This document shows, piece after piece, positions 1-64,000 of a stretch of 64,000 nt of DNA. How positions within the stretch are numbered: the first letter of the stretch is position 1; each line of letters starts with the position of its first letter. The DNA lies in the NCBI GenBank assembly GCA_958295805.1, contig OY282373.1, positions 2,831,499-2,895,498 of the forward strand, written 5' to 3'. The notes under the pieces were generated by a model. It made no database searches and was not told the origin of the DNA. It saw nothing but the letters and a program-made list of their open reading frames with translations. This stretch comes from an uncultured Nitrospirales bacterium. GTDB taxonomy: Bacteria > Nitrospirota > Nitrospiria > Nitrospirales > UBA8639. A program made the position numbers and the translations under genes.

Positions 1-62
1 CCGCGCATGGTAAAGCCGTCTTGCTCCCGGGCCGTCCCGCGTCCCCGACACCCTGACTTCTC

Positions 63-1604
63 ATGACCATGGGCCAGTCCGTTCTTCCTTCTCGTTCTTC
101 GATTATCAAGGACGCGGGAGTTTTTCCGCTGACCCGGACCAAATCCTTGATTGACGACAGTCCATGGACACTCTATCAACGGATGGCCGCCCCCGGCCGA
201 CCGTCGGTGCTGCTTGAAAGCGGGAAAGGGCCTTGGGGTTCAGCCCGCTATTCCTTTCTGGCCAGCAACCCGTACCTCATTTTTTCCGGAGGACGGGGAC
301 ACTATACCCTTGAAACGGCACAAGGAAAAACGCAGCATCACGGGGATACCCTCCCCGCCTTATTGAAGTTCCTGAGCCCGTCCATTGTTCCCCGCTCTCC
401 CTTCCTGCCGCCGTTTATCGGTGGAGCCGTCGGATACATGAGTTACGACGTTGTTCGACACTATGAACCGCTCCCTTCTCTCGCAGTCCATGACCCATCG
501 TTGCCGGATTTGGAATTTCTGTTTTTTGATTTACTGGTCGCCGTTGATCACCAGACGCACATGCTCCATATTCTGTTCACCCCGGCTCCTGACCGGCTTC
601 TCTCGGAATCCCATGATGCCTTGTGCCGCGAAGGCGCGACGCGAATGGCCGAGCTTGAACGGGCTCTCGGTTCACCCTCCCCCTCACCCCTGCCCTCTCC
701 CAGTGGGGGAAGGGGGTCAGGGGGTACCCTTGATTTCCACAGTATTCAGGCCACGCAATCAGAACGGGAATATGTCCAGCGCGTTCAATGGTGCCAGGAC
801 TTCATCCGTGCCGGCGACATTTATCAAGCCAACCTGTCCCACCGATTTTCCGTGGAGTTCCATCCGGCAGAGGACCATTCACTTCAGGCGGTCGGCCAAA
901 CCTTGTATCACCGTCTGCGAAGCGTGAATCCTTCGCCTTTTTCCGGTTTATTCGTAACCGAGAACCTTGCCTTAGTGTCCTCGTCTCCGGAACGACTGGT
1001 ACGGCTCGCCTGCAGCCACGTGAACATGCGCCCCATTGCCGGCACGCGACCGCGCGGTCGCACGGCGATTGAAGATCATGCCTTGGTTGATACCCTCCGG
1101 ATTGATAAGAAAGAACGGGCGGAACACGTCATGTTGGTGGACCTCGCCCGCAATGATCTCGGGCGAGTCTGTAACTATGGGTCGGTCCACGTTGATGAGT
1201 TCATGACGATTGAACAGTATTCCCACGTGGCACACTTGGTTTCCGAAGTCAGCGGAACCCTCAAGCCTTCTTGCACGACGCTGGACCTCATTCGCTCCGT
1301 GTTCCCCGGAGGAACGATCACCGGCGCGCCTAAGATTCGCTGCATGGAAATCATCGAAGAACTGGAACCCGTTCGGCGAGGGCCGTACACCGGCTCGCTG
1401 GGGTATCTGAGTTGGACCGGAGACTTGGACTTCAACATTATCATTCGCACCATGGTGTTGACTCGGCAACGGGCTTACCTTCAAGTCGGCGCCGGCATCG
1501 TCGCGGACTCCCAGCCCCATCGTGAGTATCAAGAAACCCTCTACAAAGCCCAAGCCCTGATTGAAGCCTGTTCCCTCTCTCCTGGTGGGAAAGGCCCAAG
1601 GTGA
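63..1604 (+). CDS. pabB: Aminodeoxychorismate synthase component I (PabB)
   Basis: Converts chorismate and ammonia (delivered by a PabA-type amidotransferase) to 4-amino-4-deoxychorismate, the first step of p-aminobenzoate and folate synthesis in the cytosol. The 513-residue length is normal for the PabB/TrpE family. The N-terminal TrpE-like domain holds GGAVGYMSYD; the chorismate-binding domain shows PIAGTRPRGR near residue 324, DLARNDLGRV, and the GGTITGAPK signature near 416. Residues about 204-221 form a Ser/Pro/Gly linker encoded by an inserted palindromic repeat, and the last codons run into a second copy. pabC begins 25 bases downstream, so the two are probably cotranscribed. TrpE is the alternative; the pabC neighbour favours PabB. 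The ATG at 63 lacks a clear Shine-Dalgarno; ATG 69 is also possible. The preceding 62 bases show no recognisable feature. Confidence 0.93.
   Translation: MTMGQSVLPSRSSIIKDAGVFPLTRTKSLIDDSPWTLYQRMAAPGRPSVLLESGKGPWGSARYSFLASNPYLIFSGGRGHYTLETAQGKTQHHGDTLPALLKFLSPSIVPRSPFLPPFIGGAVGYMSYDVVRHYEPLPSLAVHDPSLPDLEFLFFDLLVAVDHQTHMLHILFTPAPDRLLSESHDALCREGATRMAELERALGSPSPSPLPSPSGGRGSGGTLDFHSIQATQSEREYVQRVQWCQDFIRAGDIYQANLSHRFSVEFHPAEDHSLQAVGQTLYHRLRSVNPSPFSGLFVTENLALVSSSPERLVRLACSHVNMRPIAGTRPRGRTAIEDHALVDTLRIDKKERAEHVMLVDLARNDLGRVCNYGSVHVDEFMTIEQYSHVAHLVSEVSGTLKPSCTTLDLIRSVFPGGTITGAPKIRCMEIIEELEPVRRGPYTGSLGYLSWTGDLDFNIIIRTMVLTRQRAYLQVGAGIVADSQPHREYQETLYKAQALIEACSLSPGGKGPR
674..726. repeat. GC-rich palindromic repeat inside pabB
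   Basis: A C-rich left arm (CCCTCACCCCTGCCCTCTCC) is followed by CAG and a G-rich right arm (TGGGGGAAGGGGGTCAGGGG). The palindrome is in frame and adds about 18 residues to PabB. Related copies lie at 1571-1612 and 1914-1963. It looks like a REP/palindromic-element type repeat that tolerates insertion in coding sequence. Confidence 0.75.
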
Positions 1605-1612
1605 AGGGGAGA
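1571..1612. repeat. Palindromic repeat across the pabB 3' end
   Basis: A diverged copy of the same element: CCCTCTCTCCTGGTGGGAAA followed by GGCCCAAGGTGAAGGGGAGA. It supplies the last codons and stop of pabB and ends just before the GGAGG that precedes pabC. It could form a hairpin in the pabB-pabC transcript. Confidence 0.6.
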
Positions 1613-1629
1613 CGTTGGAGGACGCAAAC

Positions 1630-2535
1630 GTGTGGGTGTATCTGAATGACCGGATGGTGGACCAAGACGAGGCTCGGATCTCCGTGTTCGACCGTGGATT
1701 TTTGTATGGAGACGGCGTGTTTGAAACCGTGCGAATCTATGACGGAGTTCCGGTCTGGCTGACTCGCCATCTGGCACGACTCACCCGCTCCTGCCAAGCC
1801 ATTGCCTTGGACTTGCCTCTCCCTGAAAAGAATTGGCCCGACGTCTTTCAGCAAGTCATTGACCGCAATCAGTTAAATCATGCGGTGATTCGCCTGACCC
1901 TTTCACGGGGAAGCCCCTCACTCTGGCCCTCTCCCAGTGGGAGAGGTGAGGGAAAGGGAGAGGCGCATGATGAGGAGGGAGGGAACCCGACGGTGGTGCT
2001 GTTTCCCCGGCACCTCCCTCACGTGACGACGCAACAACGGCGCAACGGCGTATCGATCATCCTGATCCGCAAGCCGTCACTACGTGCGTATCCAACACAA
2101 GCCAAAACCCTGAACTATTTGAACAATCTCTTAACCAAACAAGAAGCCAGCGAACGGGGCGCCTTTGAGGGGTTGCGGCTGACCATTGACGGCCATCTTG
2201 CCGAATGTGCCATGAGCAACGTCTTTTTTATTCAACGTGACGTGCTGCACACCCCCTCGCTGGAGTGCGGCGTGTTGCCGGGCATCACGCGCGGGGTCAT
2301 CCTTGAGGCGGCCCCAACCCTGGGCCTTCAGACACAAGAGGGCCGGTATACCCCTGACGTTCTGCACGAAGCCGATGAATGTTTCTTGACCAGTAGCGGG
2401 CTCGGCATTCTGCCGGTGGCAAACGTTGACGGGAGACCCTTCTCCCGCAACCCATCGGGATCATGGGTGGAAACCCTTCAAAACCACTACGAGCTCATGT
2501 TACGGGAACAGAGTCGAAGCAACGGGACGACGTAG
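1630..2535 (+). CDS. pabC: 4-amino-4-deoxychorismate lyase / class IV aminotransferase (PabC)
   Basis: PLP enzyme that releases pyruvate from aminodeoxychorismate to give p-aminobenzoate. Class IV aminotransferase fold: N-terminal YLNDRMV and FDRGFLYGDGVFETVR, the PLP lysine in AKTLNYLNN (about K159), and C-terminal ECFLTSSGLGILPV. The GTG at 1630 is preferred because GGAGG (1617-1621) lies 8 bases upstream and the protein begins where family members do; the frame is open back to 1561 but that part is repeat-derived. Residues about 96-112 are encoded by an in-frame palindromic repeat. A branched-chain or D-amino acid aminotransferase role cannot be excluded from sequence alone; adjacency to pabB supports PabC. 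Its stop is only 10 bases from the convergent nadB stop. Confidence 0.87.
   Translation: MWVYLNDRMVDQDEARISVFDRGFLYGDGVFETVRIYDGVPVWLTRHLARLTRSCQAIALDLPLPEKNWPDVFQQVIDRNQLNHAVIRLTLSRGSPSLWPSPSGRGEGKGEAHDEEGGNPTVVLFPRHLPHVTTQQRRNGVSIILIRKPSLRAYPTQAKTLNYLNNLLTKQEASERGAFEGLRLTIDGHLAECAMSNVFFIQRDVLHTPSLECGVLPGITRGVILEAAPTLGLQTQEGRYTPDVLHEADECFLTSSGLGILPVANVDGRPFSRNPSGSWVETLQNHYELMLREQSRSNGTT
1914..1963. repeat. GC-rich palindromic repeat inside pabC
   Basis: The core CCCTCTCCCAGTGGGAGAGG is a near-perfect palindrome, with flanking CCCCTCACTCTGG and TGAGGGAAAGGGAGAGG. It is in frame, adding about 17 residues. This is the third copy within 1.3 kb. Confidence 0.8.
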
Positions 2536-2545
2536 AGGCGGAACG

Positions 2546-4168
2546 TTACCCGGCTTGCCGACGGGTCGTTGAAGGAAAAGTAAGCGGCGCTGAAAGCCGA
2601 ATCTGACTGTGGGTTTTCCAGACCGAGCCTTTGCAACTTGGGAAATCTTCCCGGTAATGGGCCCCCAAGCTGTGTTCTCTTCCCAAGGCAGCTTCGGTAA
2701 TACACCGCGCAACCTGAATCATGTTTTTGACTTCGAGGTCGGCGCGCGCGTGGAGAGAACCCTGAATCTGCGTGTCCCAGCGAGACAGTTGGGCCAACGC
2801 CTGCACCAATGAATCGCCCGTCCTGACTAACCCGACCTTTTCCCACATCAGCCGCCGGAGGGAATTTCTTAATTTTTCGCCGTCGTCCAACGTGCTGACC
2901 GGACCCGTGACAAAACGCGCAGCCAGACTTTTCAGGTGAGCCGGCTTGGACCCGGCAGGAAGAGACGCCGCAGACTTGGCGGCCCGGCATCCAAACACCA
3001 ACCCTTCCAACAATGAATTACTGGCCAACCGGTTCGCCCCATGGACGCCATTGCAGGCGACTTCTCCAGCGGCGAACAAGCCAGCCAAGGAGGTCTCCCC
3101 GTCAATGCCGGCCTTAATGCCACCCATAACGTAATGGGCGCTCGGGGAAACCGGAATCCATTCCTCCGTGATATCAATATCAAACCGCAGGCAGGTCCGA
3201 TAAATCGTGGGGAACCGATTTCTGATGAAGGCTTTCCCCAAATGGGTGACGTCCAAATACACGTGGCGCGACCGGGAAGAGGCCATTTCCGCCCAGATTG
3301 CCCGTGCGACGCTGTCTCGTGGGGCCATTTCAGCCGCGGGATGATACCGTGACAAAAACATCTCACCTTTTCGATTGCGCAGGACCCCGCCTTCCCCTCT
3401 CATGGCTTCGGACAAAAGAAACGGTGGGCTGGAGGGAAGGTACAACGCCGTGGGATGAAATTGCACAAATTCCATATCTTCCAAAATGGCCCCTGCCCGA
3501 TACGCCATCGCCATGCCGTCACCCGTCGCGTTTTCCGTATTGGTAGTTCTGGCATAAATCTGTCCCACTCCGCCGGTCGTCAGGAGCACGCCGGCCGATG
3601 GAAGGATTTGCACCGCCCCCGTAATTTCATTGACCACCACCGCGCCGTAACACCGGCCGTCCGCAACCAACAGGTCTTTGGTAAAATGGCGATCAAACCA
3701 TTGAATGGTCGAGCGTTGTCGGGCACGTTCCAGCAACACGCGAATCATTTCATGTCCCGTGGCGTCGCCCCGAGCCCGCAGCACCCGGCTTCGGCTATGC
3801 GCCCCTTCTCTGGCAAAAACAAATTGGCCTCCGACCTTATCGAATTCCGTGCCCCAGGCGATCAATTCCTGAATACGAGTCGGCCCTTCCTCCACCAGAA
3901 CGCGAGCCGCGTCTTCACGACCAAGCTGATGCCCAGCCTTGATCGTATCGGAGAAATGCAGATTCACGTTATCTTCAGCGTTCAACGCGACGGCCACGCC
4001 ACCCTGTGCGTACATGGAATTACTTTGGAAGCGACTGCCTTTGGTCACGATGAGCACCCGCCCGTGCTCACACAATTCAAGTGCGGCGCGCAATCCCGCA
4101 ATCCCGCTCCCGATAACCAAAAAGTCGGCCTCCGGCCCCCAGGTATACTTCGTGACGGCGTGCTTCAT
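2546..4168 (-). CDS. nadB: L-aspartate oxidase (NadB)
   Basis: Flavoprotein that oxidises L-aspartate to iminoaspartate for quinolinate and NAD synthesis. About 540 residues, as expected. The N-terminal FAD-binding motif VIGSGIAGLRAALEL starts near residue 18. Further family stretches are SMYAQGGVAVAL, HPTALYLP, APRDSVARAIW, HYVMGGIKAG and GEVACNGVHGANRLASNSLLEGLVFG. The start at 4168 (MKHAVTKY) is chosen over the upstream-open ATG at 4246 because the extra 26 residues are encoded by a heptanucleotide repeat. There is no clear Shine-Dalgarno. It is convergent with pabC. No nadA or nadC is in view. Confidence 0.93.
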   Translation of the reverse strand: MKHAVTKYTWGPEADFLVIGSGIAGLRAALELCEHGRVLIVTKGSRFQSNSMYAQGGVAVALNAEDNVNLHFSDTIKAGHQLGREDAARVLVEEGPTRIQELIAWGTEFDKVGGQFVFAREGAHSRSRVLRARGDATGHEMIRVLLERARQRSTIQWFDRHFTKDLLVADGRCYGAVVVNEITGAVQILPSAGVLLTTGGVGQIYARTTNTENATGDGMAMAYRAGAILEDMEFVQFHPTALYLPSSPPFLLSEAMRGEGGVLRNRKGEMFLSRYHPAAEMAPRDSVARAIWAEMASSRSRHVYLDVTHLGKAFIRNRFPTIYRTCLRFDIDITEEWIPVSPSAHYVMGGIKAGIDGETSLAGLFAAGEVACNGVHGANRLASNSLLEGLVFGCRAAKSAASLPAGSKPAHLKSLAARFVTGPVSTLDDGEKLRNSLRRLMWEKVGLVRTGDSLVQALAQLSRWDTQIQGSLHARADLEVKNMIQVARCITEAALGREHSLGAHYREDFPSCKGSVWKTHSQIRLSAPLTFPSTTRRQAG

Positions 4169-4174
4169 AGAACG

Positions 4175-4229
4175 ATTGAGATTGAAGATTGGAGATTTTA
4201 GATTGAGGATTTTAGATTGGAGATTGGGG
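4175..4229. repeat. Heptanucleotide tandem repeat upstream of nadB
   Basis: Seven consecutive 7-bp units of the form ATTNNRG occupy 4181-4229: ATTGAAG, ATTGGAG, ATTTTAG, ATTGAGG, ATTTTAG, ATTGGAG, ATTGGGG, with a 6-bp partial unit before them. It lies 7 bases upstream of the nadB start codon, in the presumed 5' untranslated region. Confidence 0.8.
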
Positions 4230-4249
4230 ATGGAAAAAATCGGCAATCC

Positions 4250-4741
4250 CTAAGAAGATGAAGACATCGCCTGCCTTGCGGCCATCCCGAACGGCACGTT
4301 GCCGTCAACGTCCTCCAGCAAAACGGTCTGTGTGCCATTCCAGATCAATATTCCGTGTCCTTGATCCGTCACCAACGTTTCTTCGGACGACGGTTGCCAC
4401 TTTCCTTCCCACCGAATATTGACCGTTGCCCGTTCGTCTCGAATGTATATTCGCTCAATGGTCAAGGTTAAGGAAATCGATGAATACGCGGAAACGTCTC
4501 CTTGCACGTCGCGTTGCAGACGTTGAAGCCCCTCCGACGTCAACAGTAACTTCCCGAGGGCGTCTGGATTTTGATCTTCATACGCTGAGCGCAAGGCCTC
4601 AACCGCCTTGATAATGCGCTCAAATCGAGCGTGATCTTCCGGGTACTTCTGCTTGTCGGACTGACACCCCAGCCCCAACAAAAGAAGGCCGACGCCCAGC
4701 CCCCAACCGACCCAGGAAAAAATGGAACGGAATCGACGCAT
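4250..4741 (-). CDS. Putative lipoprotein of unknown function
   Basis: 163 residues with a basic N-terminus, a hydrophobic stretch GLGVGLLLLGLGC and a lipobox ending at Cys26, so it is probably exported and lipidated. The mature part has a charged helical stretch (YPEDHARFERIIKAVEALRSAYE) followed by beta-rich sequence and a WNGTQTVLLEDV stretch. I do not recognise the family; the size and the ERIYIRDERATVNIRWEGKW segment recall small SnoaL/NTF2-like secreted domains, but this is speculative. The start at 4741 is chosen because the signal peptide begins there. It lies upstream of nadB on the same strand (82 bases, containing the heptamer repeat) and might share its transcript. Confidence 0.7.
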   Translation of the reverse strand: MRRFRSIFSWVGWGLGVGLLLLGLGCQSDKQKYPEDHARFERIIKAVEALRSAYEDQNPDALGKLLLTSEGLQRLQRDVQGDVSAYSSISLTLTIERIYIRDERATVNIRWEGKWQPSSEETLVTDQGHGILIWNGTQTVLLEDVDGNVPFGMAARQAMSSSS

Positions 4742-5047
4742 GAGTCCAATTATAGCGGGAACACAAGGAAACCACAAAGCAGGCAACCGTGGGAGAAATT
4801 CCAGGCTGGGTTCTGGAACGCCGTCATCCAGGGTTGATCTTCCGTCATACTCCTCCCAGATTCTACAGGAAAATCTCAACGATACCCGTGGTCATGATAA
4901 GCTTGCCACCTGTTTCTTCGACAGTGTTTCAGTATAAGATACGCCTGAAGCAAAGTTTTGAACGCGGTAGCTTCACAACTTCTACACGCGATTCACGTCG
5001 AACCACGCTGGGCAACCGGTTACGATGCAAAGAAACGGGACCCTTCC
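4742..5047. other. Intergenic region between the lipoprotein gene and cas6
   Basis: 306 bases separating divergent genes, so promoters for both the lipoprotein/nadB side and the cas operon are expected here. I see an AT-richer stretch with TATAAG near 4934 but no convincing -35 at the right spacing. No RNA gene or repeat is recognised. The cas6 frame is open upstream to 4958, so a longer Cas6 is formally possible. Confidence 0.4.
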
Positions 5048-6049
5048 ATGAATTCAGCAGCAGCAAGCGAACCGCGATTACCATTGGCGCGTTATCGGTT
5101 CAGGTTCCGAACAACCCGGGCCATGCGCCTGCCGGACTATTCCGGTTCCGCTTGGCGCGGCGCATTCGGCCACAGTCTAAAAAAACTGGTCTGCGTCACC
5201 CGCGAGCCGCAATGTGAACCCTGTCTGCTCTATCGCACCTGTATCTACCCGTATATCTTTGAAACCCCACCTGATCCGGCCGTCGGCAAAATGCGGAAAT
5301 ACAATGCTGCGCCGCACCCGTTCGTTCTGTATCCTGGCGAGACCATGCGCGGCCCACTGACGGCGAATACCGCACACAGCCTGGAAATGACGCTATTCGG
5401 GCACGGGAATCGCCATCTCCCCTATATTATTCACGCACTTGACCGGGCCGCTCAACGGGGTATCGGAACCCAACGCGGAACATTCGAATTACTCGAAGTG
5501 CAACAGCGCGTGCAGGAGGCATGGCGTTCAATCTACCAGCCGGGCGGAAAGCTCCAGCCTCATCCTGCAGAATGCCTCAACCTACCGGATTGTCCCACGC
5601 ACGTGACGGTCCAATTGCTCACACCCTTGCGCATGAAAGCCCGCGAGCACCTTGTCACGCCAGATACTTTGACGTTCAAGGTCCTGTTTTCCACTGTATT
5701 GCGGCGTATCTCCCTGCTTATCGCATTTCACACCGACGCGCCGTTGGAAACCGATTTTGCCGCGCTGACCCGGGCCGCCGAAACGATACCCGTGGCGCGG
5801 CATACACTGCACTGGCATGACTGGACCCGTTATTCCAGCCGTCAGGACAGCCTGATGCAGCTTGGTGGATTGTTGGGCACGGTGACGTTCCAGAGCGATG
5901 GGCTTGAGCCGTTCTGGCCCTACCTCTGGCTCGGACAATGGACCCACGCGGGCAAAAACACCAGCATGGGGCTGGGCAAGTATACACTCATCAAAGTCGA
6001 CGAACCTCGGACGACAATCATCCATGAAAACCGGCATGAAACCTCCTGA
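5048..6049 (+). CDS. cas6: CRISPR endoribonuclease Cas6
   Basis: RAMP-fold endoribonuclease expected to cut pre-crRNA within the repeats. About 333 residues. The N-terminal half has a Cys cluster (CVTREPQCEPCLLYRTCIY, about residues 55-75) typical of the Cas6 C-terminal-domain family found in type III loci; the C-terminus carries the Gly-rich loop TSMGLGKYTL. Candidate catalytic His residues are present (for example HTLHWHDW) but cannot be assigned by eye. The start at 5048 (MNSAAASEPRLPLARYRF) is chosen because the RAMP domain begins shortly after it; the frame is open to 4958. It is the first gene of the csm operon and its 3' end overlaps the next gene. Confidence 0.88.
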   Translation: MNSAAASEPRLPLARYRFRFRTTRAMRLPDYSGSAWRGAFGHSLKKLVCVTREPQCEPCLLYRTCIYPYIFETPPDPAVGKMRKYNAAPHPFVLYPGETMRGPLTANTAHSLEMTLFGHGNRHLPYIIHALDRAAQRGIGTQRGTFELLEVQQRVQEAWRSIYQPGGKLQPHPAECLNLPDCPTHVTVQLLTPLRMKAREHLVTPDTLTFKVLFSTVLRRISLLIAFHTDAPLETDFAALTRAAETIPVARHTLHWHDWTRYSSRQDSLMQLGGLLGTVTFQSDGLEPFWPYLWLGQWTHAGKNTSMGLGKYTLIKVDEPRTTIIHENRHETS

Positions 6050-7262
6050 TAGCGGAAGGGGACCTGTATCGGAAAGCAAGAATCCGGCGGTGTCCACTGC
6101 AAGTCCGGCGAGCGTGCCGGCCGGCTTTGAAAAACGCATTTTGTTGTGTGTGGCCGGTTTATCGCCGCAGGTGATTACCGAAACGTTCTATGTCTTGGCA
6201 ACACGAGACAAATTTCTCCCGACCGACGTTCATATCATCACCACTGCCGAAGGTGCCCACAGGGTGCGCCTGACCCTGCTTGAAGACGACCCGGAAGAAC
6301 AGCATTTTTATCGGCTCTGCGCCGATCTTGACATTGACCCGGTCGGCATCCGATTCGACACCGAAACCATCCACCAGATACCCGCGGGTGACAAAAACCC
6401 CTCGTCCGCACATCACGCAGAGGCAGGGCTGGATGACATTCGCAGTCTTGCCGACAATCAAGCCGCGGCCGATACCATCACCGCCATCGTGCGCGACCTG
6501 ACTGCCGACTCACAAGCCGCCATTCATGCCTCGATCGCCGGTGGCCGCAAGACCATGGGGTTCTACCTGGGCTATGCCATGAGTCTGTTCGGGCGAGAAC
6601 AGGATCGCCTGTCTCACGTGCTGATCTCACCGCCATTCGAGTCACATCCCCGATTTTACTACCCACCTAAAAAACCGAAAGTGCTGCGGGACAACAACAA
6701 ACGTCCCATCCACACCCGTCACGCCGAGATCACGCTGGCAGACATCCCCTTTGTACGACTACGCGGACATCTGGACGGCAGCATACTCGGCGAAGAAACC
6801 AGTTACTCGGAAACCGTCCGTCGGGCACAACGCAACGTCGATCCGCCGAAACTCATTCTTGACCGCGAGAACAAAATGATTCAGTGCGGGGATCACTCCA
6901 TGACCTTCAGCCCCAATCTTTTCGCCTTTTACGCCTGGGTTGCCCGGCGTCTGCTGGCAGACAATCCCGGCATACACTGGACCCAGGACAACGTCAGCAA
7001 AGAATACCTCGAAGAATACGTCCGCATTGTCGGGGAGTACAGCGCAGATTATGAGAATGCGTGCGTCAGTTTACGACATGGCATGGACAAGGATTTTATC
7101 GACCCGAAAGCAAGCAAAATCAACAAGCAGATTAAAAAAATGCTTGGCAAAGAACCAGCCCGACCCTATCTAATCAGTACGCTCGGCGTGATTCCGGAAT
7201 CGCGGTACCGTTTGAAAGGTTTGACCTTGAAAAAAGAACAAGTACGATTTCTGACAGAATGA
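6024..7262 (+). CDS. NE0113-family CRISPR-associated CARF protein
   Basis: About 412 residues. After a non-conserved leader of some 36 residues the protein starts like NE0113-family members (KRILLCVAGLSPQVITETFY), then TTAEGAHR, and the ligand-loop motif SIAGGRKTMGFYLGYAMSLFG (about 170-190), marking a CARF-type sensor of cyclic oligoadenylate. The C-terminal half (about 230-412) matches no domain I recognise; it ends near IPESRYRLKGLTL. Members have been linked to ring-nuclease or signal-sensing roles; which applies here is not visible. The start overlaps the cas6 stop; ATG 6024 and 6036 both fit, and GTG 6090 or 6114 would remove the atypical leader. The last 24 bases lie in a 44-bp repeat found again after hepT. 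Confidence 0.8.
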   Translation: MKTGMKPPDSGRGPVSESKNPAVSTASPASVPAGFEKRILLCVAGLSPQVITETFYVLATRDKFLPTDVHIITTAEGAHRVRLTLLEDDPEEQHFYRLCADLDIDPVGIRFDTETIHQIPAGDKNPSSAHHAEAGLDDIRSLADNQAAADTITAIVRDLTADSQAAIHASIAGGRKTMGFYLGYAMSLFGREQDRLSHVLISPPFESHPRFYYPPKKPKVLRDNNKRPIHTRHAEITLADIPFVRLRGHLDGSILGEETSYSETVRRAQRNVDPPKLILDRENKMIQCGDHSMTFSPNLFAFYAWVARRLLADNPGIHWTQDNVSKEYLEEYVRIVGEYSADYENACVSLRHGMDKDFIDPKASKINKQIKKMLGKEPARPYLISTLGVIPESRYRLKGLTLKKEQVRFLTE

Positions 7263-7282
7263 CGAGGACGGCAAGCTTGCCG
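7239..7282. repeat. 44-bp direct repeat, copy 1 (end of the NE0113-family gene)
   Basis: Runs from the last codons of the NE0113-family gene (ACGATTTCTGACAGAA) into CGGCAAGCTTGCCG. It matches 7883-7926 at 41 of 44 positions. The two copies flank mntA-hepT, so the module was probably inserted or duplicated with one gene edge. Confidence 0.85.
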
Positions 7283-7335
7283 AATGTAGAGAAGGCATTG
7301 ACGAACATCAACGCAATCAACGAGAGGTCATTGAC

Positions 7336-7620
7336 GTGCACCCATTGATAGAAAATCATCGTGCGGAGATACGATTTCTGACTGAACGTTACGGCATTGA
7401 AAATGTACGGGTATTCGGATCCATGGCCAGGGGAGATGCGGACGATGCCAGTGATGTCGATCTGCTGGTATCGCTTCCCGAAAATAAGAGTGGGCTCATC
7501 CTTGGCGGATGGCTTATGGATGTTCAATATCTGTTGCAGCGTCGTGTGGACGTGGTAACGGAACGCGGTCTGCATCACGCGCTCCGCGATCTCATACTGA
7601 ATGAGGCACAACCCTTATGA
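7336..7620 (+). CDS. mntA: MNT-type nucleotidyltransferase (MntA-like antitoxin)
   Basis: 94-residue minimal nucleotidyltransferase. It shows the GSx10DxD catalytic signature as GSMARGDADDASDVDLLV, followed by ILGGWLMDVQYLLQRRVDVV. In MntA/HepT systems the MNT partner AMPylates the HEPN toxin and neutralises it; that role is inferred from the overlapping hepT. The GTG start at 7336 has GAGAGG 9 bases upstream. The 4-base overlap with hepT implies translational coupling. It sits between the NE0113-family gene and cas10 in the same orientation and so may be read with the cas operon. The symbol is given by family resemblance. Confidence 0.85.
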   Translation: MHPLIENHRAEIRFLTERYGIENVRVFGSMARGDADDASDVDLLVSLPENKSGLILGGWLMDVQYLLQRRVDVVTERGLHHALRDLILNEAQPL

Positions 7621-7898
7621 AGTCGTCTGCGCCATCGGATAAGGTTTTGCTAGGACATATTCGCGAGTCTATTGAGCGAATTCGAGAGTACACTGGCAAC
7701 AATCAAGACGTTTTCTTCGATTCGCAAATCGTGCGGGATGCGGTCGTGCCCAATTTGCAAATTCTTGCCGAATCCACTCAGCGGCTCAGCGACTCGATCA
7801 AGGCCACTGAGCAACGTGTTCCCTGGCGGGAGATCGCAGGCTTTCGCACCGTGCTCGCGCACGGTTACTCAGGACTTGACCACAGGTACGATTTCTGA
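7617..7898 (+). CDS. hepT: HEPN-domain ribonuclease toxin (HepT-like), C-terminally truncated
   Basis: 93-residue HEPN protein, partner of the upstream MNT gene. The RX4HXY active-site motif is intact as RTVLAHGY near the C-terminus, with EIAGFR before it. HepT proteins usually continue about 20 residues after this motif; here the frame ends at LDHRYDF because a 44-bp sequence copied from the end of the NE0113-family gene follows. Whether the shortened protein still folds and is toxic is open. Starts with ATG overlapping the mntA stop. Confidence 0.83.
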   Translation: MKSSAPSDKVLLGHIRESIERIREYTGNNQDVFFDSQIVRDAVVPNLQILAESTQRLSDSIKATEQRVPWREIAGFRTVLAHGYSGLDHRYDF

Positions 7899-7926
7899 CA
7901 GAAGGACGAGGCCGGCAAGCTTGCCG
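7883..7926. repeat. 44-bp direct repeat, copy 2 (end of hepT)
   Basis: Second copy of 7239-7282. It supplies the last codons and stop of hepT and ends with the same CGGCAAGCTTGCCG palindrome. The two starts are 644 bases apart. Confidence 0.85.
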
Positions 7927-7991
7927 TTGGACAATTGGATCGAGAAATCGAGTAAACTCAAGAGGACTGAGAGAGGATTATCAAGCTGACC

Positions 7992-10562
7992 ATGGAACTG
8001 CATGACCACATTGTGTTTGGTGCTTTATTGCACGATATAGGTAAATTTTTCGAGCGGGCAAACCGGCTTGGTGAATATCGTGATGACGACAACCAAAAAC
8101 AACAAGATTGTCCATGGCAACGACGACAAGGTGGGTACTGGAGTCACCTGCACGTATTACACACCCGACGTTTTTGTGAGGAACTGTGCCGTATCGTTCC
8201 AATCTTACAACCACTATCAGAACAACACGATTCGCAAGCAGCAGATAACTGGATCAATATGGCTGCACATCATCATGTCGCCTCTACGAATATGGAACGC
8301 CTTCTTCAGGCGGCTGACCATTTTGCCAGTGCCGAACGTGAGCAGGGGAATTTTTATCAGCAAGGTATTCATCGACGTACCCGCCTGGAACCTATCCTTG
8401 AGCGCATCAATTTAGATGGTGTGAACAAAACCGCTGAGTTCCGTGTAAAGCTTCGGCCGTTATCGCCCAGCAGGGAAGATGTATTTCCACTGCGGACAAC
8501 TGAGTTTGAACCCTCTATGGAACCTGTCGGAGAAGACTCTATTTGGCTCAGTCCAACGTACTTATCAGACGATTATCAGAGACTTGCCGATGGTTTGCTG
8601 AATGCTATGGAAAACATGCCGAAATATGACCGCTTGACACCGGCTTCCTTGCGTTCATTCATGACGACGCTGTTGGCACAAATGGAACGTTTCCTGGTCA
8701 CCGTTCCGGCAGCAACAAACGTCAGACACCCGGACATATCTCTATACGATCATTTGCGCGTGACCGCCGCTATTGCAGAAGGATTATTCCTGCATCATCA
8801 GTTCCGTAACACGCTTGATCAGCCCGATACGTTCAGTGATAAAGCCACTTCAAAATGGCGTTTGGTCTGTGGCGATTTTTCCGGTATCCAGAATTTCATT
8901 TATAAGATTACCAGCAAAGGCGCTGCGAAAGGCTTACGAGGTCGATCCCTGTATATACAACTGCTATGTGACGGCGTTGCAGAACATTTATTACGGAAAC
9001 TCAAACTTTATCCTACTGCCCGCATTTATTCTTCTGGTGGCAAGTTTTACCTGCTTATACCCGACTGTCTGGAGCAATCATTAAAAGACGAAGTAGCGAC
9101 AATAAATGAGGCTCTGATTACGGAATTTCAAGGAGATGTTTTTCTCGGCATTGGTATCGCACCGGTATGTGGCAGAGATTTTGCCGGAGGCAATATGGGT
9201 AAATGCTGGAAAGCCGCAAATGACAACCTGATGCGTGACCGACAGCAGCGATTTCGTCCACTATTGGAAAATGACCCTCGTTTCTTTAATGCACAAAAAC
9301 TCGCGTCAGGCACTGCTTGTGGAGTCTGTGGTCGAGACGATGAGGGTGCTGGAATCAAACAATCAGATGATGAACCGATCTGCAAACAATGTGGTGATTT
9401 ACAACGATTAGGGCAAAAACTGACGGATGCAAAGGCCTTCTTCTGGATTTGGGAGACCGACAGGGATAATTTTAGGGAAAACGATTTACATATTCAGTTA
9501 CCCGGTACAAGTTGGCATATTCATGTTTTAGAAGGTCAGGATGACTTACCTGCAACCAGCAAGTTACGTTCACTGACAAACAGCTATTGGGAGAGCATTA
9601 ACCAAATCATTGATCCAATATCCAATGACAACGGTTATGCCAGCGGCTTTCGATTGCTTGGCAGGTGGAACCGTGACAAGGAGGCCGGAGATTGGGAATT
9701 TAATGATTTCGATGAAAACGCCACGGGTATCCAGCGCATGGGCGTATTACGTCTGGATGTCGATAATTTGGGTGAAATATTTATCCGAGGGCTTAAATTT
9801 CCAGGCGTGACGGGTAGAGAAGACGAAATGGGATCATTATCCAGGATAACGACCTTATCGCGCCAGTTACACCTGTTTTTTGCCGGTCACCTTATGGAGA
9901 TACTCAGAGGCTATCAACGCAGCCAAATTATTTATTCTGGCGGTGACGATATATTTCTCATCGGTTCCTGGGATGAGTTGCCGGAAGTCGCACATAAAAT
10001 TCGTCGTGAATTTCAACACTATTGCGCAGACAATCCAGTATTTACGCTTTCCGGTGGTCTCGTCATGGTTGATGGTAAATATCCTATATCACGTGCAGCA
10101 GACTTGGCCCGCGAAGACGAATTAAGGGCAAAAGCCTTGGACCGTAACAAACGTGAAAAAGATGCAATCTGTTTACTTGATACGGTGATCGGCTGGGAAG
10201 AATATCCTCGTGCCCTGAAGTTAAGAAAACAGATCGAGACGATTATCCAAAAAACCAAGACTCGGGCGATACTCGGCAGACTGCGGTCGGTTGTACTTGC
10301 AGTCGAAGAATTTCAACGCCTCAGTAATAAACGAAATTTGCAGGACGAAGAAATGCGTGAACTGTTACATTGGCAACAATGGCGCTGGCGGCTGATTTAC
10401 AACTTGAAACGCATGGCGCACCGTGCTCCAGAAATTAAAGAAGATTTGGACGAGTTAATCACAACCATTACGGAAAGCCGCACTGAATCAATCCGGCCTG
10501 TGATTGAATGGCTACAATTGCCCACTCGCTGGGCTGAATTTTTAACAAGGAGAACTAACTAA
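7992..10562 (+). CDS. csm1: Type III-A Cas10/Csm1 (HD nuclease and cOA synthase)
   Basis: Large subunit of the Csm effector complex; it cleaves ssDNA through its HD domain and makes cyclic oligoadenylates through its Palm domain when target RNA is bound. 856 residues, normal for Csm1. The N-terminal HD motif LLHDIGKF (H14-D15) and AAHHHV are intact. A four-Cys zinc motif follows (CGVCG about 443, CKQC about 466). The catalytic Palm motif YSGGDD is intact (GGDD 650-653), so signalling is predicted. C-terminal helical domain D4 follows. The stop overlaps the csm2 start by one base (TAATG). Base composition is more AT-rich than the flanking core genes, in keeping with transfer. Confidence 0.95.
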   Translation: MELHDHIVFGALLHDIGKFFERANRLGEYRDDDNQKQQDCPWQRRQGGYWSHLHVLHTRRFCEELCRIVPILQPLSEQHDSQAADNWINMAAHHHVASTNMERLLQAADHFASAEREQGNFYQQGIHRRTRLEPILERINLDGVNKTAEFRVKLRPLSPSREDVFPLRTTEFEPSMEPVGEDSIWLSPTYLSDDYQRLADGLLNAMENMPKYDRLTPASLRSFMTTLLAQMERFLVTVPAATNVRHPDISLYDHLRVTAAIAEGLFLHHQFRNTLDQPDTFSDKATSKWRLVCGDFSGIQNFIYKITSKGAAKGLRGRSLYIQLLCDGVAEHLLRKLKLYPTARIYSSGGKFYLLIPDCLEQSLKDEVATINEALITEFQGDVFLGIGIAPVCGRDFAGGNMGKCWKAANDNLMRDRQQRFRPLLENDPRFFNAQKLASGTACGVCGRDDEGAGIKQSDDEPICKQCGDLQRLGQKLTDAKAFFWIWETDRDNFRENDLHIQLPGTSWHIHVLEGQDDLPATSKLRSLTNSYWESINQIIDPISNDNGYASGFRLLGRWNRDKEAGDWEFNDFDENATGIQRMGVLRLDVDNLGEIFIRGLKFPGVTGREDEMGSLSRITTLSRQLHLFFAGHLMEILRGYQRSQIIYSGGDDIFLIGSWDELPEVAHKIRREFQHYCADNPVFTLSGGLVMVDGKYPISRAADLAREDELRAKALDRNKREKDAICLLDTVIGWEEYPRALKLRKQIETIIQKTKTRAILGRLRSVVLAVEEFQRLSNKRNLQDEEMRELLHWQQWRWRLIYNLKRMAHRAPEIKEDLDELITTITESRTESIRPVIEWLQLPTRWAEFLTRRTN

Positions 10563-10972
10563 TGCCGACACCAAATAGACCAATAATGCAATCTTCAACA
10601 CCACAACCTGAAGTAATCAAAGGCTACATTATCAAAAACGATACTGCTAAAGAAATGGTCCAATTTGCAGAGGAATTTGGCCGGAAATATAAAGAAGACA
10701 TTACTACCAGCCAAATACGGAATGCTTACGGGAGCATGAAAAAACTTGAAATGTCGGGTTGGCAAGGTAGCCGCACACAGCGCACACTACTTCTTCTCAA
10801 ACCCAGGTTGGCTTATGCCTCAGGCCGGAACCATCGTAACGAAGGGTTGAAAAAGCTAAGAGAGGTGATAGAGCACGCGATTGATGCTGTAACCGATGAA
10901 GAATCATTTCAGCGTTTTTGCCAATTCTTTGAAGCGATAGTCGCCTACCATAGAGCAGCGGGAGGGAAATAA
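10562..10972 (+). CDS. csm2: Type III-A small subunit Csm2
   Basis: 136 residues, almost all predicted helix, as in the Csm2 (Cas11) small subunits that line the inner filament of the Csm complex and contact the crRNA:target duplex. Family-type segments are TSQIRNAYGSMKKLEM and LLLLKPRLAYASGR. Its place between csm1 and csm3 confirms the call. It starts one base before the csm1 stop and ends two bases before the csm3 ATG, whose ribosome site (GGGAGG) lies in its last codons. The first 18 residues are Pro/Gln rich and may be disordered. Confidence 0.92.
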   Translation: MPTPNRPIMQSSTPQPEVIKGYIIKNDTAKEMVQFAEEFGRKYKEDITTSQIRNAYGSMKKLEMSGWQGSRTQRTLLLLKPRLAYASGRNHRNEGLKKLREVIEHAIDAVTDEESFQRFCQFFEAIVAYHRAAGGK

Positions 10973-10974
10973 CC

Positions 10975-11757
10975 ATGACCGACATCAAAAAAGTAACCAG
11001 CAAAATCTTTGTCCGGGGTAATTTGACAGCATTAACCGGTCTGCATGTCGGTGGTAATTCCGTTGGCATGGCCATAGGCGGTGCGGATTCCGTCGTCGTA
11101 CGCAATCCATTGACCAATGATCCGTATGTTCCAGGTTCGTCATTACGAGGCAAGATGCGAGCCTTACTCGAACGGGTACGAGGCGAGGAAAGCAGCAATA
11201 ACAGCGACGAAGGGGGATTCTCTTTAAGCAATAAGAACGAAGCCTTGGCAGGGAAAAAGCCAGATACATCATTAGGCAAGCTGTTTGGCGTTGCCGCTGA
11301 AGACTCAAAAGAACCAACACGTTTGATCGTGCGCGATGCCCTGTTGACAGAAGAAAGTAGAGAAAAGCTTCTGTCTGCGCCCAATGCCGATATGCCAATG
11401 ACTGAGGTCAAGACAGAGGTCTGGATTGATCGTATCACCTCTGCTGCTAATCCACGCCAAATTGAACGTGTACCAGCAGGTGCGGAGTTTACATTTGAAC
11501 TTGTCCTTACCTTAATTGAAGGCGATAACCACGAGCATTTTCTCAATCTACTGTTTGAGGGATTGCGTCTAGTCGAAGCGGATACACTGGGGGGTAGCGG
11601 TTCCCGTGGTTATGGGCAAGTCAAGTTTTTTGTCACTTCACTGACTCAACGGACCGCGGAACAATACAAATCAGGCAACAATGAGGAAAATTTATCTGGT
11701 TACGAGATACCTGATGAATTCAATTCATCTGTTGCAGAAGCCGAAACTGTTACCTGA
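10975..11757 (+). CDS. csm3: Type III-A RAMP protein Csm3 (target RNA nuclease backbone)
   Basis: 260-residue Cas7-type RAMP that forms the helical backbone of the Csm complex and cuts target RNA every 6 nt. N-terminal LTGLHVGG, then IGGADSVVVRNP with the predicted catalytic Asp38 retained, and PGSSLRGKMRALLE. The Gly-rich loop LGGSGSRGYGQVKF is near residue 200-213. The preceding GGGAGGG gives a good ribosome site. RNA cleavage should therefore be active. Confidence 0.94.
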   Translation: MTDIKKVTSKIFVRGNLTALTGLHVGGNSVGMAIGGADSVVVRNPLTNDPYVPGSSLRGKMRALLERVRGEESSNNSDEGGFSLSNKNEALAGKKPDTSLGKLFGVAAEDSKEPTRLIVRDALLTEESREKLLSAPNADMPMTEVKTEVWIDRITSAANPRQIERVPAGAEFTFELVLTLIEGDNHEHFLNLLFEGLRLVEADTLGGSGSRGYGQVKFFVTSLTQRTAEQYKSGNNEENLSGYEIPDEFNSSVAEAETVT

Positions 11758-11768
11758 AACAAACTGTT

Positions 11769-12755
11769 ATGGACTGCTATAAACTCAAATTTACAGCACC
11801 CTTTCACGTCGATAGTCGCGGCAATAATTTCTACGATGAATCCGAGGTCTTCATTCATTCGGATACGTTGAGTGCCGCGATTGTATCAACGTGGGCATTG
11901 TTGGAACCGAATGCTGCCACTGAACGGGCGGCATCTCCACCGTTTTTGCTCAGTTCCGCATTTCCCTATTTTCGGAGGACGTATTTTTTGCCTCGCCCGC
12001 TTGGGAGCACTGCACCGGCGTTATCCGATGAAAACTTACGCAGCTATAAAAGGCTTAAAAAGATTCAATGGTTGGCTTCCGAACTGTGGCCCGCCGTTGC
12101 GGCAGATGGCTGGCAAATAAAACTTGATGATGTCGACGTCGTTCAATCGACGTTGGCCCTACCCAAGGGAACTTGTCCACAAACAGAAAAATTATGGGCA
12201 CAAGAAGGGCGACCGAGACTGGCTACGGACCGTGCCAATGGAGCACCGCTGGAGGGGCAATTATTCAACTTTGAGCGTGTCCACTTCGACACGGAAGCCG
12301 GTCTGTACTTCCTGGCGCATTTTGGTGACGATAACGACAGAAAGGGGTTCGAAGGGGCGCTCAGCCTTCTCGGTGACAGTGGCATCGGCGCAGACCGTAG
12401 TAATGGCAACGGGTTTTTTCACTGGCAAAAAGCAGACGACTTTCCTGAACTACCGGCTACCGATACTGGTCTTGTTACGGCGTTATCGCTCATCAACCCC
12501 GCTCCTGAAGATTTTTCAGATACCTGGCTTGAAGGATCAAGCTACAACATAACCAGTCGTGGCGGATGGATTGCGCATCACGGTTTACGTCGATTGCGGC
12601 TACGCATGTTTACCGAAGGCAGCCAGTTTCGCCGATCGCTTGCCGGCCAAGTCGTTGAAGTCACACCAACCAATTTTCCTGAAGGGAGAACGTCACCTTA
12701 CCCAATCTACCGCGACGGTAGAGGGTTTTTTATAGGAACAGGAAGCGTGTCATGA
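11769..12755 (+). CDS. csm4: Type III-A RAMP protein Csm4
   Basis: 328-residue Cas5-type RAMP that caps the Csm backbone, contacts Cas10 and holds the crRNA 5' tag. Family features: short N-terminal strand MDCYKLKFTAPFHV, the HSDTLSAAIVSTWALL segment typical of Csm4, and the Gly-rich stretch DSGIGADRSNGNGFF near residue 205. Csm4 ends and Csm5 begins in a 4-base ATGA overlap, so the two are coupled. Confidence 0.92.
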   Translation: MDCYKLKFTAPFHVDSRGNNFYDESEVFIHSDTLSAAIVSTWALLEPNAATERAASPPFLLSSAFPYFRRTYFLPRPLGSTAPALSDENLRSYKRLKKIQWLASELWPAVAADGWQIKLDDVDVVQSTLALPKGTCPQTEKLWAQEGRPRLATDRANGAPLEGQLFNFERVHFDTEAGLYFLAHFGDDNDRKGFEGALSLLGDSGIGADRSNGNGFFHWQKADDFPELPATDTGLVTALSLINPAPEDFSDTWLEGSSYNITSRGGWIAHHGLRRLRLRMFTEGSQFRRSLAGQVVEVTPTNFPEGRTSPYPIYRDGRGFFIGTGSVS

Positions 12756-14167
12756 AGGGGCAAACGGAAACGATCAAACTTGCCGTTGAAATACTGACAC
12801 CGGTACATGTCGGATCAGGACAAGAATTACATCGTGAACTCGATTACATAGAACAACGAGGACAGGTGTTTGTTGTCGACCAGAACCAAACGTTTAACGA
12901 CATCGCATCAGGGAATGCAGAACTTGATACGTTGCAGCAAGCAAATTCCAAGTTGAGCGATTTAGTCAAGCTCGCGGATGCTTATCATGGCTATTTACTG
13001 CCCGGTTTATCGAAAACACCAATGCCAGAACGTATCAGGGCTTGTATGAAAGATGCCATGTTTCTTCCTTATCTGCCGGGTAGTTCCATAAAAGGTGCCA
13101 TTCGCACTGCCCTGTTGGCTGAATGGCTACGCAGCAACCCGAGTGAAGCGACAAAACGTCTTCCGCAAGGAAATAGATCACCCAAAATGGCTGCAACTGA
13201 CATCACGAAATATGCCTTTGGCCCTGACCCAAACAAGGATCTCCTGCGTGCCTTGCACGTTGGCGATGCCAACTTCCAAACCGGTGATTTGCGCCTTGCT
13301 GACGTTCGTTGGCTCAACATCTCCAAAACCAACGACAAAGAGTCCGCGAAATGGCGCAATATGTCCAACCGACGAAACGAGAACAGGTGGCAGGATGCCA
13401 GCGGTATTTACGCGGAGGCTTTAGCACCAGACGCAATCGCGGTTATGGCGCTGCAATGGGATCAATTCTTGTTGAACGATCTAGGGCATTGGGATGCTCC
13501 TAAACATGGTCTTAAGTTACTGCCGAGGGACTCTGCCGGACTCTTTACAAAACTCAACAAGCACGCCGAGTATATTCTCCGACAAGAGATAGAATTTTTT
13601 CAGCGTTACAGGCAAGAAACAATTGTTCAACGATGCAAGACATTACTCCAAAGCGTTCAACAAGCGGATAATGCTGCTTATCTGAGATTGGCTTGGGGCA
13701 GCGGTTGGCGGGGAATGACGGGCGATTGGCAAGATGCCGAAACACAAAAAGAAATGCGTAGTCTTTATAAGCTTGGAAAACGCGAATCTGACATCTTTCC
13801 AAAAACCAGAAGATTAGCCGTACAAGGAGATCCCTGTTTGCCATTGGGCTGGGTAAAACTCTCACCTTGGTCAAATGAGGCAGAAAAACGTATCGGAAGT
13901 CAAAAGACGAGTCAGATACACATCCCGATCAGCCCATGGGTTGAAGAACAATTGGTGGCCATTCAAAGACAGCACCACACCTCAATCGATGAAGCCCTGC
14001 GTGGTCAGCCGCTCGCAAAATCATGGCAAGCCATTGAAAACCGTGACCTGAAACAGACGGCTTTAGCAGACATCCGGGCGCGTTGGCAGGAAAAGGGGTG
14101 GTGGGATAACCCACCACCCGGCAAGTCGATGAAAAAAGCATTGCAAATTTATAAAGGAGAAAATTGA
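12752..14167 (+). CDS. csm5: Type III-A RAMP protein Csm5
   Basis: 471-residue RAMP at the opposite end of the Csm filament, linked to crRNA 3' maturation through host nucleases. Family features are the N-terminal LTPVHVGSGQ, the FLPYLPGSSIKGAIRTALL segment (about 108-125), a long helical middle, and a Gly/Trp-rich stretch LRLAWGSGWRGMTGDW near 309-324 as in other Csm5. Start overlaps csm4. After its stop there are about 150 bases before the next gene, possibly the end of the csm transcript; no clear terminator is seen. Confidence 0.92.
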   Translation: MKGQTETIKLAVEILTPVHVGSGQELHRELDYIEQRGQVFVVDQNQTFNDIASGNAELDTLQQANSKLSDLVKLADAYHGYLLPGLSKTPMPERIRACMKDAMFLPYLPGSSIKGAIRTALLAEWLRSNPSEATKRLPQGNRSPKMAATDITKYAFGPDPNKDLLRALHVGDANFQTGDLRLADVRWLNISKTNDKESAKWRNMSNRRNENRWQDASGIYAEALAPDAIAVMALQWDQFLLNDLGHWDAPKHGLKLLPRDSAGLFTKLNKHAEYILRQEIEFFQRYRQETIVQRCKTLLQSVQQADNAAYLRLAWGSGWRGMTGDWQDAETQKEMRSLYKLGKRESDIFPKTRRLAVQGDPCLPLGWVKLSPWSNEAEKRIGSQKTSQIHIPISPWVEEQLVAIQRQHHTSIDEALRGQPLAKSWQAIENRDLKQTALADIRARWQEKGWWDNPPPGKSMKKALQIYKGEN

Positions 14168-14320
14168 TACGCGGCGGATCAGACTTGGTATAAATTTTCA
14201 ACGGCACCAGCGGCACCATGTGACACTTGGAAAATGCCGCAGTTTGGAAACAAGACTCTTTCGTCAAAACCATTTATATGTTTTAGCAATGACGACAAGA
14301 AACACCATTGAGGCGACGGC

Positions 14321-14752
14321 ATGACGGAAGAAAAAGAACGTTGGCAATATCGGTTCGATAATTTTAAGAGAGCCTACTTTCTATTACAGGAAGCAGCAGA
14401 AAGTCATCAAGAGGGTCTGCTCAATCAATTAGCGAAAGAGGGGATGATTCAACGATTTGAGTATTGTACGGAATTAGCCTGGAAAACGATCAAAGATTAT
14501 TTGGAAAGCCAGAACGTGGTCTTTGAGCAAATAACTCCCAGAGCTGTCTTAAAAGAAGCCGTCGCGGCAAAACTCATATCGAATGGGGAAGATTGGATGA
14601 GCGCGTTAGACGCACGCAATAAAATGAGTCACACGTATGACTTCAAGCAATTCGACGCCGTGATTGAAAAAATAGAAGGAACGTACCTCAACTGTTTTGG
14701 TGAGCTGTATGAAAAACTGTCTGGAGCTTATAGAGGCGCCGGTGATGATTGA
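14321..14752 (+). CDS. HEPN protein of the HI0074 / nucleotidyltransferase-substrate-binding family
   Basis: 143 residues, all helical. Matches the HI0074-type family by MIQRFEYCTELAWKTIKDYL, ITPRAVLKEAV and SALDARNKMSHTYD. The RNKMSHTY stretch is an RX4HXY HEPN active-site motif, as in HepT toxins. It is paired with the next gene, a minimal nucleotidyltransferase overlapping its stop by 8 bases, so a HepT/MntA-type toxin-antitoxin module is likely. Order is HEPN then MNT, the reverse of 7336-7898. It lies between csm5 and csx16 in cas orientation. Confidence 0.85.
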   Translation: MTEEKERWQYRFDNFKRAYFLLQEAAESHQEGLLNQLAKEGMIQRFEYCTELAWKTIKDYLESQNVVFEQITPRAVLKEAVAAKLISNGEDWMSALDARNKMSHTYDFKQFDAVIEKIEGTYLNCFGELYEKLSGAYRGAGDD

Positions 14753-15050
14753 TCACGGACTGAGCGAGGATCAGTTACGGGTAATCAAGGAAACCCTTGA
14801 GAACTTCGCGCCTGCGTTTGAGTCCGTCTCTGTGTTTGGCTCCAGGGCAACGGGGACGTACAAGAGTTATTCCGATATCGATCTAGTGCTCTACGGCGAC
14901 CTTGATGAAGAGACCATTGACCGTTTATGGACCTGTTTTTCTGAAAGCAGCCTGCCTTATAAGGTCGACGTGACGGCCTATAACCTTGTGACGCATCCAC
15001 CGTTGAAAGAGCATATCGATCGGTGTGCCAAGCCGTTGGTCTTAGAATAA
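14745..15050 (+). CDS. MNT-type nucleotidyltransferase (HI0073-like)
   Basis: 101 residues. Catalytic signature GSRATGTYKSYSDIDLVLYG (GSx10DxD), then KVDVTAYNLV with the third acidic residue. ATG 14745 is chosen because GAGG (14733-14736) sits 8 bases upstream and overlap with the HEPN stop is typical; the frame is open further upstream to 14697. Expected to modify or neutralise the HEPN partner by AMP transfer (inference from MntA/HepT). Confidence 0.84.
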   Translation: MIDHGLSEDQLRVIKETLENFAPAFESVSVFGSRATGTYKSYSDIDLVLYGDLDEETIDRLWTCFSESSLPYKVDVTAYNLVTHPPLKEHIDRCAKPLVLE

Positions 15051-15119
15051 CCGAGAAGAAATTTGTATGACGTTGCTTGGCCGCTCCTGATGCAGACGTC
15101 CCGCCGATGCACTCCTGAT

Positions 15120-15428
15120 ATGAGTACGATTTTCATTACTCGTCATCCTGGCGCGAGAGCCTGGGCGGAGCAGGAAGGGTTTTCAATGGATGCGATGGTT
15201 GAGCATCTGGAACTTTCAGCAATTGTTCCCGGTGATACGGTACTGGGCACACTGCCAGTTCACGTGGCGGCAGCGGTTTGCGAGCGCGGCGCACGGTATT
15301 TTCACTTATCCATGGATATCCCGGCCACGCGCCGTGGCACGGAGTTAAGCGCGGAAGACATGCGGACATTCGGAGCACGGCTGGAAGAATACGTGATAAC
15401 GAAGCTCATCAAGAGAGAGTCCGTCTAA
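15120..15428 (+). CDS. csx16: Csx16 ring nuclease
   Basis: About 102 residues. The N-terminus MSTIFITRHPGARAWAEQEG is diagnostic of the Csx16 (VVA1548) family; later GDTVLGTLPVHVAAAVCERGARYFHLSMDIP and RGTELSAEDM also match. Csx16 proteins degrade cyclic tetra-adenylate, switching off type III signalling. The start at 15120 is placed where the family begins; no strong Shine-Dalgarno is visible. It is convergent with the CARF-RelE gene, separated by 75 bases, which fits an off-switch paired with a cA4-driven effector. Confidence 0.88.
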   Translation: MSTIFITRHPGARAWAEQEGFSMDAMVEHLELSAIVPGDTVLGTLPVHVAAAVCERGARYFHLSMDIPATRRGTELSAEDMRTFGARLEEYVITKLIKRESV

Positions 15429-15503
15429 GGAGTTGACGGGCGAGACCCACCCCGACCCTTCCCTTTCACGAATAGCCGACAGTTTTTGTACCGGCTTCAT
15501 AAC

Positions 15504-16601
15504 TTAATGCAGAGCTTTATCAAGCACCTCTAGCGTAAACACACCGCATTCAAGACGTCCATACATCCTTTTGGCATCCTGGTCGGCCCAAGCGTCACAC
15601 TCATGCGTATAGTTTTTGACCTTACCTTTCACTGGCTTGAAGTCCAGGGACGCCGGATTGTCCCCACGCTCAAGATAACGCGCAAGCTGATCGATACGCG
15701 TGTTCACGTGCTCCATACGGTCAGAAGGAAGTTTTTCAACACTTTCAGCAAACCTCTCACCGTAGATGATTGTTTGACTTGGAGAAGGCCAGAGTTTTTC
15801 GCCATAAATCTTTTTATGCGTTCGCTCCCAGACCAAATCTCCCCACGGCGACAAACTGACGTCATTGTCAAGACAAAGCAATAAAGTCTCTGGAAGAGCA
15901 TCAAGCTGGCACTGTTCATCAAGACCATTTGCCAAACGCCTGAAGACGTGAAGATGTCGGCGTATCACGTCGTCAGCATCCAGCTTGATTGGCAACCTTG
16001 GTAGACGCAACAATTCGTTACCGGATTCAAAGACGTAGATGGCTTCATCAGCATAAAACGTCGCCAGCGTTTGCAGAAAACCCTGAATGCTTTTGAACCC
16101 ACCCGTGAGATTGAAAACGATATAGGCGTGTTCCCGACAGGGTTCTATCGTCTCCTCACACCATTTCACCAAATCAGACAACGCGCTTTGAAAGGTGAGA
16201 AGGTCCTCCGTCCGCAGATCCTTCGGCTGGTAAAGTTGCACGGAGGAAAGACCAAGACGTTCCAGTGTTTCCTTTATCAGTTCGCCGGTTTGTCTTCCCA
16301 GCCAAGTATCCGTACACAGCAACCAATGTTGGTCGTTTGCCGCCCTATCGAATTGGCCGTCATACAGTTTGAACAGCGCATTCAGTTCTGCCGACATGCG
16401 TGTCATGTGGCGTGCTTCGGCTTTTCGTAATTCCGATTGTGTGGAGTCAAGCCGGTTTTGCAGAGTGGCAAGGTCCTCATGGCTTATCGCTTGTTCGTTT
16501 CGGGTGTTGGCATGACGAGTGACCAAAGCACGTTCATCGTCCGTTGCAGGATTCGTGAGGAGGCTGGTTCCACAGAGTGACAGCACAAAATACGGTTTCA
16601 T
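15504..16601 (-). CDS. CARF-RelE fusion effector (Cami1-like)
   Basis: About 365 residues. The N-terminal CARF domain of the APE2256/Csm6-like kind has LSLCGTSLLTN (8-17), HWLLCTDTWLGRQTGE and the ligand loop IVFNLTGGFKSIQGF (161-175), predicted to bind cyclic oligoadenylate. The last 70 or so residues look like a RelE/HigB toxin fold: RIDQLARYLERGDNPASLDF, KPVKGKVKNYTHECDAW, then RMYGRLECGVFTLEVL and a C-terminal His. CARF-RelE proteins such as Cami1 are cA4-activated, ribosome-dependent mRNA interferases. No HEPN domain is seen. Start 16601 has GGAGGGG 6 bases upstream, better than the ATG at 16670. A Phd-type antitoxin gene lies 40 bases upstream on the same strand. Domain assignment is by eye. 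Confidence 0.72.
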   Translation of the reverse strand: MKPYFVLSLCGTSLLTNPATDDERALVTRHANTRNEQAISHEDLATLQNRLDSTQSELRKAEARHMTRMSAELNALFKLYDGQFDRAANDQHWLLCTDTWLGRQTGELIKETLERLGLSSVQLYQPKDLRTEDLLTFQSALSDLVKWCEETIEPCREHAYIVFNLTGGFKSIQGFLQTLATFYADEAIYVFESGNELLRLPRLPIKLDADDVIRRHLHVFRRLANGLDEQCQLDALPETLLLCLDNDVSLSPWGDLVWERTHKKIYGEKLWPSPSQTIIYGERFAESVEKLPSDRMEHVNTRIDQLARYLERGDNPASLDFKPVKGKVKNYTHECDAWADQDAKRMYGRLECGVFTLEVLDKALH

Positions 16602-16641
16602 CGGATCCCCTCCATTTTCAACGTGCCGCCGTTGGTCTTCT

Positions 16642-16860
16642 CTAGGCTCTGACTGCCAACGGATGCCCAATGTCGTCTTTCATCCCGAGACGGCGACGGG
16701 CTTCGTCCAGTTTGCCGAAATCAATCCCGCCACGCTTGCGGAAGCGCACGAGTTCCACCGCCGGCTCTCCATGTTTCATGATCACAACACGCTCACCGCC
16801 TTGGGCAGCGGCGACAAGTTCGGAAAGGCGTGCTTTTACCTGACACAGGGCAAACTCCAT
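16642..16860 (-). CDS. Phd/YefM-type antitoxin
   Basis: 72 residues with the classic prevent-host-death N-terminus: QVKARLSELVAAAQGGERVVI followed by MKHGEPAVELV. The C-terminus (DEARRRLGMKDDIGHPLAVRA) is the part that would bind a toxin. Good ribosome site AGGAG 8 bases before the ATG. Normally such genes neutralise a RelE, Doc or VapC toxin encoded next door and autorepress the operon. Here the next gene downstream encodes the CARF-RelE fusion and no PIN or Doc gene is present, so the CARF-RelE protein is the candidate partner. An orphaned VapC-type antitoxin is the alternative. Confidence 0.83.
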   Translation of the reverse strand: MEFALCQVKARLSELVAAAQGGERVVIMKHGEPAVELVRFRKRGGIDFGKLDEARRRLGMKDDIGHPLAVRA

Positions 16861-17051
16861 AAAAACTCTCCTGATGGTTCAAAGAATCGGAGTATGGATC
16901 CTCTCGTGTCTACGGTCAAGACTATGGTGGACCTACAATAAAAAATATGGAGACACCCATCGATCGTTCACCGTCAAGGTTCATCCGCGTACCACCCACG
17001 GCAAGCTTGCCATTCCTGCACGGCACGTTCCAACGTCGGTACCTTATCAGA

Positions 17052-17333
17052 ATGAATCGCCGACTCTACCTTGCCGCGTATGACATCAGCAGCCCTCGTC
17101 GCATGCGGGCCGCCCTGTCGTTGTTGAAGGGAATCGCCAGCGGGTGCCAGAAATCCGTCTTCGAGTGTTTTCTGACCGGGGGTGAACGCCGTGAACTGGT
17201 CAAGGCCATGATCGGGATCATCAATCCGGCTGAAGACCGGTTTCTGCTGCTGCCGTTGACCGCTACGGATGAAATCAAGACCTTGGGCAAGGGTGTCGCC
17301 CCCGGAGATCACTCATATTGGTACATCGGTTGA
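17052..17333 (+). CDS. cas2: Cas2 (first copy)
   Basis: 93-residue Cas2: RRLYLAAYDISSPRRMRAALSLL with the conserved Asp in AYDI (D11), then QKSVFECFLTGGERRELVKAM and IINPAEDRFLLLPL. Cas2 dimers bridge two Cas1 dimers in the spacer-integration complex. The start is set at the family N-terminus; the frame is open upstream. It ends 5 bases before cas1. The 190-base gap to the divergent antitoxin gene holds a GGCAAGCTTGCC palindrome (17000-17011) and presumably both promoters. Confidence 0.9.
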   Translation: MNRRLYLAAYDISSPRRMRAALSLLKGIASGCQKSVFECFLTGGERRELVKAMIGIINPAEDRFLLLPLTATDEIKTLGKGVAPGDHSYWYIG

Positions 17334-17338
17334 CCACG

Positions 17339-18304
17339 ATGCTGACGTTATTCATTGATCGCAAAGACCTGCAACTCGAACTGGACGGAAAACGGCTGTT
17401 GGTCCGGCGGCCTGATGCAGGGACACAGGGTCTGCCGCTCACGATGCTGGATCGGGTCGTCATCCAGAGTCAGGTGACGTTGGACAGCCGCCTGCTGGGC
17501 ACGCTGGGGCAGCATGGCATCGGCGTCACCATCATGCACGGGCGAGCCGGGCAACGACGGTTGCAGATGCTGGGGCCGGGACATAATGATGCACGACGCC
17601 GACTGGCCCAATATCAGCTTTGGCAGAATGCGGAACGACGCCTGACCTGGAGTCGGCAACTGGTGCAGGCGAAAATCACGGCGCAACAAAACTTCTTACA
17701 ATCCGCGCTGGCACGCAGACCCGATCTTCGCTATCCGCTCAGCAAGGCGATGACCGGGCTGGCTTCTCTTGGGCCGTCCCTGAACGGGGCCATGAGCATG
17801 AATGGGTTGCGCGGTCTGGAGGGTTCGGCATCGGCCATGTACTTTACCGGATATCAGCACCTGTTTGCCGACAGTCTGGGCTTCACCGGTCGGAACCGTC
17901 GCCCACCACGCGACCCGGTGAACGCCTGCCTGTCGCTGACGTATACCCTGATCCACAATGAAGCGGTACGCGCCTGTCACGGCGCGGGACTTGATCCGCT
18001 GCTGGGGTTTTACCATGAGCCGGCCTATGGCCGACAATCCCTGGCCTGTGACGTGATTGAGTTGTTACGCCCGCGGATTGATCGTTGGGTCTGGGGTATC
18101 TTTCGGCAACGCCTGTTGAGCGGCAACCACTTCAGCCGCGAAGAACCACGCTGCCTGCTCACCAAAAGCGGTCGTCAAACGTTTTTTGAACAGTATGAAG
18201 CCTGTGCGGGGCCGTGGCGACGGTATCTGCGTCTTCACGGCTATCAAATGGCACACGCCCTGCTGGACGTGGCCCCTGATTTACCTGAGGTACGTGACGC
18301 ATGA
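17339..18304 (+). CDS. cas1: Cas1 integrase
   Basis: 321 residues. The N-terminal beta domain LTLFIDRKDLQLELDGKRLLVR matches Cas1. The catalytic domain carries E161 (RGLEGSASAMYF), H226 (FYHEPAYGRQSLACDVIELLRP) and nearby acidic residues D238/E241, the metal-binding triad expected for spacer integration. No reverse transcriptase or Cas6 fusion is present. Start ATG 17339, just after the cas2 stop; TTG 17318 is in frame but less likely. It is followed by a second cas2 after 39 bases and then the array, so the adaptation module reads toward the CRISPR. Confidence 0.95.
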   Translation: MLTLFIDRKDLQLELDGKRLLVRRPDAGTQGLPLTMLDRVVIQSQVTLDSRLLGTLGQHGIGVTIMHGRAGQRRLQMLGPGHNDARRRLAQYQLWQNAERRLTWSRQLVQAKITAQQNFLQSALARRPDLRYPLSKAMTGLASLGPSLNGAMSMNGLRGLEGSASAMYFTGYQHLFADSLGFTGRNRRPPRDPVNACLSLTYTLIHNEAVRACHGAGLDPLLGFYHEPAYGRQSLACDVIELLRPRIDRWVWGIFRQRLLSGNHFSREEPRCLLTKSGRQTFFEQYEACAGPWRRYLRLHGYQMAHALLDVAPDLPEVRDA

Positions 18305-18343
18305 CCCCTCGTTTCATCTGCACTGTGTTCCTGTGGTGTTTCC

Positions 18344-18691
18344 ATGAGTCGGCAACGCTATCTTATTACCTACGATATTGCAGATCCCAAGCGACTTGGA
18401 CGGGTTGCCAAATATATGGGGCAGCACGCTTGTCGGGTCCAGCGTTCCGTCTTCGTCGTGGCGATGGGACGACCCTGCCTGCATCACGTCCTGGTCGATC
18501 TGGAAACGATGATTGATCCGAAACAAGACGACGTTCGGGCCTATCCCGTCTCTCCGACGGGCAACGTAACACTGTTAGGACGGCAACTCCTTGCCGTCAA
18601 CACGTTACTGGGAGAAAACGGCCAGAGTCGATTGGTCCTGATCCAAGACCCTACCGACAGAGAATATTTGTCGGATGAGGCTGACGAGTGA
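18344..18691 (+). CDS. cas2: Cas2 (second, divergent copy)
   Basis: 115 residues. RQRYLITYDIADPKRLGRVAKYM with the conserved Asp in TYDI, then RVQRSVFVVAMG and DDVRAYPVSPTGNVTLLG identify Cas2. It differs strongly from the copy before cas1 and has a C-terminal extension ending LSDEADE. Both copies keep the Asp and lack frameshifts. It is the last gene before the array leader. Confidence 0.9.
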   Translation: MSRQRYLITYDIADPKRLGRVAKYMGQHACRVQRSVFVVAMGRPCLHHVLVDLETMIDPKQDDVRAYPVSPTGNVTLLGRQLLAVNTLLGENGQSRLVLIQDPTDREYLSDEADE

Positions 18692-18849
18692 TTGAAAAAA
18701 TCGTATACTTCCGGGGCCAATCCGTGTTTCTTCGTGTGAGAACCCCATGCACGACGGGATTATGAATATCACCTTCCTCTCGCGTCCCGGAGATTTCCGA
18801 CAACCCTCCCTGTAAGGTATTGTAAAAAAACATTTTTTCTCACAAAGGA
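18692..18849. promoter_or_regulatory. CRISPR leader
   Basis: 158 bases between the second cas2 and the first repeat, with no gene. AT-rich toward the array, with a run of A7 then T6 (18824-18838) about 12 bases before repeat 1. Leader assignment rests on the cas side of the array having perfect repeats and the far end a degenerate one. The promoter for pre-crRNA is expected here; no confident -35/-10 is called. Confidence 0.7.
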
Positions 18850-19818
18850 GTTTGAAATGAAGACCTGACGAAGAAGGGATTAAGACCACGTTCCGCTGTT
18901 GCAATCGTCCATTGTCGATTGTTTGAAATGAAGACCTGACGAAGAAGGGATTAAGACACGATGGATGTGTATCTTTCAACGGCTGTTATCCAGTTTGAAA
19001 TGAAGACCTGACGAAGAAGGGATTAAGACTGTCCCGCCCCCCTTCTAATCAGATTTATCGTAAGTTTGAAATGAAGACCTGACGAAGAAGGGATTAAGAC
19101 TATGACCACCCCCACATTTTCGACTGATTGATTGTCGTTTGAAATGAAGACCTGACGAAGAAGGGATTAAGACGAAACCACCTGTTTGAATTGCGGATGG
19201 TCTTTTGGTTTGAAATGAAGACCTGACGAAGAAGGGATTAAGACGATTCTCTCTCTCACTGATTTCATGGGCTCTCCTTGTTTGAAATGAAGACCTGACG
19301 AAGAAGGGATTAAGACACCTGAAGGCCGTGCTTACAAACCAGGTTTTTGTGTTTGAAATGAAGACCTGACGAAGAAGGGATTAAGACTCTGAATACCCGT
19401 ACTCTTTCAGACGTTTTGTGTGGTTTGAAATGAAGACCTGACGAAGAAGGGATTAAGACAGTCAGGCCGACGACCAGTCAGACCGACGACCCTGGTTTGA
19501 AATGAAGACCTGACGAAGAAGGGATTAAGACAATCGCAATGCCTACAATAAGCCGCGTCTGGGACGTTTGAAATGAAGACCTGACGAAGAAGGGATTAAG
19601 ACACTATAGATTCTGTGGCAATGACGTTCATGCTAAGTTTGAAATGAAGACCTGACGAAGAAGGGATTAAGACCTGAATCCATCGACAACATGAGCAGAC
19701 GGCACCATGTTTGAAATGAAGACCTGACGAAGAAGGGATTAAGACTTCAAGCAGTTTGCGAATTTGCCGAACTTTATCCACGTTTGAAATGAAGACCTGA
19801 CGAAGAAGGGATGCAGAC
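18850..19818 (+). CRISPR. CRISPR array, 14 repeats and 13 spacers
   Basis: Repeats are 37 bp, beginning GTTTGAAATGAAGACC and ending GAAGAAGGGATTAAGAC, at 18850, 18921, 18993, 19064, 19137, 19208, 19280, 19351, 19423, 19495, 19566, 19637, 19709 and 19782. The first 13 are identical by eye; the last ends GGATGCAGAC instead of GGATTAAGAC, marking the distal end. Spacers are 34-36 bp. The forward strand is taken as the crRNA strand because cas1-cas2 and the leader lie upstream, and the 3' end ATTAAGAC resembles the ATTGAAAC tag of many type III crRNAs. Spacer 9 (19460-19494) contains two near-identical 16-bp units. Decayed copies of the repeat lie beyond the nuclease gene at 20693-21065. Confidence 0.98.
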
Positions 19819-20100
19819 AGATACTTGCATTCAGACGTAGAGGCAGTCCCAAACGAACTCAGAATTATGAGTCAAAGTCGGAAACATCCACTGCACCCAG
19901 CGATGTTTGAAGGCCTCAACAGCGTGAAAGACACTCCAACGCGTTTCTTCTTAACAAATATGGGGGCCGTGAGTACGACACTCACCTTATGGAAGAAATT
20001 GTGAAATAGGGTTCAGTTGCGTTTCAGGAACTGGTCATAGGCTCTACTGGTGAAGCAGTGGCGAGGTCGGAGGCACTCCGACGTGTACGGCGCACGCGCT

Positions 20101-20628
20101 ATGCCTGTGAAAGTTGTGCGCGTATTCGACGGGGATACGGTGCTGGTGCAGGGGCCGGAGTTCTTCAGCCGGCCGTTCTGTGTGCGCCTCTACGGCATTG
20201 ACGCGCCGGAATCCGCTCAGTCGTTCGGCGACGAGTCCCGAGAGGCACTCGCTCGACTGGTACGACGGCAGTCGCTGTCGCTGGATGTCTTCGCTCACGA
20301 CCGCTACGGGCGAGCCGTGGGCCTGCTCTACCCCCGCGGCGACGACCCGCGGGAGTCCGTCAACGCGGCGATGGTGCGCGGGGGATGGGCCTACTGCTAC
20401 CACCGCGGCGGGCGCTACAGTCACGGACTGGACCAGGCGCAGCGCGCGGCGCAGGACGCCCGCTTGGGCGTCTGGTCCAGTCCAGGCGAGGAGCGCCCCT
20501 GGTGCTACCGACGGCGCGTCACGGAGGAGCGGGCGGCCTCCGGTGGCTGCGCCCGCGTGCTGTTGGTGATCGGTTTCGTGGTCGTAGCGGCACTCACGCT
20601 CCTCTATATCCTCGCCAGCCGATTTTAG
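20101..20628 (+). CDS. Thermonuclease-like (SNase) nuclease with C-terminal membrane anchor
   Basis: About 175 residues. Staphylococcal-nuclease fold: VRVFDGDT (metal-site Asp), VRLYGIDAPES with Arg29 and Glu37, FAHDRYGRAVG with the second Arg, and MVRGGWAYCYH. A hydrophobic helix of about 20 residues (about 153-172, CARVLLVIGFVVVAAL) ends the protein, so it is probably tail-anchored rather than secreted. It is visibly more GC-rich than the cas genes and array beside it, suggesting separate origin. It lies between the distal repeat of the array and decayed CRISPR repeats. ATG 20101 is set at the domain start; GTG 20050 is possible. A perfect 7-bp stem (GTCGGAG GCA CTCCGAC, 20066-20082) lies upstream. 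The stretch 19819-20100 shows no other gene. Confidence 0.8.
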   Translation: MPVKVVRVFDGDTVLVQGPEFFSRPFCVRLYGIDAPESAQSFGDESREALARLVRRQSLSLDVFAHDRYGRAVGLLYPRGDDPRESVNAAMVRGGWAYCYHRGGRYSHGLDQAQRAAQDARLGVWSSPGEERPWCYRRRVTEERAASGGCARVLLVIGFVVVAALTLLYILASRF

Positions 20629-20692
20629 TTGCTGAGTCATCAACTAGACTGGTGAAGTTTCCCACTCGTCGAGTTGTGATTGGGGCACCACG

Positions 20693-20729
20693 GTTTGAAA
20701 TGAAGACCTGACAAAGAAGGGATTACGTC
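20693..20729 (+). repeat. Decayed solitary CRISPR repeat
   Basis: Same 37-bp repeat as the array with few changes: it reads CTGACAAAGAAGGG for CTGACGAAGAAGGG and ends GATTACGTC for GATTAAGAC. It lies 875 bases past the last array repeat. Confidence 0.85.
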
Positions 20730-20840
20730 TCGGCGATCCCGGAACATTTTGGGATCCGAAATTTTTCGTCCTGGGTGAGTGTGCGCGGATGACGACCGCC
20801 CCGTGGCGTCCCCCTTCTTTCACATTGACTACCCCCCTGG

Positions 20841-20870
20841 TCGAGATTCTTCGCTTCGCTCAGAATGACA
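20841..20870. repeat. Dispersed repeat fragment (CTTCGCTTCGCTCAGAATGACA type)
   Basis: TCGAGATTCTTCGCTTCGCTCAGAATGACA lies within the gene-free stretch 20629-21245; written as 20-base parts: TCGAGATTCTTCGCTTCGCT then CAGAATGACA. A shorter relative is at 63066-63090. Such sequences are dispersed in many genomes. The rest of 20629-21245 holds only the decayed CRISPR repeats and the upstream region of the bS22-like gene. Confidence 0.5.
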
Positions 20871-20956
20871 ATGTGGGGTTGGCCACGGCGTTGGATGCAG
20901 GCCAACGGCCGGCATCGTTCTCTCCTGCGGATGCGGGCCGAACGACCGGCAGCCGC

Positions 20957-21065
20957 GTTTGCAATGAAGACCCAACGAAGAAGGGATGAAGACATCGTAG
21001 GGCGCGATCTCATCGCGCCTATCCCAGAGTTTGAAATGAAGACCCGACGAAGAAAGGATTATGAC
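20957..21065 (+). CRISPR. Two decayed CRISPR repeats around one fossil spacer
   Basis: Repeats at 20957-20993 and 21029-21065 resemble the array repeat with several substitutions each (GTTTGCAATGAAGACCCAAC and ending AAAGGATTATGAC). Their 72-bp pitch equals one repeat-spacer unit of the active array. The 35-bp spacer between them (20994-21028) holds a perfect inverted repeat GGCGCGAT CTC ATCGCGCC. No longer likely to be processed. Confidence 0.85.
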
Positions 21066-21245
21066 CGGTTAAATCTTGATTGAATCCGTATTACAGGGAT
21101 TGCGATCTCGCATTTTCTTGACACTTCTTGAGACGCTATGGTACGTCTGAAACTTCCTACGCCTTGGGGTAGCCGCTCTCTTTGGTGGGAAAATATCCCG
21201 GGAGAGCACCCGTCCTTGCCTTGGTGAAGAAGAAAAGGAGTGTGA

Positions 21246-21341
21246 ATGGCGAGTGTCGTCAAAAAGCGACGCAAAAAAATGCGGAAGCACAAGCATAAAA
21301 AGCTGCGCAGACGCATGAAATTTGCCCGTCGGCGGAACTAG
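21246..21341 (+). CDS. bS22-like / AURKAIP1-COX24-domain small ribosomal protein
   Basis: 31 residues, starting MASVVKKRRKKMRKHKHKK and ending FARRRN, almost wholly Lys/Arg/His. It matches the very short COX24-domain proteins found as bS22 in the small ribosomal subunit of some bacteria, where they pack against 16S rRNA. Strong ribosome site AAGGAG 5 bases before ATG 21246. Stands alone, with no ribosomal operon next to it. Easily missed by gene callers because of length. Confidence 0.85.
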   Translation: MASVVKKRRKKMRKHKHKKLRRRMKFARRRN

Positions 21342-21653
21342 GATTCGCCATTTCAGCACCAGGTGGAGGAGGAGGCATCTGGGAAAACGAACCCTTCGAG
21401 GCTTAGGGAACCCCTTCAAGGCACTTCGAGGCTCAGGGGAACCTCAGGGCAGGCGAAAACTGACTGAGGGACGCCCCCAGGCCTCGGCACGGTGTTGATG
21501 CCGGCGGTGCATCATCAGGGCTGTGACCCGTTCAATGGCGAAGTTGGCATAACCCTCCCCCCATTGCCTCTCGAACCCGCGACCGTTCATGTCTCCATTG
21601 TGCAACGCCCGTCCTCCATGCCGTGAACTGACGGCGAAAACCTTCGCCTGCCC
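21342..21653. other. Gene-free stretch with short GC-rich direct repeats
   Basis: 312 bases between the bS22-like and exporter genes. Contains two near-copies of TTCGAGGCTYAGGGRAACC (about 21393 and 21427) and further AGGCAC/CAGGGC variants. No RNA gene is recognised. The exporter promoter should lie here but I cannot place it. Confidence 0.4.
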
Positions 21654-23414
21654 ATGATTCCATTCTCTAGGTTTTTTCCCTTTCTTCGTCCCTATCTTTC
21701 GCACATGGCGTTGGCCGGCGTGTTGATTATGGGGGTCGCGGCACTCAATCTGACCCTGCTGAGGCTCGCGGGACAATTATGGGACATTGTGACGGTTCAA
21801 CGAAACGTGACGCTCATGACCCAGACCATCTTGGTGTTTCTGGGGATCGCCTTGATGCAAAGCGTCATGGCCATGGGTCAGAGTTACCTCACCACCCGGT
21901 TGTCTCACCAGATCATCGCCGATTTTCGGACGCATCTGTTTCGTCACGTGCATACGCTGTCCCTCAACTTTTTCGCTCGGCGACGAACGGGAGAAATTCT
22001 TTCCCGGCTGATGAACGACGTTGGGGTGATTCAACGCCTCGTGACCGACACACCCATTGATTCCGCGAAACAGGTCGTCACGCTGATCGGCGGCCTTGCG
22101 TTTTTGTTATACATGAATTGGAAATTGTGTCTGTTGATTGTCTTTTTGCTGCCGATTCTCGTCCTGGTGGCCAGAATATTCGGCAGACGATTGAAAGCCC
22201 TCTCCACGCAAATCCAGGATCAAACCGCCTCCTTGTCCACCCTGATTGAGGAAGTGATTTCCGGCATTCGCGTGGTGAAATCCTTTGTTCAGACCGACCG
22301 GGAGGCAGGACGATTCGGCCTCGCGCTCCGCCGGTTGGTTGCCCAGGCCGTTCAACGTGCCAACGTGCTCTCGGTGTTCATCCCCACCATTACGCTGTTG
22401 ACGCTCATCATGGCGGGCGGCGTGCTGTGGTACGGCGGCAAGCAAGTGATTGATGAATCGATGACGCCGGGGGAGTTGTTAGCCTTTGTGTTGTTTGCCG
22501 GGATTTTAATCGGCCCATTCGGGTCAGCCGCACGAATCTTTTCCCAAATCAAGGAAGGGCAAGGGGCCATGCAGCGCGTCTTTGAGTTGCTTGACACCAC
22601 ACCCGAGGTGACGGATTCCCCTGACGCCCACCCCCTGCCTGACGTTCACGGTCACATCCGATTTGATCACGTGAGTTTTGCCTATGATCCCCGTCATCCG
22701 GTGCTCATTGATCTCTCCTTTGAGGTGCAGCCGGGCGAAACCGTGGCACTGGTCGGTCCCACCGGCTCGGGGAAAAGCACGATCACAAATCTGTTGCACC
22801 GGTTTTATGATCCCGTTGAGGGGTGCATCACGATTGATGGCCATGATCTTCGGCACGTGCTTTTGACGAGTTTGTATCGACAACTGGCCATCGTGCCTCA
22901 AGAAACTATCCTGTTCGGAGACACCATCCGGGAAAATATTCGATACGGGCGAGCAGACGCCACGGAAGAGGACCTCATCGCAGCCAGCCGGTCGGCGAAT
23001 GCCCACGACTTTATTTCGGCTCTCCCCGACGGGTATGACACGCTGGTCGGTGAAAAAGGCGTCAATCTTTCAGGCGGTCAACGTCAACGCTTGGCCATTG
23101 CTCGGGCCATCCTGAAGAATCCTCGACTCTTAATTCTTGATGAAGCGACCTCGGCATTGGATTCCGAATCCGAGATGCTGGTTCAACGGGCCTTGCAACG
23201 GCTCATGGCGGGACGGACCACCGTGGTGATTGCCCATCGCCTCACGACCATTCAAGAAGCCGACCGGATTTTGGTGCTGAATAAGGGCAGGATCGTGGAG
23301 AAGGGAACCCATGCCACCCTGATCCAACGGGATGGTCTCTACCGCCGCTTGTACACCCTTCGCACGGTGGAATTGGAAATTGAAACGCCGCGGCCCGGTG
23401 ACGTGATCGATTGA
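21654..23414 (+). CDS. ABC exporter, MsbA/BmrA type (fused permease and ATPase)
   Basis: 586 residues, normal for a homodimeric type IV ABC exporter. Residues 1-310 hold six predicted membrane helices (for example MALAGVLIMGVAALNLTLL and the LCLLIVFLLPILVLVARIFG region); LSLNFFARRRTGEILSRLMNDV is the coupling-helix segment. The nucleotide-binding domain has Walker A GPTGSGKST, LSGGQRQR signature, Walker B LLILDEATSALD and the H-loop IAHRLTT. Substrate may be lipid A core/lipid (MsbA) or a drug; sequence does not decide. The start at 21654 has no strong Shine-Dalgarno. No partner permease follows, consistent with a homodimer. Confidence 0.9.
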   Translation: MIPFSRFFPFLRPYLSHMALAGVLIMGVAALNLTLLRLAGQLWDIVTVQRNVTLMTQTILVFLGIALMQSVMAMGQSYLTTRLSHQIIADFRTHLFRHVHTLSLNFFARRRTGEILSRLMNDVGVIQRLVTDTPIDSAKQVVTLIGGLAFLLYMNWKLCLLIVFLLPILVLVARIFGRRLKALSTQIQDQTASLSTLIEEVISGIRVVKSFVQTDREAGRFGLALRRLVAQAVQRANVLSVFIPTITLLTLIMAGGVLWYGGKQVIDESMTPGELLAFVLFAGILIGPFGSAARIFSQIKEGQGAMQRVFELLDTTPEVTDSPDAHPLPDVHGHIRFDHVSFAYDPRHPVLIDLSFEVQPGETVALVGPTGSGKSTITNLLHRFYDPVEGCITIDGHDLRHVLLTSLYRQLAIVPQETILFGDTIRENIRYGRADATEEDLIAASRSANAHDFISALPDGYDTLVGEKGVNLSGGQRQRLAIARAILKNPRLLILDEATSALDSESEMLVQRALQRLMAGRTTVVIAHRLTTIQEADRILVLNKGRIVEKGTHATLIQRDGLYRRLYTLRTVELEIETPRPGDVID

Positions 23415-23486
23415 GAAACTCTGCGGACGCTTCGCCGACGCAACGACGAGACCACAGACAACGGCCTCCGTCAAGCGCCCCGGCGC

Positions 23487-24152
23487 TTACCGCATTGCGG
23501 AAAAATCCGCGTCGATGCTCACCAGTTTCCCATCGGGGAAAAAGACGACGATCTTCGTCGGAGCGTGCGGATCAAAATCCTGATAGGCAAACCTGGCGGA
23601 AAACCGCGAGACGTACTCCGTCTCTGATCCGAGAATTTTCCGTCCGCGACTGGGGTTGCCTTTATCAACGGCCATCACGTTGTTCGACCCTTGTTGCAGG
23701 GCCACGTCGGCCCCTTCCGCAAAAAACTCTTCCGTTCCACACAGTCCGATCTCAATTTCAAGATTGGGCATGTTCAAGATTTCCTGAATGTTGGCTTCCG
23801 GCATCCGAATTTCTTCTTGCGCCACCTTGGATCGTCGGCCCTCTTCACGTCCGAAATATTCGAACCAATACGTTTTCGTTCGGAGAATGGCGCTGCTTCC
23901 GCAGGGTTTGGTTTCAGGATCATCTCCGATGCGCGTCTGTTTATCCGCGGATTTGATGATGTTGAACATTTCATCACTGGAAGCAGCCCGTTCCATGGGT
24001 TCCCTGGCGGAGGCCATAATCTGCTTGGCTTGATCCAACGTGAGATCAACGTCAATGGCAGACGCTGAAGAACCCGTTCCTCCCCACAAAAACAGCAGCA
24101 GCATGAACCATGGTGTCATGTTCCGGTGGTTGTCGCGCCCATAGAAGTTCAT
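23487..24152 (-). CDS. Secreted protein of unknown function
   Basis: 221 residues. Signal peptide with hydrophobic core TPWFMLLLFLWGGTG and a likely cleavage after ASA. The mature part starts IDVDLTLDQAKQIMASAREPMERAA, has a middle with two Cys (KPCGSSA and GLCGTEEFF, possible disulfide) and ends KIVVFFPDGKLVSIDADFSAMR. No family is recognised. ATG 24152 has AGGAG 7 bases upstream and is preferred to the ATG at 24179. It is convergent with the exporter gene (72 bases between stops) and appears monocistronic. Confidence 0.75.
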   Translation of the reverse strand: MNFYGRDNHRNMTPWFMLLLFLWGGTGSSASAIDVDLTLDQAKQIMASAREPMERAASSDEMFNIIKSADKQTRIGDDPETKPCGSSAILRTKTYWFEYFGREEGRRSKVAQEEIRMPEANIQEILNMPNLEIEIGLCGTEEFFAEGADVALQQGSNNVMAVDKGNPSRGRKILGSETEYVSRFSARFAYQDFDPHAPTKIVVFFPDGKLVSIDADFSAMR

Positions 24153-24457
24153 GCCGTTTCTCCTTTTCGTCTTCATCAAGCACTATGAACGAAGAGCCCA
24201 TTAAGCATAGCGGACATTGTAAGAAACCGTCTTCCCTGTTTTCAACGGCGGCCCAACAATTCTCCGACCGGACGGAATAGACAAGACGCCAAGAAGTTGA
24301 CTCATCGTTTTAAGTTGGGTAAAGTGACCGCGTTTTTGCTCGGATGCGCCCGTCAAAGGCTATTAGAAACAACACGTTCACGCCGTTATCTCATCTCCAT
24401 TTGTAACAGGGACGTGCTTCTCGCTCAAACGAGCCAAGATGTCTCATGGGAGAACGC
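24153..24457. other. Intergenic region, nothing recognised
   Basis: 305 bases between the divergent secreted-protein and methyltransferase genes. Both promoters are expected. No repeat, RNA gene or clear operator is seen. Confidence 0.4.
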
Positions 24458-25114
24458 ATGGATCAGCAAGACCAGGCAATGAATCTCGAAAGTCTTGAAC
24501 GGGTGTATACGAATTACTCGTCGGTGTATGACCTCACCTTTGGGCAAGCCTTTGATCAGTCCCGAGAATCAGCCGTCAAAAGTCTGCAACTCGATCCCAA
24601 CGACAAGGTATTGGAAGTGGGCGTCGGCACGGGCATGGCTTTACCGTTGTATCCACGACACTGCCGCATTGTGGGCATCGACCTCTCCGAAGGCATGTTG
24701 AAAAAATCCAAGGAACGCATTGCCAAGCACGGGCTTGATCACGTCACGCTGCAACGCATGGACGCGGGGCAAATGGATTTTGAAGATAATGCGTTCGATT
24801 TAGTCATGGCCGCCTACGTCGTCACCGCGGTGCCGGATTATCGCAAAGTGGTGGCGGAAATGATTCGCGTCTGCCGTCCCGGTGGTCGCATCGTCATGTT
24901 GAACCACTTCAGCAACGGAAACAAATTTATCGCCGCCGTGGAGAAACTGATTTCGCCCATGTGCCAACGGATCGGCTTCCGCACCGACCTTTCCTTACAC
25001 CGCGTGCTGGAAGGAACGACCCTTCGGGTGACGAAAAAAGAAAAAATGAATCCCTTCCGGTACTGGTACTTGGTGGAATGTACGAACGCCAAAAACGGCC
25101 GTCAACGTTCGTAA
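24458..25114 (+). CDS. SAM-dependent methyltransferase, PmtA-like
   Basis: 218 residues, class I methyltransferase fold. Motif I VLEVGVGTGMALPLY, motif II VGIDLSEGMLKKSKERI, motif IV DLVMAAYVVTAVPDY, then CRPGGRIVMLNHFS. The NHFS end and overall pattern resemble bacterial phosphatidylethanolamine N-methyltransferase (PmtA), which makes phosphatidylcholine precursors; a ubiquinone/menaquinone-type methyltransferase is the alternative. ATG 24458 is chosen with GGGAG (24448-24452) upstream. An amidotransferase gene follows after 41 bases. Confidence 0.82.
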   Translation: MDQQDQAMNLESLERVYTNYSSVYDLTFGQAFDQSRESAVKSLQLDPNDKVLEVGVGTGMALPLYPRHCRIVGIDLSEGMLKKSKERIAKHGLDHVTLQRMDAGQMDFEDNAFDLVMAAYVVTAVPDYRKVVAEMIRVCRPGGRIVMLNHFSNGNKFIAAVEKLISPMCQRIGFRTDLSLHRVLEGTTLRVTKKEKMNPFRYWYLVECTNAKNGRQRS

Positions 25115-25155
25115 GTGCTGCTCGCCTCTCCCCATTTCTTCCATCAGCCCTCCCC

Positions 25156-25833
25156 ATGAAGCAGGCCGTCTGTCTCCAACACGTCCCGTTCGAAGGCCCA
25201 GGCGTGTTTCGGCAGGCGTTAGAAAAACACCACTATCAGCTTCAAACCATTCTCGTGCCCGAACGGGGGCTTCCTGCAACAATTCCGGATTTCCTGCTGG
25301 TCATGGGCGGTCCCACGTCGGTCAATGACGCCGACCCATGGATTGCAAAAGAATTGCCGTATATTCGACAAGCGATCATCGCCGGCATTCCCGTTCTAGG
25401 CGTCTGCCTCGGCTCTCAATTCATGGCCAAGGCCTTAGGAGCACACGTCAGCCCCGGCCCTCGACTGGAAATCGGACCGGTCCCCGTGACGTGTACAGTG
25501 GGAAAAGACGCGGATGCGGTCTTCGGAACGTTTCCGCGCACCCTGAACGTATTTCAGTGGCACGGCGAGGGCTTCACCCTTCCACCCGGTGCCATGGGAC
25601 TCGCTTCATCAGAGCACTATCCCGTTCAAGCCTTCCGGTATGGAGAACGAGCCTATGGACTCTTATTTCATTTGGAATTGGAAACAGAAGGCGTCAAGGC
25701 CTTATGTCGTGAATGTGCGAATGACGTGCAACGAGCCGGCACCACCACCGAAACCTTATTGCAATCAGCAGCCGACGTTCTTCCGCAATCTCATACACTC
25801 GCCGACCGACTCATCGCCCACCTCGCCCAATAA
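25156..25833 (+). CDS. Class I glutamine amidotransferase-like protein (GMP synthase type)
   Basis: 225 residues. GATase1 fold: LLVMGGPTSVND near 50, nucleophile Cys in PVLGVCLGSQFMAKALG, the WHGEGF segment, and the catalytic His in YGLLFHLELE with following Glu. It resembles stand-alone GMP synthase-like amidotransferases (GuaA N-domain without the synthetase part), whose substrate is often unknown. It probably forms a two-gene operon with the methyltransferase. The next 290 bases (25834-26125) contain the AT-rich element described below. Confidence 0.85.
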   Translation: MKQAVCLQHVPFEGPGVFRQALEKHHYQLQTILVPERGLPATIPDFLLVMGGPTSVNDADPWIAKELPYIRQAIIAGIPVLGVCLGSQFMAKALGAHVSPGPRLEIGPVPVTCTVGKDADAVFGTFPRTLNVFQWHGEGFTLPPGAMGLASSEHYPVQAFRYGERAYGLLFHLELETEGVKALCRECANDVQRAGTTTETLLQSAADVLPQSHTLADRLIAHLAQ

Positions 25834-25959
25834 CGCGGCGCACTACACCTGATAGGTGGCAACGGGTCATATGCCACGTCATTGCGGTCACTCCAGGGAG
25901 ACGGCGTGATACACGCATTCTTTGCCAAAATCTGACGTCATCCACAAATTTTTTCACTG

Positions 25960-26125
25960 TATATTGATAATTTGTCAATATTAAAACTGACAATTAGTCG
26001 AATTCATATTAGACTTTTAGTAAGGTTAAATATGAAATAAATGACATAAATTTATACTTATACGTATTTTAATCTGACAATTAGTCGAACTATTATGTTG
26101 CAATTGGTCATATTCTAAAATTACA
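25960..26125. promoter_or_regulatory. AT-rich upstream region with repeated TGACAATTAGTCGAA boxes
   Basis: A sharply AT-rich block right before the DUF4143 ATPase gene. It holds two identical 16-bp boxes CTGACAATTAGTCGAA (25987-26002 and 26074-26089), an imperfect palindrome ATTGATAATTTGTCAAT (25963-25979) and a related CAATTGGTCAT at 26101. These look like operator repeats or an imported promoter region. The binding protein is unknown. Confidence 0.5.
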
Positions 26126-27382
26126 ATGATCCGTATGGTGCAGGCCAGCTCTACACGCCACGTTGCGTCGCGCTTGCAGGAAGCGATGGAGGATTCCCCG
26201 GTCGTGCTGATTCAGGGTCCTCGCCAGTGCGGGAAGACGACGCTTGCCCAGATGGTATGCCAGCCCATGGGATATGACTACATCAGTTTTGATGATGAGG
26301 GCACGCGCAGGGCCGCCGAGGCGGATCCCGTTGGTTTTGTGAACACACTACCGGAGCGCGTCATTTTGGACGAGGTGCAACGGGTTCCGAATCTTTTTTT
26401 ATCCATCAAATTGGCGGTTGATCGCAATCGCACGGCGGGCCGTTTTATATTGACCGGTTCGGTGAACGTCCTGCAAATGCGCCAAGTCACCGATTCGCTT
26501 GCCGGTCGCATGGACATCATCAGACTGCATCCTTTTGCACAAACCGAGATTGAAGGTACCTCCCCAAAATTTCTTGACACCCTGTTTTCCGCCGGCTTCA
26601 AGACGCGGCAAGTGGAACCTGCAACGGAGCAAATGATGGGCCGCATTGTGGCGGGTGGCTACCCGTCCGCGCTTCGGCGCGTTGACGAGCAGCGGCGATT
26701 TGCCTGGTATCAGAATTATATTGAGGCCTTGGTTCAACGTGACGTACCGGATATTGCCGGCATTCGGTCACCCGAAATCCTGTCTCAGTTACTCACGTTG
26801 GCGGCAACACAAACCGCGCAACTTGTCAGCGTCAATAACTTGTCCTCATCTTTTCAACTCAGCCGAAATACCATTCACGACTATCTTACTTTGCTGGCAA
26901 AAATGTTCCTGCTGGAGACAATACCGGCTTGGCACAGCAATCGCTTGAAACGGTTGATAAAAACGCCCAAGCTTCACATTGGCGACACGGGCGTTGCCTG
27001 TGCCTTGATGAAGTTGAATCGCTCGGTCCTCACTTATGACGGCACCCTGTTTGGTCACGTTCTGGAAACGTTTGTGTTACAGGAATTGCGGCGACAAGCC
27101 AGCGCACATGAACAACCGCACACCTTCTTTCACTACCGGGAGAAAGACGGGGCGGAAGTGGATATTGTGATAGCACGCGGCGCAACTGCCCTGTCGGGCG
27201 TGGAGGTCAAAGCCTCTGCCACGGTAAGCAACGCTGATTTTCGCGGTTTACGCAAGCTCAAAGCCGTCGCGGCCGATCGTTTTGCCGGCGGTGTCCTGAT
27301 CTACAACGGCGAAATGTGCTTGAGATTTGGCGACGGATTGTATGCCGTGCCTTTGCAGATGCTTTGGAAGCCACGTCATTGA
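26126..27382 (+). CDS. AAA ATPase with DUF4143 domain
   Basis: 418 residues. N-terminal P-loop ATPase with Walker A QGPRQCGKTT (about 30-39), Walker B RVILDEVQRVP and sensor FILTGSVNV. The C-terminal DUF4143 domain has IHDYLTLLAKMFLLETIPAW, LHIGDTGVACALM, GHVLETFVLQELRRQ and a nuclease-like core FFHYREKDGAEVDIVIARG...GVEVKAS (D, E-x-K pattern). Such proteins are common in accessory islands; physiological role unsettled. Immediately preceded by the AT-rich repeat block. It opens the second defence island. Confidence 0.85.
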   Translation: MIRMVQASSTRHVASRLQEAMEDSPVVLIQGPRQCGKTTLAQMVCQPMGYDYISFDDEGTRRAAEADPVGFVNTLPERVILDEVQRVPNLFLSIKLAVDRNRTAGRFILTGSVNVLQMRQVTDSLAGRMDIIRLHPFAQTEIEGTSPKFLDTLFSAGFKTRQVEPATEQMMGRIVAGGYPSALRRVDEQRRFAWYQNYIEALVQRDVPDIAGIRSPEILSQLLTLAATQTAQLVSVNNLSSSFQLSRNTIHDYLTLLAKMFLLETIPAWHSNRLKRLIKTPKLHIGDTGVACALMKLNRSVLTYDGTLFGHVLETFVLQELRRQASAHEQPHTFFHYREKDGAEVDIVIARGATALSGVEVKASATVSNADFRGLRKLKAVAADRFAGGVLIYNGEMCLRFGDGLYAVPLQMLWKPRH

Positions 27383-27514
27383 GCGATACCCGCCAGTCAT
27401 TCCTGAAACAACCCGAATTCCCGTTTGCACGGGCATGACGTTCTTTCACGGGGACGGCAAGGTTTCGTGATGCGACCAACGAATGAGTCAATACAGACGA
27501 GAAGGACTGAGAAC

Positions 27515-28699
27515 ATGAGTAACGAACAAGTCAGACAACAAGACGTGAACAACGCCGCGTGGAACGCATGCGACACGTTCCGCGGGGTGATGGACGCCAC
27601 GGACTATAAGGACTACATCCTTGTCATGTTGTTTCTCAAATACCTCTCGGACACCTGGAAGGCTCACGTTGAAGAATATCGAAGACGCTTCCGCAGCGAT
27701 GCAACCAGAATCCGCCGCAGATTGGAACGCGAACGTTTTGTACTGCCCGAAGACGCCGGTTTCTACGACCTCTACGAGAAGCGCAATGAAGCCAATATCG
27801 GCGAGTTGATCAACGTGGCCTTGGAGTCCATTGAAGAAAAGAACAGGACAAAACTGGACGGCGTGTTCCGCAACATTGATTTTAATTCAGAAGCCAAGTT
27901 CGGCAAAACCCGAGACCGCAACCGCCGCTTGAAGATGCTGCTGGAAGATTTCAACAAGCCGGAACTTGACCTGAGCCCCGGACGCATCTCGGAAGACGTG
28001 ATCGGCAACACCTACATCTATCTGATTGAACGGTTTGCCTCCGACGCCGGAAAGAAAGCCGGAGAGTTCTACACGCCTCATAAAGTCTCGAAACTGGTGG
28101 CGCGTCTCTGTGCGCCGAAACCCGGGGCGCGCGTCTGCGATCCGGCCTGCGGGTCCGGCGGTCTGCTGATTGAGGCCGCACGGCAGGTAGGCAGCAAGAA
28201 TTTCTTTCTGTCCGGCATGGAAGTGAACGGCGGTACGTGGGTGTTGTGCCGAATGAACATGTTTCTGCACGGCATGGACTCCGCTCGAATTGAATGGTGC
28301 AACACGCTCACAAGCCCGGCTCTGGTGGAAAAAGACGGGCTGATGAAGTTTGACAACATTGTCGCCAATCCGCCGTTTTCTCTGGACAAGTGGGGAATCG
28401 AGGAAGCCGAACACGACCGGTTCAAACGCTTCTGGCGAGGCGTGCCGCCAAAGTCCAAGGGAGATTACGCCTTTATCACCCACATGATTGAGGTCGCAGT
28501 AGAAAAGAAAGGCCGCGTGGCGGTGGTCGTTCCACACGGAGTGTTATTCCGCGGCGCGGTCGAAGGGCGGATTCGTCAGAAATTGGTAGAAGAAAATCTG
28601 CTGGATGCGGTGATCGGCCTGCCGGGAAACCTGTTTCCGACAACGTCCATCCCTGTCGCCATTCTCATCTTTGACCGTTCCCGACGTGCTGTTTATTGA
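27515..28699 (+). CDS. hsdM: Type I restriction methyltransferase HsdM, 5' part (frameshifted)
   Basis: N6-adenine methyltransferase subunit of a type I system. Helical N-domain from NAAWNACDTFRGVMDATDYKDYILVMLFLKYLSD; SAM motif VCDPACGSGGLLIEAA; catalytic NPPFSLD; FYTPHKVSKLVARL typical of HsdM. The frame stops early at FDRSRRAVY where HsdM proteins continue; the missing C-terminus lies in the +1 frame (next entry), and about ten residues usually found at this junction are absent. So it is either a real disrupting deletion or a sequence error. Catalytic motifs are intact, but HsdM needs its C-terminal helices to bind HsdS. ATG 27515 follows a GAAGGA site. Confidence 0.88.
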   Translation: MSNEQVRQQDVNNAAWNACDTFRGVMDATDYKDYILVMLFLKYLSDTWKAHVEEYRRRFRSDATRIRRRLERERFVLPEDAGFYDLYEKRNEANIGELINVALESIEEKNRTKLDGVFRNIDFNSEAKFGKTRDRNRRLKMLLEDFNKPELDLSPGRISEDVIGNTYIYLIERFASDAGKKAGEFYTPHKVSKLVARLCAPKPGARVCDPACGSGGLLIEAARQVGSKNFFLSGMEVNGGTWVLCRMNMFLHGMDSARIEWCNTLTSPALVEKDGLMKFDNIVANPPFSLDKWGIEEAEHDRFKRFWRGVPPKSKGDYAFITHMIEVAVEKKGRVAVVVPHGVLFRGAVEGRIRQKLVEENLLDAVIGLPGNLFPTTSIPVAILIFDRSRRAVY

Positions 28700-28997
28700 C
28701 GCCAGCCGCGAATACCAGTCCGGCAAAAACCAGAATACCTTGCTGGACCAACACCTGGACAAAATCGTTCGGGCTTACCAGAAACGAGAGAAAATTGATA
28801 AATACGCATATCCGGCCGATATTGCAGAGATTGAAGAAAACGATTTCAACCTGAACATCCCACGCTACGTGGACACCTTTGAAGAAGAGGAAGAGATTGA
28901 CATTGATGCGGTGCAAGAGGAAATAGATCAATTGGAAGAAGATCTGGCCGCAGTGCGGGGGGAGATGGGGAAATTATTGAAGAGTATCCGCAGATGA
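28671..28997 (+). pseudogene. hsdM: HsdM C-terminal part in the +1 frame
   Basis: Reads PDVLFIDASREYQSGKNQNT and continues to RGEMGKLLKSIRR, the usual end of HsdM, with acidic EEEEEIDID and coiled-coil sequence that packs against HsdS. It overlaps the upstream part by 29 bases in another frame and has no ribosome site of its own. Together 27515-28997 would be one gene without the shift. Confidence 0.8.
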
Positions 28998-29015
28998 CGC
29001 AGATGGGCGCAGATT
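28986..29015 (+). repeat. 29-bp element, copy A (ATCCGCAGATGACGCAGATG type)
   Basis: Begins ATCCGCAGATGACGCAGATG and ends GGCGCAGATT; it overlaps the end of the hsdM C-terminal frame. It is an inverted match of 30440-30468 at 28 of 29 positions and a direct match of 30051-30080. Confidence 0.85.
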
Positions 29016-29032
29016 GAAGAGAGGAGTAACCC

Positions 29033-30022
29033 GTGAAAAAGAACGTCAAAGAGATTGTCATCTACCAGGCAAAAAATGGACAAATCGAATTCCGCGGGGA
29101 TTTTGATCGTGATACGGTTTGGGGAAGTCTCAAGCAAATCTCGGAGTTGTTCGGGAGAGACAAGTCGGTCGTCTCGCGTCATATCACAAACATCTTCAAA
29201 TCTCGGGAATTAGAACCGGATTCAGTTGTTGCAAAAATTGCAACAGTTCAAAAAGAAGGAGAACGGGAGGTTATTCGTGAGATTGATTACTACAACCTGG
29301 ATATAATTCTCTCCGTCGGCTACCGCGTGGATTCCAAACAGGCCACACAATTCCGCATTTGGGCTACCAAAACACTCAAGCAACACCTGCTTGAAGGATA
29401 TACGATCAATAAAAAACGTATTGCGGAAAATCATGAGAAATTTATACAGGCCGTCTCTGATGTCAAAGCTCTGCTGCCCACGGGCAACGTCGTACACGCA
29501 CAAGACGTTCTGGAACTTGTGGAGGCTTTTGCCAACACGTGGATTTCCCTGGATGCCTATGACACCCAAAATTTCCCTGAAAACGGGGCAACGAAAAAAG
29601 CGGTAACGTTTACGGCTGATGAACTGACGCAGGCATTGCACGAGTTCAAGCAAGAACTGCTCGTGCGAAAACACGCAACGGATATTTTCGGTCAGGAAAG
29701 AAGCGAAGACGCCGTACACGGAATTGTCGGCAACGTGTTTCAATCCTTTGGCAGTCAAGACCTGTATCCGACGGTTGAAGAAAAAGCCTCACACCTTCTC
29801 TACTTCATGGTAAAAAATCATCCCTTTGTGGACGGCAATAAACGAAGCGGCGCATTTGCGTTCATCTGGTTCTTACGCAAAGCCGGTCTTCTTCGGGCAA
29901 GTCTCACCCCGGAAGCCCTGACGGCTTTGACCTTGCTGGTGGCGGAAAGCAAGCCGAAGGATAAGGAAAAGATGATCGGGTTAATGTTGTTATTACTACA
30001 GAAAAATATGAATCAATCATGA
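29033..30022 (+). CDS. RhuM-Fic/Doc family protein
   Basis: 329 residues. The N-terminal RhuM-like part reads VIYQAKNGQIEF, LFGRDKSVVSRHITNIF and YYNLDIILSVGYRVDSKQATQFRIWATKTLKQHLLEGY. The C-terminal Fic/Doc domain has the active motif HPFVDGNKRSG (about 263-273), closer to Doc (ends NKR) than to Fic (GNGR), so AMP- or phosphotransfer is predicted. Genes of this fusion are regular guests in type I restriction operons, as here between hsdM and hsdS. It starts 17 bases after copy A of the CAGATG repeat. The link to restriction is not understood. Confidence 0.87.
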   Translation: MKKNVKEIVIYQAKNGQIEFRGDFDRDTVWGSLKQISELFGRDKSVVSRHITNIFKSRELEPDSVVAKIATVQKEGEREVIREIDYYNLDIILSVGYRVDSKQATQFRIWATKTLKQHLLEGYTINKKRIAENHEKFIQAVSDVKALLPTGNVVHAQDVLELVEAFANTWISLDAYDTQNFPENGATKKAVTFTADELTQALHEFKQELLVRKHATDIFGQERSEDAVHGIVGNVFQSFGSQDLYPTVEEKASHLLYFMVKNHPFVDGNKRSGAFAFIWFLRKAGLLRASLTPEALTALTLLVAESKPKDKEKMIGLMLLLLQKNMNQS

Positions 30023-30050
30023 AGAGATAACGCACGAAATTCTCAACAAA

Positions 30051-30080
30051 ATCCGCAGATGACGCAGATGAGCGCAGATA
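30051..30080 (+). repeat. 29-bp element, copy B
   Basis: ATCCGCAGATGACGCAGATG then AGCGCAGATA. It overlaps the start codon of the GxxExxY gene. Confidence 0.85.
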
Positions 30081-30481
30081 AGAGGGATGAGGAGACTTAT
30101 GCGGCTATTGGGGCTGCTATGGCGGTACATAGCGAATTGGGGTGTGGGTTCCTTGAGGCAGTGTATCAGGAGGCATTGGAACAAGAGTTCTTGTTCCGGG
30201 GAGTGCCGTATGTTCGTGAAAAGAAGTTAGCTGTACGGTACAAGGGCAGGGAATTGAGGTCTCACTATCAAGCCGACTTTCTATGCTTCGATTCAGTAAT
30301 CGTAGAATTGAAGGCACTGCAAAAACTGTCCAGCATTGAAGAGACTCAAGTCATTAACGACCTCAAAGCCTCGGGACTGAACAAAGCCCTACTCATCAAT
30401 TTCGGCGCCCAAAAACTGGAGTACAAAAGACTGGTGTTTAATCTGCGCCCATCTGCGCCATCTGCGGAAAAGGAAAAGTAA
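30059..30481 (+). CDS. GxxExxY family protein
   Basis: 140 residues with the name-giving motif in [13 protein letters not shown] (about 29-41), then [17 protein letters not shown] (nuclease-like D...ExK pattern) and [22 protein letters not shown]. Function unknown; the core looks like a small PD-(D/E)XK fold. Both ends are built from the CAGATG repeat: the first codons from copy B and the last ([12 protein letters not shown]) from inverted copy C. This repeat association suggests that gene and repeats move as one unit. ATG 30068 is an alternative start. Confidence 0.85.
30440..30469 (-). repeat. 29-bp element, inverted copy C
   Basis: AATCTGCGCCCATCTGCGCC then ATCTGCGGAA, the inverse of copies A and B. 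A shortened inverted piece (TACGCCCATCTGCAGATAAA) follows at about 30494-30513. Confidence 0.85.
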
Positions 30482-30574
30482 AAGATGAGAAGTCTACGCC
30501 CATCTGCAGATAAAAAGAGGATAAAGACATGAGCAAAAAGCTGGTACAACTAAACCAGAAAGGTGGCGGTGGGA

Positions 30575-31756
30575 ATGAATAGAAAAGCGGTGAGAAATGA
30601 AGCGTTGCCGGAGGGGTGGCGGGAAGTGCGGTTGGGGGAGGTCTGTAATGTTATTACTAGCCCTGTTGACAAAAAGACCGTTGAAGGAGAGTTGCCCGTT
30701 AAATTGTGCAACTACACGGATGTTTATTACAACAACATTATCGATTCCAAAATTGACTTTATGACAGCCACAGCTAAACCGCGAGAAATAGAAAAATTTT
30801 CGCTTGTCAAAGGCGATGTAATCGTTACCAAAGATTCTGAAACGCCTAATGACATTGGCGTTCCTGCTTATGTTAAAGAAACCATTGACAACCTGCTATG
30901 CGGCTATCATTTAACAGTTCTCCGTCCCAAAGAGCAGGCGATTGGAAAATATATCTGTTATGCCTTAACTTCTTCGCGAGTAACGTATGACTTTTACAGG
31001 TTTGCGAATGGGATTACACGTTTTGGGCTGACGAATGAGTCCTATCAAAAAATAAAAATCCCTCTCCCATCTCTCCCCGAACAAAAAGCCATCGCGTCTT
31101 TACTGGAAAAATGGGACACGGCAATAGAGAAAACCGAAGCACTTATTGCGGCAAAGGAAAAGCAGTTTAAGCGGCTGCTGAAAACCCTTATCAATGATCA
31201 GCAGAACAACCCTGAATGGCAGAAGGTGAAATTGAGTGAAGTTTGTACTTTGGAGTACGGAAAGCCACTTAAAGAACAAGAGAGAAAAGACGGAAAATAT
31301 CCAGTATTCGGTTCAAATGGAATAGTCGGTTATCACGATGAATACTTGATAACAGGCCCTTTTATTATTGTTGGGAGAAAAGGTTCCGCCGGCATGGTCC
31401 AGTACTCTATTGGGGATGGATTCCCAATAGATACGACCTTCTACATCAAAGTCCAAGAACGGCAAATATGTTTGCTCTTTTTGTATTACTTACTCTTGGA
31501 ATTGAATCTAAAAAAAGTGGGGTTGCAATCTGGTGTTCCCGGATTGAATAGAAATGACGCGCATAGAATAAAAATTCGGCTTCCCTCACTTTCCAAACAG
31601 AAACAGATTGCAAATATGCTTAATACGGCTAGGCAAGAAATCTTGCTCCTGCAACAAATCGTCGAGAAATACCGCAGACAGAAACGCGGCTTGATGCAAA
31701 AACTATTGATCGGAGAATGTCGCCTCCTTCCGTCATTCCCGCGAAGGTGGGAATGA
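30575..31756 (+). CDS. hsdS: Type I restriction specificity subunit HsdS
   Basis: 393 residues with two target-recognition domains, each starting in HsdS fashion (LPEGWREVRLGEVCNV and NPEWQKVKLSEVCTLEYGKPL) and each followed by a conserved helix (LPSLPEQKAIASLLEKWDTAIE and LPSLSKQKQIANMLNTARQEILLLQ). It decides the DNA sequence read by the HsdM/HsdR complex. After YRRQKRGLMQKLLIGE the natural end is replaced: CRLLPSFPRRWE is encoded by a palindrome, and the original QKRGLMQKLL end reappears 117 bases on. ATG 30575 is chosen; a tiny frame (30529-30582, MSKKLVQLNQ) overlaps its start and may be a translational leader. Confidence 0.9.
   Translation: MNRKAVRNEALPEGWREVRLGEVCNVITSPVDKKTVEGELPVKLCNYTDVYYNNIIDSKIDFMTATAKPREIEKFSLVKGDVIVTKDSETPNDIGVPAYVKETIDNLLCGYHLTVLRPKEQAIGKYICYALTSSRVTYDFYRFANGITRFGLTNESYQKIKIPLPSLPEQKAIASLLEKWDTAIEKTEALIAAKEKQFKRLLKTLINDQQNNPEWQKVKLSEVCTLEYGKPLKEQERKDGKYPVFGSNGIVGYHDEYLITGPFIIVGRKGSAGMVQYSIGDGFPIDTTFYIKVQERQICLLFLYYLLLELNLKKVGLQSGVPGLNRNDAHRIKIRLPSLSKQKQIANMLNTARQEILLLQQIVEKYRRQKRGLMQKLLIGECRLLPSFPRRWE
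31678..31719. repeat. 42-bp direct repeat at the hsdS 3' end, copy 1
   Basis: Encodes QKRGLMQKLLIGE of HsdS. The second copy is at 31795-31836 (35 of 42 bases match by eye), encoding QKRGLMQKLLREE and ending in the ATG of the next gene. Confidence 0.75.
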
Positions 31757-31761
31757 CGGAA
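31728..31761. repeat. Perfect 13-bp inverted repeat inserted at the hsdS end
   Basis: TTCCGTCATTCCC, 8-base loop GCGAAGGT, GGGAATGACGGAA. Same kind as the larger palindrome at 37617-37670 (GTCATTCCCGCGAA type). It may act as a transcript hairpin between hsdS and the following gene. Confidence 0.8.
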
Positions 31762-31833
31762 GGGATACATGGAAATGACAAGGGAAGGTCACACACAGAA
31801 ACGCGGATTGATGCAGAAGTTATTGAGGGAAGA

Positions 31834-32790
31834 ATGGGAAATCCAATCACGACAAGCTCTGGGCAATATATTCTGGAAGTGGTGGGGCTAGGGCAGTGTC
31901 CTGAAATTGAAATCAGCAAAGAAAAATTCTTGGAATTGAAAAGTGCCAAACGGACTTTACGAGAAGCATTTGCTTGTGAAGAAAAGTACGAAATCGTAAT
32001 ACATAACTATATTGAATTGGAAAAGGAATTGAGTGGTTTGACGATCGCAGATATAGGCAGAAGTCGCTCCGGTTATTCTGATTTCTTCAATTATGAACTC
32101 ACTTCCAATATCAAAACAGCCAACTTGCTAAGCTCGGCAAGGTTATATACAGACAGTCTGCCTAAAAATATCTCCACTTGTTTGCAAGACCGCAACAGTA
32201 TCAAACAAATTAAAGGATTTTTAGGCGAAGAATATAAAAACAATTTGTATTACAGATTCATATCTGTATTAAGAAATCATGTTCAACACAACAATTTGCC
32301 GACACATAGGATTTCAATAGGTAAGAGACGGACCGAAGATAAACTCTTAGAGCATTACTCAAATTTCTCTGTAGAAAAGAAAATCCTTTTGAAGGATAAA
32401 CGTATCAATAAACGTATCGAGAGAGAAGTGCTTGACGAAATGAAAGAAGAAATAGATCTGATACTTGCCATTCGCCACTATATTGAATCTATTAGCAAAA
32501 TTCATATTCAAGCAAGAGAGTTGGTGAAAAGTAAGGTGACCGAGGCAAGAGATTCCATAGAATCAGCAATCAATAAATATAAAGGTGTTGACACAATAGA
32601 CAAAGAGTCTCCTGGCGGTTTATCTGTTATCAATCGCAGTAAAGAAAACGAAATCATAGAAGAATTTTCGGTATCGTTAGATCGGGATAATATCCGCCTC
32701 AATCTGATAAAGAAAAATAACCGGCAATTGACTAATCTGCATAAAAAGTATGCCACAACACAAACTAATTTAGGAAAAAATAAACATTGA
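31834..32790 (+). CDS. Unknown protein with HEPN-like RX4H motif
   Basis: 318 residues, AT-rich and strongly helical. I do not recognise the family. It contains FISVLRNHVQHNNLP (about 142-156), an RNxxxH motif as in HEPN ribonucleases, followed by a long charged helical region (ERHEVLDEMKEE-like stretches) and a Lys/Asn-rich tail. Start ATG 31834 has GAGGGA just upstream and lies at the end of the duplicated hsdS tail. Being inside a restriction operon between hsdS and hsdR, a defence or toxin role is plausible but unproven. Confidence 0.6.
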   Translation: MGNPITTSSGQYILEVVGLGQCPEIEISKEKFLELKSAKRTLREAFACEEKYEIVIHNYIELEKELSGLTIADIGRSRSGYSDFFNYELTSNIKTANLLSSARLYTDSLPKNISTCLQDRNSIKQIKGFLGEEYKNNLYYRFISVLRNHVQHNNLPTHRISIGKRRTEDKLLEHYSNFSVEKKILLKDKRINKRIEREVLDEMKEEIDLILAIRHYIESISKIHIQARELVKSKVTEARDSIESAINKYKGVDTIDKESPGGLSVINRSKENEIIEEFSVSLDRDNIRLNLIKKNNRQLTNLHKKYATTQTNLGKNKH

Positions 32791-32837
32791 AACACAAACC
32801 TAAACGATAGGGACTCCGCCTTGATTGACCTATAATT

Positions 32838-32877
32838 TGTTCAATATATCGAACAAAAATGTTCAGTACGTTGAACA
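32838..32877. promoter_or_regulatory. Two tandem palindromic operator-like sites
   Basis: TGTTCAATATATCGAACA (32838-32855) and TGTTCAGTACGTTGAACA (32860-32877) share TGTTCN8GAACA and are 22 bp apart centre to centre, about two helical turns. A TATAAT (32831-32836) lies directly upstream. They probably control the protease gene and/or hsdR. The regulator is unknown. Confidence 0.6.
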
Positions 32878-32930
32878 AAATCATTCAAAAAGCCTGATCG
32901 TTGGCCCAGGCAGCATTGCTCTTGAACGCT

Positions 32931-33004
32931 TTCTGTCAACGCCCGTTGACTACTGGATACAATAAATGTCCGGTTTCCGATTCAACGAAAAATATCTCTC
33001 CCAA
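32931..33004. repeat. 74-bp direct repeat, fossil copy of the hsdR start
   Basis: Contains the 5' leader and first 13 codons of hsdR (MSGFRFNEKYLSQ) followed by an immediate stop. It matches 33568-33641 at nearly every position. Start-to-start distance is 637 bases. Confidence 0.88.
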
Positions 33005-33083
33005 TGAGGTCCGGAAAATTCCGCATGGGCTGAAACGGTCAAGCGTCTTTGGGATGGAAGTCACGGAAAAAGGAGAAATTGCC

Positions 33084-33524
33084 ATGGGGTTCATACATGC
33101 GGAAATAGACTTGTCGAATCCACGGAATAGAGAGCTGGCATCACTAAAAGTCTGTGCGTTGGTTGATACCGGCGCGATCACGCTTTGTATTCCTGAGCAT
33201 GTTGCCGTTCAATTGGACTTAGCGGAATTAGAGAAAAGAGAAGTCACAGCGGCAGAGGGAAGACACGTTCCCGTCCCTTATGTCGGTCCCGTTCAAATAA
33301 CGTTTGAGAACCGGTCCTGCTACACGGGCGCGCTTGTCTTGGGTGATAGTATTCTCTTGGGTTCCATACCCATGGAAGACATGGATCTGGTCGTCAATTC
33401 AAGAATGCAGACGATAACGGTTAATCCTGAAAGTCCTAACATGCCTTCCGCCGTGGTCAAACGTGCCAGACTGACGCATCACTCCTGCGGACGGCTGTCT
33501 TCGAGCGGCAGACCGTCGGTCTGA
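33084..33524 (+). CDS. Clan AA retropepsin-like aspartyl protease
   Basis: 146 residues. Starts MGFIHAEIDLSNPRNREL, with the active-site motif ALVDTGAITLCIPEHVA (Asp-Thr-Gly-Ala about residue 33) and a later hydrophobic-Gly segment VLGDSILLGSIPMEDMDLVV, as in small bacterial clan AA aspartic proteases. These act as dimers; targets unknown. AGGAG 8 bases before ATG 33084 supports this start. The gene sits between two copies of the hsdR 5' end and so looks inserted; the tail after VNPESPN is not family-like. Confidence 0.82.
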   Translation: MGFIHAEIDLSNPRNRELASLKVCALVDTGAITLCIPEHVAVQLDLAELEKREVTAAEGRHVPVPYVGPVQITFENRSCYTGALVLGDSILLGSIPMEDMDLVVNSRMQTITVNPESPNMPSAVVKRARLTHHSCGRLSSSGRPSV

Positions 33525-33567
33525 GTGCAATGTACGTAAAGGAAAAACTGACGGCCATTGAATTTCA

Positions 33568-33641
33568 TTCTGTCAACGCCCGCTGAACACTGGATATAAT
33601 AAATGTCCGGTTTCCGATTCAACGAAAAATATCTCTCCCAA
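33568..33641. repeat. 74-bp direct repeat, live copy at the hsdR start
   Basis: Leader and first codons of the functional hsdR. Paired with 32931-33004. Confidence 0.88.
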
Positions 33642-36600
33642 CTCCCCGCTCTTCAGGAACTCATCAACCTTGGGTACGAATACCTGACGCCGGAACAGGC
33701 TTTCAAGGCACGACAAAAGAGACTCAGCAACGTCTTGCTGGAAAACATCCTGCGGAGCCGGATCAGGAAAATCAATCGTATCCACTACAAAGGTGGCGAA
33801 TACCGATTCAGTGAAGAGAACGTCCAGTCCGCCGTTCAGAAAATCAAAAACGTCGGATACGACGGGCTGCTGAAAAGCAACGAGGCGGCGTATGACCTGC
33901 TGACGCTCGGCACGGCAATGGAGCAGGCCATTGAAGGAGATTCCAAGAGTTTCACCTTGAACTACGTGGACTGGGAAAAACCGTCAAATAACGCCTTTCA
34001 CGTTACCGCGGAGTTTCCCGTTGAGAGAACGCGCAGCCTTGAGACGGCTCGCCCGGATATTGTCCTGTTTGTAAACGGCATTCCGTTTGCCGTGATTGAA
34101 TGCAAATCCTCCAGCGACAAGGTGGAAGAGGGTATCTCTCAGACGATCCGCAACCAGGGGGAGGAATACATCCCCAGGCTTTTCATTTATGCCCAGTTGC
34201 TGATGTCGATCAACAAAAACGACGCCCGATACGCCACGGTTGGAACGGAACTGAAATTCTGGAGTCGCTGGAGAGAGAACGAGGACAGCGAAACGGACGT
34301 GGAGCAGGTGGTCAACGGGCCGCTTGACGAAGAAATGAAAAACGCTTTGTTCTCCGGTGACTTCGCCGCTGCCCGTCAATCTTTCGACGAACTGGGAGCA
34401 CGGCAGGTAACGGAGCAGGACAGGGCCGTCTACAGTCTCTGTCGCCCGGAAAGACTGATGGAGATCACGCGCCTGTTCACGCTTTTTGACGCGGGCAAAA
34501 AGAAAATCGCGCGCTATCAGCAGTTCTTCGTCGTGCGTTCCGCGTTGGAACGGATCAAGCAGGTTGACGAGGAGGGACGACGCAACGGCGGCATGATCTG
34601 GCATACGCAGGGTTCGGGTAAATCGCTGACCATGGTCTGGCTTGCGCGGCTGCTCGCCATGGATGAGGAAATAAAAAATCCGCGCATCATCATGGCAACG
34701 GACAGGAAAGACCTGGACAAACAGATTGAAAAAGTGTTCCGGCACTGCGGTATCGAGCCGAGGCGTGCAGGCACCGGACGTGAACTGATGCAGTTGATTC
34801 AATCCAAAACGCCCGTTGTCACCACTCTAGTGCATAAATTCGACAAGGCCTTGAAGGCAAGAAATAGACGTGATGACGACCCTGACGTCTTCGTGCTGGT
34901 TGATGAAAGTCACCGCACCCAATTCGGAACGCTTGCGGCGAGAATGCGACAGATGCTGCCGCGAGCCTGCTATCTCGGGTTCACGGGAACTCCGCTGACA
35001 CAGGAACAGAAAAACAACTTCGCCAAATTCGGCGGGCTGATTGATCCGTCCTATTCCGTCCGGCAAGCCCTTGATGACGGGGCGATTGTGCCGCTCCTTT
35101 ACGAAGGGCGCCACGTGGAGATGAAGCAGGATGGCAAGGCCGTTGATCTCTGGTTTGAACGATATACCGCGGATCTCAGCGAAAAACAGAAAGCCGATTT
35201 GAAAAGAAAGTATGCCCGGGCCAAGACCCTGAACAAGTCGAAACGGGTCGTCTATATGCGCGCCTTCGACATCAGCGAGCATTATCGCGCCAACTGGAAG
35301 GGCACGGGCTTCAAGGCGCAACTGGTTGCGCCGGACAAAGCCACGGCCATTCACTATCATCAGTGTATGAAAGAGATCGACGCCGTTTCTTCCGAAGTGG
35401 TCATCTCCCCGCCCGATATGCGGGAAGGCTTTGAAGACGTTGACGAAGGGCCGAACTCCGAGGTTCGGATTTTCTGGGACAGCATGATGAAACGCTTCGG
35501 CTCGGAAACCCGATACTCGGAAAACATTATTGAGCAGTTCAAACACGCCGAGGAACCTGAAATTTTAATCGTAGTGGACAAACTTCTGACTGGATTTGAC
35601 GCTCCGGTCAACACCGTTCTTTACCTTTGCAGAACCCTGCGCGAACACTCGCTGCTTCAGGCAATTGCACGTGTGAACCGGCTGCATCAAGGCAAGGACT
35701 TCGGCTATATCGTGGACTACGAGGGCATACTCGGTGAATTGAACACGGCGTTGACGATGTATGACGCGCTGGAAGGGTTTGACGAGAAAGACTTGGAACA
35801 TACGCTGGTTTCCGTCAATGAACAGATTGAGAAACTGCCGCAGAAACATTCCCATCTTTGGGACGTTTTCAGAGAAGTCAAAAACCAGGCTGATGAAGAA
35901 GAGTATGAGAGACTTCTGAGCGATGATGCACGAAGAGAGGCGTTTTACGGACTGCTTGCGGAATATGCCAAAACCCTTGCCGTGGCCCTTTCCTCTCAGA
36001 AGTTTTTGACGGACACGGATGAAACAGCCTTGCGGTATTACAAAGAGGATCTGAAACGGTTTGAAAAATTGAGAAGTTCGGTGAAATTGCGCTACGCCGA
36101 TGCAGTTGATTATGGAGAGCACGAGCCGAAAATCAAGAAACTCCTGGATACCCACATTCAAGCCGACAGCGTGACGCAGATCGACAAGCCGAAGAACATT
36201 TTTGGCGCCCTTCCAACAGGCGAGAGCGACGCGGACATCGGCTACGGCAGCAAAACCGACGCCTCGCTGGCCGACGGAATCGCTCACAGAATGAAGCGCA
36301 CCATCAGCGAAAAAATGGAGGAAGACCCTGCCTTTTACGAAAAGTTTTCACACCTGATTCAACAAGTCATTGATGAATTCAGAGCAGAACGTCTCTCCGG
36401 ATTGCAATACCTGAACAGGGTTTCCAAGATTAAAAAGGACTTTGACAACCACAGGCGTGAGGACGTGCCGGAGAAACTGCACCGTAACGGGGACGCCGCC
36501 GCGTTTTTCGGCGTCATCAAACCCGTTTTTGAAACGTCGGGGTGCGGGACCGAACAATCCGTTGACTGGTCGGCGGATACGGCGCTTGCTATCCACGAAA

Positions 36601-36788
36601 TTTTTCAGCGCCACGACAAAGTGCATTTCTGGGATGACCCGGATGCGCGAAACCGCGCCATCAACGACATTGAGGACTATCTGTATGACGAAGTGAACGC
36701 CAAAAGAGGCGTTGCCCTGAGCAGCAAACAACTGGATGAGATTATTGAACGGACAATGAGGATTGCCCGCAGCAGGATGGGTGAATGA
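33603..36788 (+). CDS. hsdR: Type I restriction endonuclease subunit HsdR
   Basis: 1061 residues, normal for HsdR. The N-terminal nuclease core shows RPDIVLFVNGIPFAVIECKSS (PD-ExK). The helicase part shows Walker A IWHTQGSGKSLTMVWLA (about 335-350), the DEAD-like VLVDESHRTQFG, LGFTGTPLT, and a late motif LYLCRTLREHSLLQAIARVNR. The C-terminal helical domain contacts HsdM/HsdS. It looks intact, unlike hsdM. Stop and next start overlap as ATGA. The start follows the 74-bp repeat; no strong ribosome site. Confidence 0.95.
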   Translation: MSGFRFNEKYLSQLPALQELINLGYEYLTPEQAFKARQKRLSNVLLENILRSRIRKINRIHYKGGEYRFSEENVQSAVQKIKNVGYDGLLKSNEAAYDLLTLGTAMEQAIEGDSKSFTLNYVDWEKPSNNAFHVTAEFPVERTRSLETARPDIVLFVNGIPFAVIECKSSSDKVEEGISQTIRNQGEEYIPRLFIYAQLLMSINKNDARYATVGTELKFWSRWRENEDSETDVEQVVNGPLDEEMKNALFSGDFAAARQSFDELGARQVTEQDRAVYSLCRPERLMEITRLFTLFDAGKKKIARYQQFFVVRSALERIKQVDEEGRRNGGMIWHTQGSGKSLTMVWLARLLAMDEEIKNPRIIMATDRKDLDKQIEKVFRHCGIEPRRAGTGRELMQLIQSKTPVVTTLVHKFDKALKARNRRDDDPDVFVLVDESHRTQFGTLAARMRQMLPRACYLGFTGTPLTQEQKNNFAKFGGLIDPSYSVRQALDDGAIVPLLYEGRHVEMKQDGKAVDLWFERYTADLSEKQKADLKRKYARAKTLNKSKRVVYMRAFDISEHYRANWKGTGFKAQLVAPDKATAIHYHQCMKEIDAVSSEVVISPPDMREGFEDVDEGPNSEVRIFWDSMMKRFGSETRYSENIIEQFKHAEEPEILIVVDKLLTGFDAPVNTVLYLCRTLREHSLLQAIARVNRLHQGKDFGYIVDYEGILGELNTALTMYDALEGFDEKDLEHTLVSVNEQIEKLPQKHSHLWDVFREVKNQADEEEYERLLSDDARREAFYGLLAEYAKTLAVALSSQKFLTDTDETALRYYKEDLKRFEKLRSSVKLRYADAVDYGEHEPKIKKLLDTHIQADSVTQIDKPKNIFGALPTGESDADIGYGSKTDASLADGIAHRMKRTISEKMEEDPAFYEKFSHLIQQVIDEFRAERLSGLQYLNRVSKIKKDFDNHRREDVPEKLHRNGDAAAFFGVIKPVFETSGCGTEQSVDWSADTALAIHEIFQRHDKVHFWDDPDARNRAINDIEDYLYDEVNAKRGVALSSKQLDEIIERTMRIARSRMGE

Positions 36789-37495
36789 GCCGAAAGGTGG
36801 AATCCATCGCATATGGACGTGAAAAGATCGTTTTTGACGTCCTTCACGTTAAGAGAAAAACCTTGGAGATTTCCGTCCACCCGGATAAATCCGTTGTTGT
36901 GAAGGCTCCGCCTGGAAGCGATTCGGAAGAAGTTATCCGCAGGGTGCAAAGACGCGCCGGATGGATTCACCGCCAGATTCTTTACTTTGAACAGTTTGAA
37001 CCGAGAACTCCACCGCGCCGCCACGTCAGTGGAGAGTCTCATCTTTATCTTGGGCGGAAATATCGGCTGAAAATCAAGAAGTCCCAAATTCGGCAGGTTT
37101 CGTTAAAGAACGGCTATTTGTATATTCAATCTCCAACCTCTTCTCCGAACCATGTTCAAACACTGCTTGAAGAGTGGTATTTGCGAAAAGCCTCAATCTG
37201 TTTTCATGCCGTTTTTCATCTGTGTTGGGAACAATTCAAAAAGAACGACGTTGCCATGCCCGACCTGAAGATAAGAAAAATGAAGACACGTTGGGGCAGC
37301 CTGTCAACAGGCGGCCGGCTGACGCTCAATTTGGACTTGATTAAAGCGCCGAAAGGGTGCATTGAATACGTTGTCATTCACGAGTTCTGTCACCTTTTCT
37401 ACCGCAATCACGACGCTGACTTTTACAGACTGCTGCACCGCTCCCTGCCGGATTGGGTTCAAAGAAAACATAAACTGGAAACGGCGCTGGTTTGA
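36785..37495 (+). CDS. YgjP/SprT-like zinc metalloprotease
   Basis: 236 residues of the YgjP (DUF45) family often found at the end of type I restriction operons. Zinc motif HEFCHLFYRNHDADFY (HExxH near 197-201) and the preceding KMKTRWGSLSTGGRLTLN and YVVIHE are diagnostic. Substrate unknown; a role in controlling HsdR is sometimes assumed but not shown here. Overlaps hsdR by 4 bases, so translationally coupled. Confidence 0.9.
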   Translation: MSRKVESIAYGREKIVFDVLHVKRKTLEISVHPDKSVVVKAPPGSDSEEVIRRVQRRAGWIHRQILYFEQFEPRTPPRRHVSGESHLYLGRKYRLKIKKSQIRQVSLKNGYLYIQSPTSSPNHVQTLLEEWYLRKASICFHAVFHLCWEQFKKNDVAMPDLKIRKMKTRWGSLSTGGRLTLNLDLIKAPKGCIEYVVIHEFCHLFYRNHDADFYRLLHRSLPDWVQRKHKLETALV

Positions 37496-37616
37496 TTGAC
37501 CGGCACATGCACCTGCCCGTCGTCGTCGGCCGACGATCGTGAGCCGTTCTTGATTCTCGCTCTGTCCGTGAAGTAACGTGCGGGCATTCATTTACTACAC
37601 CACGTCATGCTTCTCT

Positions 37617-37670
37617 GGATTCCCGCTCCCCGATAACAAATGTCGGGAACAGGTTTCGCGGGAATGACGG
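37617..37670. repeat. Palindromic dispersed repeat (ATTCCCGC...GCGGGAAT)
   Basis: Outer arms ATTCCCGC (37619-37626) and GCGGGAAT (37658-37665), inner arms CCCGA and TCGGG. It shares GTCATTCCCGCGAA (read on the minus strand) with the hairpin at 31728-31761. It lies in the 250-base gap between the protease and dapL genes; nothing else is recognised there. Confidence 0.7.
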
Positions 37671-37745
37671 AGAGAGAGAGCAGGCAAACCCCCAAAACCA
37701 GGAAACGATTTTTGTCAACGAGAGCGAAAAAAGGAGTAGACCGGA

Positions 37746-38921
37746 ATGAGTGGTTTCCCCGTCACGTATGCCGAACGCATTAAGACGTTGCCTCCCTATT
37801 TGTTTGCCGCGATTGACGACATGAAGCAACAGGCCGTTGCTCGCGGGGTGGATATTATCAACCTGGGGGTTGGTGACCCTGACTTGCCCACGCCCGCGCC
37901 CATCATTGAGCGGTTGCAAGAGGCCGCGGCTGATCCCGCCCATCATCAATACCCGTCGTATGACGGGATGCTCTCGTTTCGGACGGCCGTCGCGAACTGG
38001 TACAAGAAACGCTTTCACGTGACGGCCGACCCCAAGTCCGAGGTGTTGACGCTCATCGGGTCCAAGGAAGGCATCGGGCACGTGCCGATGGCTTTTGTTG
38101 ATCCTGGTGACGTCGTGCTGGTGCCGAGTCCCGGGTACCCCGTGTATCCCGTTGCCGCCAGCTTTGCCGGAGGAACGGCCTACGAGATGCCGCTGTTGAA
38201 GCAACGCGGGTTTCTGCCTGATCTTGACGCCGTTCCTCGGGATATTCTCAAGCGAGCCAAGCTGATGTATTTGAATTCTCCGAACAATCCCACGTCGGTC
38301 ATCGCGGACGTGACGTTTTTTCAACGGGTCGTTGATTTTGCCAAAGAGCATCACGTCATCGTGTGCCACGACGCGGCGTATTCTGAAATTTTTTACGATG
38401 GGCGGCGCCCGCCGAGTTTTCTGGAAGCCGACGGAGCCATGGACGTGGGCATCGAATGTCACTCCCTGTCCAAGACGTTCAACATGACGGGATGGCGCCT
38501 TGGGTTTGCGGTGGGCCGGAAAGAGGTCATCGCGGGACTGGGCAAGGTCAAAAGTAACGTGGATTCCGGAGTCTTTCAGGCGATTCAAGAGGCGGGCATC
38601 ACGGCCCTGAAACTGGACGATCAACTGACCGATGGCCTGCGAACCATCTATCAAGAGCGGCGGGACGTACTGGTGGCGGGATTGACGAGCCTTGGTCTGA
38701 CGTTTGCCCCACCCTCAGCCGCCTTTTACGTCTGGATCGAAGTGCCTGAAGGTTTTACGTCAACTTCCTTCACGGCCCACCTTTTGGAGAACGCCGGCAT
38801 TGTGACGACTCCGGGAAACGGCTTTGGGGCTCCGGGCGAAGGCTACATTCGCATGACGATCACGACGTCTCAAGAGCGACTCGCCGAAGCCGTGGATCGC
38901 ATGAAGAACGTCGGCTGGTAA
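37746..38921 (+). CDS. dapL: LL-diaminopimelate aminotransferase (DapL)
   Basis: 391 residues, class I/II PLP aminotransferase. It converts tetrahydrodipicolinate directly to LL-diaminopimelate, a lysine/peptidoglycan shortcut. Features: NLGVGDPDLPTP, the YPSYDGMLSFRTAVANWY segment, NSPNNPTSVIADV, CHDAAYSEIFYDG and the PLP lysine in SLSKTFNMTGWRLGF (K243). The pattern fits the DapL group used by Nitrospirota, cyanobacteria and others; a general aspartate aminotransferase is the alternative. AAGGAG lies 9 bases before the ATG. folK follows closely. The gene is very rich in ACGT tetranucleotides (18 by hand count). Confidence 0.85.
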   Translation: MSGFPVTYAERIKTLPPYLFAAIDDMKQQAVARGVDIINLGVGDPDLPTPAPIIERLQEAAADPAHHQYPSYDGMLSFRTAVANWYKKRFHVTADPKSEVLTLIGSKEGIGHVPMAFVDPGDVVLVPSPGYPVYPVAASFAGGTAYEMPLLKQRGFLPDLDAVPRDILKRAKLMYLNSPNNPTSVIADVTFFQRVVDFAKEHHVIVCHDAAYSEIFYDGRRPPSFLEADGAMDVGIECHSLSKTFNMTGWRLGFAVGRKEVIAGLGKVKSNVDSGVFQAIQEAGITALKLDDQLTDGLRTIYQERRDVLVAGLTSLGLTFAPPSAAFYVWIEVPEGFTSTSFTAHLLENAGIVTTPGNGFGAPGEGYIRMTITTSQERLAEAVDRMKNVGW

Positions 38922-38945
38922 ACAAAGAGGGCGTTGACGGAACGC

Positions 38946-39503
38946 ATGAGTACCGAAACCGTCTTCATTGCTTTTGGATCGAATCAAGGGGACCGGCAAG
39001 ATTTTTGTGATCGAGCCATTGCCTTAATGGGCCTGCTTCCTCTTTCCACGCTTACGGGAATTTCGTCGTACTACGAAACCGAGCCGGTGGGTCTGGAGGG
39101 CGAACCGGCCCCCCTCTGGTTCTATAACGGCGTCGTTCGGATCGAGACCCGTCTCCAACCAGAACCGCTGTTGGCCATTTGCCAGGAAACCGAACGGAGC
39201 CTGGGTCGTGACCCTGAATTTCGGAACGGCTCCCGCCCCATTGATCTGGACCTGTTGTTCTATGGGCAACGGATCATCGAGACGCCGCCACTCACCATTC
39301 CACACGCCCGTCTTCATCAACGTCGATTCGTCTTAGCGCCCATGGCCGAACTCGCTCCGAACTGGGTGCATCCGCAACGACACCAGACCGTTCAAGCCAT
39401 GCTTGACAACCTCACGGATTCCCATCGCGTTCGCAAGCTTGCCCTCACGCCCGGCTCGCGATACGCGGCCAGACCATCCTGTTCCCTGCCTCCTATCGGC
39501 TAA
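38946..39503 (+). CDS. folK: 6-hydroxymethyl-7,8-dihydropterin pyrophosphokinase (FolK)
   Basis: Transfers pyrophosphate from ATP to hydroxymethyldihydropterin in folate synthesis. 185 residues. Starts FIAFGSNQGDRQDF, has SSYYETEPVG, and the HPPK signature GSRPIDLDLLFYG; then PHARLHQRRFVLAPMAELAPNW. The tail past about 160 is longer than usual. ATG 38946 is the best start; a TTG at 38934 is in frame. panC begins directly after the stop, so dapL-folK-panC likely form one operon. Confidence 0.93.
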   Translation: MSTETVFIAFGSNQGDRQDFCDRAIALMGLLPLSTLTGISSYYETEPVGLEGEPAPLWFYNGVVRIETRLQPEPLLAICQETERSLGRDPEFRNGSRPIDLDLLFYGQRIIETPPLTIPHARLHQRRFVLAPMAELAPNWVHPQRHQTVQAMLDNLTDSHRVRKLALTPGSRYAARPSCSLPPIG

Positions 39504-40388
39504 ATGCGCATCATCCGAACGATTCAGGCCCTTCGAACTTGGCGACGAGAACAAGACCGGCGCGGGGACGTGATCGGGTATATCCCCACCATGGGAGCTT
39601 TGCACGACGGGCATCGTTCATTGATCCAACGGGCCAGGAAACAGTGCGCAACGGTCGTCGTCAGTATCTTTGTGAATCCGCTCCAATTCGGTCCCACCGA
39701 GGACTACCGTCGCTACCCGCGGGATTCCACCGGCGATCTCAGCCTGTGTCGAGAGGAACACGCCGACGTCGTGTTTCTTCCGCAATCAGCCGGCCTGTAC
39801 CCGCCACGTTTTCAGACGAGCGTCACCGTGCATGAACTTTCCCGACGATGGGAGGGGGAACGTCGACCGACTCATTTTCAAGGCGTGGCCACCATTGTGA
39901 CCAAACTCTTGAACCTTGTCCGTCCGGGTCGCACGTTCCTGGGCCAAAAAGATTACCAACAATTCCTGGTGATCCGGCAATTAGTCAAAGACCTGGAATT
40001 GGACACCCGCGTCATTCTGTGCCCGACCATTCGCGACGCCGACGGCTTGGCTCTCAGTTCCCGAAACCGCTACTTGTCGCAATCGCAACGCCGACGTGCT
40101 CTTCTGTTGTATCAAGCCCTGTCAGCCGGAAAAGCCGCCATTGCCAAGGGCGCGCGCCGTTCGCCTATGGTCGAACGAACCATGGCAATGGTCATCAACC
40201 GTGTCCTGAGCCTCGAAGGAACGGACCCACGGAGCCGCATCGATTATTTGGCCTGTTGTGACGCAGAGACCCTTGAACCGGTGACGCGGTTGCAGGGCAA
40301 AGTCGTTTTAGTGGGCGCTCTGCGAATCGGATCGATTCGATTACTTGATAATCTCATCGTCCAGATTCGGCAAGACGAAACGTCGTAA
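39504..40388 (+). CDS. panC: Pantothenate synthetase (PanC)
   Basis: Joins pantoate and beta-alanine with ATP to make pantothenate. 294 residues. Features: GYIPTMGALHDGHRSLI (ATP-binding HxGH), SIFVNPLQFGPTEDYRRYPR, the FLGQKDYQQFLVIRQLV segment and LALSSRNRYLS. Adjacent to folK with no gap. Its stop is 4 bases from the convergent FGE-like gene. Confidence 0.95.
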   Translation: MRIIRTIQALRTWRREQDRRGDVIGYIPTMGALHDGHRSLIQRARKQCATVVVSIFVNPLQFGPTEDYRRYPRDSTGDLSLCREEHADVVFLPQSAGLYPPRFQTSVTVHELSRRWEGERRPTHFQGVATIVTKLLNLVRPGRTFLGQKDYQQFLVIRQLVKDLELDTRVILCPTIRDADGLALSSRNRYLSQSQRRRALLLYQALSAGKAAIAKGARRSPMVERTMAMVINRVLSLEGTDPRSRIDYLACCDAETLEPVTRLQGKVVLVGALRIGSIRLLDNLIVQIRQDETS

Positions 40389-40392
40389 CCTG

Positions 40393-41319
40393 CTATTCTG
40401 ATTGGCCGGATCGGGCACAACGAAAGCCGAGGGTGGGCGACCGCGTCGTCGGAACGGCTCCATTGCGGGTGGCGGTTCGTAACAGTTGAGGCCGACTCCG
40501 CCAAGACCCGCCCCGCACGCTTTTATACCGCCCGGCTTTTGACCCTTGAGGATTTTGTTCGGGCATCCGCGGATAGTAATCCGGACCGAACCAATCCTTC
40601 ACCCATTCCCGCACGTTGCCCGCCATGTGATTGAGCCCATACGGGCTTCGGCCTTCTTCAAAACCATCCACGGCCGCGACCAAGGGAATCTGGTGAACGT
40701 GATATAACCCTGAGACGGCCAAATCAGCGTTGGGCGGGTCAGCCCCCCAGGGGAAAAGACGCCCTTCAGTCCCTCGTGCAGCCTTTTCCCATTCGGCTTC
40801 CGTCGGTAATCGCTTGCCACGGGTCCGGCAAAATTGATCGGCCTCCTTCCAGTCCACGTACATGGCCGGCCATCGGGCCATCACGTAATCCGGGAGAACG
40901 TGTACGTCAATCAGATGCCAAATGAGACGGCGAAGTTCGTGCGGAACCGGCAGGCCCTGTTTGTGGAGAAAGGCCAGGTACTCCGCCAGACTCACTTCAT
41001 CGCGGTCGATGGAATAGGCGTCCAGCTTGATGCGTCGTTGTGGAAACTCCGTATCATCATACTGCGTGGCGAACCCAAAGGGGTCGTCGTCTTTCCGAAC
41101 GGTTCCCATCAAGAACCAGCCTTCGGAAATCTCCACGACCGGCGAGGGCTTCGCCAATTTCGCAATCCCGGTCAGATGCCTGTGTAACTCGGGGGGAATG
41201 GGCGTCTGCTCTTTGGCCAGGACGCTTCCATCTGCAATCAGGAAAAGGACCCACGGCAGAGAGAAGAGAGCCAAGACAGAGTGCGGGCGCACCCTACCCG
41301 CGATCCTTTTAGAAAACAT
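40393..41319 (-). CDS. SUMF1/FGE-like formylglycine-generating-enzyme family protein
   Basis: 308 residues with an N-terminal hydrophobic segment (HSVLALFSLPWVLFLIADGSVLA) that looks like a signal peptide, so exported. The FGE-sulfatase fold shows FLMGTVRKDDDPFGF, RRIKLDAYSIDRDEVSLAEY, RGKRLPTEAEWEKAARG, FPWGADPP, NVREWVKDWFGPDYY and RGGSWRSRP...TLGFRCARS at the end. Such proteins may convert Cys to formylglycine or act only as binding domains; no sulfatase is in view. ATG 41319 with GAAGG upstream is preferred; the ATG at 41406 adds non-family sequence. Confidence 0.87.
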   Translation of the reverse strand: MFSKRIAGRVRPHSVLALFSLPWVLFLIADGSVLAKEQTPIPPELHRHLTGIAKLAKPSPVVEISEGWFLMGTVRKDDDPFGFATQYDDTEFPQRRIKLDAYSIDRDEVSLAEYLAFLHKQGLPVPHELRRLIWHLIDVHVLPDYVMARWPAMYVDWKEADQFCRTRGKRLPTEAEWEKAARGTEGRLFPWGADPPNADLAVSGLYHVHQIPLVAAVDGFEEGRSPYGLNHMAGNVREWVKDWFGPDYYPRMPEQNPQGSKAGRYKSVRGGSWRSRPQLLRTATRNGAVPTTRSPTLGFRCARSGQSE

Positions 41320-41461
41320 CGAATGCCTTCGGAGTGATTTCCATTTTCCCTGATTCCTTGATCCTTGACGGGCCAATACAAGTATGGTAATGATTATAAC
41401 AATCAATATTATAAATTAAGAGTCAGAACGTCTGAAACCAGCATAGAAGGAGAAAACGTCA

Positions 41462-42163
41462 ATGAAAGGTCCCTATACCCTGACGGTACGACAACCTTCC
41501 TCCCCTGCACCAACGACGGAAAACCCATTTTGCCTCGTCCGCGGGTTTCTGCAATTCATGGAGAGTCACGATCCTCTGATCGTCGGCCACGGCGAACGAA
41601 CGGCCCAATATGCCTTGGCGCTCGGTCACGCCGTGGAGTTGCCAAGCCAAGAACTGCTCCTGCTGCACTATGCGGCCCTCCTGCACGATCTCGGCAAATT
41701 TTCTCTCTCGCCACGCGTAAGAACCGGCGACAACCTTTCATTTGAAGATGACGTGGAACACCAATGTCATCCACGCGTGGGCGCCGCCATTCTTCAAAAA
41801 TGGCCCAGCCTCCATACGGTCTCGGTCGTGATTGCCCATCATCATGAACGATGGGATGGATACGGGTATCCCTATGGACTTCGTGGGACATTGATTCCTC
41901 TAGGATCTCGCATTCTGAGTATTACCGACGCCTTTGATACATTGACCTCTCCTTCTCCTCATGGAGACGGCCAAACTTTTGAACAAGCGATTCAGGTACT
42001 CAAGGGTTCTTCCGGTTTACGCTTCGACCCTGGTCTCACCGAACAATTTCTTTTGCTCATTCCCCGTTTATTTAACACGAGCCATGAGATCGAATTTCTG
42101 TTTTCTCAACGTTCGCCCATCGGAGAATTGATTGCGGAAGGCAGGGTCTTATCAGCCGGCTGA
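41462..42163 (+). CDS. HD-GYP-type phosphohydrolase
   Basis: 233 residues: a stand-alone HD-GYP-like domain with GHGERTAQYALAL, HYAALLHDLGKFSL (HD pair), CHPRVGAAIL and HHERWDGYGYPYGLRG, where GYGYP matches the GYP motif. Expected to hydrolyse cyclic di-GMP or a related signal. No receiver or sensor domain is attached. Good ribosome site AAGGAG. The AT-rich 55 bases upstream (GGTAATGATTATAACAATCA) may be promoter or a metal-regulator site. Confidence 0.85.
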   Translation: MKGPYTLTVRQPSSPAPTTENPFCLVRGFLQFMESHDPLIVGHGERTAQYALALGHAVELPSQELLLLHYAALLHDLGKFSLSPRVRTGDNLSFEDDVEHQCHPRVGAAILQKWPSLHTVSVVIAHHHERWDGYGYPYGLRGTLIPLGSRILSITDAFDTLTSPSPHGDGQTFEQAIQVLKGSSGLRFDPGLTEQFLLLIPRLFNTSHEIEFLFSQRSPIGELIAEGRVLSAG

Positions 42164-42284
42164 ATCTTCTCTTCCCCATCCCGATCGTCAAGAGTGAACG
42201 CCTCCGGTTCCCTTCCATAACCATTCTCGAAATGGTATGCTTGACCATCATTTCTTCGACTGACGGCGAGGACCCGTCAAACCC

Positions 42285-42830
42285 ATGCGCTCATCAATCA
42301 ACCGTCAACCGTCCGCTTCCACAAAAACCAATCCGCAGCGGAAGGCCCATTACTATTGTGTGATAGAGAGTCCTGTCGGCAGGTTGCTCTTGGCAGGGAA
42401 CGCTCAAGCCTTGACGCACGTCTCCTTTCAAGACGGCCGACATCCAACCAGACCAGACCCCCAGTGGACGTATTCGGAAACGCCGTTTCAAACGTCCATT
42501 CAACAATTGAACGAATATTTCTCCGGCAAACGGAAAACGTTCAAGATCAAACTCGCTCCGGAAGGCACCCCCTTTCAACGAAAAGTATGGGAAGTTCTGC
42601 AAACCATACCGTATGGACACACGCTTTCATATGGGCAGATTGCGAACGCCATTGGCAAGCCTCAGGCCGTTCGTGCCGTGGGCGCCGCAAACGGGCGCAA
42701 TCCATTGTCCATTGTGATTCCCTGTCACCGGGTCATCGGAAGCAACGGGAAGCTGGTCGGGTTTGGGGGCGGTCTCTCCATTAAGGAAGCCTTATTGTCT
42801 CACGAACGTCGGCGCGCGCAAACCGTGTAG
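42285..42830 (+). CDS. ogt: Methylated-DNA--protein-cysteine methyltransferase (Ogt)
   Basis: 181 residues. Direct-reversal repair protein taking alkyl groups from O6-alkylguanine. C-terminal domain: GTPFQRKVWEVLQTIPYGHTLSYGQIANAIGKP, AVGAANGRNPLSIVIPCHRVIG with acceptor Cys in PCHRV, and GFGGGLSIKEALLSHE. The N-terminal domain has ESPVGRLLLAG. About 25 extra N-terminal residues; the start could be further in. Confidence 0.93.
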   Translation: MRSSINRQPSASTKTNPQRKAHYYCVIESPVGRLLLAGNAQALTHVSFQDGRHPTRPDPQWTYSETPFQTSIQQLNEYFSGKRKTFKIKLAPEGTPFQRKVWEVLQTIPYGHTLSYGQIANAIGKPQAVRAVGAANGRNPLSIVIPCHRVIGSNGKLVGFGGGLSIKEALLSHERRRAQTV

Positions 42831-43052
42831 GACCCGTTCACATGAACGAATTGCATGACGGTCTCATTCACGGACGGAAGTCACCGACGCTCAAGACGAA
42901 CGCATTGCCCGGCACGTGCCGGTACAGCGAGGGAACGGACGTGTCTCGAACCCGTCAAGTGCTCATCGCGCCGTACTTGGAGGGGACGGCGCGCGGTGCG
43001 GACGCGATCTTGTGTATCGATTTCGGTCGTCATTCGCGCAAGGAGGTTGGCC

Positions 43053-44243
43053 GTGTTGACGCTCCCTGATAACCGCGTCCCTTCGATCTATCGGGCCGGC
43101 TACGAACGGGCGCACGCGGCCAATCCAAGCCTCGCCGCCAAGTACATCCACCATACGCTCATCGGTGATCCGGCGGCTGACGCCGTTGCCGAGGCGTTGA
43201 CCCCATTCGACCCGGAACAGATGCACCGGTTGATCCAAGGCGGCATGGAGCAGGATGCGAAGATCATGCGTGACGCGCCGCAGCCGTTGCGGGATTTCTT
43301 CGATCAGATTGAGCACCCTCCCGCCTGGTTTGATCCGGCGTCGGTTCGCGCGGGATGCCGCGCCTTCCACAACGACTCGGACGTCTTTCTCTCCATATCG
43401 GTCGTCGGATCCATCGTCCGCGGGTTTTCTACGTTGATCGGCAAGGCGTTCTTCATGACGGGACGGATCACGGATTACGGCACCCGGCGGCTGAAGCAGA
43501 ATCTTCGACACTTGGTCGAGATCACGTTGCCGGGCGGCCTCGAGCGGCAGGGAGACGGCTGGAAGCTGTCCGTCCGCATCCGGCTGGTGCATGCGCAGGC
43601 CAGGCGGTTGCTCCGCAACTCGGACAATTGGGACGAGGCCGCCTATGGCATGCCAATCAGCGCCGCGCACCTCGCGTTCTCGTCAACGCTCTTCTGCGCG
43701 TGGATGCTCCAGAAGGTCGAGAGCTTCGGCGTGCGTCCGAGCGACGAAGCACGCGCCAGTTACATGCAGATCTGGCGCTACACCGCGTTTCTGTTCGGCG
43801 TCCCTGAGACGATTCTGTTCCGGGACGAAGCCGAGGCCATGGAATTGTACCGCATTGCTTCTTTCTGTGAACCGCAGCCCGATGTTGAGGAAATCGCCAT
43901 GGCGAACAGCGTCATCCATGCCGTGCCTCTGGTGCTCGGCATGACGGATCCGGACGCGAGAAGAGCCAAGGTGAGCGCGCTGTATCGCGTCTCCCGCGTA
44001 CTTATCGGCAACGCGCTCGCCGACGCCCTTCGCTTCCCCAGTCAACGCGCGGACGGCACGTTGGCGTGGGTGCGATGGCAGCGCCGGCTGCTGACGGCTT
44101 TGGACCGGTTGATTCCGCAGACGGCACGGAAGCGCCGCGCGAAGAAGTTCACCGCGCTACTCGACACCTCCATGCTTGAAGACGCGGGCATCATCTACCG
44201 ATTGCCGGATCATCTATCCGCGGACCAGGCAAGTCCGTGGTGA
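43053..44243 (+). CDS. Oxygenase MpaB-like (DUF2236) family protein
   Basis: 396 residues of the MpaB/latex-clearing-protein related family (heme-dependent oxygenases such as the rubber oxygenase Lcp are relatives). Features: HPPAWFDPASVRAGCRAF, DTDVF-like NDSDVFLSISVVGSIVRGFS, RITDYGTRRLKQNLRHL, VHAQARRLL and the MPISAAHLAFSS segment. GTG 43053 with AAGGAGG 6 bases upstream is a strong start. With the sulfotransferase it forms a block of visibly higher GC than the neighbours. Substrate unknown. The 220 bases before it hold no recognisable gene. Confidence 0.8.
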   Translation: MLTLPDNRVPSIYRAGYERAHAANPSLAAKYIHHTLIGDPAADAVAEALTPFDPEQMHRLIQGGMEQDAKIMRDAPQPLRDFFDQIEHPPAWFDPASVRAGCRAFHNDSDVFLSISVVGSIVRGFSTLIGKAFFMTGRITDYGTRRLKQNLRHLVEITLPGGLERQGDGWKLSVRIRLVHAQARRLLRNSDNWDEAAYGMPISAAHLAFSSTLFCAWMLQKVESFGVRPSDEARASYMQIWRYTAFLFGVPETILFRDEAEAMELYRIASFCEPQPDVEEIAMANSVIHAVPLVLGMTDPDARRAKVSALYRVSRVLIGNALADALRFPSQRADGTLAWVRWQRRLLTALDRLIPQTARKRRAKKFTALLDTSMLEDAGIIYRLPDHLSADQASPW

Positions 44244-44250
44244 GTCGGCC

Positions 44251-45306
44251 ATGACGACCATCCCGCCCGTCTTTATCCTGAGCACCGGACGGTGCGGCTC
44301 GACCATGGTATCGAACATCCTGAACCGGCATCCACGCGTCCTCAGCCTCTCAGAATTTTTCGGTTTCCTCGGGTTGAATGCATTTCGTCACCAGCGTCCG
44401 ACCGGCGATCAGATGTGGCGGCTCTACAGCCGGCAGTCGGCGCGGACCCGTCTCTTCTTGCGGGAGCCGTTCGACGAATTGCTCTATCCGGTAGACGATC
44501 CGACCGCGCGCTTCACGTTGCGCAACGTGCCGACTATTCTGTGCGTCGCCCTTCCGCACCTCACCGACCGACACGAGAATCTGTTTGACGAGTTCGAGCC
44601 GGTGGTTCGGAGACAGCCGAGGCAGCCGGTCGCCGACCACTACCGGCGTCACTTCGAGTGGCTCGGCGACCGGTTCGGCCGGGACGTCTGGGTCGAGCGC
44701 TCGGGTGGTTCCCTGCTGCTCGCCTCCACACTGCTGCCCCACTTTCCCGAGGCGCGCGTCATCCACGTGTACCGCGACGGGCGTGAGACAGCCCTCTCGA
44801 TGAACCGCCACCCCCCTTTTCGCACCTTGCTCGCGATCTTCCGGAAGTTTCGGTCATGGGGAATCGACGCCGCGGCGTTGATGGTGAAGGCGGAGCACCC
44901 GGACTGGCTCAAGGCCCAGATAGAGACGTTGATGGCCACTGTCATCAACCCGGACCGATTGCCTTACGACCAAGTGCCGCTCGCGGACTTCGCGGAGCTT
45001 TGGAGCCTGATGATCGAGATGGGCCATCGGATCTTCGGCCATTTCCCCCCCGACCGCCTGTTGCCCGTCCGGTTCGAGGACGTGCAGGCGGATCCGGAGA
45101 ATCAAATCCGACGTCTCATCAGGTTCATCGACCCAAGGCTCGAAGATGACGCTTGGCTGCGTGAGGTCGCCACCGTTCCGAGGCCGACGCCGTCGAAGTT
45201 TCAGCAAATCGATCCCGGTGAGCAGGCCGCGATCACCGAAGCGTGCCGTCCGGGACTCAATCGACTCGGCTATCCGCTCGAGGGCGCGTTTACACAAACG
45301 AGCTGA
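44251..45306 (+). CDS. Sulfotransferase family protein
   Basis: 351 residues. PAPS-binding loop near the N-terminus: VFILSTGRCGSTMVSNILNRHP (5' phosphosulfate loop) followed by LSLSEFFGFLG; the 3' phosphate segment ARVIHVYRDGRETALSMNRHP in the middle; and RLLPVRFEDVQADPENQIRRLIRFI near the end. Likely sulfates a small molecule or carbohydrate. It starts 7 bases after the MpaB-like gene stop, same GC-rich block, so probably cotranscribed and acquired together. Confidence 0.85.
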   Translation: MTTIPPVFILSTGRCGSTMVSNILNRHPRVLSLSEFFGFLGLNAFRHQRPTGDQMWRLYSRQSARTRLFLREPFDELLYPVDDPTARFTLRNVPTILCVALPHLTDRHENLFDEFEPVVRRQPRQPVADHYRRHFEWLGDRFGRDVWVERSGGSLLLASTLLPHFPEARVIHVYRDGRETALSMNRHPPFRTLLAIFRKFRSWGIDAAALMVKAEHPDWLKAQIETLMATVINPDRLPYDQVPLADFAELWSLMIEMGHRIFGHFPPDRLLPVRFEDVQADPENQIRRLIRFIDPRLEDDAWLREVATVPRPTPSKFQQIDPGEQAAITEACRPGLNRLGYPLEGAFTQTS

Positions 45307-45396
45307 ATGACGTTATCATTGGAGGCTCGAACGGCGGTGACGTGCTCGCCGTTCGCGTGAACGCGCCCGACTTCATTCCTCCGTTGTCCGTCCAGC

Positions 45397-45783
45397 CTAC
45401 CCGGGCATCCGATTGCTTTGGCGCGCGAGAATGGGCTCAAGGTTTGCGGGTGAATACGTCGGAGGCTTGATCCACTTCCCGTCCGCTCGTCTGGACCCGC
45501 CTACCTTGCTCATGTTTGAACGCTGAACTTCCTGGAACACCGGCTCCACGTCGATTCCATAGGAGACGGCGGTGCCGTACACGACGTAGAGCAGATCGGC
45601 AAGTTCCTTGGCAACGTGCGGAAGATGCCTGGCCTTGACGGCTTCCTTCAGTTCATCGAATTCCTCCTGAATGAGTCGCACGCGTAACGTTTCGGTTTTC
45701 TCATCCGGCACACTGGGACGCCCCGCAACGTGCAAACCGAACGTCTTGTGAAACTCCCGAACCATTTTTTGCGCTTCGTACAT
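45397..45783 (-). CDS. MazG-like NTP pyrophosphohydrolase
   Basis: 128 residues, all-alpha NTP-PPase. Metal-binding pattern LIQEEFDELKEAV and KELADLLYVVYGTAV is typical of MazG-like/phosphoribosyl-ATP pyrophosphohydrolase-related proteins that remove aberrant or modified nucleotides. Ends with a short tail GGSRRADGKWIKPPTYSPANL. Convergent with the sulfotransferase gene. Confidence 0.85.
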   Translation of the reverse strand: MYEAQKMVREFHKTFGLHVAGRPSVPDEKTETLRVRLIQEEFDELKEAVKARHLPHVAKELADLLYVVYGTAVSYGIDVEPVFQEVQRSNMSKVGGSRRADGKWIKPPTYSPANLEPILARQSNRMPG

Positions 45784-45884
45784 GATTGATCCTTTCGGTC
45801 GAGAACGTGTAGACGACCACGCTCCCCGGGAAATCGTTGACGTTGATGCCGCTCGATTTCCGAAATTATGGTATGGTTCCCAGG

Positions 45885-46574
45885 ATGCACAACCTCAAAG
45901 TCCTGCACCAGCATATTGCCGAATGCACACAATGTCCTCGACTGACCGCCTACCGCCAAGAAATTGCCGCCACCAAAGTCAAACGATTTCAGGAATGGGA
46001 CTATTGGGGACGCCCCGTTCCAGGGTTTGGTGATCCTCGTGCCAAGCTCTACGTGATTGGATTGGCTCCTGCTGCTCATGGTGGCAATCGAACCGGACGA
46101 GTCTTTACCGGTGATCGCAGTGGAGATTGGCTGTATGAAGCCCTGTTTCGATTCGGGTTCGCCAACCAGTCCGCGTCCACCCATCGGGGCGATGGACTTC
46201 AGTTGACGGATTGTTACGTGGCGGCAGCCGTGCGATGCGCCCCGCCCGACAACAAGCCGTCGAAAGAAGAGTTTGAAACGTGCCGGCCGTACGTTCTGGC
46301 GGAACTTCGTTTATTGAAACACCTGACGGTGGTGGTGGCATTAGGAAACGTCGCCTTTCACGAATATGTGAAAGCCGCACGAGCATCAGGACGCGCCGTC
46401 AAGAAACCGGTTCCCACGTTTCAGCATGGATCGATCTACTCCATGCCTTGGGGCGTCACCCTCTTGGGGTCCTACCACCCCAGCCAACAAAATACGTTTA
46501 CGGGAAGACTCACGCGCCCCATGTTTCACGACGTCTTCAGGCGTGCGCGTCAACTCGTGGACGACGGCCGGTAA
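45885..46574 (+). CDS. Uracil-DNA glycosylase, type 5 (UdgB-like)
   Basis: 229 residues. Iron-sulfur Cys pair CTQCPR near the N-terminus with further Cys in VRCAPPDNKPSKEEFETCRPY; glycosylase motif A GLAPAAHGGNRTGRVFTGDRSG; motif B GSYHPSQQNTFTGRLT. This pattern is family 5 (UDGb) rather than family 4 (which has GEAPG). It removes uracil and other deaminated bases from DNA. ATG 45885 is chosen; ATG 45873 also fits. Confidence 0.9.
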   Translation: MHNLKVLHQHIAECTQCPRLTAYRQEIAATKVKRFQEWDYWGRPVPGFGDPRAKLYVIGLAPAAHGGNRTGRVFTGDRSGDWLYEALFRFGFANQSASTHRGDGLQLTDCYVAAAVRCAPPDNKPSKEEFETCRPYVLAELRLLKHLTVVVALGNVAFHEYVKAARASGRAVKKPVPTFQHGSIYSMPWGVTLLGSYHPSQQNTFTGRLTRPMFHDVFRRARQLVDDGR

Positions 46575-46583
46575 ACGTCGGGG

Positions 46584-47237
46584 TTATCCTTTCGGGACGT
46601 TCTTCGCTTCCCAATCGGCCAGAAATTTTTTCAGTCCACTGTCCGTCAGAGGATGCTTCACCAGGCTTTGAAAGACGTCATAGGGCATGGTGCAGATATG
46701 ACCGCCTGCCAGAGCCGCTTCTACCACGTGTTGAGGATGTCTCACGCTCGCCACGAGGACCAGGGTGGGAAAGTCGTAATTGCAAAAAATGGTCACGATT
46801 TGCCGAATAAGTTCCATGCCGCTACTGCTGATGTCGTCCAAACGGCCGATGAACGGCGACACGCACCAGGCTCCGGCTTTGGCGGCCAGCAGGGCTTGGG
46901 TCGGCGAAAAGCACAGCGTGACGTTCACCCGAATGCCTTCGTCGGCCAAGCGTTTTGTGGCTTTGAGCCCTTCCGGAATTAACGGACACTTCACGACGAC
47001 GTTGGGATGAACGCTCGCCAATTCTCGCCCCTCCTTGACCATGGCATCCGCCTCAATACTCACAACTTCCGCACTGACCGGACCGTTGACGATCCGACAA
47101 ATTTCCAGGATCAGATCCTTGAAATCTCTGCCTTCCTTTGAGACCAACGACGGGTTCGTTGTGACTCCATCCAAAATCCCCATGCTGGCGGCTTCGGTAA
47201 TGTCTTTCACGTTGCCGGTATCCAAGTAGATCTTCAT
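46584..47237 (-). CDS. Transaldolase / fructose-6-phosphate aldolase family
   Basis: 217 residues, the short TalC/FSA subtype. Features: [23 protein letters not shown], Schiff-base lysine in [12 protein letters not shown] (K83), [28 protein letters not shown]. Family members have either transaldolase or F6P aldolase activity; the pgl gene 650 bases away supports a pentose phosphate role. Convergent with the UDG gene. Confidence 0.92.
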
Positions 47238-47468
47238 GGCATTGCTCCCTCACACAATGTTTAGGGGACGACCCGTTTCTCAACGAGATCGTGTCGTTTC
47301 ATTGGTTAATGATCCCTCGTGATGATCCTTATTCTAATGGAGCCCGTTCGATGTTGACAATCCGAAAGACCCCGGGTTCTTTGAACGGAGCCCTCTTCTT
47401 TCATTTGACTGGACCCAACGCCGTGGCTACAATTTTTCCGGACATTGACGTGAAAGGAGCCACGCTCT

Positions 47469-47849
47469 TTGACGATTTCTTCCCTCCGCCACGACGTGAC
47501 CGGCAGATATATCCCCCAACCTGCTTCAACATGGAGGCAACGCCTTCGCATACTGATCCTCCTGGTGCTGAGCCTGACCTTGGTGGGATGTAGCCGTCAT
47601 CTCAATCAGGATGCGTCACTGCACTCCGCTGAATTCCATGGGAAATCCCAAGCTTGGTTTATCGAACACTGGGGCAAACCGCGCGCCAGATCAAATCGGT
47701 TTTTTGGAGGAGAGACCTGGATGTATTTCCGCATTCCCGACGGCACGCGATCCTTTCCGTTTTTTAATTTTGGTCCAGCCGTATGCCAGATGAGTTTGGC
47801 GTTTGATAAAGAAGGCAACCTTGAAGATTCCACCTCTTCCGGCTGCTGA
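47469..47849 (+). CDS. Small lipoprotein
   Basis: About 126 residues. Basic N-region, hydrophobic core LRILILLVLSLTLVGC with lipobox Cys41, then a mature domain ending VCQMSLAFDKEGNLEDSTSSGC. The mature part (WFIEHWGKPRARSNRFFGGETWMYF) resembles SmpA/BamE-like or small outer-membrane lipoprotein folds, not assigned further. The start is uncertain: TTG 47469 or GTG 47496; no ATG fits. The preceding 231 bases hold no gene. Confidence 0.65.
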   Translation: MTISSLRHDVTGRYIPQPASTWRQRLRILILLVLSLTLVGCSRHLNQDASLHSAEFHGKSQAWFIEHWGKPRARSNRFFGGETWMYFRIPDGTRSFPFFNFGPAVCQMSLAFDKEGNLEDSTSSGC

Positions 47850-47881
47850 CGCGACTGCGCACGTCCCCCTCAGTTGTTCCC

Positions 47882-48631
47882 ATGCCTGCTCGCCAAAAAG
47901 ACATCGACGTTTACCCCACTTCCCAATCGTTGATGGCGGCCGCGGCTCGACACGTCGTTCATCATGCGCGCCGAGCCATCCAAAAACGAAACGTGTTTGC
48001 CATGGCGTTGGCCGGAGGCTCCACGCCGAAACGTCTTTATGAACTGCTTGCGACTCCCCCCTTCCGCACGCAAGTTGATTGGACCAACGTGCAGGTTTTT
48101 TGGGGGGATGAACGCCACGTTCCCCCGGACCATGCGGACAGCAATTATCGAATGGCTTCTGAGACTTTCCTCAAACACGTGCCCATTCCCACTGATTACG
48201 TTCATCGTGTGCCCAGTGAACTCCCGAATGCTCAAACCATCGCCGAACAATATGAAGCCGTGATTCGTGAGCATTTTCACGTTCCCGATGCTGAAATACC
48301 TCGGTTCGATTTGATTCTTTTGGGGATGGGGCTGGATGGTCACACCGCTTCCCTGTTTCCGGGCACGCCGGCCGTTGCCGAGAATCGGCGGCTGGTGGTC
48401 GCCCCTTGGGTCGAGAAGTTTCAGGCCCATCGGATCACCTTCACGCCGGTTCTGATTAATCAGGCCCGGCAGGTGACGTTTCTGATCGACGGCGTTGAAA
48501 AAGCAGAAACTCTGGCCGCGGTACTGGAAGGGCCGCGACAACCCCACGCATTACCCGCTCAAATCATCCGACCCCACCCCGGCCATCTAAGCTGGTTTCT
48601 GACTCAAGAGGCCGCCGGGAACCTGACGTGA
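47882..48631 (+). CDS. pgl: 6-phosphogluconolactonase (Pgl)
   Basis: Hydrolyses 6-phosphogluconolactone in the oxidative pentose phosphate pathway. 249 residues of the SOL/NagB-type family: MALAGGSTPKRLYELL, VQVFWGDERHVPPDHADSNYRM, DLILLGMGLDGHTASLFPGTPAV and RITFTPVLINQARQVTFLI. Good match throughout. zwf/gnd are not in view. Confidence 0.94.
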   Translation: MPARQKDIDVYPTSQSLMAAAARHVVHHARRAIQKRNVFAMALAGGSTPKRLYELLATPPFRTQVDWTNVQVFWGDERHVPPDHADSNYRMASETFLKHVPIPTDYVHRVPSELPNAQTIAEQYEAVIREHFHVPDAEIPRFDLILLGMGLDGHTASLFPGTPAVAENRRLVVAPWVEKFQAHRITFTPVLINQARQVTFLIDGVEKAETLAAVLEGPRQPHALPAQIIRPHPGHLSWFLTQEAAGNLT

Positions 48632-48793
48632 CAACGGTAGTCATCAGGGCCGTGGACGATCACGCACGGCGACCCACGTGCCTGATTCAGTGAAATGGGT
48701 GACAAGATTTTTCCGAAAGATTTCAGTATAGTGTGAGCGTGTCCTGTTTTCTGAAATGAAGGACCGCAAGAATCAACCGGAAACCCTCACCTG

Positions 48794-49783
48794 ATGAAAG
48801 AATCTGCGATGCCGATTTCTTCCGTTCGTACCTTTTCGCAAACCTTGATAGAACATCAATTGCCCGCCCTGCGTGCTCAGAGCATTCACACGTTGCAAGT
48901 GAACGTGGGAAAACGGTGCAACCAAACCTGTCACCATTGTCACGTGGATGCCGGCCCCTCCCGAACGGAAATGATGACTCGGGAGACCGTTGAAACAATC
49001 CTGACGGTGCTTCGACGACATCCTCAGATGATCACTGTGGATATTACCGGCGGCGCCCCGGAACTGAATCCGTGTTTTGAATATCTGGTGTCCGAATGCC
49101 GCGCCCTCGGCCGGACGGTCATCGACCGATGTAATTTGACGGTCTTCTTTGTCAAAGGAAAATCACATCTTCCCGAATTTCTGGCTCGTCATCAGGTTGA
49201 GGTCATCGCTTCCTTGCCGTGCTATCTGGAGGAAAACGTGGATCAGCAACGGGGAACCGGCGTCTTTGGCCGAAGTATCACTGCCTTACAACAATTGAAC
49301 GCGCTGGGATATGGTCAAGAAAGCCGGGGACTCGTCTTGAATCTCGTCTACAATCCATTGGGGCCGCGACTTCCTCCCGATCAACGTGAATTGGAGGCAA
49401 CCTACAAGGAGGAGTTGTTCTCGCGTTTTGGAATCCGATTTAATCGACTGTATACCGTAACGAATATGCCCATTAATCGTTTTTTGAAAGATCTGTACGC
49501 ACAAGGCCGACATGACGAGTACATGAATCTGCTCGTTGAGCATTTCAACCCGCATTCGGTTGAGAACGTGATGTGTCGCACGTTACTCAGCGTGGGATGG
49601 GACGGACGATTGTACGATTGCGATTTTAATCAGATGTTGAATCTGCCCCTCGGACGCAACCTGCCGCAAACGATCTCCGACTTTGCTGCCGATGCCTTGG
49701 CCCAGCGTGCCATTACGATCGGCCAACATTGTTATGGATGCACGGCCGGTGCAGGATCATCCTGCGGCGGAGCACTCACCTGA
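48794..49783 (+). CDS. arsS: Arsenosugar biosynthesis radical SAM protein ArsS-like
   Basis: 329 residues. Radical SAM cluster motif VGKRCNQTCHHCHVDAGPSR (CX3CX2C), then ITGGAPELNPCFEYLV, RCNLTVFF, EVIASLPCYLEENVDQQRG and a C-terminal Cys-rich DUF3641 part HCYGCTAGAGSSCGGAL. In arsenosugar synthesis ArsS puts an adenosyl group on dimethylarsinous acid. No ArsM is adjacent. ATG 48794 and 48809 are both possible starts. Confidence 0.88.
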   Translation: MKESAMPISSVRTFSQTLIEHQLPALRAQSIHTLQVNVGKRCNQTCHHCHVDAGPSRTEMMTRETVETILTVLRRHPQMITVDITGGAPELNPCFEYLVSECRALGRTVIDRCNLTVFFVKGKSHLPEFLARHQVEVIASLPCYLEENVDQQRGTGVFGRSITALQQLNALGYGQESRGLVLNLVYNPLGPRLPPDQRELEATYKEELFSRFGIRFNRLYTVTNMPINRFLKDLYAQGRHDEYMNLLVEHFNPHSVENVMCRTLLSVGWDGRLYDCDFNQMLNLPLGRNLPQTISDFAADALAQRAITIGQHCYGCTAGAGSSCGGALT

Positions 49784-49847
49784 CGCGAAAATCCTCCCGC
49801 GGCGACCGACTGCGGCGAGAAATGCGTGCGCAAGGGCCTGCCGCACC

Positions 49848-50096
49848 CTAGTCGGACATATAGCTTTTGAATTTCAAGGCACATTCGTGACTGCAAAAGT
49901 GGTAGTGCTGACCGCCGATTTTTTCAACCACGGCGGACCCCGCCGCAATGTACAGTTTACAGACGGGATCCTGCACCATCATATCCTTTGAAGGCAAAGG
50001 CGGGGCAGCGTTCTTGTTGCGAAAATCACGGATGGATTTCCGAATCATCAGAAATAAAATGATGAGAAGAACTAAGACGATGATGATTCGCCACAT
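49848..50096 (-). CDS. Membrane-anchored YHS/TRASH-like metal-binding protein
   Basis: 82 residues: one N-terminal membrane helix (WRIIIVLVLLIILFLMI), a charged linker and a small Cys/His domain DPVCKLYIAAGSAVVEK ... QHYHFCSHECALKF resembling YHS/TRASH metal-binding domains. Probably binds a soft metal at the cytoplasmic membrane. Function unknown. ATG 50096 begins the helix; the ATG at 50135 is less likely. Confidence 0.7.
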   Translation of the reverse strand: MWRIIIVLVLLIILFLMIRKSIRDFRNKNAAPPLPSKDMMVQDPVCKLYIAAGSAVVEKIGGQHYHFCSHECALKFKSYMSD

Positions 50097-50345
50097 ACGT
50101 TCCGTTCTCGCGCGTGATACTGGATGAGAGACCATTCAGTATACTGGTTTCTTCTCTTTCAAGCCAACGACTTCAACGTCCCGACGACGCCTCCCTGAAC
50201 CGCTTCTCCAACCCTCCCCTCCGATCAATTGCCGCGTGGATGTTCATCCTGATAGGATGGGGGCTCATCCACTCTTCAGCACACGTCGGCACAGGAAACG
50301 GACGCGGTATTTCTGAAACGTGTTCAGGACACGGAAAGGTCGGGT

Positions 50346-50621
50346 ATGGTCACGATCACCCTCATGGGAGAGTTAGAAACATCTGATGGAGAACGAAGTC
50401 TGGCCTGTGAACTCGATGATCCCCTGACGGTGAAGCAACTGATTCAACGGCAGGGACGCAAACTACGGCAGGTCACCAGACTGTTGCGAGAAAATAAAGT
50501 GATGGTCACGATTAATCGCCGAGTGGCAAGCGAAGATACTCACGTCCATGATGGAGACGACGTGAGTCTCGTAGCCCATGACGGCATGAGCACCAAAGGG
50601 TTAGGCCCATCGTATTATTAA
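50346..50621 (+). CDS. ThiS/MoaD-like ubiquitin-fold protein without terminal GG
   Basis: 91 residues. Beta-grasp pattern LDDPLTVKQLIQRQ, VMVTINRRVASEDTHVHDGDDVSLVAHDG as in ThiS/MoaD sulfur carriers. The C-terminus is GPSYY and lacks the Gly-Gly needed for adenylation, so either it is not a sulfur carrier or the tail must be processed. Ribosome site GGAAAGG upstream. A short hydrophobic frame (50240-50386) overlaps its start but is not convincing. The gap 50136-50345 is otherwise empty. Confidence 0.75.
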   Translation: MVTITLMGELETSDGERSLACELDDPLTVKQLIQRQGRKLRQVTRLLRENKVMVTINRRVASEDTHVHDGDDVSLVAHDGMSTKGLGPSYY

Positions 50622-50660
50622 CGTCACGGGGCAATCAATGAGGCTTGGCACACATATAAA

Positions 50661-50689
50661 AGGGGTAGCCTCTTTGTGAGACTACCCCT
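50661..50689 (-). terminator. Rho-independent terminator downstream of the HU gene
   Basis: Stem AGGGGTAG / CTACCCCT with a 13-base loop. On the minus strand it is followed by TTTTATAT, so it fits the HU gene, whose stop is about 155 bases upstream. On the plus strand there is no T run. Confidence 0.6.
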
Positions 50690-50844
50690 CCTGATAAGAA
50701 TGAAGCCTTCAGTTCACGAAAAATGTTGAGACGCCACGATTCTCGTCGAAGATCACAGACCCTCGGGCTGTCCTTGCTCCCCGCTCAATTTGAGGGAACC
50801 TCTCCGTTCCCAGCAAGGACACCTGAATTCATCCCCCTCTTTGT

Positions 50845-51132
50845 TTATTTCTTTCCTAAGATTGCATCCTTCGCTGCTTTGGCAACGCGGAATTTCACGA
50901 CTTTCTTCGCTGGAACCTTAATCGGTGCGCCGGTTTGGGGATTTCTTGCGGTACGCGCCTTTCGGTGAGCCAGCACTAACTTTCCGATCCCCGGCATGGT
51001 AAAAGAGTTTTTCGCTTCTTTGTAAGCCAAGGTCGCCAAGTTGTCGAGCATTTCGGTTGCGGTCTTCTTGGTCACTCCAGCCTTTCCAGCCAAGTGATCA
51101 GCAATTTGTGACTTGGTCATCGCTTTGCCCAT
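50845..51132 (-). CDS. HU family DNA-binding protein
   Basis: 95-residue histone-like protein: MTKSQIADHLAGKAGVTKKTA dimer helices, SFTMPGIGKLVLAHRKARTARNPQTGAP with the DNA-intercalating RNPQTG arm, and KVVKFRVAKAAKDAI. Strong AGGAGG ribosome site. Monocistronic with a terminator downstream. Confidence 0.95.
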   Translation of the reverse strand: MGKAMTKSQIADHLAGKAGVTKKTATEMLDNLATLAYKEAKNSFTMPGIGKLVLAHRKARTARNPQTGAPIKVPAKKVVKFRVAKAAKDAILGKK

Positions 51133-51593
51133 ACGAACCTCCTCTTCAAAGATATCAAGTTTGGGTGGAAATTACAGGGAGTAGGAATAGTCCCGAGGTG
51201 GACTCTCTCACGACGATATTGGTAACGGCTTATTTGTTTCAAATGAAACACGTCACAATGACATGAAGAAGGATGGAGTCTACCGAAAGCATGATGCCCT
51301 GTCAATCACTTGTATGGGTCTACCACCTTCGGCACTCGGGTTGCCGGTGGATGAGATTTTGTCCCGAAGCGTGCAAGCCAAGGCTATGGCGGGGCACATG
51401 GACATTACGTTGAAAAATGCGGAAATATCTGGATAATGGTTGTTTGCTCGTTCTTCTTCCGCGGTCATTGTTCCACACGACAAGACGCATACCGGCACGT
51501 TCAGGGAGAACGTTGACGCAAGAGAACGGAGTGCCCGGCAGTCAGGAAACACCCTGGATGATGGTGCCGATTCATTCGTGAACGTGCGACCTT
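51133..51593. other. Gene-poor stretch, possibly a decayed gene
   Basis: 461 bases between the divergent HU and ATP-grasp genes. A minus-strand open frame (51280-51552, about 90 codons, VCVLSCGTMTAEEERANNHYP) looks protein-like in places but matches no family I know and has no clear ribosome site; it could be a remnant. Promoters for the two flanking genes are expected. Confidence 0.35.
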
Positions 51594-53021
51594 ATGGCTG
51601 ACCTGAAGAATTTCTTCGATGAAATGTTCGGAACCGGCGAACGGCGTCGCGAGTCGTATCGTGACTATCATCAATGGCTTGAGTCCCAGGACACGGCGTG
51701 GCTGCATCGCAAGTCAGCCGAAGCCGAGACCGTGTTTCGCAGGATCGGGATCACCTTCAGCGTGTATGGCGAGGAGGAAGCCAATGAACGACTGATCCCT
51801 TTTGACGTCGTGCCGCGCATCATTTCCACTCGTGAATGGTCGCGGCTTGTTCGAGGGATTCAGCAGCGGGTACAGGCGATCAATGCCTTTCTGCACGACA
51901 TTTATCACCGCCAGGAAATACTGCGGGCCGGTCGCATTCCGGTAGAGTCGATCACTGAAAATGATGCGTTTCTCCCGCAGATGATCGGCGTCTCGCCACC
52001 CGGTAACGTCTATACCCATATTGTCGGAGTTGATATCGTCCGCACCGGCGAGGACGAATTTCACGTCCTGGAAGACAATGCCCGCACGCCGTCCGGAGTG
52101 TCCTACATGCTGGAAAATCGGGAAATCATGCTCCAGATGTTTCCTGAGCTGTTCGCGCGGATCAACGTACAGGCCGTCGGCGACTATCCCAAAAACCTGA
52201 TGCGCTCACTCGGCGCATGCGCCCCACGTTCCTGCAAGGACACGCCGGTCATTGCGGTGTTGACGCCCGGCATTTATAATTCAGCCTATTTTGAACACGC
52301 CTTTTTAGCTGGCCAGATGGGGGCCGAACTTGTTGAAGGTCATGATTTGCGCGTGGTCAATGGACGCATCGCCATGCGGACCACCCAAGGGTACACGCCC
52401 ATCGACGTCATTTACAGACGCGTGGACGACGATTACCTGGATCCACTTAATTTCAATCCGCAGTCCCTCTTAGGGGTGCCGGGCATCTTTGACGTCTACA
52501 GGGCGGGCGGGGTCACTATTGCCAACGCGCCCGGTACGGGCATTGCCGATGATAAGGCCATCTATTCGTATATGCCGGAGATCATCGAGTTCTACACGGG
52601 TGAAAAGGCACGGCTGAACAACGTCCCGACTTGGCGTTGCTCCGAGCCGGACGCCTTACACTACGTATTGGACAATCTGTCCGAACTGGTCGTGAAGGAG
52701 GTCCATGGTTCCGGTGGGTATGGAATGCTGGTAGGGCCCGCCGCGACCAACAAGGAACTGGCCGCTTTCCGAAACAAGTTGAAGGCCACACCCGCCAATT
52801 ATATTGCTCAGCCCACCCTTTCGCTTTCAACGGCGCCGATTCTTACCAAGGAGGGCCTGGAGTCACGCCACGTGGACCTGCGTGCCTTCGTGCTGGTCTC
52901 ACCGGACGGCATTCGCACGACGCCGGGCGGGCTGACCCGCGTGGCGTTGCAGAAGGCGTCGCTTGTCGTCAATTCCAGCCAAGGTGGCGGGACCAAGGAC
53001 ACTTGGGTGCTGGAGGAATAA
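51594..53021 (+). CDS. Circularly permuted ATP-grasp protein
   Basis: 475 residues of the CP_ATPgrasp (COG2308/DUF404-407) family. Features: GVSPPGNVYTHIVGVDIVRTGEDEFHVLEDNARTPSGVSYMLENR, YPKNLMRSLGACA, RRVDDDYLDPLNF, VANAPG-like TIANAPGTGIADDKAIYSYMP and EVHGSGGYGMLVGP. Expected to use ATP to form an amide/peptide bond; the product is unknown. It heads a three-gene operon with an alpha-E protein and a transglutaminase, a widely conserved trio thought to modify or make peptides. The start at 51594 has no strong Shine-Dalgarno. Confidence 0.9.
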   Translation: MADLKNFFDEMFGTGERRRESYRDYHQWLESQDTAWLHRKSAEAETVFRRIGITFSVYGEEEANERLIPFDVVPRIISTREWSRLVRGIQQRVQAINAFLHDIYHRQEILRAGRIPVESITENDAFLPQMIGVSPPGNVYTHIVGVDIVRTGEDEFHVLEDNARTPSGVSYMLENREIMLQMFPELFARINVQAVGDYPKNLMRSLGACAPRSCKDTPVIAVLTPGIYNSAYFEHAFLAGQMGAELVEGHDLRVVNGRIAMRTTQGYTPIDVIYRRVDDDYLDPLNFNPQSLLGVPGIFDVYRAGGVTIANAPGTGIADDKAIYSYMPEIIEFYTGEKARLNNVPTWRCSEPDALHYVLDNLSELVVKEVHGSGGYGMLVGPAATNKELAAFRNKLKATPANYIAQPTLSLSTAPILTKEGLESRHVDLRAFVLVSPDGIRTTPGGLTRVALQKASLVVNSSQGGGTKDTWVLEE

Positions 53022-53026
53022 CCGCG

Positions 53027-53968
53027 ATGCTTGGGAAAACTGCCGCCGGCCTGTTCTGGATGTTTCGTTACCTTGAAAGAAGCGAAAACACCGCGCGCCT
53101 GCTTGACGCCGGGTTTCGACTCGCGCTGACTCGCTCAACCGCCGCGGAGAACGAGTGGGTTTCCGTGATGACCTCAGCCGGCATTAAGCAGGCCTTTATA
53201 GAAAAATACGAACGGTTCGATACGACTCACGTCATCGATTTCTTGTTACGCGATCAATCAAATCCTTCCAGCGTCATGTCAATGATTCAGTCGGCACGCG
53301 ACAACGCCCGGCTCCTGCGCACGGCTCTAACTCGGGAGCTGTGGGAAGTCACCAATGAATGCTGGCTGACGCTCAAGGAATTGCTGGCTCGTCCCATCCG
53401 AGAACGGGAACTGCCCTTGGCCCTCAGCACGATTCAACAGCAAAACGCCCTGCTCGGAGGCACGCTTCACGGCACCATGATGCGAAACGAGATTTTCGAT
53501 TTCGCCCGTCTCGGCACCTTTCTGGAACGGGCCGACAGCACGGCGCGCATCCTTGACGTCAAGTATTATCTGCTGTTGCCGTCCGTCTCATTAGTCGGCA
53601 GTTCTCTTGACAACGTCCAGTGGGAAACCATTCTCCGGTCCGTTTCAGCTCAACGCGCCTACCACCGGCTCCATCAGGGCGACATTCATCCGAAAGGGAT
53701 CGCGGATTTTCTGATTCTGGATCGTCGGATGCCGCGCTCTCTCACTTTCTGCTATTTAAAGATCGTCGATAACCTTACGTATCTCGCCAAAGACTACGGA
53801 GTACGCCATCCCTGCTTCGAGCAGGCGGAGCGGGTGCTTGCCAGGCTCATGGACCGCTCCATTGACGATATTGTGGAATCCGGGTTGCACGAATTTATCC
53901 AGGAATTCATTCGGGATAACAATGCCCTCGGCGTCCAGATTGAGAAAGACTATCGCTTTTACGGATAA
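53027..53968 (+). CDS. Alpha-E domain protein (DUF403)
   Basis: 313 residues, all helical, COG2307 type: TAAGLFWMFRYLERSENTARLLD at the N-terminus and FDFARLGTFLERADSTARILDVKYYLLL in the middle are the two repeats of the alpha-E fold. ATG 53027 follows GGAGG in the preceding gene's end. Always linked to CP_ATPgrasp genes; partner in the same unknown reaction. Confidence 0.9.
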   Translation: MLGKTAAGLFWMFRYLERSENTARLLDAGFRLALTRSTAAENEWVSVMTSAGIKQAFIEKYERFDTTHVIDFLLRDQSNPSSVMSMIQSARDNARLLRTALTRELWEVTNECWLTLKELLARPIRERELPLALSTIQQQNALLGGTLHGTMMRNEIFDFARLGTFLERADSTARILDVKYYLLLPSVSLVGSSLDNVQWETILRSVSAQRAYHRLHQGDIHPKGIADFLILDRRMPRSLTFCYLKIVDNLTYLAKDYGVRHPCFEQAERVLARLMDRSIDDIVESGLHEFIQEFIRDNNALGVQIEKDYRFYG

Positions 53969-53972
53969 CCGC

Positions 53973-54773
53973 ATGAGACTGCACGTTTCCCATCTCACGA
54001 CGTATCAATACGACAAACCCGTCCATTATGCGTTACAACAGGTTCGTCTGACGCCAAAATCGCAGGAATCGCAAAAGGTCGTGACGTGGAACCTTACCGT
54101 TGAAGGCGGTCGCAAACAGCTCGAGTTTGAAGATCAGCACCATAACCGCGTGACCCTTATCAGCCTTGAGGAAGATCAGTCGGCGATCAGCATCCGTTGC
54201 ACGGGCGAGGTTGAGACGACCAAGCAAAACGGGATATCCGGCCAACGGCACGGCTACGCGCCGTTGTGGTATTTCAAACGGTCAACCGCGCTCACCAAGC
54301 CTGGCCCGCAGACCCACGCGCTCGTCAAGTCCCTGGGCAGTGACGCACGGGATGACGTGACGCGCCTGCACGCACTGTCAAGTCTCGTGGCGAACACCGT
54401 TCCCTATAAGAAGGGGGAGACCGGCCCCAACACCACGGCGGAAGACGCGCTCCGTGCAGGGTACGGCGTCTGCCAGGACCATGCACATATTTTTATCACC
54501 GCGGCACGTCTCCTTGGCCTTCCCACTCGATACGTCAGCGGCTATCTCATGATGAGTACCCCCGTTGAGCAAGACGCAAGCCATTCCTGGGCGGAAGCAT
54601 GGATCGAAAACATAGGATGGACCGGCTTTGACGTGTCAAACGGTATCTCGCCGGATGAGCACTACGTGCGCGTGGCCACCGGCCTTGATTATCGAGACGC
54701 CGCGCCCATATCCGGTATTCGGATGGGGGACGCCCAGGAATCCATGACCGTCGCCGTCCACGTTGAGCAGTAA
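53973..54773 (+). CDS. Transglutaminase-like cysteine peptidase/ligase
   Basis: 266 residues. N-terminal beta domain LHVSHLTTYQYDKPVHYALQQVRLTP, then the transglutaminase core with Cys in GYGVCQDHAHIFITAARLLGLPTRYVSGY, His in ASHSWAEAWIE and Asp in GWTGFDVSNG (Cys-His-Asp triad). COG1305 family. It starts 4 bases after the alpha-E gene, completing the trio. Likely acts on the peptide made or tagged by the ATP-grasp enzyme. Confidence 0.92.
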   Translation: MRLHVSHLTTYQYDKPVHYALQQVRLTPKSQESQKVVTWNLTVEGGRKQLEFEDQHHNRVTLISLEEDQSAISIRCTGEVETTKQNGISGQRHGYAPLWYFKRSTALTKPGPQTHALVKSLGSDARDDVTRLHALSSLVANTVPYKKGETGPNTTAEDALRAGYGVCQDHAHIFITAARLLGLPTRYVSGYLMMSTPVEQDASHSWAEAWIENIGWTGFDVSNGISPDEHYVRVATGLDYRDAAPISGIRMGDAQESMTVAVHVEQ

Positions 54774-54816
54774 TCCGTTCGGATGTTTTCCTTAACGTTG
54801 GGATTGTTCAAATATC

Positions 54817-57726
54817 ATGACTGACCACACTTCACGGCATTGGATGATGCCCACGGAAATCTTTCTTGATCGGCACGCAGGGGCCACGGAGGCTGACGTT
54901 CAGGAGATGCTGGGCATCCTCGGCTTCCCATCGCTGGAGGCGTTGATCCATGCGGCAGTTCCTGAAGACATTCGCCTCCGTGAACCGCTTAATTTGCCGG
55001 CTCCCCGGAGCGAGCAGGAGGTGTTATCCAACCTTCAACACGTGGCTCAAACCAATCAGGTGTTCCGTTCGTTTATCGGTATGGGATATTACGATTGTTA
55101 CACGCCTCCGGTCATTCTCCGAAACATGTTGGAAAATCCGGCGTGGTACACCCCGTATACCCCCTATCAAGCGGAAATTGCTCAAGGACGTCTGGAGGCG
55201 CTTCTCAATTTTCAAACCATGGTGGCCGATCTCACCGGCCTCCCCCTGGCCAATGCTTCGCTTCTCGACGAAGGGACCGCAGCAGCAGAAGCCATGGCCA
55301 TGTGCCAAACCATCAGTGGACCGACTCGACGGGCTTTTTTCGCTTCACAAGAATGTCACCCGCAAACGCTGTCCGTGCTCAAGACGCGAGCCGATTCTAT
55401 AGGGCTCCGTCTCGATATTGGCGCGGTTGATGGGATCGACTGGGAACAGGAGGTTTATTGCGGTCTCCTCCTCCAATATCCCACGACGACTGGCGCTCTT
55501 CGCGATGACCATGATCTGATTCAACGAGCCCATGAAGCAGGGACCCTGGTCGTGGTGGCCACGGATTTGCTCGCGCTCACCCTTCTCAAACCACCGGGAG
55601 AATTCGGCGCAGATATTGCCGTGGGGTCCAGTCAACGTTTCGGAGTGCCTTTAGGATTCGGCGGTCCACACGCCGCGTTCCTGTCGACGCGAGAGTCCTA
55701 CAAGCGACACGTACCCGGACGAATCGTGGGCGTGTCCAAAGATCGTCAGGGACGAACGGCTTACCGGCTCGCGTTGCAGACCCGCGAGCAACACATTCGT
55801 CGTGACCGAGCCACGAGCAACATCTGCACCGCGCAAGTGTTGCTGGCCAATATCGCCGGCATGTACGCCGTGTATCACGGCCCCACCGGGCTGACACGCA
55901 TTGCCGAGCGCGTTCACGGCTTGACCGTCGTCCTCGCCGAAGGCTTGACCCGTCTCGGGTGCCGCGTTGCAGACGAATTCTTCTTTGATACGTTGCGGGT
56001 GTCCACCGACGGGCTTCAGGCAGATCAAATTCGCAAACGAACGGAACGGTTTCGTCTCAATCTTCGAGAATTCACAGACGGCTCCTTTGGCATCGCCCTG
56101 GATGAAACCACGACCCTGGATGACGTGGAGACCCTCTGGAAAACGTTTTCAAAAGACGGTCGGTTGTGGTTCACGGCTAAAGAACTGGCGGAAACGCTCT
56201 CCATCTCGCTGCCGGCGACTTTTGCTCGCACCACGCCTTTTCTGACTCACGAAGTTTTTCATCAGTATCATTCTGAACATGAACTCTTGCGCTACCTGCA
56301 TCGACTACAATCGCGAGACCTGTCGCTGGTCCATGCCATGATTCCCCTGGGCTCCTGCACCATGAAACTCAACGCGACGGCGGAAATGCTTCCCGTGACG
56401 TGGCCGGAATTCAGTCGCATTCATCCGTTTGCTCCTCCTGAACAAACGGCAGGATACAGCCAACTTTTTCAGGAATTGGAGAAGTGGCTGGCGGAAATTA
56501 CGGGGTTTTCGGGAGTATCGCTCCAACCCAACGCCGGGTCTCAGGGGGAATATGCCGGGTTGTTGGTGATCCGCGCGTATCACGAGAGCCGAGGACACAA
56601 ACGACGAACGATCTGTTTGATTCCGGTTTCTGCTCACGGGACCAATCCGGCAAGTGCCGTGATTGCCGGACTGACGGTCGTTCCCGTGGCCTGTGACGAA
56701 CGCGGCAACGTCGATCTTGACGATTTGCGTGCCAAGGCCATTCGCCATCACGACGCGTTAGCCGCGCTCATGGTGACCTACCCTTCAACGCATGGCGTGT
56801 TTGAAGAAACGATTCAAGAAGTCTGTCACATCGTTCATGAGCACGGAGGACAAGTCTACATGGATGGGGCGAACATGAACGCGATGGTTGGGCTGTGCCG
56901 ACCCGCGGACATCGGTGCCGACGTCTGTCATCTCAATTTGCACAAGACGTTCTGCATTCCTCACGGGGGCGGCGGGCCGGGGATGGGACCGATTGCCGTT
57001 GCCGATCACTTGGCTCCATTTTTGCCAGGGCATCCTGTCCGCAACCCCGGCGGAGAACGCGGCATCGGGCCGATCTCCGCCACCCCATACGGGAGCCCGA
57101 GCATTCTGCCGATTTCCTGGGCGTTTATTGCCCTCATGGGCACACGGGGGTTGACGCATGCCACCAACGTCGCCATTCTCAACGCCAATTACATGGCCAA
57201 GCGATTGGAGAAAGACTTTTCCATTCTGTACACTGGCAAGGGCGGGTTGTGCGCCCATGAATTTGTCGTCGACGTCCGACCGTTCAAAAAGTCGGCTGAC
57301 GTTGGCGTGGAAGACATCGCCAAACGCCTCATGGATTTTGGATTTCACGCCCCGACCATTTCATGGCCCGTAGCCGGCACGATGATGATTGAACCCACGG
57401 AAAGCGAATCCAAGGCGGAACTGGATCGGTATTGCGACGCGCTTCTCACGATCCGACAAGAAATTGCCGCCGTTGAAGACGGGCGCCTCCCCCGAGACGA
57501 CAATCCTCTGAAACATGCCCCGCACACGATGGAAGCCGTCACAACCTCTCACTGGACTCATCCCTATAGCCGCGAACAAGCCGCATTTCCACTGCCTTGG
57601 CTCAGAGACTATAAATTCTGGCCCTCCGTCTCACGCATTGACAGTGCGTATGGAGATCGCCATTTAGTCTGCACCTGCCCTCCACTCGATCACGACCAAC
57701 CGTCCCTCGATGAGGAGGCTGATTGA
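54817..57726 (+). CDS. gcvP: Glycine dehydrogenase (decarboxylating), P protein (GcvP)
   Basis: 969 residues, single-chain P protein of the glycine cleavage system. N-terminal [55 protein letters not shown], then the C-terminal PLP half with [62 protein letters not shown] and PLP lysine K710 in [21 protein letters not shown]. gcvT lies at the window end, 6 kb away on the other strand; gcvH is not in view. The 43-base gap to the previous gene is too short for a glycine riboswitch. Confidence 0.96.
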
Positions 57727-57746
57727 AAGGGTTAACCGAACACGCC

Positions 57747-59024
57747 ATGAAAACACAATCATCAAACACGCTGTTGTGGGCCATTCTGACCGGCATTGTT
57801 TCCGGTACGATCCTCGGGGGAACCTTGCCGGACGTCGGACATTCCGTGTCTTTTCTTGGGGAATTGTTCCTCAAAGCCTTATTCGTCCTTGTGGTCCCTC
57901 TGGTCATGAGTTCCATCATCGTCGGGGTCAGCAGTCTGGGAGACGTGCGACAACTCGGTCCGCTCGGAGGCCGCACGGTCCTGTACTTCATGACGACCAC
58001 GGGCATCGCGGTCACGATCGGGCTGGTCCTGGTCTTACTGATTCAGCCGGGAACCTCGGGACCGTCGGCAGCCGACGCCGAGGCCATGGCCAGCGTCTCT
58101 GAACGATTAGAAGATAAACCCGCCAGCGTGACGGAGCTTCTTCAGACCATCTTGATCGGACTCGTTCCCAAAAACCTGTTCGCGGCCATGGCCAACGCCG
58201 AAGTGCTCCCGTTGATTGTTTTTTCCCTGGTGTTCGGCGGCGTCCTGACGACGATTGGAGAACGCGGCTCTCTCGTCATTCGATTCTTTGAAGGGGTGAA
58301 CGGCGCCATCATGGCCATGGTGCATCTGCTGATGTGGACCGCACCGGTGGGCATCGGGGCCTTGATTGCCGGCCGGTTGGGCGAAGCCGGAGGATTCAGC
58401 GGCTTTTGGCCTCAACTGGTGCAGTTAGGGGCCTATGCCGGCACCGTCATTCTGGGATTATTGACTCATGCCCTGATTGTGCTCCCTCTTATCCTCTACT
58501 TCGTCGGCAAACACAACGTCGTCCAGTACGCAAGAAATCTCGGGACGGCCCTCACGACGGCGTTCTCCACCAGTTCAAGTTCGGCCACGCTTCCGCTCAC
58601 CATGGAAGCCGTCATCGACGAACACGGCGTGTCGTCACGAACCGCCCGCTTTGTGCTCCCCGTCGGCGCCACGATCAACATGGACGGCACGGCCCTCTAT
58701 GAGGCCGTGGCTGCCGTGTTTATTGCACAATCCTACGGCATCGAACTGACCTTTGCTCACACGATTATCATCGTCCTGACGGCGACGTTGGCCGCGATCG
58801 GCGCCGCCGGCATCCCGGAAGCCGGCCTCGTCACGATGGTGCTCGTGCTCAAAGCCGTCAACCTTCCCATTGAAGGCATTGCGCTCATTCTCGTGATCGA
58901 CTGGTTCCTGGACCGCTGCCGAACCACGATCAACGTCTGGGGAGACGCCGTCGGCGCCGCAGTGATTGATACGTTGGGGAAGAAGAGTAGCAAAGATGAA
59001 TCTGGCATCCAGCGAGACAGTTAG
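57747..59024 (+). CDS. Dicarboxylate/amino acid:cation symporter (DctA/GltP type)
   Basis: About 425 residues of the SLC1/DAACS family, with some 8 membrane helices and two re-entrant loops. Features: [31 protein letters not shown] (serine-rich loop HP1 as TSSSSATLP), [24 protein letters not shown] (NMDGT cation/substrate motif), and [16 protein letters not shown]. Imports C4-dicarboxylates or glutamate with protons/sodium. ATG 57747 is chosen, 20 bases after gcvP; a TTG at 57723 overlaps gcvP. Confidence 0.92.
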
Positions 59025-59145
59025 CATACTGACGTTTCTTTTGTCCGGATTCGTGGCGGCGGCTGTTTTCTATTCGCTCACGTCGCATCCGAAACCCAGC
59101 GCGTTCGAGCGAATTCAAGCAACTTCCACAAGACCAAAGGAGTAA
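58996..59145 (+). CDS. Single-helix membrane microprotein
   Basis: 49 residues: [19 protein letters not shown] then [16 protein letters not shown], one predicted membrane helix and a polar tail. It overlaps the 3' end of the symporter gene by 29 bases in another frame and ends just before the ribosome site of the next small gene, an operon-like arrangement. Not recognised; confidence is limited by length. Confidence 0.5.
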
Positions 59146-59148
59146 ACC

Positions 59149-59280
59149 ATGGCGAAAGAACAAAATCCACCTCCGAGCAGAGCCCAACAAGAACAGAGCA
59201 TGTGGAATGGATTGTCTCCAAAGCCCACAACTGCCAACAAACCGGAACCGCCCCCGCCACCACCGCCGAAGAAGAAATAA
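59149..59280 (+). CDS. 43-residue Pro/Lys-rich microprotein
   Basis: MAKEQNPPPSSRAQQEQSMW then a tail ending EPPPPPPPKKK. Strong ribosome site AAGGAG 9 bases before the ATG, located in the last codons of the upstream microprotein. No family recognised; probably disordered. Likely cotranscribed with the preceding microprotein and the symporter. Confidence 0.6.
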   Translation: MAKEQNPPPSRAQQEQSMWNGLSPKPTTANKPEPPPPPPPKKK

Positions 59281-59311
59281 GACCCGACGCGGCATTGTTT
59301 CTTGGGTCACA

Positions 59312-59590
59312 CTATTTCTTCTTCTTCTGGCTCTTTGAGAATTTCTTGAGCCGCTTACGTATAGCGGCTTCCAATTCTGACGGGACGATGAACCAAGTTG
59401 GGTAACCTGTGGATTGTGGATTACCTTTCTCCTTGTCTTCAGAGCCGTTCCAGCGTATGGCGAGCCTCTTTTTCTCATCCCACTGACCTTCCGCGACGGA
59501 CCACTTTCCTTCGCCGCCATCGTACAGAACTTTGTCCAACTGCCAGTGGTGTTTTGGACTGGTCACATTTTTGGGTTTTATATAGGGCAT
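59312..59590 (-). CDS. Small hypothetical protein
   Basis: 92 residues: MPYIKPKNVTSPKHHWQLDK, VLYDGGEGKWSVAEGQWDEKKRLAIRWNG and a Lys-rich C-terminus ending SQKKKK. Soluble, basic, many Trp. GAGGAGG lies 9 bases before the ATG, strong support that it is translated. No family recognised. Confidence 0.75.
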   Translation of the reverse strand: MPYIKPKNVTSPKHHWQLDKVLYDGGEGKWSVAEGQWDEKKRLAIRWNGSEDKEKGNPQSTGYPTWFIVPSELEAAIRKRLKKFSKSQKKKK

Positions 59591-59657
59591 GATATCAACC
59601 TCCTCTTCATATTGTTATGCTTCCCGACCGATCGCGCTTGAATCTCGGAGTCCCGGC

Positions 59658-60500
59658 CTAAAACCCGTACCGGAGGCCAAGGCTGATCTCGTGTCCGCCG
59701 ATTTCCGTGTCGAACTCTGCGCCCGTCACCGCTCCCTTGAAGGTCGGGTCCGCGGTTCTGAAGTACCGCCAATCCAGGCTGACGGTGATTGTGTGATCCT
59801 CCGACGTGGCGAACTCGTACCCGACGCCTCCACCTGCCTGATACGCGAACACGGTGTCTTTCTCGTCGGCCAACGTTGTGCCGGACGCCGACTTCGACTC
59901 CAGCGAAATGGAAGCCACCCCGAGACCGCCGCCGACGTAGGGTTTCCAGCCTGATCCCAGATCGAAATCATAATACACGTTGCCCATGAAGGTAAGCGCC
60001 GAAATGTCGCCGCTGAGAGACTGTGTGCCCGTAGCGGCATTCTGGGCCGCCATTTGGTGAGGTGGTAAGAGATTTGCGTACGTTGTCGTGGGATTAGTGT
60101 AGAAAGACCTGCCGGCGACGGCGTTTACTCCATCAGCGACCGCCTGAGCAGCGAGTTCTACGAGGCTACCCGGGCTTTTGACGTTCATGTTGTCCAGATT
60201 GTTCTTACGGTAGCCGATCTCACCTTCAACGCGGAAGCCGTTGGTCAAGGCGTATCCGGCCGTGCCTTTCACGACAAACCCCGTGTCGAGGCTGGCCGTG
60301 GCGTTGAGCGGCGGGTGCGGTCCACGGGCCGGAGCCGTCACGTCGGAGTCGTTGAGAAGGCTGATGCCGCCCCCGACACCGACGTACGGCCCATCAGCGG
60401 CGCGAGCACTCACGCCGAAGGACACAAGCGCAAAGGCGAGCGCGGCCAGCAAACTGTTCGTTGCAGTCGAGAGACGAAAGCGAATGACGTCGGGATTCAT
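59658..60500 (-). CDS. Outer-membrane beta-barrel protein (opacity/P44-like)
   Basis: 280 residues. Signal peptide with core LLAALAFALVSFGVSA, cleaved before ADGPYVGVGGG. The mature part alternates in barrel fashion: GFVVKGTAGYALTNGFRVEGEIGYR, ALTFMGNVYYDFDLGSGWKPYVGGGLGVA, FAYQAGGGVGYEF, and ends SLGLRYGF with the terminal Phe used by the BAM machinery. Typical 8-stranded opacity-type porin fold, function structural or unknown. AGGAGG before the ATG. Confidence 0.87.
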   Translation of the reverse strand: MNPDVIRFRLSTATNSLLAALAFALVSFGVSARAADGPYVGVGGGISLLNDSDVTAPARGPHPPLNATASLDTGFVVKGTAGYALTNGFRVEGEIGYRKNNLDNMNVKSPGSLVELAAQAVADGVNAVAGRSFYTNPTTTYANLLPPHQMAAQNAATGTQSLSGDISALTFMGNVYYDFDLGSGWKPYVGGGLGVASISLESKSASGTTLADEKDTVFAYQAGGGVGYEFATSEDHTITVSLDWRYFRTADPTFKGAVTGAEFDTEIGGHEISLGLRYGF

Positions 60501-60619
60501 ATTTTCCTCCTGGCTAAAATGTGCGCGTCCCCTGTTTCACGGTGGGACGCCCTTCATCGTGAAATTTGTCAAACCATACCCATTTCGTCGTGATATAATC
60601 AATCAAGCGAGAACGAACC

Positions 60620-62272
60620 ATGCGTGCGTCTTACACTATCGGGTCCCTGCTGCTTGATCGCCTCTATCAACTCGGGTTGAAGCACGTCTTCGGCATCCCG
60701 GGCGACTACGTGCTCACGCTCTATAAGCTGATTGAGGAATCGCCCATTGAGCACGTCGGGACCACCCGCGAAGATTGCGCCGGCTTTGCGGCTGATGCCT
60801 ACGCCCGACTTCATGGAATAGGCGGGGCCTGCGTCACCTATTGCGTAGGCGGCCTCAATATCGTCAACGCCATTGCGTGCGCCTACGCGGAGCGGTCGCC
60901 CGTCGTGCTGCTGTCGGGTTCGCCGGGATTAGCGGAACGGGTGCATACGCCCTTCCTCCATCACATGGTTCGGGATTTTTCCACCCAACGCGACGTGTTT
61001 GAAAAAGTCACGGTCGCGTCGGTGATCCTTGATGACCCTCTCACCGCGGAACGGGAACTCGACCGCGCCTTGACCGCCTTGCTGAAATACAAACGACCCA
61101 TCTATCTGGAAATTCCTCGTGACGTGGTGCTCACCCCGGTTCAGGTTTCTTCACCCACGCCTCCCACAACGGCGGAATGCGAAAGCAACCCCGCGGCGTT
61201 AAAGGAGGCCGTGACCGAAGTCCGGGGCATTCTTTCGAAGTCGGAGCGGCCGGTGGTGCTGGCCGGTGCGGAAATGTACCGGTTCGGCCTCCAGAATGAT
61301 CTCACGGCCCTGGTCGAACGCATGAATGCGCCCGTGGCCACGACGCTGCTCGGCAAATCGGTCATTCGGGAAGATCATCCTTTGTACATCGGCGTGTACG
61401 GCGGATTAGTCGGACGCGAGGAAATTCTGGAATTCGTCGATCAGGCTGACTGCTTGTTGACGTTGGGGACACTTCTGACCGACATCGAAGACGTCAACGT
61501 TCATTCCAAGCTCTTAGCCGCCGGACGGACGATTCACGCCACGGCCGATTCGATTGCCATTCAGCATCACCGCTATGAAGGCATCCGATTCGAAGACTTC
61601 ATCCGAGCACTGTCCACGGCTCCGCTTCCCTCTTTTCCCGCTCGTCCCCTGCCCACTCAGGACCGCATTGAATTTGAAGCGCCGACGCCGGATGCTCCGG
61701 TGACGCTGCGTCATCTGTTCGGCTACCTTGACGGGCTCCTGCACGAGAAAACCGTGGTCGTTGCCGACGTGGGTGAATCGCTGTTTTCCGGCGCGGATTT
61801 ACACGTGCGGCGAAGCGCGGAATTTCTTGCGCCGGCCTACTATACGTCCATGGGGTTCAGTGTGCCCGCGGCGTTGGGGGTCAGTGTGGCCGACCCGTCC
61901 CTTCGGCCCGTGGTCTTGGTTGGCGACGGCGCCTTTCAGATGACCGGGACCGAACTGGCGACTTGCCTCCGACGCCAGCACGCGCCCATCGTCATCATTC
62001 TCAATAACCGTGGCTATTCCACGGAACGAGAAATTCTGGAAGGCCCGTTTAACGACATCCATGAATGGCACTATGACAAAATCTGCGAAGTCCTGGGCGG
62101 GGGAATCGGGCATCGGGTCGAGACGTTCGGGGCTTTGACACGGATCTTGGATTCGGCCATGGCGGACACCCGACACCTGCACGTCCTCAACGTCATCCTC
62201 GATCCTCAAGACCGGTCCACGGCCATGACTCGGGTTGGGCAACGATTAGCCAAACGCCTTATGCCGTCTTGA
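60620..62272 (+). CDS. Thiamine-diphosphate-dependent 2-keto acid decarboxylase (PDC/IPDC-like)
   Basis: 550 residues. PYR domain from GLKHVFGIPGDYVLTLYKLI, TTREDCAGFAADAYAR and the VGGLNIVNAIACAYAERSPVVLLSG segment; central domain; PP domain with TPP motif GDGAFQMTGTELATCLRR and LNNRGYSTEREILEGPFNDIHEWHYDKI. This resembles pyruvate or indolepyruvate decarboxylases more than acetolactate synthase. Substrate not resolved; it is an odd gene for an aerobic autotroph-like background. No clear partner; a 2OG oxygenase gene follows. Confidence 0.88.
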   Translation: MRASYTIGSLLLDRLYQLGLKHVFGIPGDYVLTLYKLIEESPIEHVGTTREDCAGFAADAYARLHGIGGACVTYCVGGLNIVNAIACAYAERSPVVLLSGSPGLAERVHTPFLHHMVRDFSTQRDVFEKVTVASVILDDPLTAERELDRALTALLKYKRPIYLEIPRDVVLTPVQVSSPTPPTTAECESNPAALKEAVTEVRGILSKSERPVVLAGAEMYRFGLQNDLTALVERMNAPVATTLLGKSVIREDHPLYIGVYGGLVGREEILEFVDQADCLLTLGTLLTDIEDVNVHSKLLAAGRTIHATADSIAIQHHRYEGIRFEDFIRALSTAPLPSFPARPLPTQDRIEFEAPTPDAPVTLRHLFGYLDGLLHEKTVVVADVGESLFSGADLHVRRSAEFLAPAYYTSMGFSVPAALGVSVADPSLRPVVLVGDGAFQMTGTELATCLRRQHAPIVIILNNRGYSTEREILEGPFNDIHEWHYDKICEVLGGGIGHRVETFGALTRILDSAMADTRHLHVLNVILDPQDRSTAMTRVGQRLAKRLMPS

Positions 62273-62354
62273 CCCTTCTCACTCCGTTTCCTTACCCTCG
62301 TTGACGAACATCCAACGGCTTCCCGGCTGGTTGACGTGAGGCGGACCCGTATCC

Positions 62355-63011
62355 ATGAAAGTCCCGTTCCATCAATTTCATTCCAAGAATTTTTCTTTTC
62401 ATACGGACCCCGTCCTGGTAATCGAAGACTTTTGGACGGAAACGGAAATGGAAACGTTTCGAGCGGCCATGACCCGCTCGACGTGGACGAGTTTGTTCGA
62501 CATGCCCGCGGTGGCCGAGGCGTTTCCCAATACAGGCAACTGGCAGAAAGCCGAAATCAGCCCACCCGAGGCGCGCCTGTTTCTGGATAAATTGGCGCTG
62601 GCGTGCATTGCGGATTACATGGAATCCTTTCCCGATATTACGCAACGACACGTGAACTTTAATTACTATTCGTATGGAGTCGGAGACTGCCTGCCGACCC
62701 ATGATGATACGGATGACGCCTATACGTCCAACCGCTACCCTCCACCGCCGCTGAGACGGCTGGCACTGGTCACCTACGTTCATCCCGAATGGCACACGGA
62801 TTGGGGCGGAGAACTCATCATCTATCACGCACAAAACGATCAACGGGGAAAACGCGCGTTGGAAATCGCCTGCTGCATTGCCCCGCGTCCGGGGTCGGTT
62901 GTCATCTTTGCGGTGCCCCGGTTCCATCGCGTGTGTCGGGTCGATGCCTTGGCCGGTGAGCACAAACGGCTCTCGATCGCGGGGTGGTTCATGACGGAAC
63001 ACAGCGGCTGA
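62355..63011 (+). CDS. 2-oxoglutarate/Fe(II) oxygenase, prolyl-4-hydroxylase type
   Basis: 218 residues. Double-stranded beta-helix oxygenase: iron ligands HDD in LPTHDDTDDAY and the distal His in RFHRVCRVD, with Arg for 2-oxoglutarate in HKRLSIAGWF; WGGELIIYHA matches the P4H-like core. Substrate (a protein residue or small molecule) unknown. Separated from the decarboxylase by about 80 bases. Confidence 0.85.
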   Translation: MKVPFHQFHSKNFSFHTDPVLVIEDFWTETEMETFRAAMTRSTWTSLFDMPAVAEAFPNTGNWQKAEISPPEARLFLDKLALACIADYMESFPDITQRHVNFNYYSYGVGDCLPTHDDTDDAYTSNRYPPPPLRRLALVTYVHPEWHTDWGGELIIYHAQNDQRGKRALEIACCIAPRPGSVVIFAVPRFHRVCRVDALAGEHKRLSIAGWFMTEHSG

Positions 63012-63065
63012 CGAACCGAGTACGAGCAAACGATCCGGTTTCATTTTTGTCTCCATGCGTAGACC

Positions 63066-63124
63066 CTTCGCTTCGCTCAGGGTGACAAAGGAAAGCTCAG
63101 GGTGACAAAAGGAGACAAAGGAAA
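63066..63124. repeat. Short GC-rich tandem repeat
   Basis: CTTCGCTTCGCTCAGGGTGA then further copies of GCTCAGGGTGACAAA at 63075 and 63095 (20-bp pitch) and GGAGACAAAGGA. Related to the fragment at 20841-20870. Lies in the gap between the convergent oxygenase and Nudix genes. Confidence 0.55.
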
Positions 63125-63160
63125 AAGCACGTTGAAGGCTAAGGTCTTTGAGGGCAGCAT

Positions 63161-63679
63161 TCAGCCTTCGCCCAACGTCTTGAGATACACGGTCTGGAGG
63201 CCGATGATGGTTTTGGCGTCGTTGATGGTGCCGTCCTTGATGAGATCCATGGTTCGGGCAAGGGGCAGTTCAATGATCTCCAGGACTTCATCCGCACCCA
63301 GATTCTGCGTGCCCGGGGTGAGATCTTTTCCCGAAAAAATATGGATGATTTCGTTGGTAAAGCCGGGAGTGGTCAAAAAACTGACGAGCGGCTCCAGCGT
63401 GCCGACCTTGTACCCGATTTCTTCTTCGACTTCTCGCTTGGCACAATCCCGTGGGTCTTCGCCGGGCTGGAGTTTGCCCGCGGGGATTTCATAGATATAA
63501 CCACCGACGGCGTGACGATATTGTCGAATCATGATGACGGTCCGGTCGTCCTTGAACGGCACGACGGCCGCGGCCCCCGGATGGGTGATGAGTTCCACGT
63601 CGGCCATTGCCCCATTCGGCAACGTCACGGTCTCGACCGACAGCTCAATGATTTTTCCCTTATAGATTGGTTGCTTCAT
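63161..63679 (-). CDS. Nudix hydrolase, ADP-ribose pyrophosphatase type
   Basis: About 172 residues. Nudix box GEDPRDCAKREVEEEIGY with the REVEEEIG metal site; upstream YIYEIPAGKLQPGE and downstream FLTTPGFTNEIIHIFSGKDL are typical of ADP-ribose pyrophosphatases (NudF-like). ATG 63679 (MKQPIYKG) matches family N-termini; ATG 63703 is in frame. gcvT is upstream on the same strand, about 37 bases away. Confidence 0.9.
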   Translation of the reverse strand: MKQPIYKGKIIELSVETVTLPNGAMADVELITHPGAAAVVPFKDDRTVIMIRQYRHAVGGYIYEIPAGKLQPGEDPRDCAKREVEEEIGYKVGTLEPLVSFLTTPGFTNEIIHIFSGKDLTPGTQNLGADEVLEIIELPLARTMDLIKDGTINDAKTIIGLQTVYLKTLGEG

Positions 63680-63715
63680 GGTAGGACGTGGCTCACCGTT
63701 CACCAGGGCGTATCG

Positions 63716-64000
63716 TCACGAAGATTGTGCGGTTTGGCGTTTGGGCCTTTTGTAAAACGGCAGGGATACCACGTGCGCGGGAACTCGTCTCCCGCGAATC
63801 TCGACCTCAAACGTGGTACCCGCCCCTGCATGGGCTGAGGCGACGTAGGCTAAGCCAATGCCTTTTTGGAGAATGGGAGACAGGTTGCCGCTGGTGACCG
63901 TGCCGATTTGGTTGTCCCGGACAAACACGGGCATGGCGTGACGGGGTACGGCTTTTTCCAACAATTCAAACGCCACTAAGCGTTTGACCGTCCCGTGTTC
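63716..64000 (-). CDS. gcvT: Aminomethyltransferase GcvT, C-terminal part (cut by the window edge)
   Basis: Reads into the window from its right end. The frame from 64000 gives GTVKRLVAFELLEKAVPRH, then GTVTSGNLSPILQKGIGLAYV and IRGRRVPAHVVSLPFYKR, the C-terminus of the glycine-cleavage T protein. It lacks an internal start; the gene continues past base 64000. It belongs with gcvP of this window in the glycine cleavage system, although the two are on opposite strands. Confidence 0.88.
   Translation of the reverse strand, partial: EHGTVKRLVAFELLEKAVPRHAMPVFVRDNQIGTVTSGNLSPILQKGIGLAYVASAHAGAGTTFEVEIRGRRVPAHVVSLPFYKRPKRQTAQSS

Follow-up and report, generated by a model that had tools for sequence, protein, structure and literature searches.

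The DNA that follows the live type III-A CRISPR array of an uncultured Nitrospirales bacterium is probably the decaying leader-distal tail of that array, parts of which have been replaced, with a Chloroflexota-type SNase gene among the arrivals. Three diverged repeats trace the former extent of the array in the window (the whole stretch of 64,000 nucleotides that was analysed), and the nuclease gene that precedes them is of foreign origin and has kept an intact frame and its catalytic residues. The CRISPR-Cas locus leading up to the tail is laid out as follows:

4958 to 14167, plus strand: type III-A effector genes cas6, an NE0113-type CARF protein, cas10/csm1, csm2, csm3, csm4 and csm5 (Pfam and PADLOC matches), with a small nucleotidyltransferase pair inside the block at 7336-7898
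14219 to 15053, plus strand: HI0074/MntA-type HEPN-nucleotidyltransferase block, a slot resident
15063 to 15428, plus strand: csx16
15504 to 16670, minus strand: CARF-RelE/Csm6-like effector
16672 to 16924, minus strand: Phd/YefM-like antitoxin block, a slot resident in four congeners (Pfam score slightly below the cut-off)
16947 to 18691, plus strand: adaptation genes cas2, cas1 and cas2
18692 to 18849, plus strand: array leader region
18850 to 19818, plus strand: live CRISPR array, 14 repeats of 37 nt and 13 spacers of 34-36 nt

Regular repeats, unique spacers of guide length and the nearby cas1, cas2, cas6 and cas10-csm2-5 genes identify a CRISPR array that belongs to a type III-A system. 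Thirteen of the repeats are identical, and the terminal copy (19782-19818) carries 2 mismatches. At E 0.05, the 13 live spacers match nothing in the own genome beyond the array and the fossil repeats. Array and tail together gave no match in phages and one record in plasmids, from a Methylocaldum plasmid that carries a related repeat array; Rfam returned no match at the gathering threshold. The cas1 gene is flanked by two different cas2 genes (16947-17333 and 18344-18691), an arrangement also found in the congener G009. Between 14219 and 16924, residents shared with congeners (the HI0074/MntA block, whose DNA is 83% identical in G009 and G013, and the Phd-like antitoxin) are mixed with the CRISPR accessory genes csx16 and CARF-RelE, a layout that looks as if CRISPR parts had been inserted around toxin-antitoxin genes.

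Beyond the last repeat of the live array, the features of the tail are:

19819 to 20045, no strand assigned: 227 bp of DNA between the live array and the direct repeat, 46% GC
20046 to 20055, plus strand: left copy of the 10-bp direct repeat ACTGGTGAAG, at a GC step
20101 to 20628, plus strand: SNase (PF00565) gene of Chloroflexota type with a C-terminal transmembrane segment, 68.6% GC
20648 to 20657, plus strand: right copy of ACTGGTGAAG
20693 to 20729, plus strand: fossil repeat 1, 3 mismatches
20730 to 20956, no strand assigned: 227 bp of non-array DNA between fossils 1 and 2, 62% GC
20957 to 20993, plus strand: fossil repeat 2, 4 mismatches
20994 to 21028, plus strand: fossil spacer of 35 nt with a copy of a dispersed palindromic element
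21029 to 21065, plus strand: fossil repeat 3, the last trace of the array, 3 mismatches
21107 to 21341, plus strand: conserved promoter and bS22-like small gene, the right flank common to 12 congeners

The initial annotation had read the repeats at 20693, 20957 and 21029 as eroded copies of the array repeat, the last two still at the exact 72-bp pitch, and both readings hold. Fossils 2 and 3 also have the substitution T17>C in common, and it is only between these two that the pitch has been retained. At up to 3 mismatches the repeat pattern occurs at 16 places in the complete 2.90-Mb genome, all of them at this locus, against none for a reversed-pattern control; loosening to 10 mismatches within the window added no further copy (17 in all). 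The 37-nt repeat at up to 3 mismatches is absent from 47 other genomes of the family, and a looser pattern recovered related repeats in only two congeners, G009 and G007, across 196 genomes of the order. Local alignment for hidden eroded repeats in 19819-20692, 20730-20956 and 21066-21653 scored no better than shuffles, and a repeat-like stretch at the block's left edge was equalled by 266 of 300 shuffles. The fossils have the repeat of the live array, on the same strand and at its pitch, and that repeat lies nowhere else in the genome.

That these fossils mark where the array originally ended is best supported by comparing the same chromosomal slot in congeners. Twelve of the 13 congeners retain the bS22 flank, and 41 bp separate it from the end of the last fossil repeat. 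In four congeners the antitoxin block (window 16672-16924) ends approximately 20, 47, 77 and 185 bp from the bS22 promoter, and in G009 and G013 the HI0074/MntA block (window 14219-15053) adjoins that promoter, the distance to the aligned right flank being about 7 bp in G013. The cas6-csm5 genes of 4958-14167 are missing at the equivalent slot of congener loci, and tblastn of the window cas6, cas10, csm, cas1, cas2 and SNase against 12 congener slot loci, two of them partial (G004 at a contig end, G002 with no matching left flank), gave no match. The block comprising cas2-cas1-cas2, array, SNase and fossils occupies a slot that is otherwise short in congeners, a comparison that does not separate arrival of the block in this genome from its loss in the others.

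Order, pitch, the shared T17>C, the absence of the repeat elsewhere in the genome and the closeness of the last fossil to the conserved flank support the fossils as the old leader-distal end of the live array. Because the congener slot is short or filled with other genes and the last fossil reaches so near its right flank, the earlier estimate that the array once extended to about 21.07 kb (position 21065) is well supported. A separate origin of the fossils, as a relic array that from the outset stood next to a live array built on the same repeat, with the SNase in ordinary intergenic DNA between the two, is quite improbable. The gap of 874 bp would suit such an arrangement, as would the degenerate terminal live repeat at 19782, a state common in terminal repeats (PMC5491264); however, neither a leader nor any cas gene was found to precede the fossils, live array and fossils have the same orientation, and between them they take up a single slot in which congeners have almost nothing.

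The slot of G009 also holds a solitary repeat-like sequence beside its HI0074/MntA block (locus L164, G009:C118, about 17774-17807, minus strand). It has 6 mismatches in 37 positions and a local score of 26 against a shuffle maximum of 16, and G013 carries a more diverged stretch homologous to it. This sequence may be a relic, which would favour loss of the block in congeners. Elsewhere in the G009 genome there is a related type III-A locus with a related repeat (L304 on G009:C4 and L305 on G009:C38), its cas6 being 74% and its cas10 26% identical to those of the window. On its two contig ends this closest comparator shows no SNase or fossil tail, the array itself falling in an assembly gap. 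The initial annotation had proposed a comparison with close strains lacking the nuclease and a search for an uninterrupted array; the same array in uninterrupted form was not found among 48 genomes of the family.

The tail appears to have been altered gradually rather than split once. It contains at least two non-array stretches, of 874 bp and 227 bp. The second separates fossils 1 and 2 and includes an element of about 28 bp (20843-20870) with many copies in the own genome, and the tail has therefore been rebuilt more than once. Short dispersed elements at 20843-20870 and 21412-21455 both have many copies in this genome and often neighbour each other at other sites. The 227 bp at 19819-20045 hold no recognisable repeat remnant and gave no family match, and the 227 bp and 64 bp that flank the nuclease returned no match. 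The 227 bp that precede the GC-rich block and the equally long stretch from fossil 1 to fossil 2 have no explanation, so more than one event is needed.

The initial annotation proposed instead that the insertion of a foreign nuclease gene, bounded by the 10-bp direct repeat at 20046 and 20648, had split the array. In its most explicit form, a mobile cassette spanning 20046-20647 (about 602 bp) entered an intact array and left ACTGGTGAAG as a target-site duplication. One copy does sit at the left GC step and the other just beyond the gene, a GC-rich block fills 20055-20602, and shuffling the segment 1000 times gave a 10-mer repeat that flanks the ORF just 13 times. Even so, 183 of the 1000 shuffles contained some 10-mer direct repeat whose copies were 300 or more apart, so that the direct repeat is suggestive but could be due to chance. 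The right copy of ACTGGTGAAG also falls beyond the 2-unit support interval (20553-20624) of the GC change point. No transposase or terminal inverted repeats that would mark an insertion sequence or transposon were found bounding the nuclease, the longest inverted match between the flanks being 6 bp. Moreover, if the cassette is removed, the repeats at 19782 and 20693 remain 272 bp apart, which is not one spacer. The foreign nature of the gene stands, while a single clean split of an intact array is unlikely, and gradual decay with several arrivals is favoured over it.

The same annotation had placed a GC-rich SNase gene with a C-terminal anchor between the live array and the fossils, and the gene is as described. 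Its product matches PF00565 with E 1.3e-18 and a score above the domain cut-off, and the intact frame at 20101-20628 encodes 175 residues consisting of the SNase domain, a basic stretch and a C-terminal hydrophobic segment (19-residue hydropathy 2.99). ATG 20101 is the likely start, since Chloroflexota homologues align there, and the GTG at 20050 given in the ORF list is less likely. Its composition departs from that of the window, as the proposed check of GC and codon bias revealed: GC is 0.686 and GC3 0.824, versus 0.545 ± 0.054 and 0.600 ± 0.098 in 34 long window ORFs, and 20055-20602 is the best GC-rich segment by change point.

The nearest relatives of the SNase by sequence are six Chloroflexota genes (L059-L064), with 45-54% identity. 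In a tree of 121 rows, the window protein is nested in a clade of seven whose other six members are all Chloroflexota (100/100), and it is sister to L059 (99/98). This tree rests on 132 columns, its bootstrap had not settled, it kept 121 of 128 sequences after short or identical ones were dropped, and its label 'Nitrospirota' for the relatives of the window is an assumption. Homologues were drawn from 32 of 80 viral loci, all 80 genome-contig loci, 19 relatives and L002, of which 130 of 132 gave a match. A C-terminal anchor without an N-terminal hydrophobic segment is present in 6 of these 130, the same six Chloroflexota genes, whereas 85 have an N-terminal segment. Clade and anchor topology place the window protein in this C-anchored Chloroflexota subfamily. 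Composition, tree position and topology make it well supported that the gene is foreign and was transferred from Chloroflexota, directly or via a carrier.

Other sources were considered for this gene. An origin native to the genus was rejected, as congener matches are 28-35% identical and the tree places the window protein elsewhere; the other SNase that this genome encodes shares only about 30% identity with it. Phage cargo was likewise rejected, with 4 of 50,697 phage records matching at 31-39% identity. The viral-contig match of highest identity, L177, reaches 47% over 102 residues only.

The active-site residues of staphylococcal nuclease (R35, D40, E43 and R87) align with Arg, Asp, Glu and Arg in the window protein, and the position of T41 is occupied by Ala. 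From these residues and the positive charges before the anchor, the protein is predicted to be catalytically active, to depend on Ca2+ and to be held at the inner membrane face. Most likely it works alone and not as a CRISPR effector. Recruitment as a type III-A accessory effector, co-transcribed with the pre-crRNA, would fit the orientation of the gene, its intact frame and active site, and the position of the sole promoter-like site of 18650-21300, a weak match at the leader (18681-18709; 1 found versus 1.4 expected). Yet the protein has no CARF or other sensor domain, and the homologous type III-A locus of G009 is without SNase on the contigs read. All 179 SNase homologue loci scanned were free of CRISPR-like arrays, which means that this nuclease does not as a rule accompany CRISPR, and such recruitment is very improbable. 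One CRISPR-like signal, at L163, was discarded as a short-period, lysine-rich coding repeat.

The spacer that survives between fossils 2 and 3 contains CGTAGGGCGCGATCTCATCGCGCC, a member of a palindromic family. This palindrome occurs at 31 own-genome places within 3 mismatches; a two-variant pattern within 2 mismatches finds 53 own-genome places, versus 4 places in 3 of 13 congeners, and the arms covary between copies. The palindromic core has no match in viral contigs. Because it contains an element found some 53 times in the genome, the fossil spacer was probably self-matching, although at any one own-genome place only 24-27 of its 35 nt match and no full-length copy was seen. In the Cas9 system of Enterococcus faecalis, degenerate terminal repeats inactivate the neighbouring spacer (PMC5491264). 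By analogy, the fossil guide at 20994-21028, flanked by degenerate repeats, is probably silent. The self-match has a more speculative reading, in which selection eroded the repeats to stop self-attack, and the tail thereby became a safe landing place where foreign DNA, the membrane nuclease included, could settle with no harm to immunity. Taken furthest, this reading has the relic of two repeats still producing a guide that targets the element family. We regard this as a long shot.

The most probable history begins with a type III-A CRISPR-Cas block that entered, or persisted in, a variable chromosomal slot flanked by conserved genes on both sides. The array of this block extended from a leader near 18.85 kb to roughly 21.07 kb. 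Its leader-distal part then probably ceased to pay its way and decayed: repeats mutated, spacers were lost, and foreign or repetitive DNA replaced parts of the tail. One arrival was the C-anchored SNase gene, now at 20101-20628 in the orientation of the array, which may have entered after the tail was already weakly used, by illegitimate recombination or on an element that left no other trace. As this concerns one nuclease in one genome, the order of events cannot be shown.

Array splitting by an insertion sequence or a MITE is already established (PMC7820667; PMC3119063). In Mycobacterium tuberculosis, a type III-A array is split by IS6110, and the ancestral single array was inferred from joined ends and relatives (PMC7820667). 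Here, too, one type III-A array is broken in two by inserted DNA. The M. tuberculosis case, however, offers a recognisable insertion sequence with transposase, a 3-bp duplication and uninterrupted relatives, in contrast to a nuclease gene, no mobility gene and an eroded tail. The residual array of Haloquadratum walsbyi HBSQ001, with a MITE in a spacer, resembles the present one in that non-autonomous DNA was inserted in a decaying array, but its cas genes are lost (PMC3119063), whereas here the insert is a coding gene and cas is complete. The Chloroflexota (Dehalococcoidia/SAR202) SNases have the same domain, the same C-terminal anchor without a signal peptide and the best tree placement, but their loci show no CRISPR-like array within the DNA read. 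Like the minimal CRISPRs of CreA, 20957-21065 consists of two degenerate repeats around a guide-length sequence that matches chromosomal DNA; CreA is a component of type I systems, where it keeps a neighbouring toxin repressed (PMC8501985), while the neighbour here is type III-A and the match is a dispersed palindrome.

Within the literature collection searched, no report of an SNase gene inside a CRISPR array was found. What sets this locus apart is an intact, foreign, membrane-anchored nuclease without a mobility gene in an array in advanced decay; new as well is a surviving fossil spacer that carries a genome-dispersed palindromic element. The locus is a record of how an array perishes at its old end: repeats erode, spacers are lost, and repetitive DNA and foreign coding DNA take their place. 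The foreign gene can be traced to another phylum and is not a transposon. The probably self-matching fossil spacer provides a testable link between autoimmunity and repeat decay.

Follow-up and report, generated by a model that had tools for sequence, protein, structure and literature searches.

Direct repeat and protease gene at the hsdR start

We analysed a stretch of 64 kb (the window, to whose positions all coordinates refer) in which an intact hsdR gene is preceded by a protease gene, by a second, orphan copy of the hsdR start and by several pieces of an ATPase gene (Table 1). The two hsdR starts lie in a 74-nt direct repeat (32931–33004 and 33568–33641; start-to-start distance 637), whose copies are identical at 70 of 74 positions. 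All four mismatches fall in the ATPase part of the repeat (4/35) and none in the hsdR part (0/39). In a self-BLAST comparison the repeat had an E-value of 2e-28, far beyond chance. The first copy ends with hsdR codon 13 and runs directly into a stop codon; the second copy is the start of the intact gene. A preliminary description of this DNA had reported the hsdR leader and first 13 codons twice, with a stop after the first copy and a protease gene between the copies. We found all of these features where they had been placed. The 35 nt before the ATG are indeed duplicated, but they are not a simple hsdR leader; they form the 3′ terminus of an ATPase gene (DUF4143).

An assembly artefact is unlikely, as the copies differ at four sites, their flanks are unique and the genome is a single contig. 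A transposon-borne insertion was rejected: the DNA between the copies contains no recognisable transposase ORF and showed no terminal inverted repeats.

Table 1. Features at the start of hsdR, in window positions
Feature	Position	Strand	Evidence
Upstream region of the lost ATPase gene, with two operator-like inverted repeats (TGTTCAATATATCGAACA, TGTTCAGTACGTTGAACA)	32831–32885	+	DNA likeness to G007 and G004
ATPase (AAA_14/DUF4143) 3′ end, copy 1, last ~26 codons and TAA	32886–32965	+	nhmmer E 2e-14 (32886–32964)
Orphan hsdR start, 13 codons identical to hsdR (32966–33004), then TGA (33005–33007)	32966–33007	+	Repeat comparison
ATPase middle fragment, codons ~90–112, WAETVKRLWD, out of order after the 3′ end	33004–33072	+	nhmmer E 5e-8 (33004–33064)
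Clan AA (retropepsin-like) aspartic protease gene, 146 codons, ribosome-binding site AAAGGAG	33084–33524	+	TIGR03698
Probable ATPase fragment, codons ~343–357, KEKLTAIEFHS	33533–33567	+	Weak match
ATPase 3′ end, copy 2	33568–33602	+	nhmmer E 0.005 (33558–33600); 31/35 identical to copy 1
hsdR, intact, 1061 codons	33603–36788	+	TIGR00348, 477 bits

The protease scores 75.2 bits against TIGR03698 (curated cutoff 57.35) and resembles this clan AA family also in its size, its DTG motif (catalytic D28-T29-G30, invariant among eleven relatives) and its retropepsin-like predicted fold. The predicted model is of moderate confidence (pLDDT 66); its top matches in a fold search against the PDB were Rickettsia APRc, Ddi1 and retroviral proteases (E-values of about 5e-4 to 1e-3), and a PDB search by protease sequence gave nothing significant. 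Unlike most TIGR03698 relatives, the protease of the window has a C-terminal extension of ~20 residues. Its position next to hsdR is unique among the genus genomes searched: the gene is absent from this restriction locus in all relatives where the locus was found, and the relatives of the protease that we examined are sited elsewhere, without such an ATPase neighbour. As proteins, both the protease and HsdR may be functional.

ATPase remnants around the protease gene

In genome G012 (locus L014) an ATPase gene (AAA_14/DUF4143 by Pfam) closes with the same 35 nt; its product ends in ...LERFLSTPVEYWIQ, and its stop codon abuts the hsdR start codon. ATPase relatives unlinked to this hsdR have similar ends (FLSMPIEDWLLS, FLSKPVTHWLKT and FLSTPAMDWFKQS), which argues that this tail is the ATPase gene's own. 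The first copy of the tail (from 32886) is 88% identical at the DNA level over 118 bp to G004, hsdR start included, and the protein-level match is 71% over 28 aa. The region upstream of it (Table 1) is 86% identical over 58 bp to the sequence upstream of hsdR in G007 and, over 47 bp, 87% identical to what precedes the intact ATPase gene of G004. Several relatives retain the two operator-like inverted repeats (TGTTCAAT..TTGAACA type) ahead of either the ATPase gene or hsdR, even after loss of the ATPase gene.

A DNA profile of seven ATPase genes, with which the whole window was searched by nhmmer, produced three matches with an E-value below 0.01: the two 3′ ends and a middle fragment located directly after hsdR codon 13, with a new junction at 33004/33005. 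This middle fragment is only ~61–69 nt long; by blastn it is 77% identical to the G004 ATPase gene and 82% identical to that of G008, and for each of six ATPases none of 200 shuffles reached its score. The fragment to the right of the protease gene is weak: its score was reached by 1 of 200 shuffles against G004 DNA and by 2 of 1000 against G008 protein, and it was not significant against G012. After the first repeat copy, the ATPase middle, the late fragment (the weak one), the 3′ end and hsdR stand in the order expected of a second copy, which, given the weakness of the late fragment, may be collinear with the first. Judged by these likenesses, the protease gene is located within ATPase debris and not between two bare target copies.

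The locus in relatives and the origin of the repeat

Orthologues of hsdR in the genus are 82–85% identical and lack the protease gene; where found in relatives, the restriction locus is always in the same place, before dapL. The state of its genes varies. The ATPase gene is intact in G012, G013 and G004. Both it and hsdR are intact in G012, in a single ATPase-hsdR copy; in G004 and G013 the intact ATPase gene is followed by an hsdR cut to its first codons. Three genomes (G007, G001 and G005) have hsdR with a scar of the operator and/or the ATPase tail, two (G011 and G002) have hsdR with the ATPase tail nearly or fully gone, and in G009 both genes are present as scars only. Comparison with protease-free loci, proposed in the preliminary description, showed a single-copy arrangement in relatives; in G012 it is the ATPase gene, and not a bare leader, that precedes hsdR. 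With such repeated decay at the spot before dapL, a decayed duplication would be unremarkable there.

The hsdR remnants of G004, G013 and G009 (L078, L079 and L080), all located before dapL, share the end sequence CCGTTCCTTGATTC, which suggests one ancestral deletion. In the window itself, hsdM (27425–28997) has lost 32 bp by comparison with G007; the deletion shifts the reading frame near codon 420 of the first ORF and probably breaks the modification subunit, so that the restriction system as a whole may be inactive.

We consider it likely that the repeat is the scar of an old head-to-tail duplication of the ATPase gene, which later decayed and in whose second copy the protease gene lodged. 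The end-middle-end order of the ATPase pieces and the joining of an hsdR edge to the ATPase interior point to such a duplication. The ancestral state would be an ATPase gene directly before hsdR, with its stop abutting the start codon. A unit of ~1 kb that starts near ATPase codon 90 and stops at hsdR codon 13 (by the layout of G004, some 970 bp) would have been duplicated by illegitimate recombination, with at most 1–2 nt shared at the junction, to leave a second ATPase 3′ part before the intact hsdR and an orphan 13-codon hsdR start behind. The first ATPase copy would then have decayed to its upstream region and last ~26 codons, and the second would have lost most of its interior. The protease gene, now between ATPase fragments, would have been captured into this debris or have replaced part of it; the repeat would not be its product. 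We infer the duplication step, the order of the deletions and the manner of the protease's arrival, starting from the observed gene order and fragment identities and from the intact ATPase-hsdR and protease-free versions seen in relatives. The orphan hsdR fragment is probably without function, and the locus appears to be mostly ordinary genome decay with a readable history.

The independent ATPase and hsdR scars that relatives carry before dapL support this duplication and decay, as does locus L128 of the same genome (see below), where two blocks are duplicated in the same order and the inside of one copy is lost. Divergence between the repeat copies is low (4/74) compared with the 12–25% seen between species over comparable stretches, which argues that the duplication is lineage-specific. 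As a counterpoint, the ATPase fragment right of the protease gene is weak, and the second copy could be a separately acquired ATPase piece; the shortness of the middle fragment also weighs against the duplication. An intermediate with two ATPase copies and no protease gene was found in none of the genomes compared. The proposed history resembles the duplication-random-loss model, best documented in mitochondrial genomes (PMC5745709), in its head-to-tail segment, its new end-to-interior junction and the unequal decay of the copies. It differs in that the copies are reduced to scraps, a foreign gene sits in the second copy and no intermediate is seen. Literature searches on DUF4143 and on remodelling by duplication yielded nothing usable.

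The preliminary description had the protease gene inserted at the hsdR start with a 74-bp duplication. For restriction-modification loci, insertion with long target duplication has been proposed in print (Nobusato et al. 2000, as relayed in citing passages of PMC1643837 and PMC4978471), and the window resembles it superficially: a long direct repeat, copied from the edge of a neighbouring gene, flanks an accessory gene and leaves hsdR intact; other gene-edge repeats frame accessory modules in the same genome. We nevertheless regard an insertion of this kind as improbable here. The insert does not abut both repeat copies: the ATPase middle fragment lies between the first copy and the protease gene, although the relatives do have the single copy expected of an empty site. 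The duplicated block would run from mid-ATPase into hsdR, with the protease gene in the debris of the second copy, so that target-site duplication by an inserting protease gene does not account for the repeat; neighbour-gene debris separates repeat from protease, and the insert's edge therefore does not coincide with the repeat. Such an insert would have to open with mid-gene sequence, and probably close with late sequence, from the very gene that natively precedes hsdR, and no protease gene adjoins such an ATPase in the relatives examined.

A foreign fragment that carried the protease gene inside a related ATPase-hsdR start could also have been captured by recombination, homologous at one end and illegitimate at the other, and so have supplied the second ATPase 3′ end and the second hsdR start. 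The middle fragment is about equally close to the ATPases of G004 and G008, and possible donors exist in the ATPase plus hsdR-start remnants of G004, G013 and G009. As the hsdR pieces are identical (0/39) and the repeat copies 95% alike, against 12–25% divergence from other species, the donor would have to come from the same lineage, and we hold such a capture to be very unlikely. Finally, the orphan 13-codon frame with the operator could be a functional regulatory leader for the protease gene and hsdR; the frame is unbroken and matches the hsdR start exactly, and relatives keep the operator-like inverted repeats that lie just upstream. Yet the arrangement occurs in no relative, recency alone accounts for the identity and the frame ends in ATPase debris, which makes a regulatory role hardly credible.

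Gene-edge repeats elsewhere in the window and the genome

The preliminary description had taken three repeats in the window as a hint of one mechanism. The mntA-hepT pair (7238–7926), located between csm6 and cas10, is framed by a repeat of the csm6 3′ edge as described, except that its length is 45 nt and not 44 (42/45, 93%). Both genes are below the cutoff in NCBIfam matches and above it in Pfam matches; the match of hepT to its Pfam profile stops at position 100 of 120, the end of the gene being cut at the second repeat copy. No clear empty site for the pair was recovered in relatives. What had been reported as 42-bp repeats at hsdS comprises two separate features: a 45-nt repeat of the hsdS tail (3′ end; 82% identical, 31675/31792), which brackets a REP-like hairpin, and a distinct 41-nt repeat of the CGCAGAT type (28986/30051). 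Repeats of the latter type (28986–30481) are located one after hsdM, one before a GxxExxY gene and one, inverted, after it (30441–30468); they are possibly an element of their own.

A single mechanism for the three cases does not fit their junctions, which are those of a probable decayed duplication, a csm6-edge frame and an hsdS-tail copy. The description itself had named unrelated ages and junction types as grounds for refutation. The types do differ; as to age, judged by mismatches, only the hsdS repeat looks older than the hsdR repeat (8/45 vs 4/74, Fisher p 0.055), and the mntA-hepT repeat (3/45) shows no difference (p 1.0).

To place the window in its genome, we counted pairs of direct repeats (36–200 nt, at least 80% identity, 80–2500 bp apart) in 400 kb of the same chromosome. 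There are 32 such local pairs (~5 per 64 kb), many of them REP-like or protein-internal repeats, and the window has four outside its CRISPR array; relative to these 400 kb, it is thus not enriched in local direct repeats. Enrichment of gene-edge pairs alone is possible, as a post hoc comparison. The suspicion that gene-edge duplications recur in the genome proved right: in stretches totalling ~0.8 Mb three further cases stand out, L103 (49 nt), L104 (143 nt) and L128 (131 nt).

At L128 the 131-nt 3′ end of a HigB-like gene frames a module of AAA_15 and DUF3226 genes, and another block, of 302 nt (90% identical; by eye a DUF2442-like gene), is likewise duplicated, with the order of the two blocks kept (14180–14481 and 16746–16876 vs 18964–19265 and 19366–19496). 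In G012 the AAA_15/DUF3226 module is on the other side of the HigAB-like genes. L128 reads as a clear scar of duplication and loss, and as its anatomy is that of the hsdR locus, a shared process of duplication and loss, not insertion, is possible.

It is a tentative and somewhat doubtful extension that, across the genus, defence and toxin-antitoxin genes framed by copies of a neighbouring gene edge arise repeatedly by tandem duplication with reciprocal loss. If so, an apparent long target duplication would often be a rearrangement scar, and hsdR and L128 (the DUF2442/HigAB-like locus) would make the process visible as two examples that have not yet fully decayed. A gene-edge repeat on either side of an accessory gene is not necessarily left by insertion; comparison with relatives can show it to be a decayed tandem duplication. 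Long target duplication at restriction and toxin-antitoxin loci becomes testable by asking whether debris of the neighbouring gene lies between repeat and accessory gene.

At L103 (16902–17845), 49 nt of the 3′ end of an outer-membrane-protein gene (96% identical) frame a pair of antitoxin-like and PIN toxin genes; in G006 and G001 this pair adjoins the same SLFN_AlbA_2 gene, without the outer-membrane gene. At L104 (9802–12609) the 143-nt 3′ end of an FGE-sulfatase gene frames a DUF2130 gene and smaller genes; in G010 (L186, 2294–2489) the module is absent, and the same edge recurs as a 47-nt copy 149 bp downstream.
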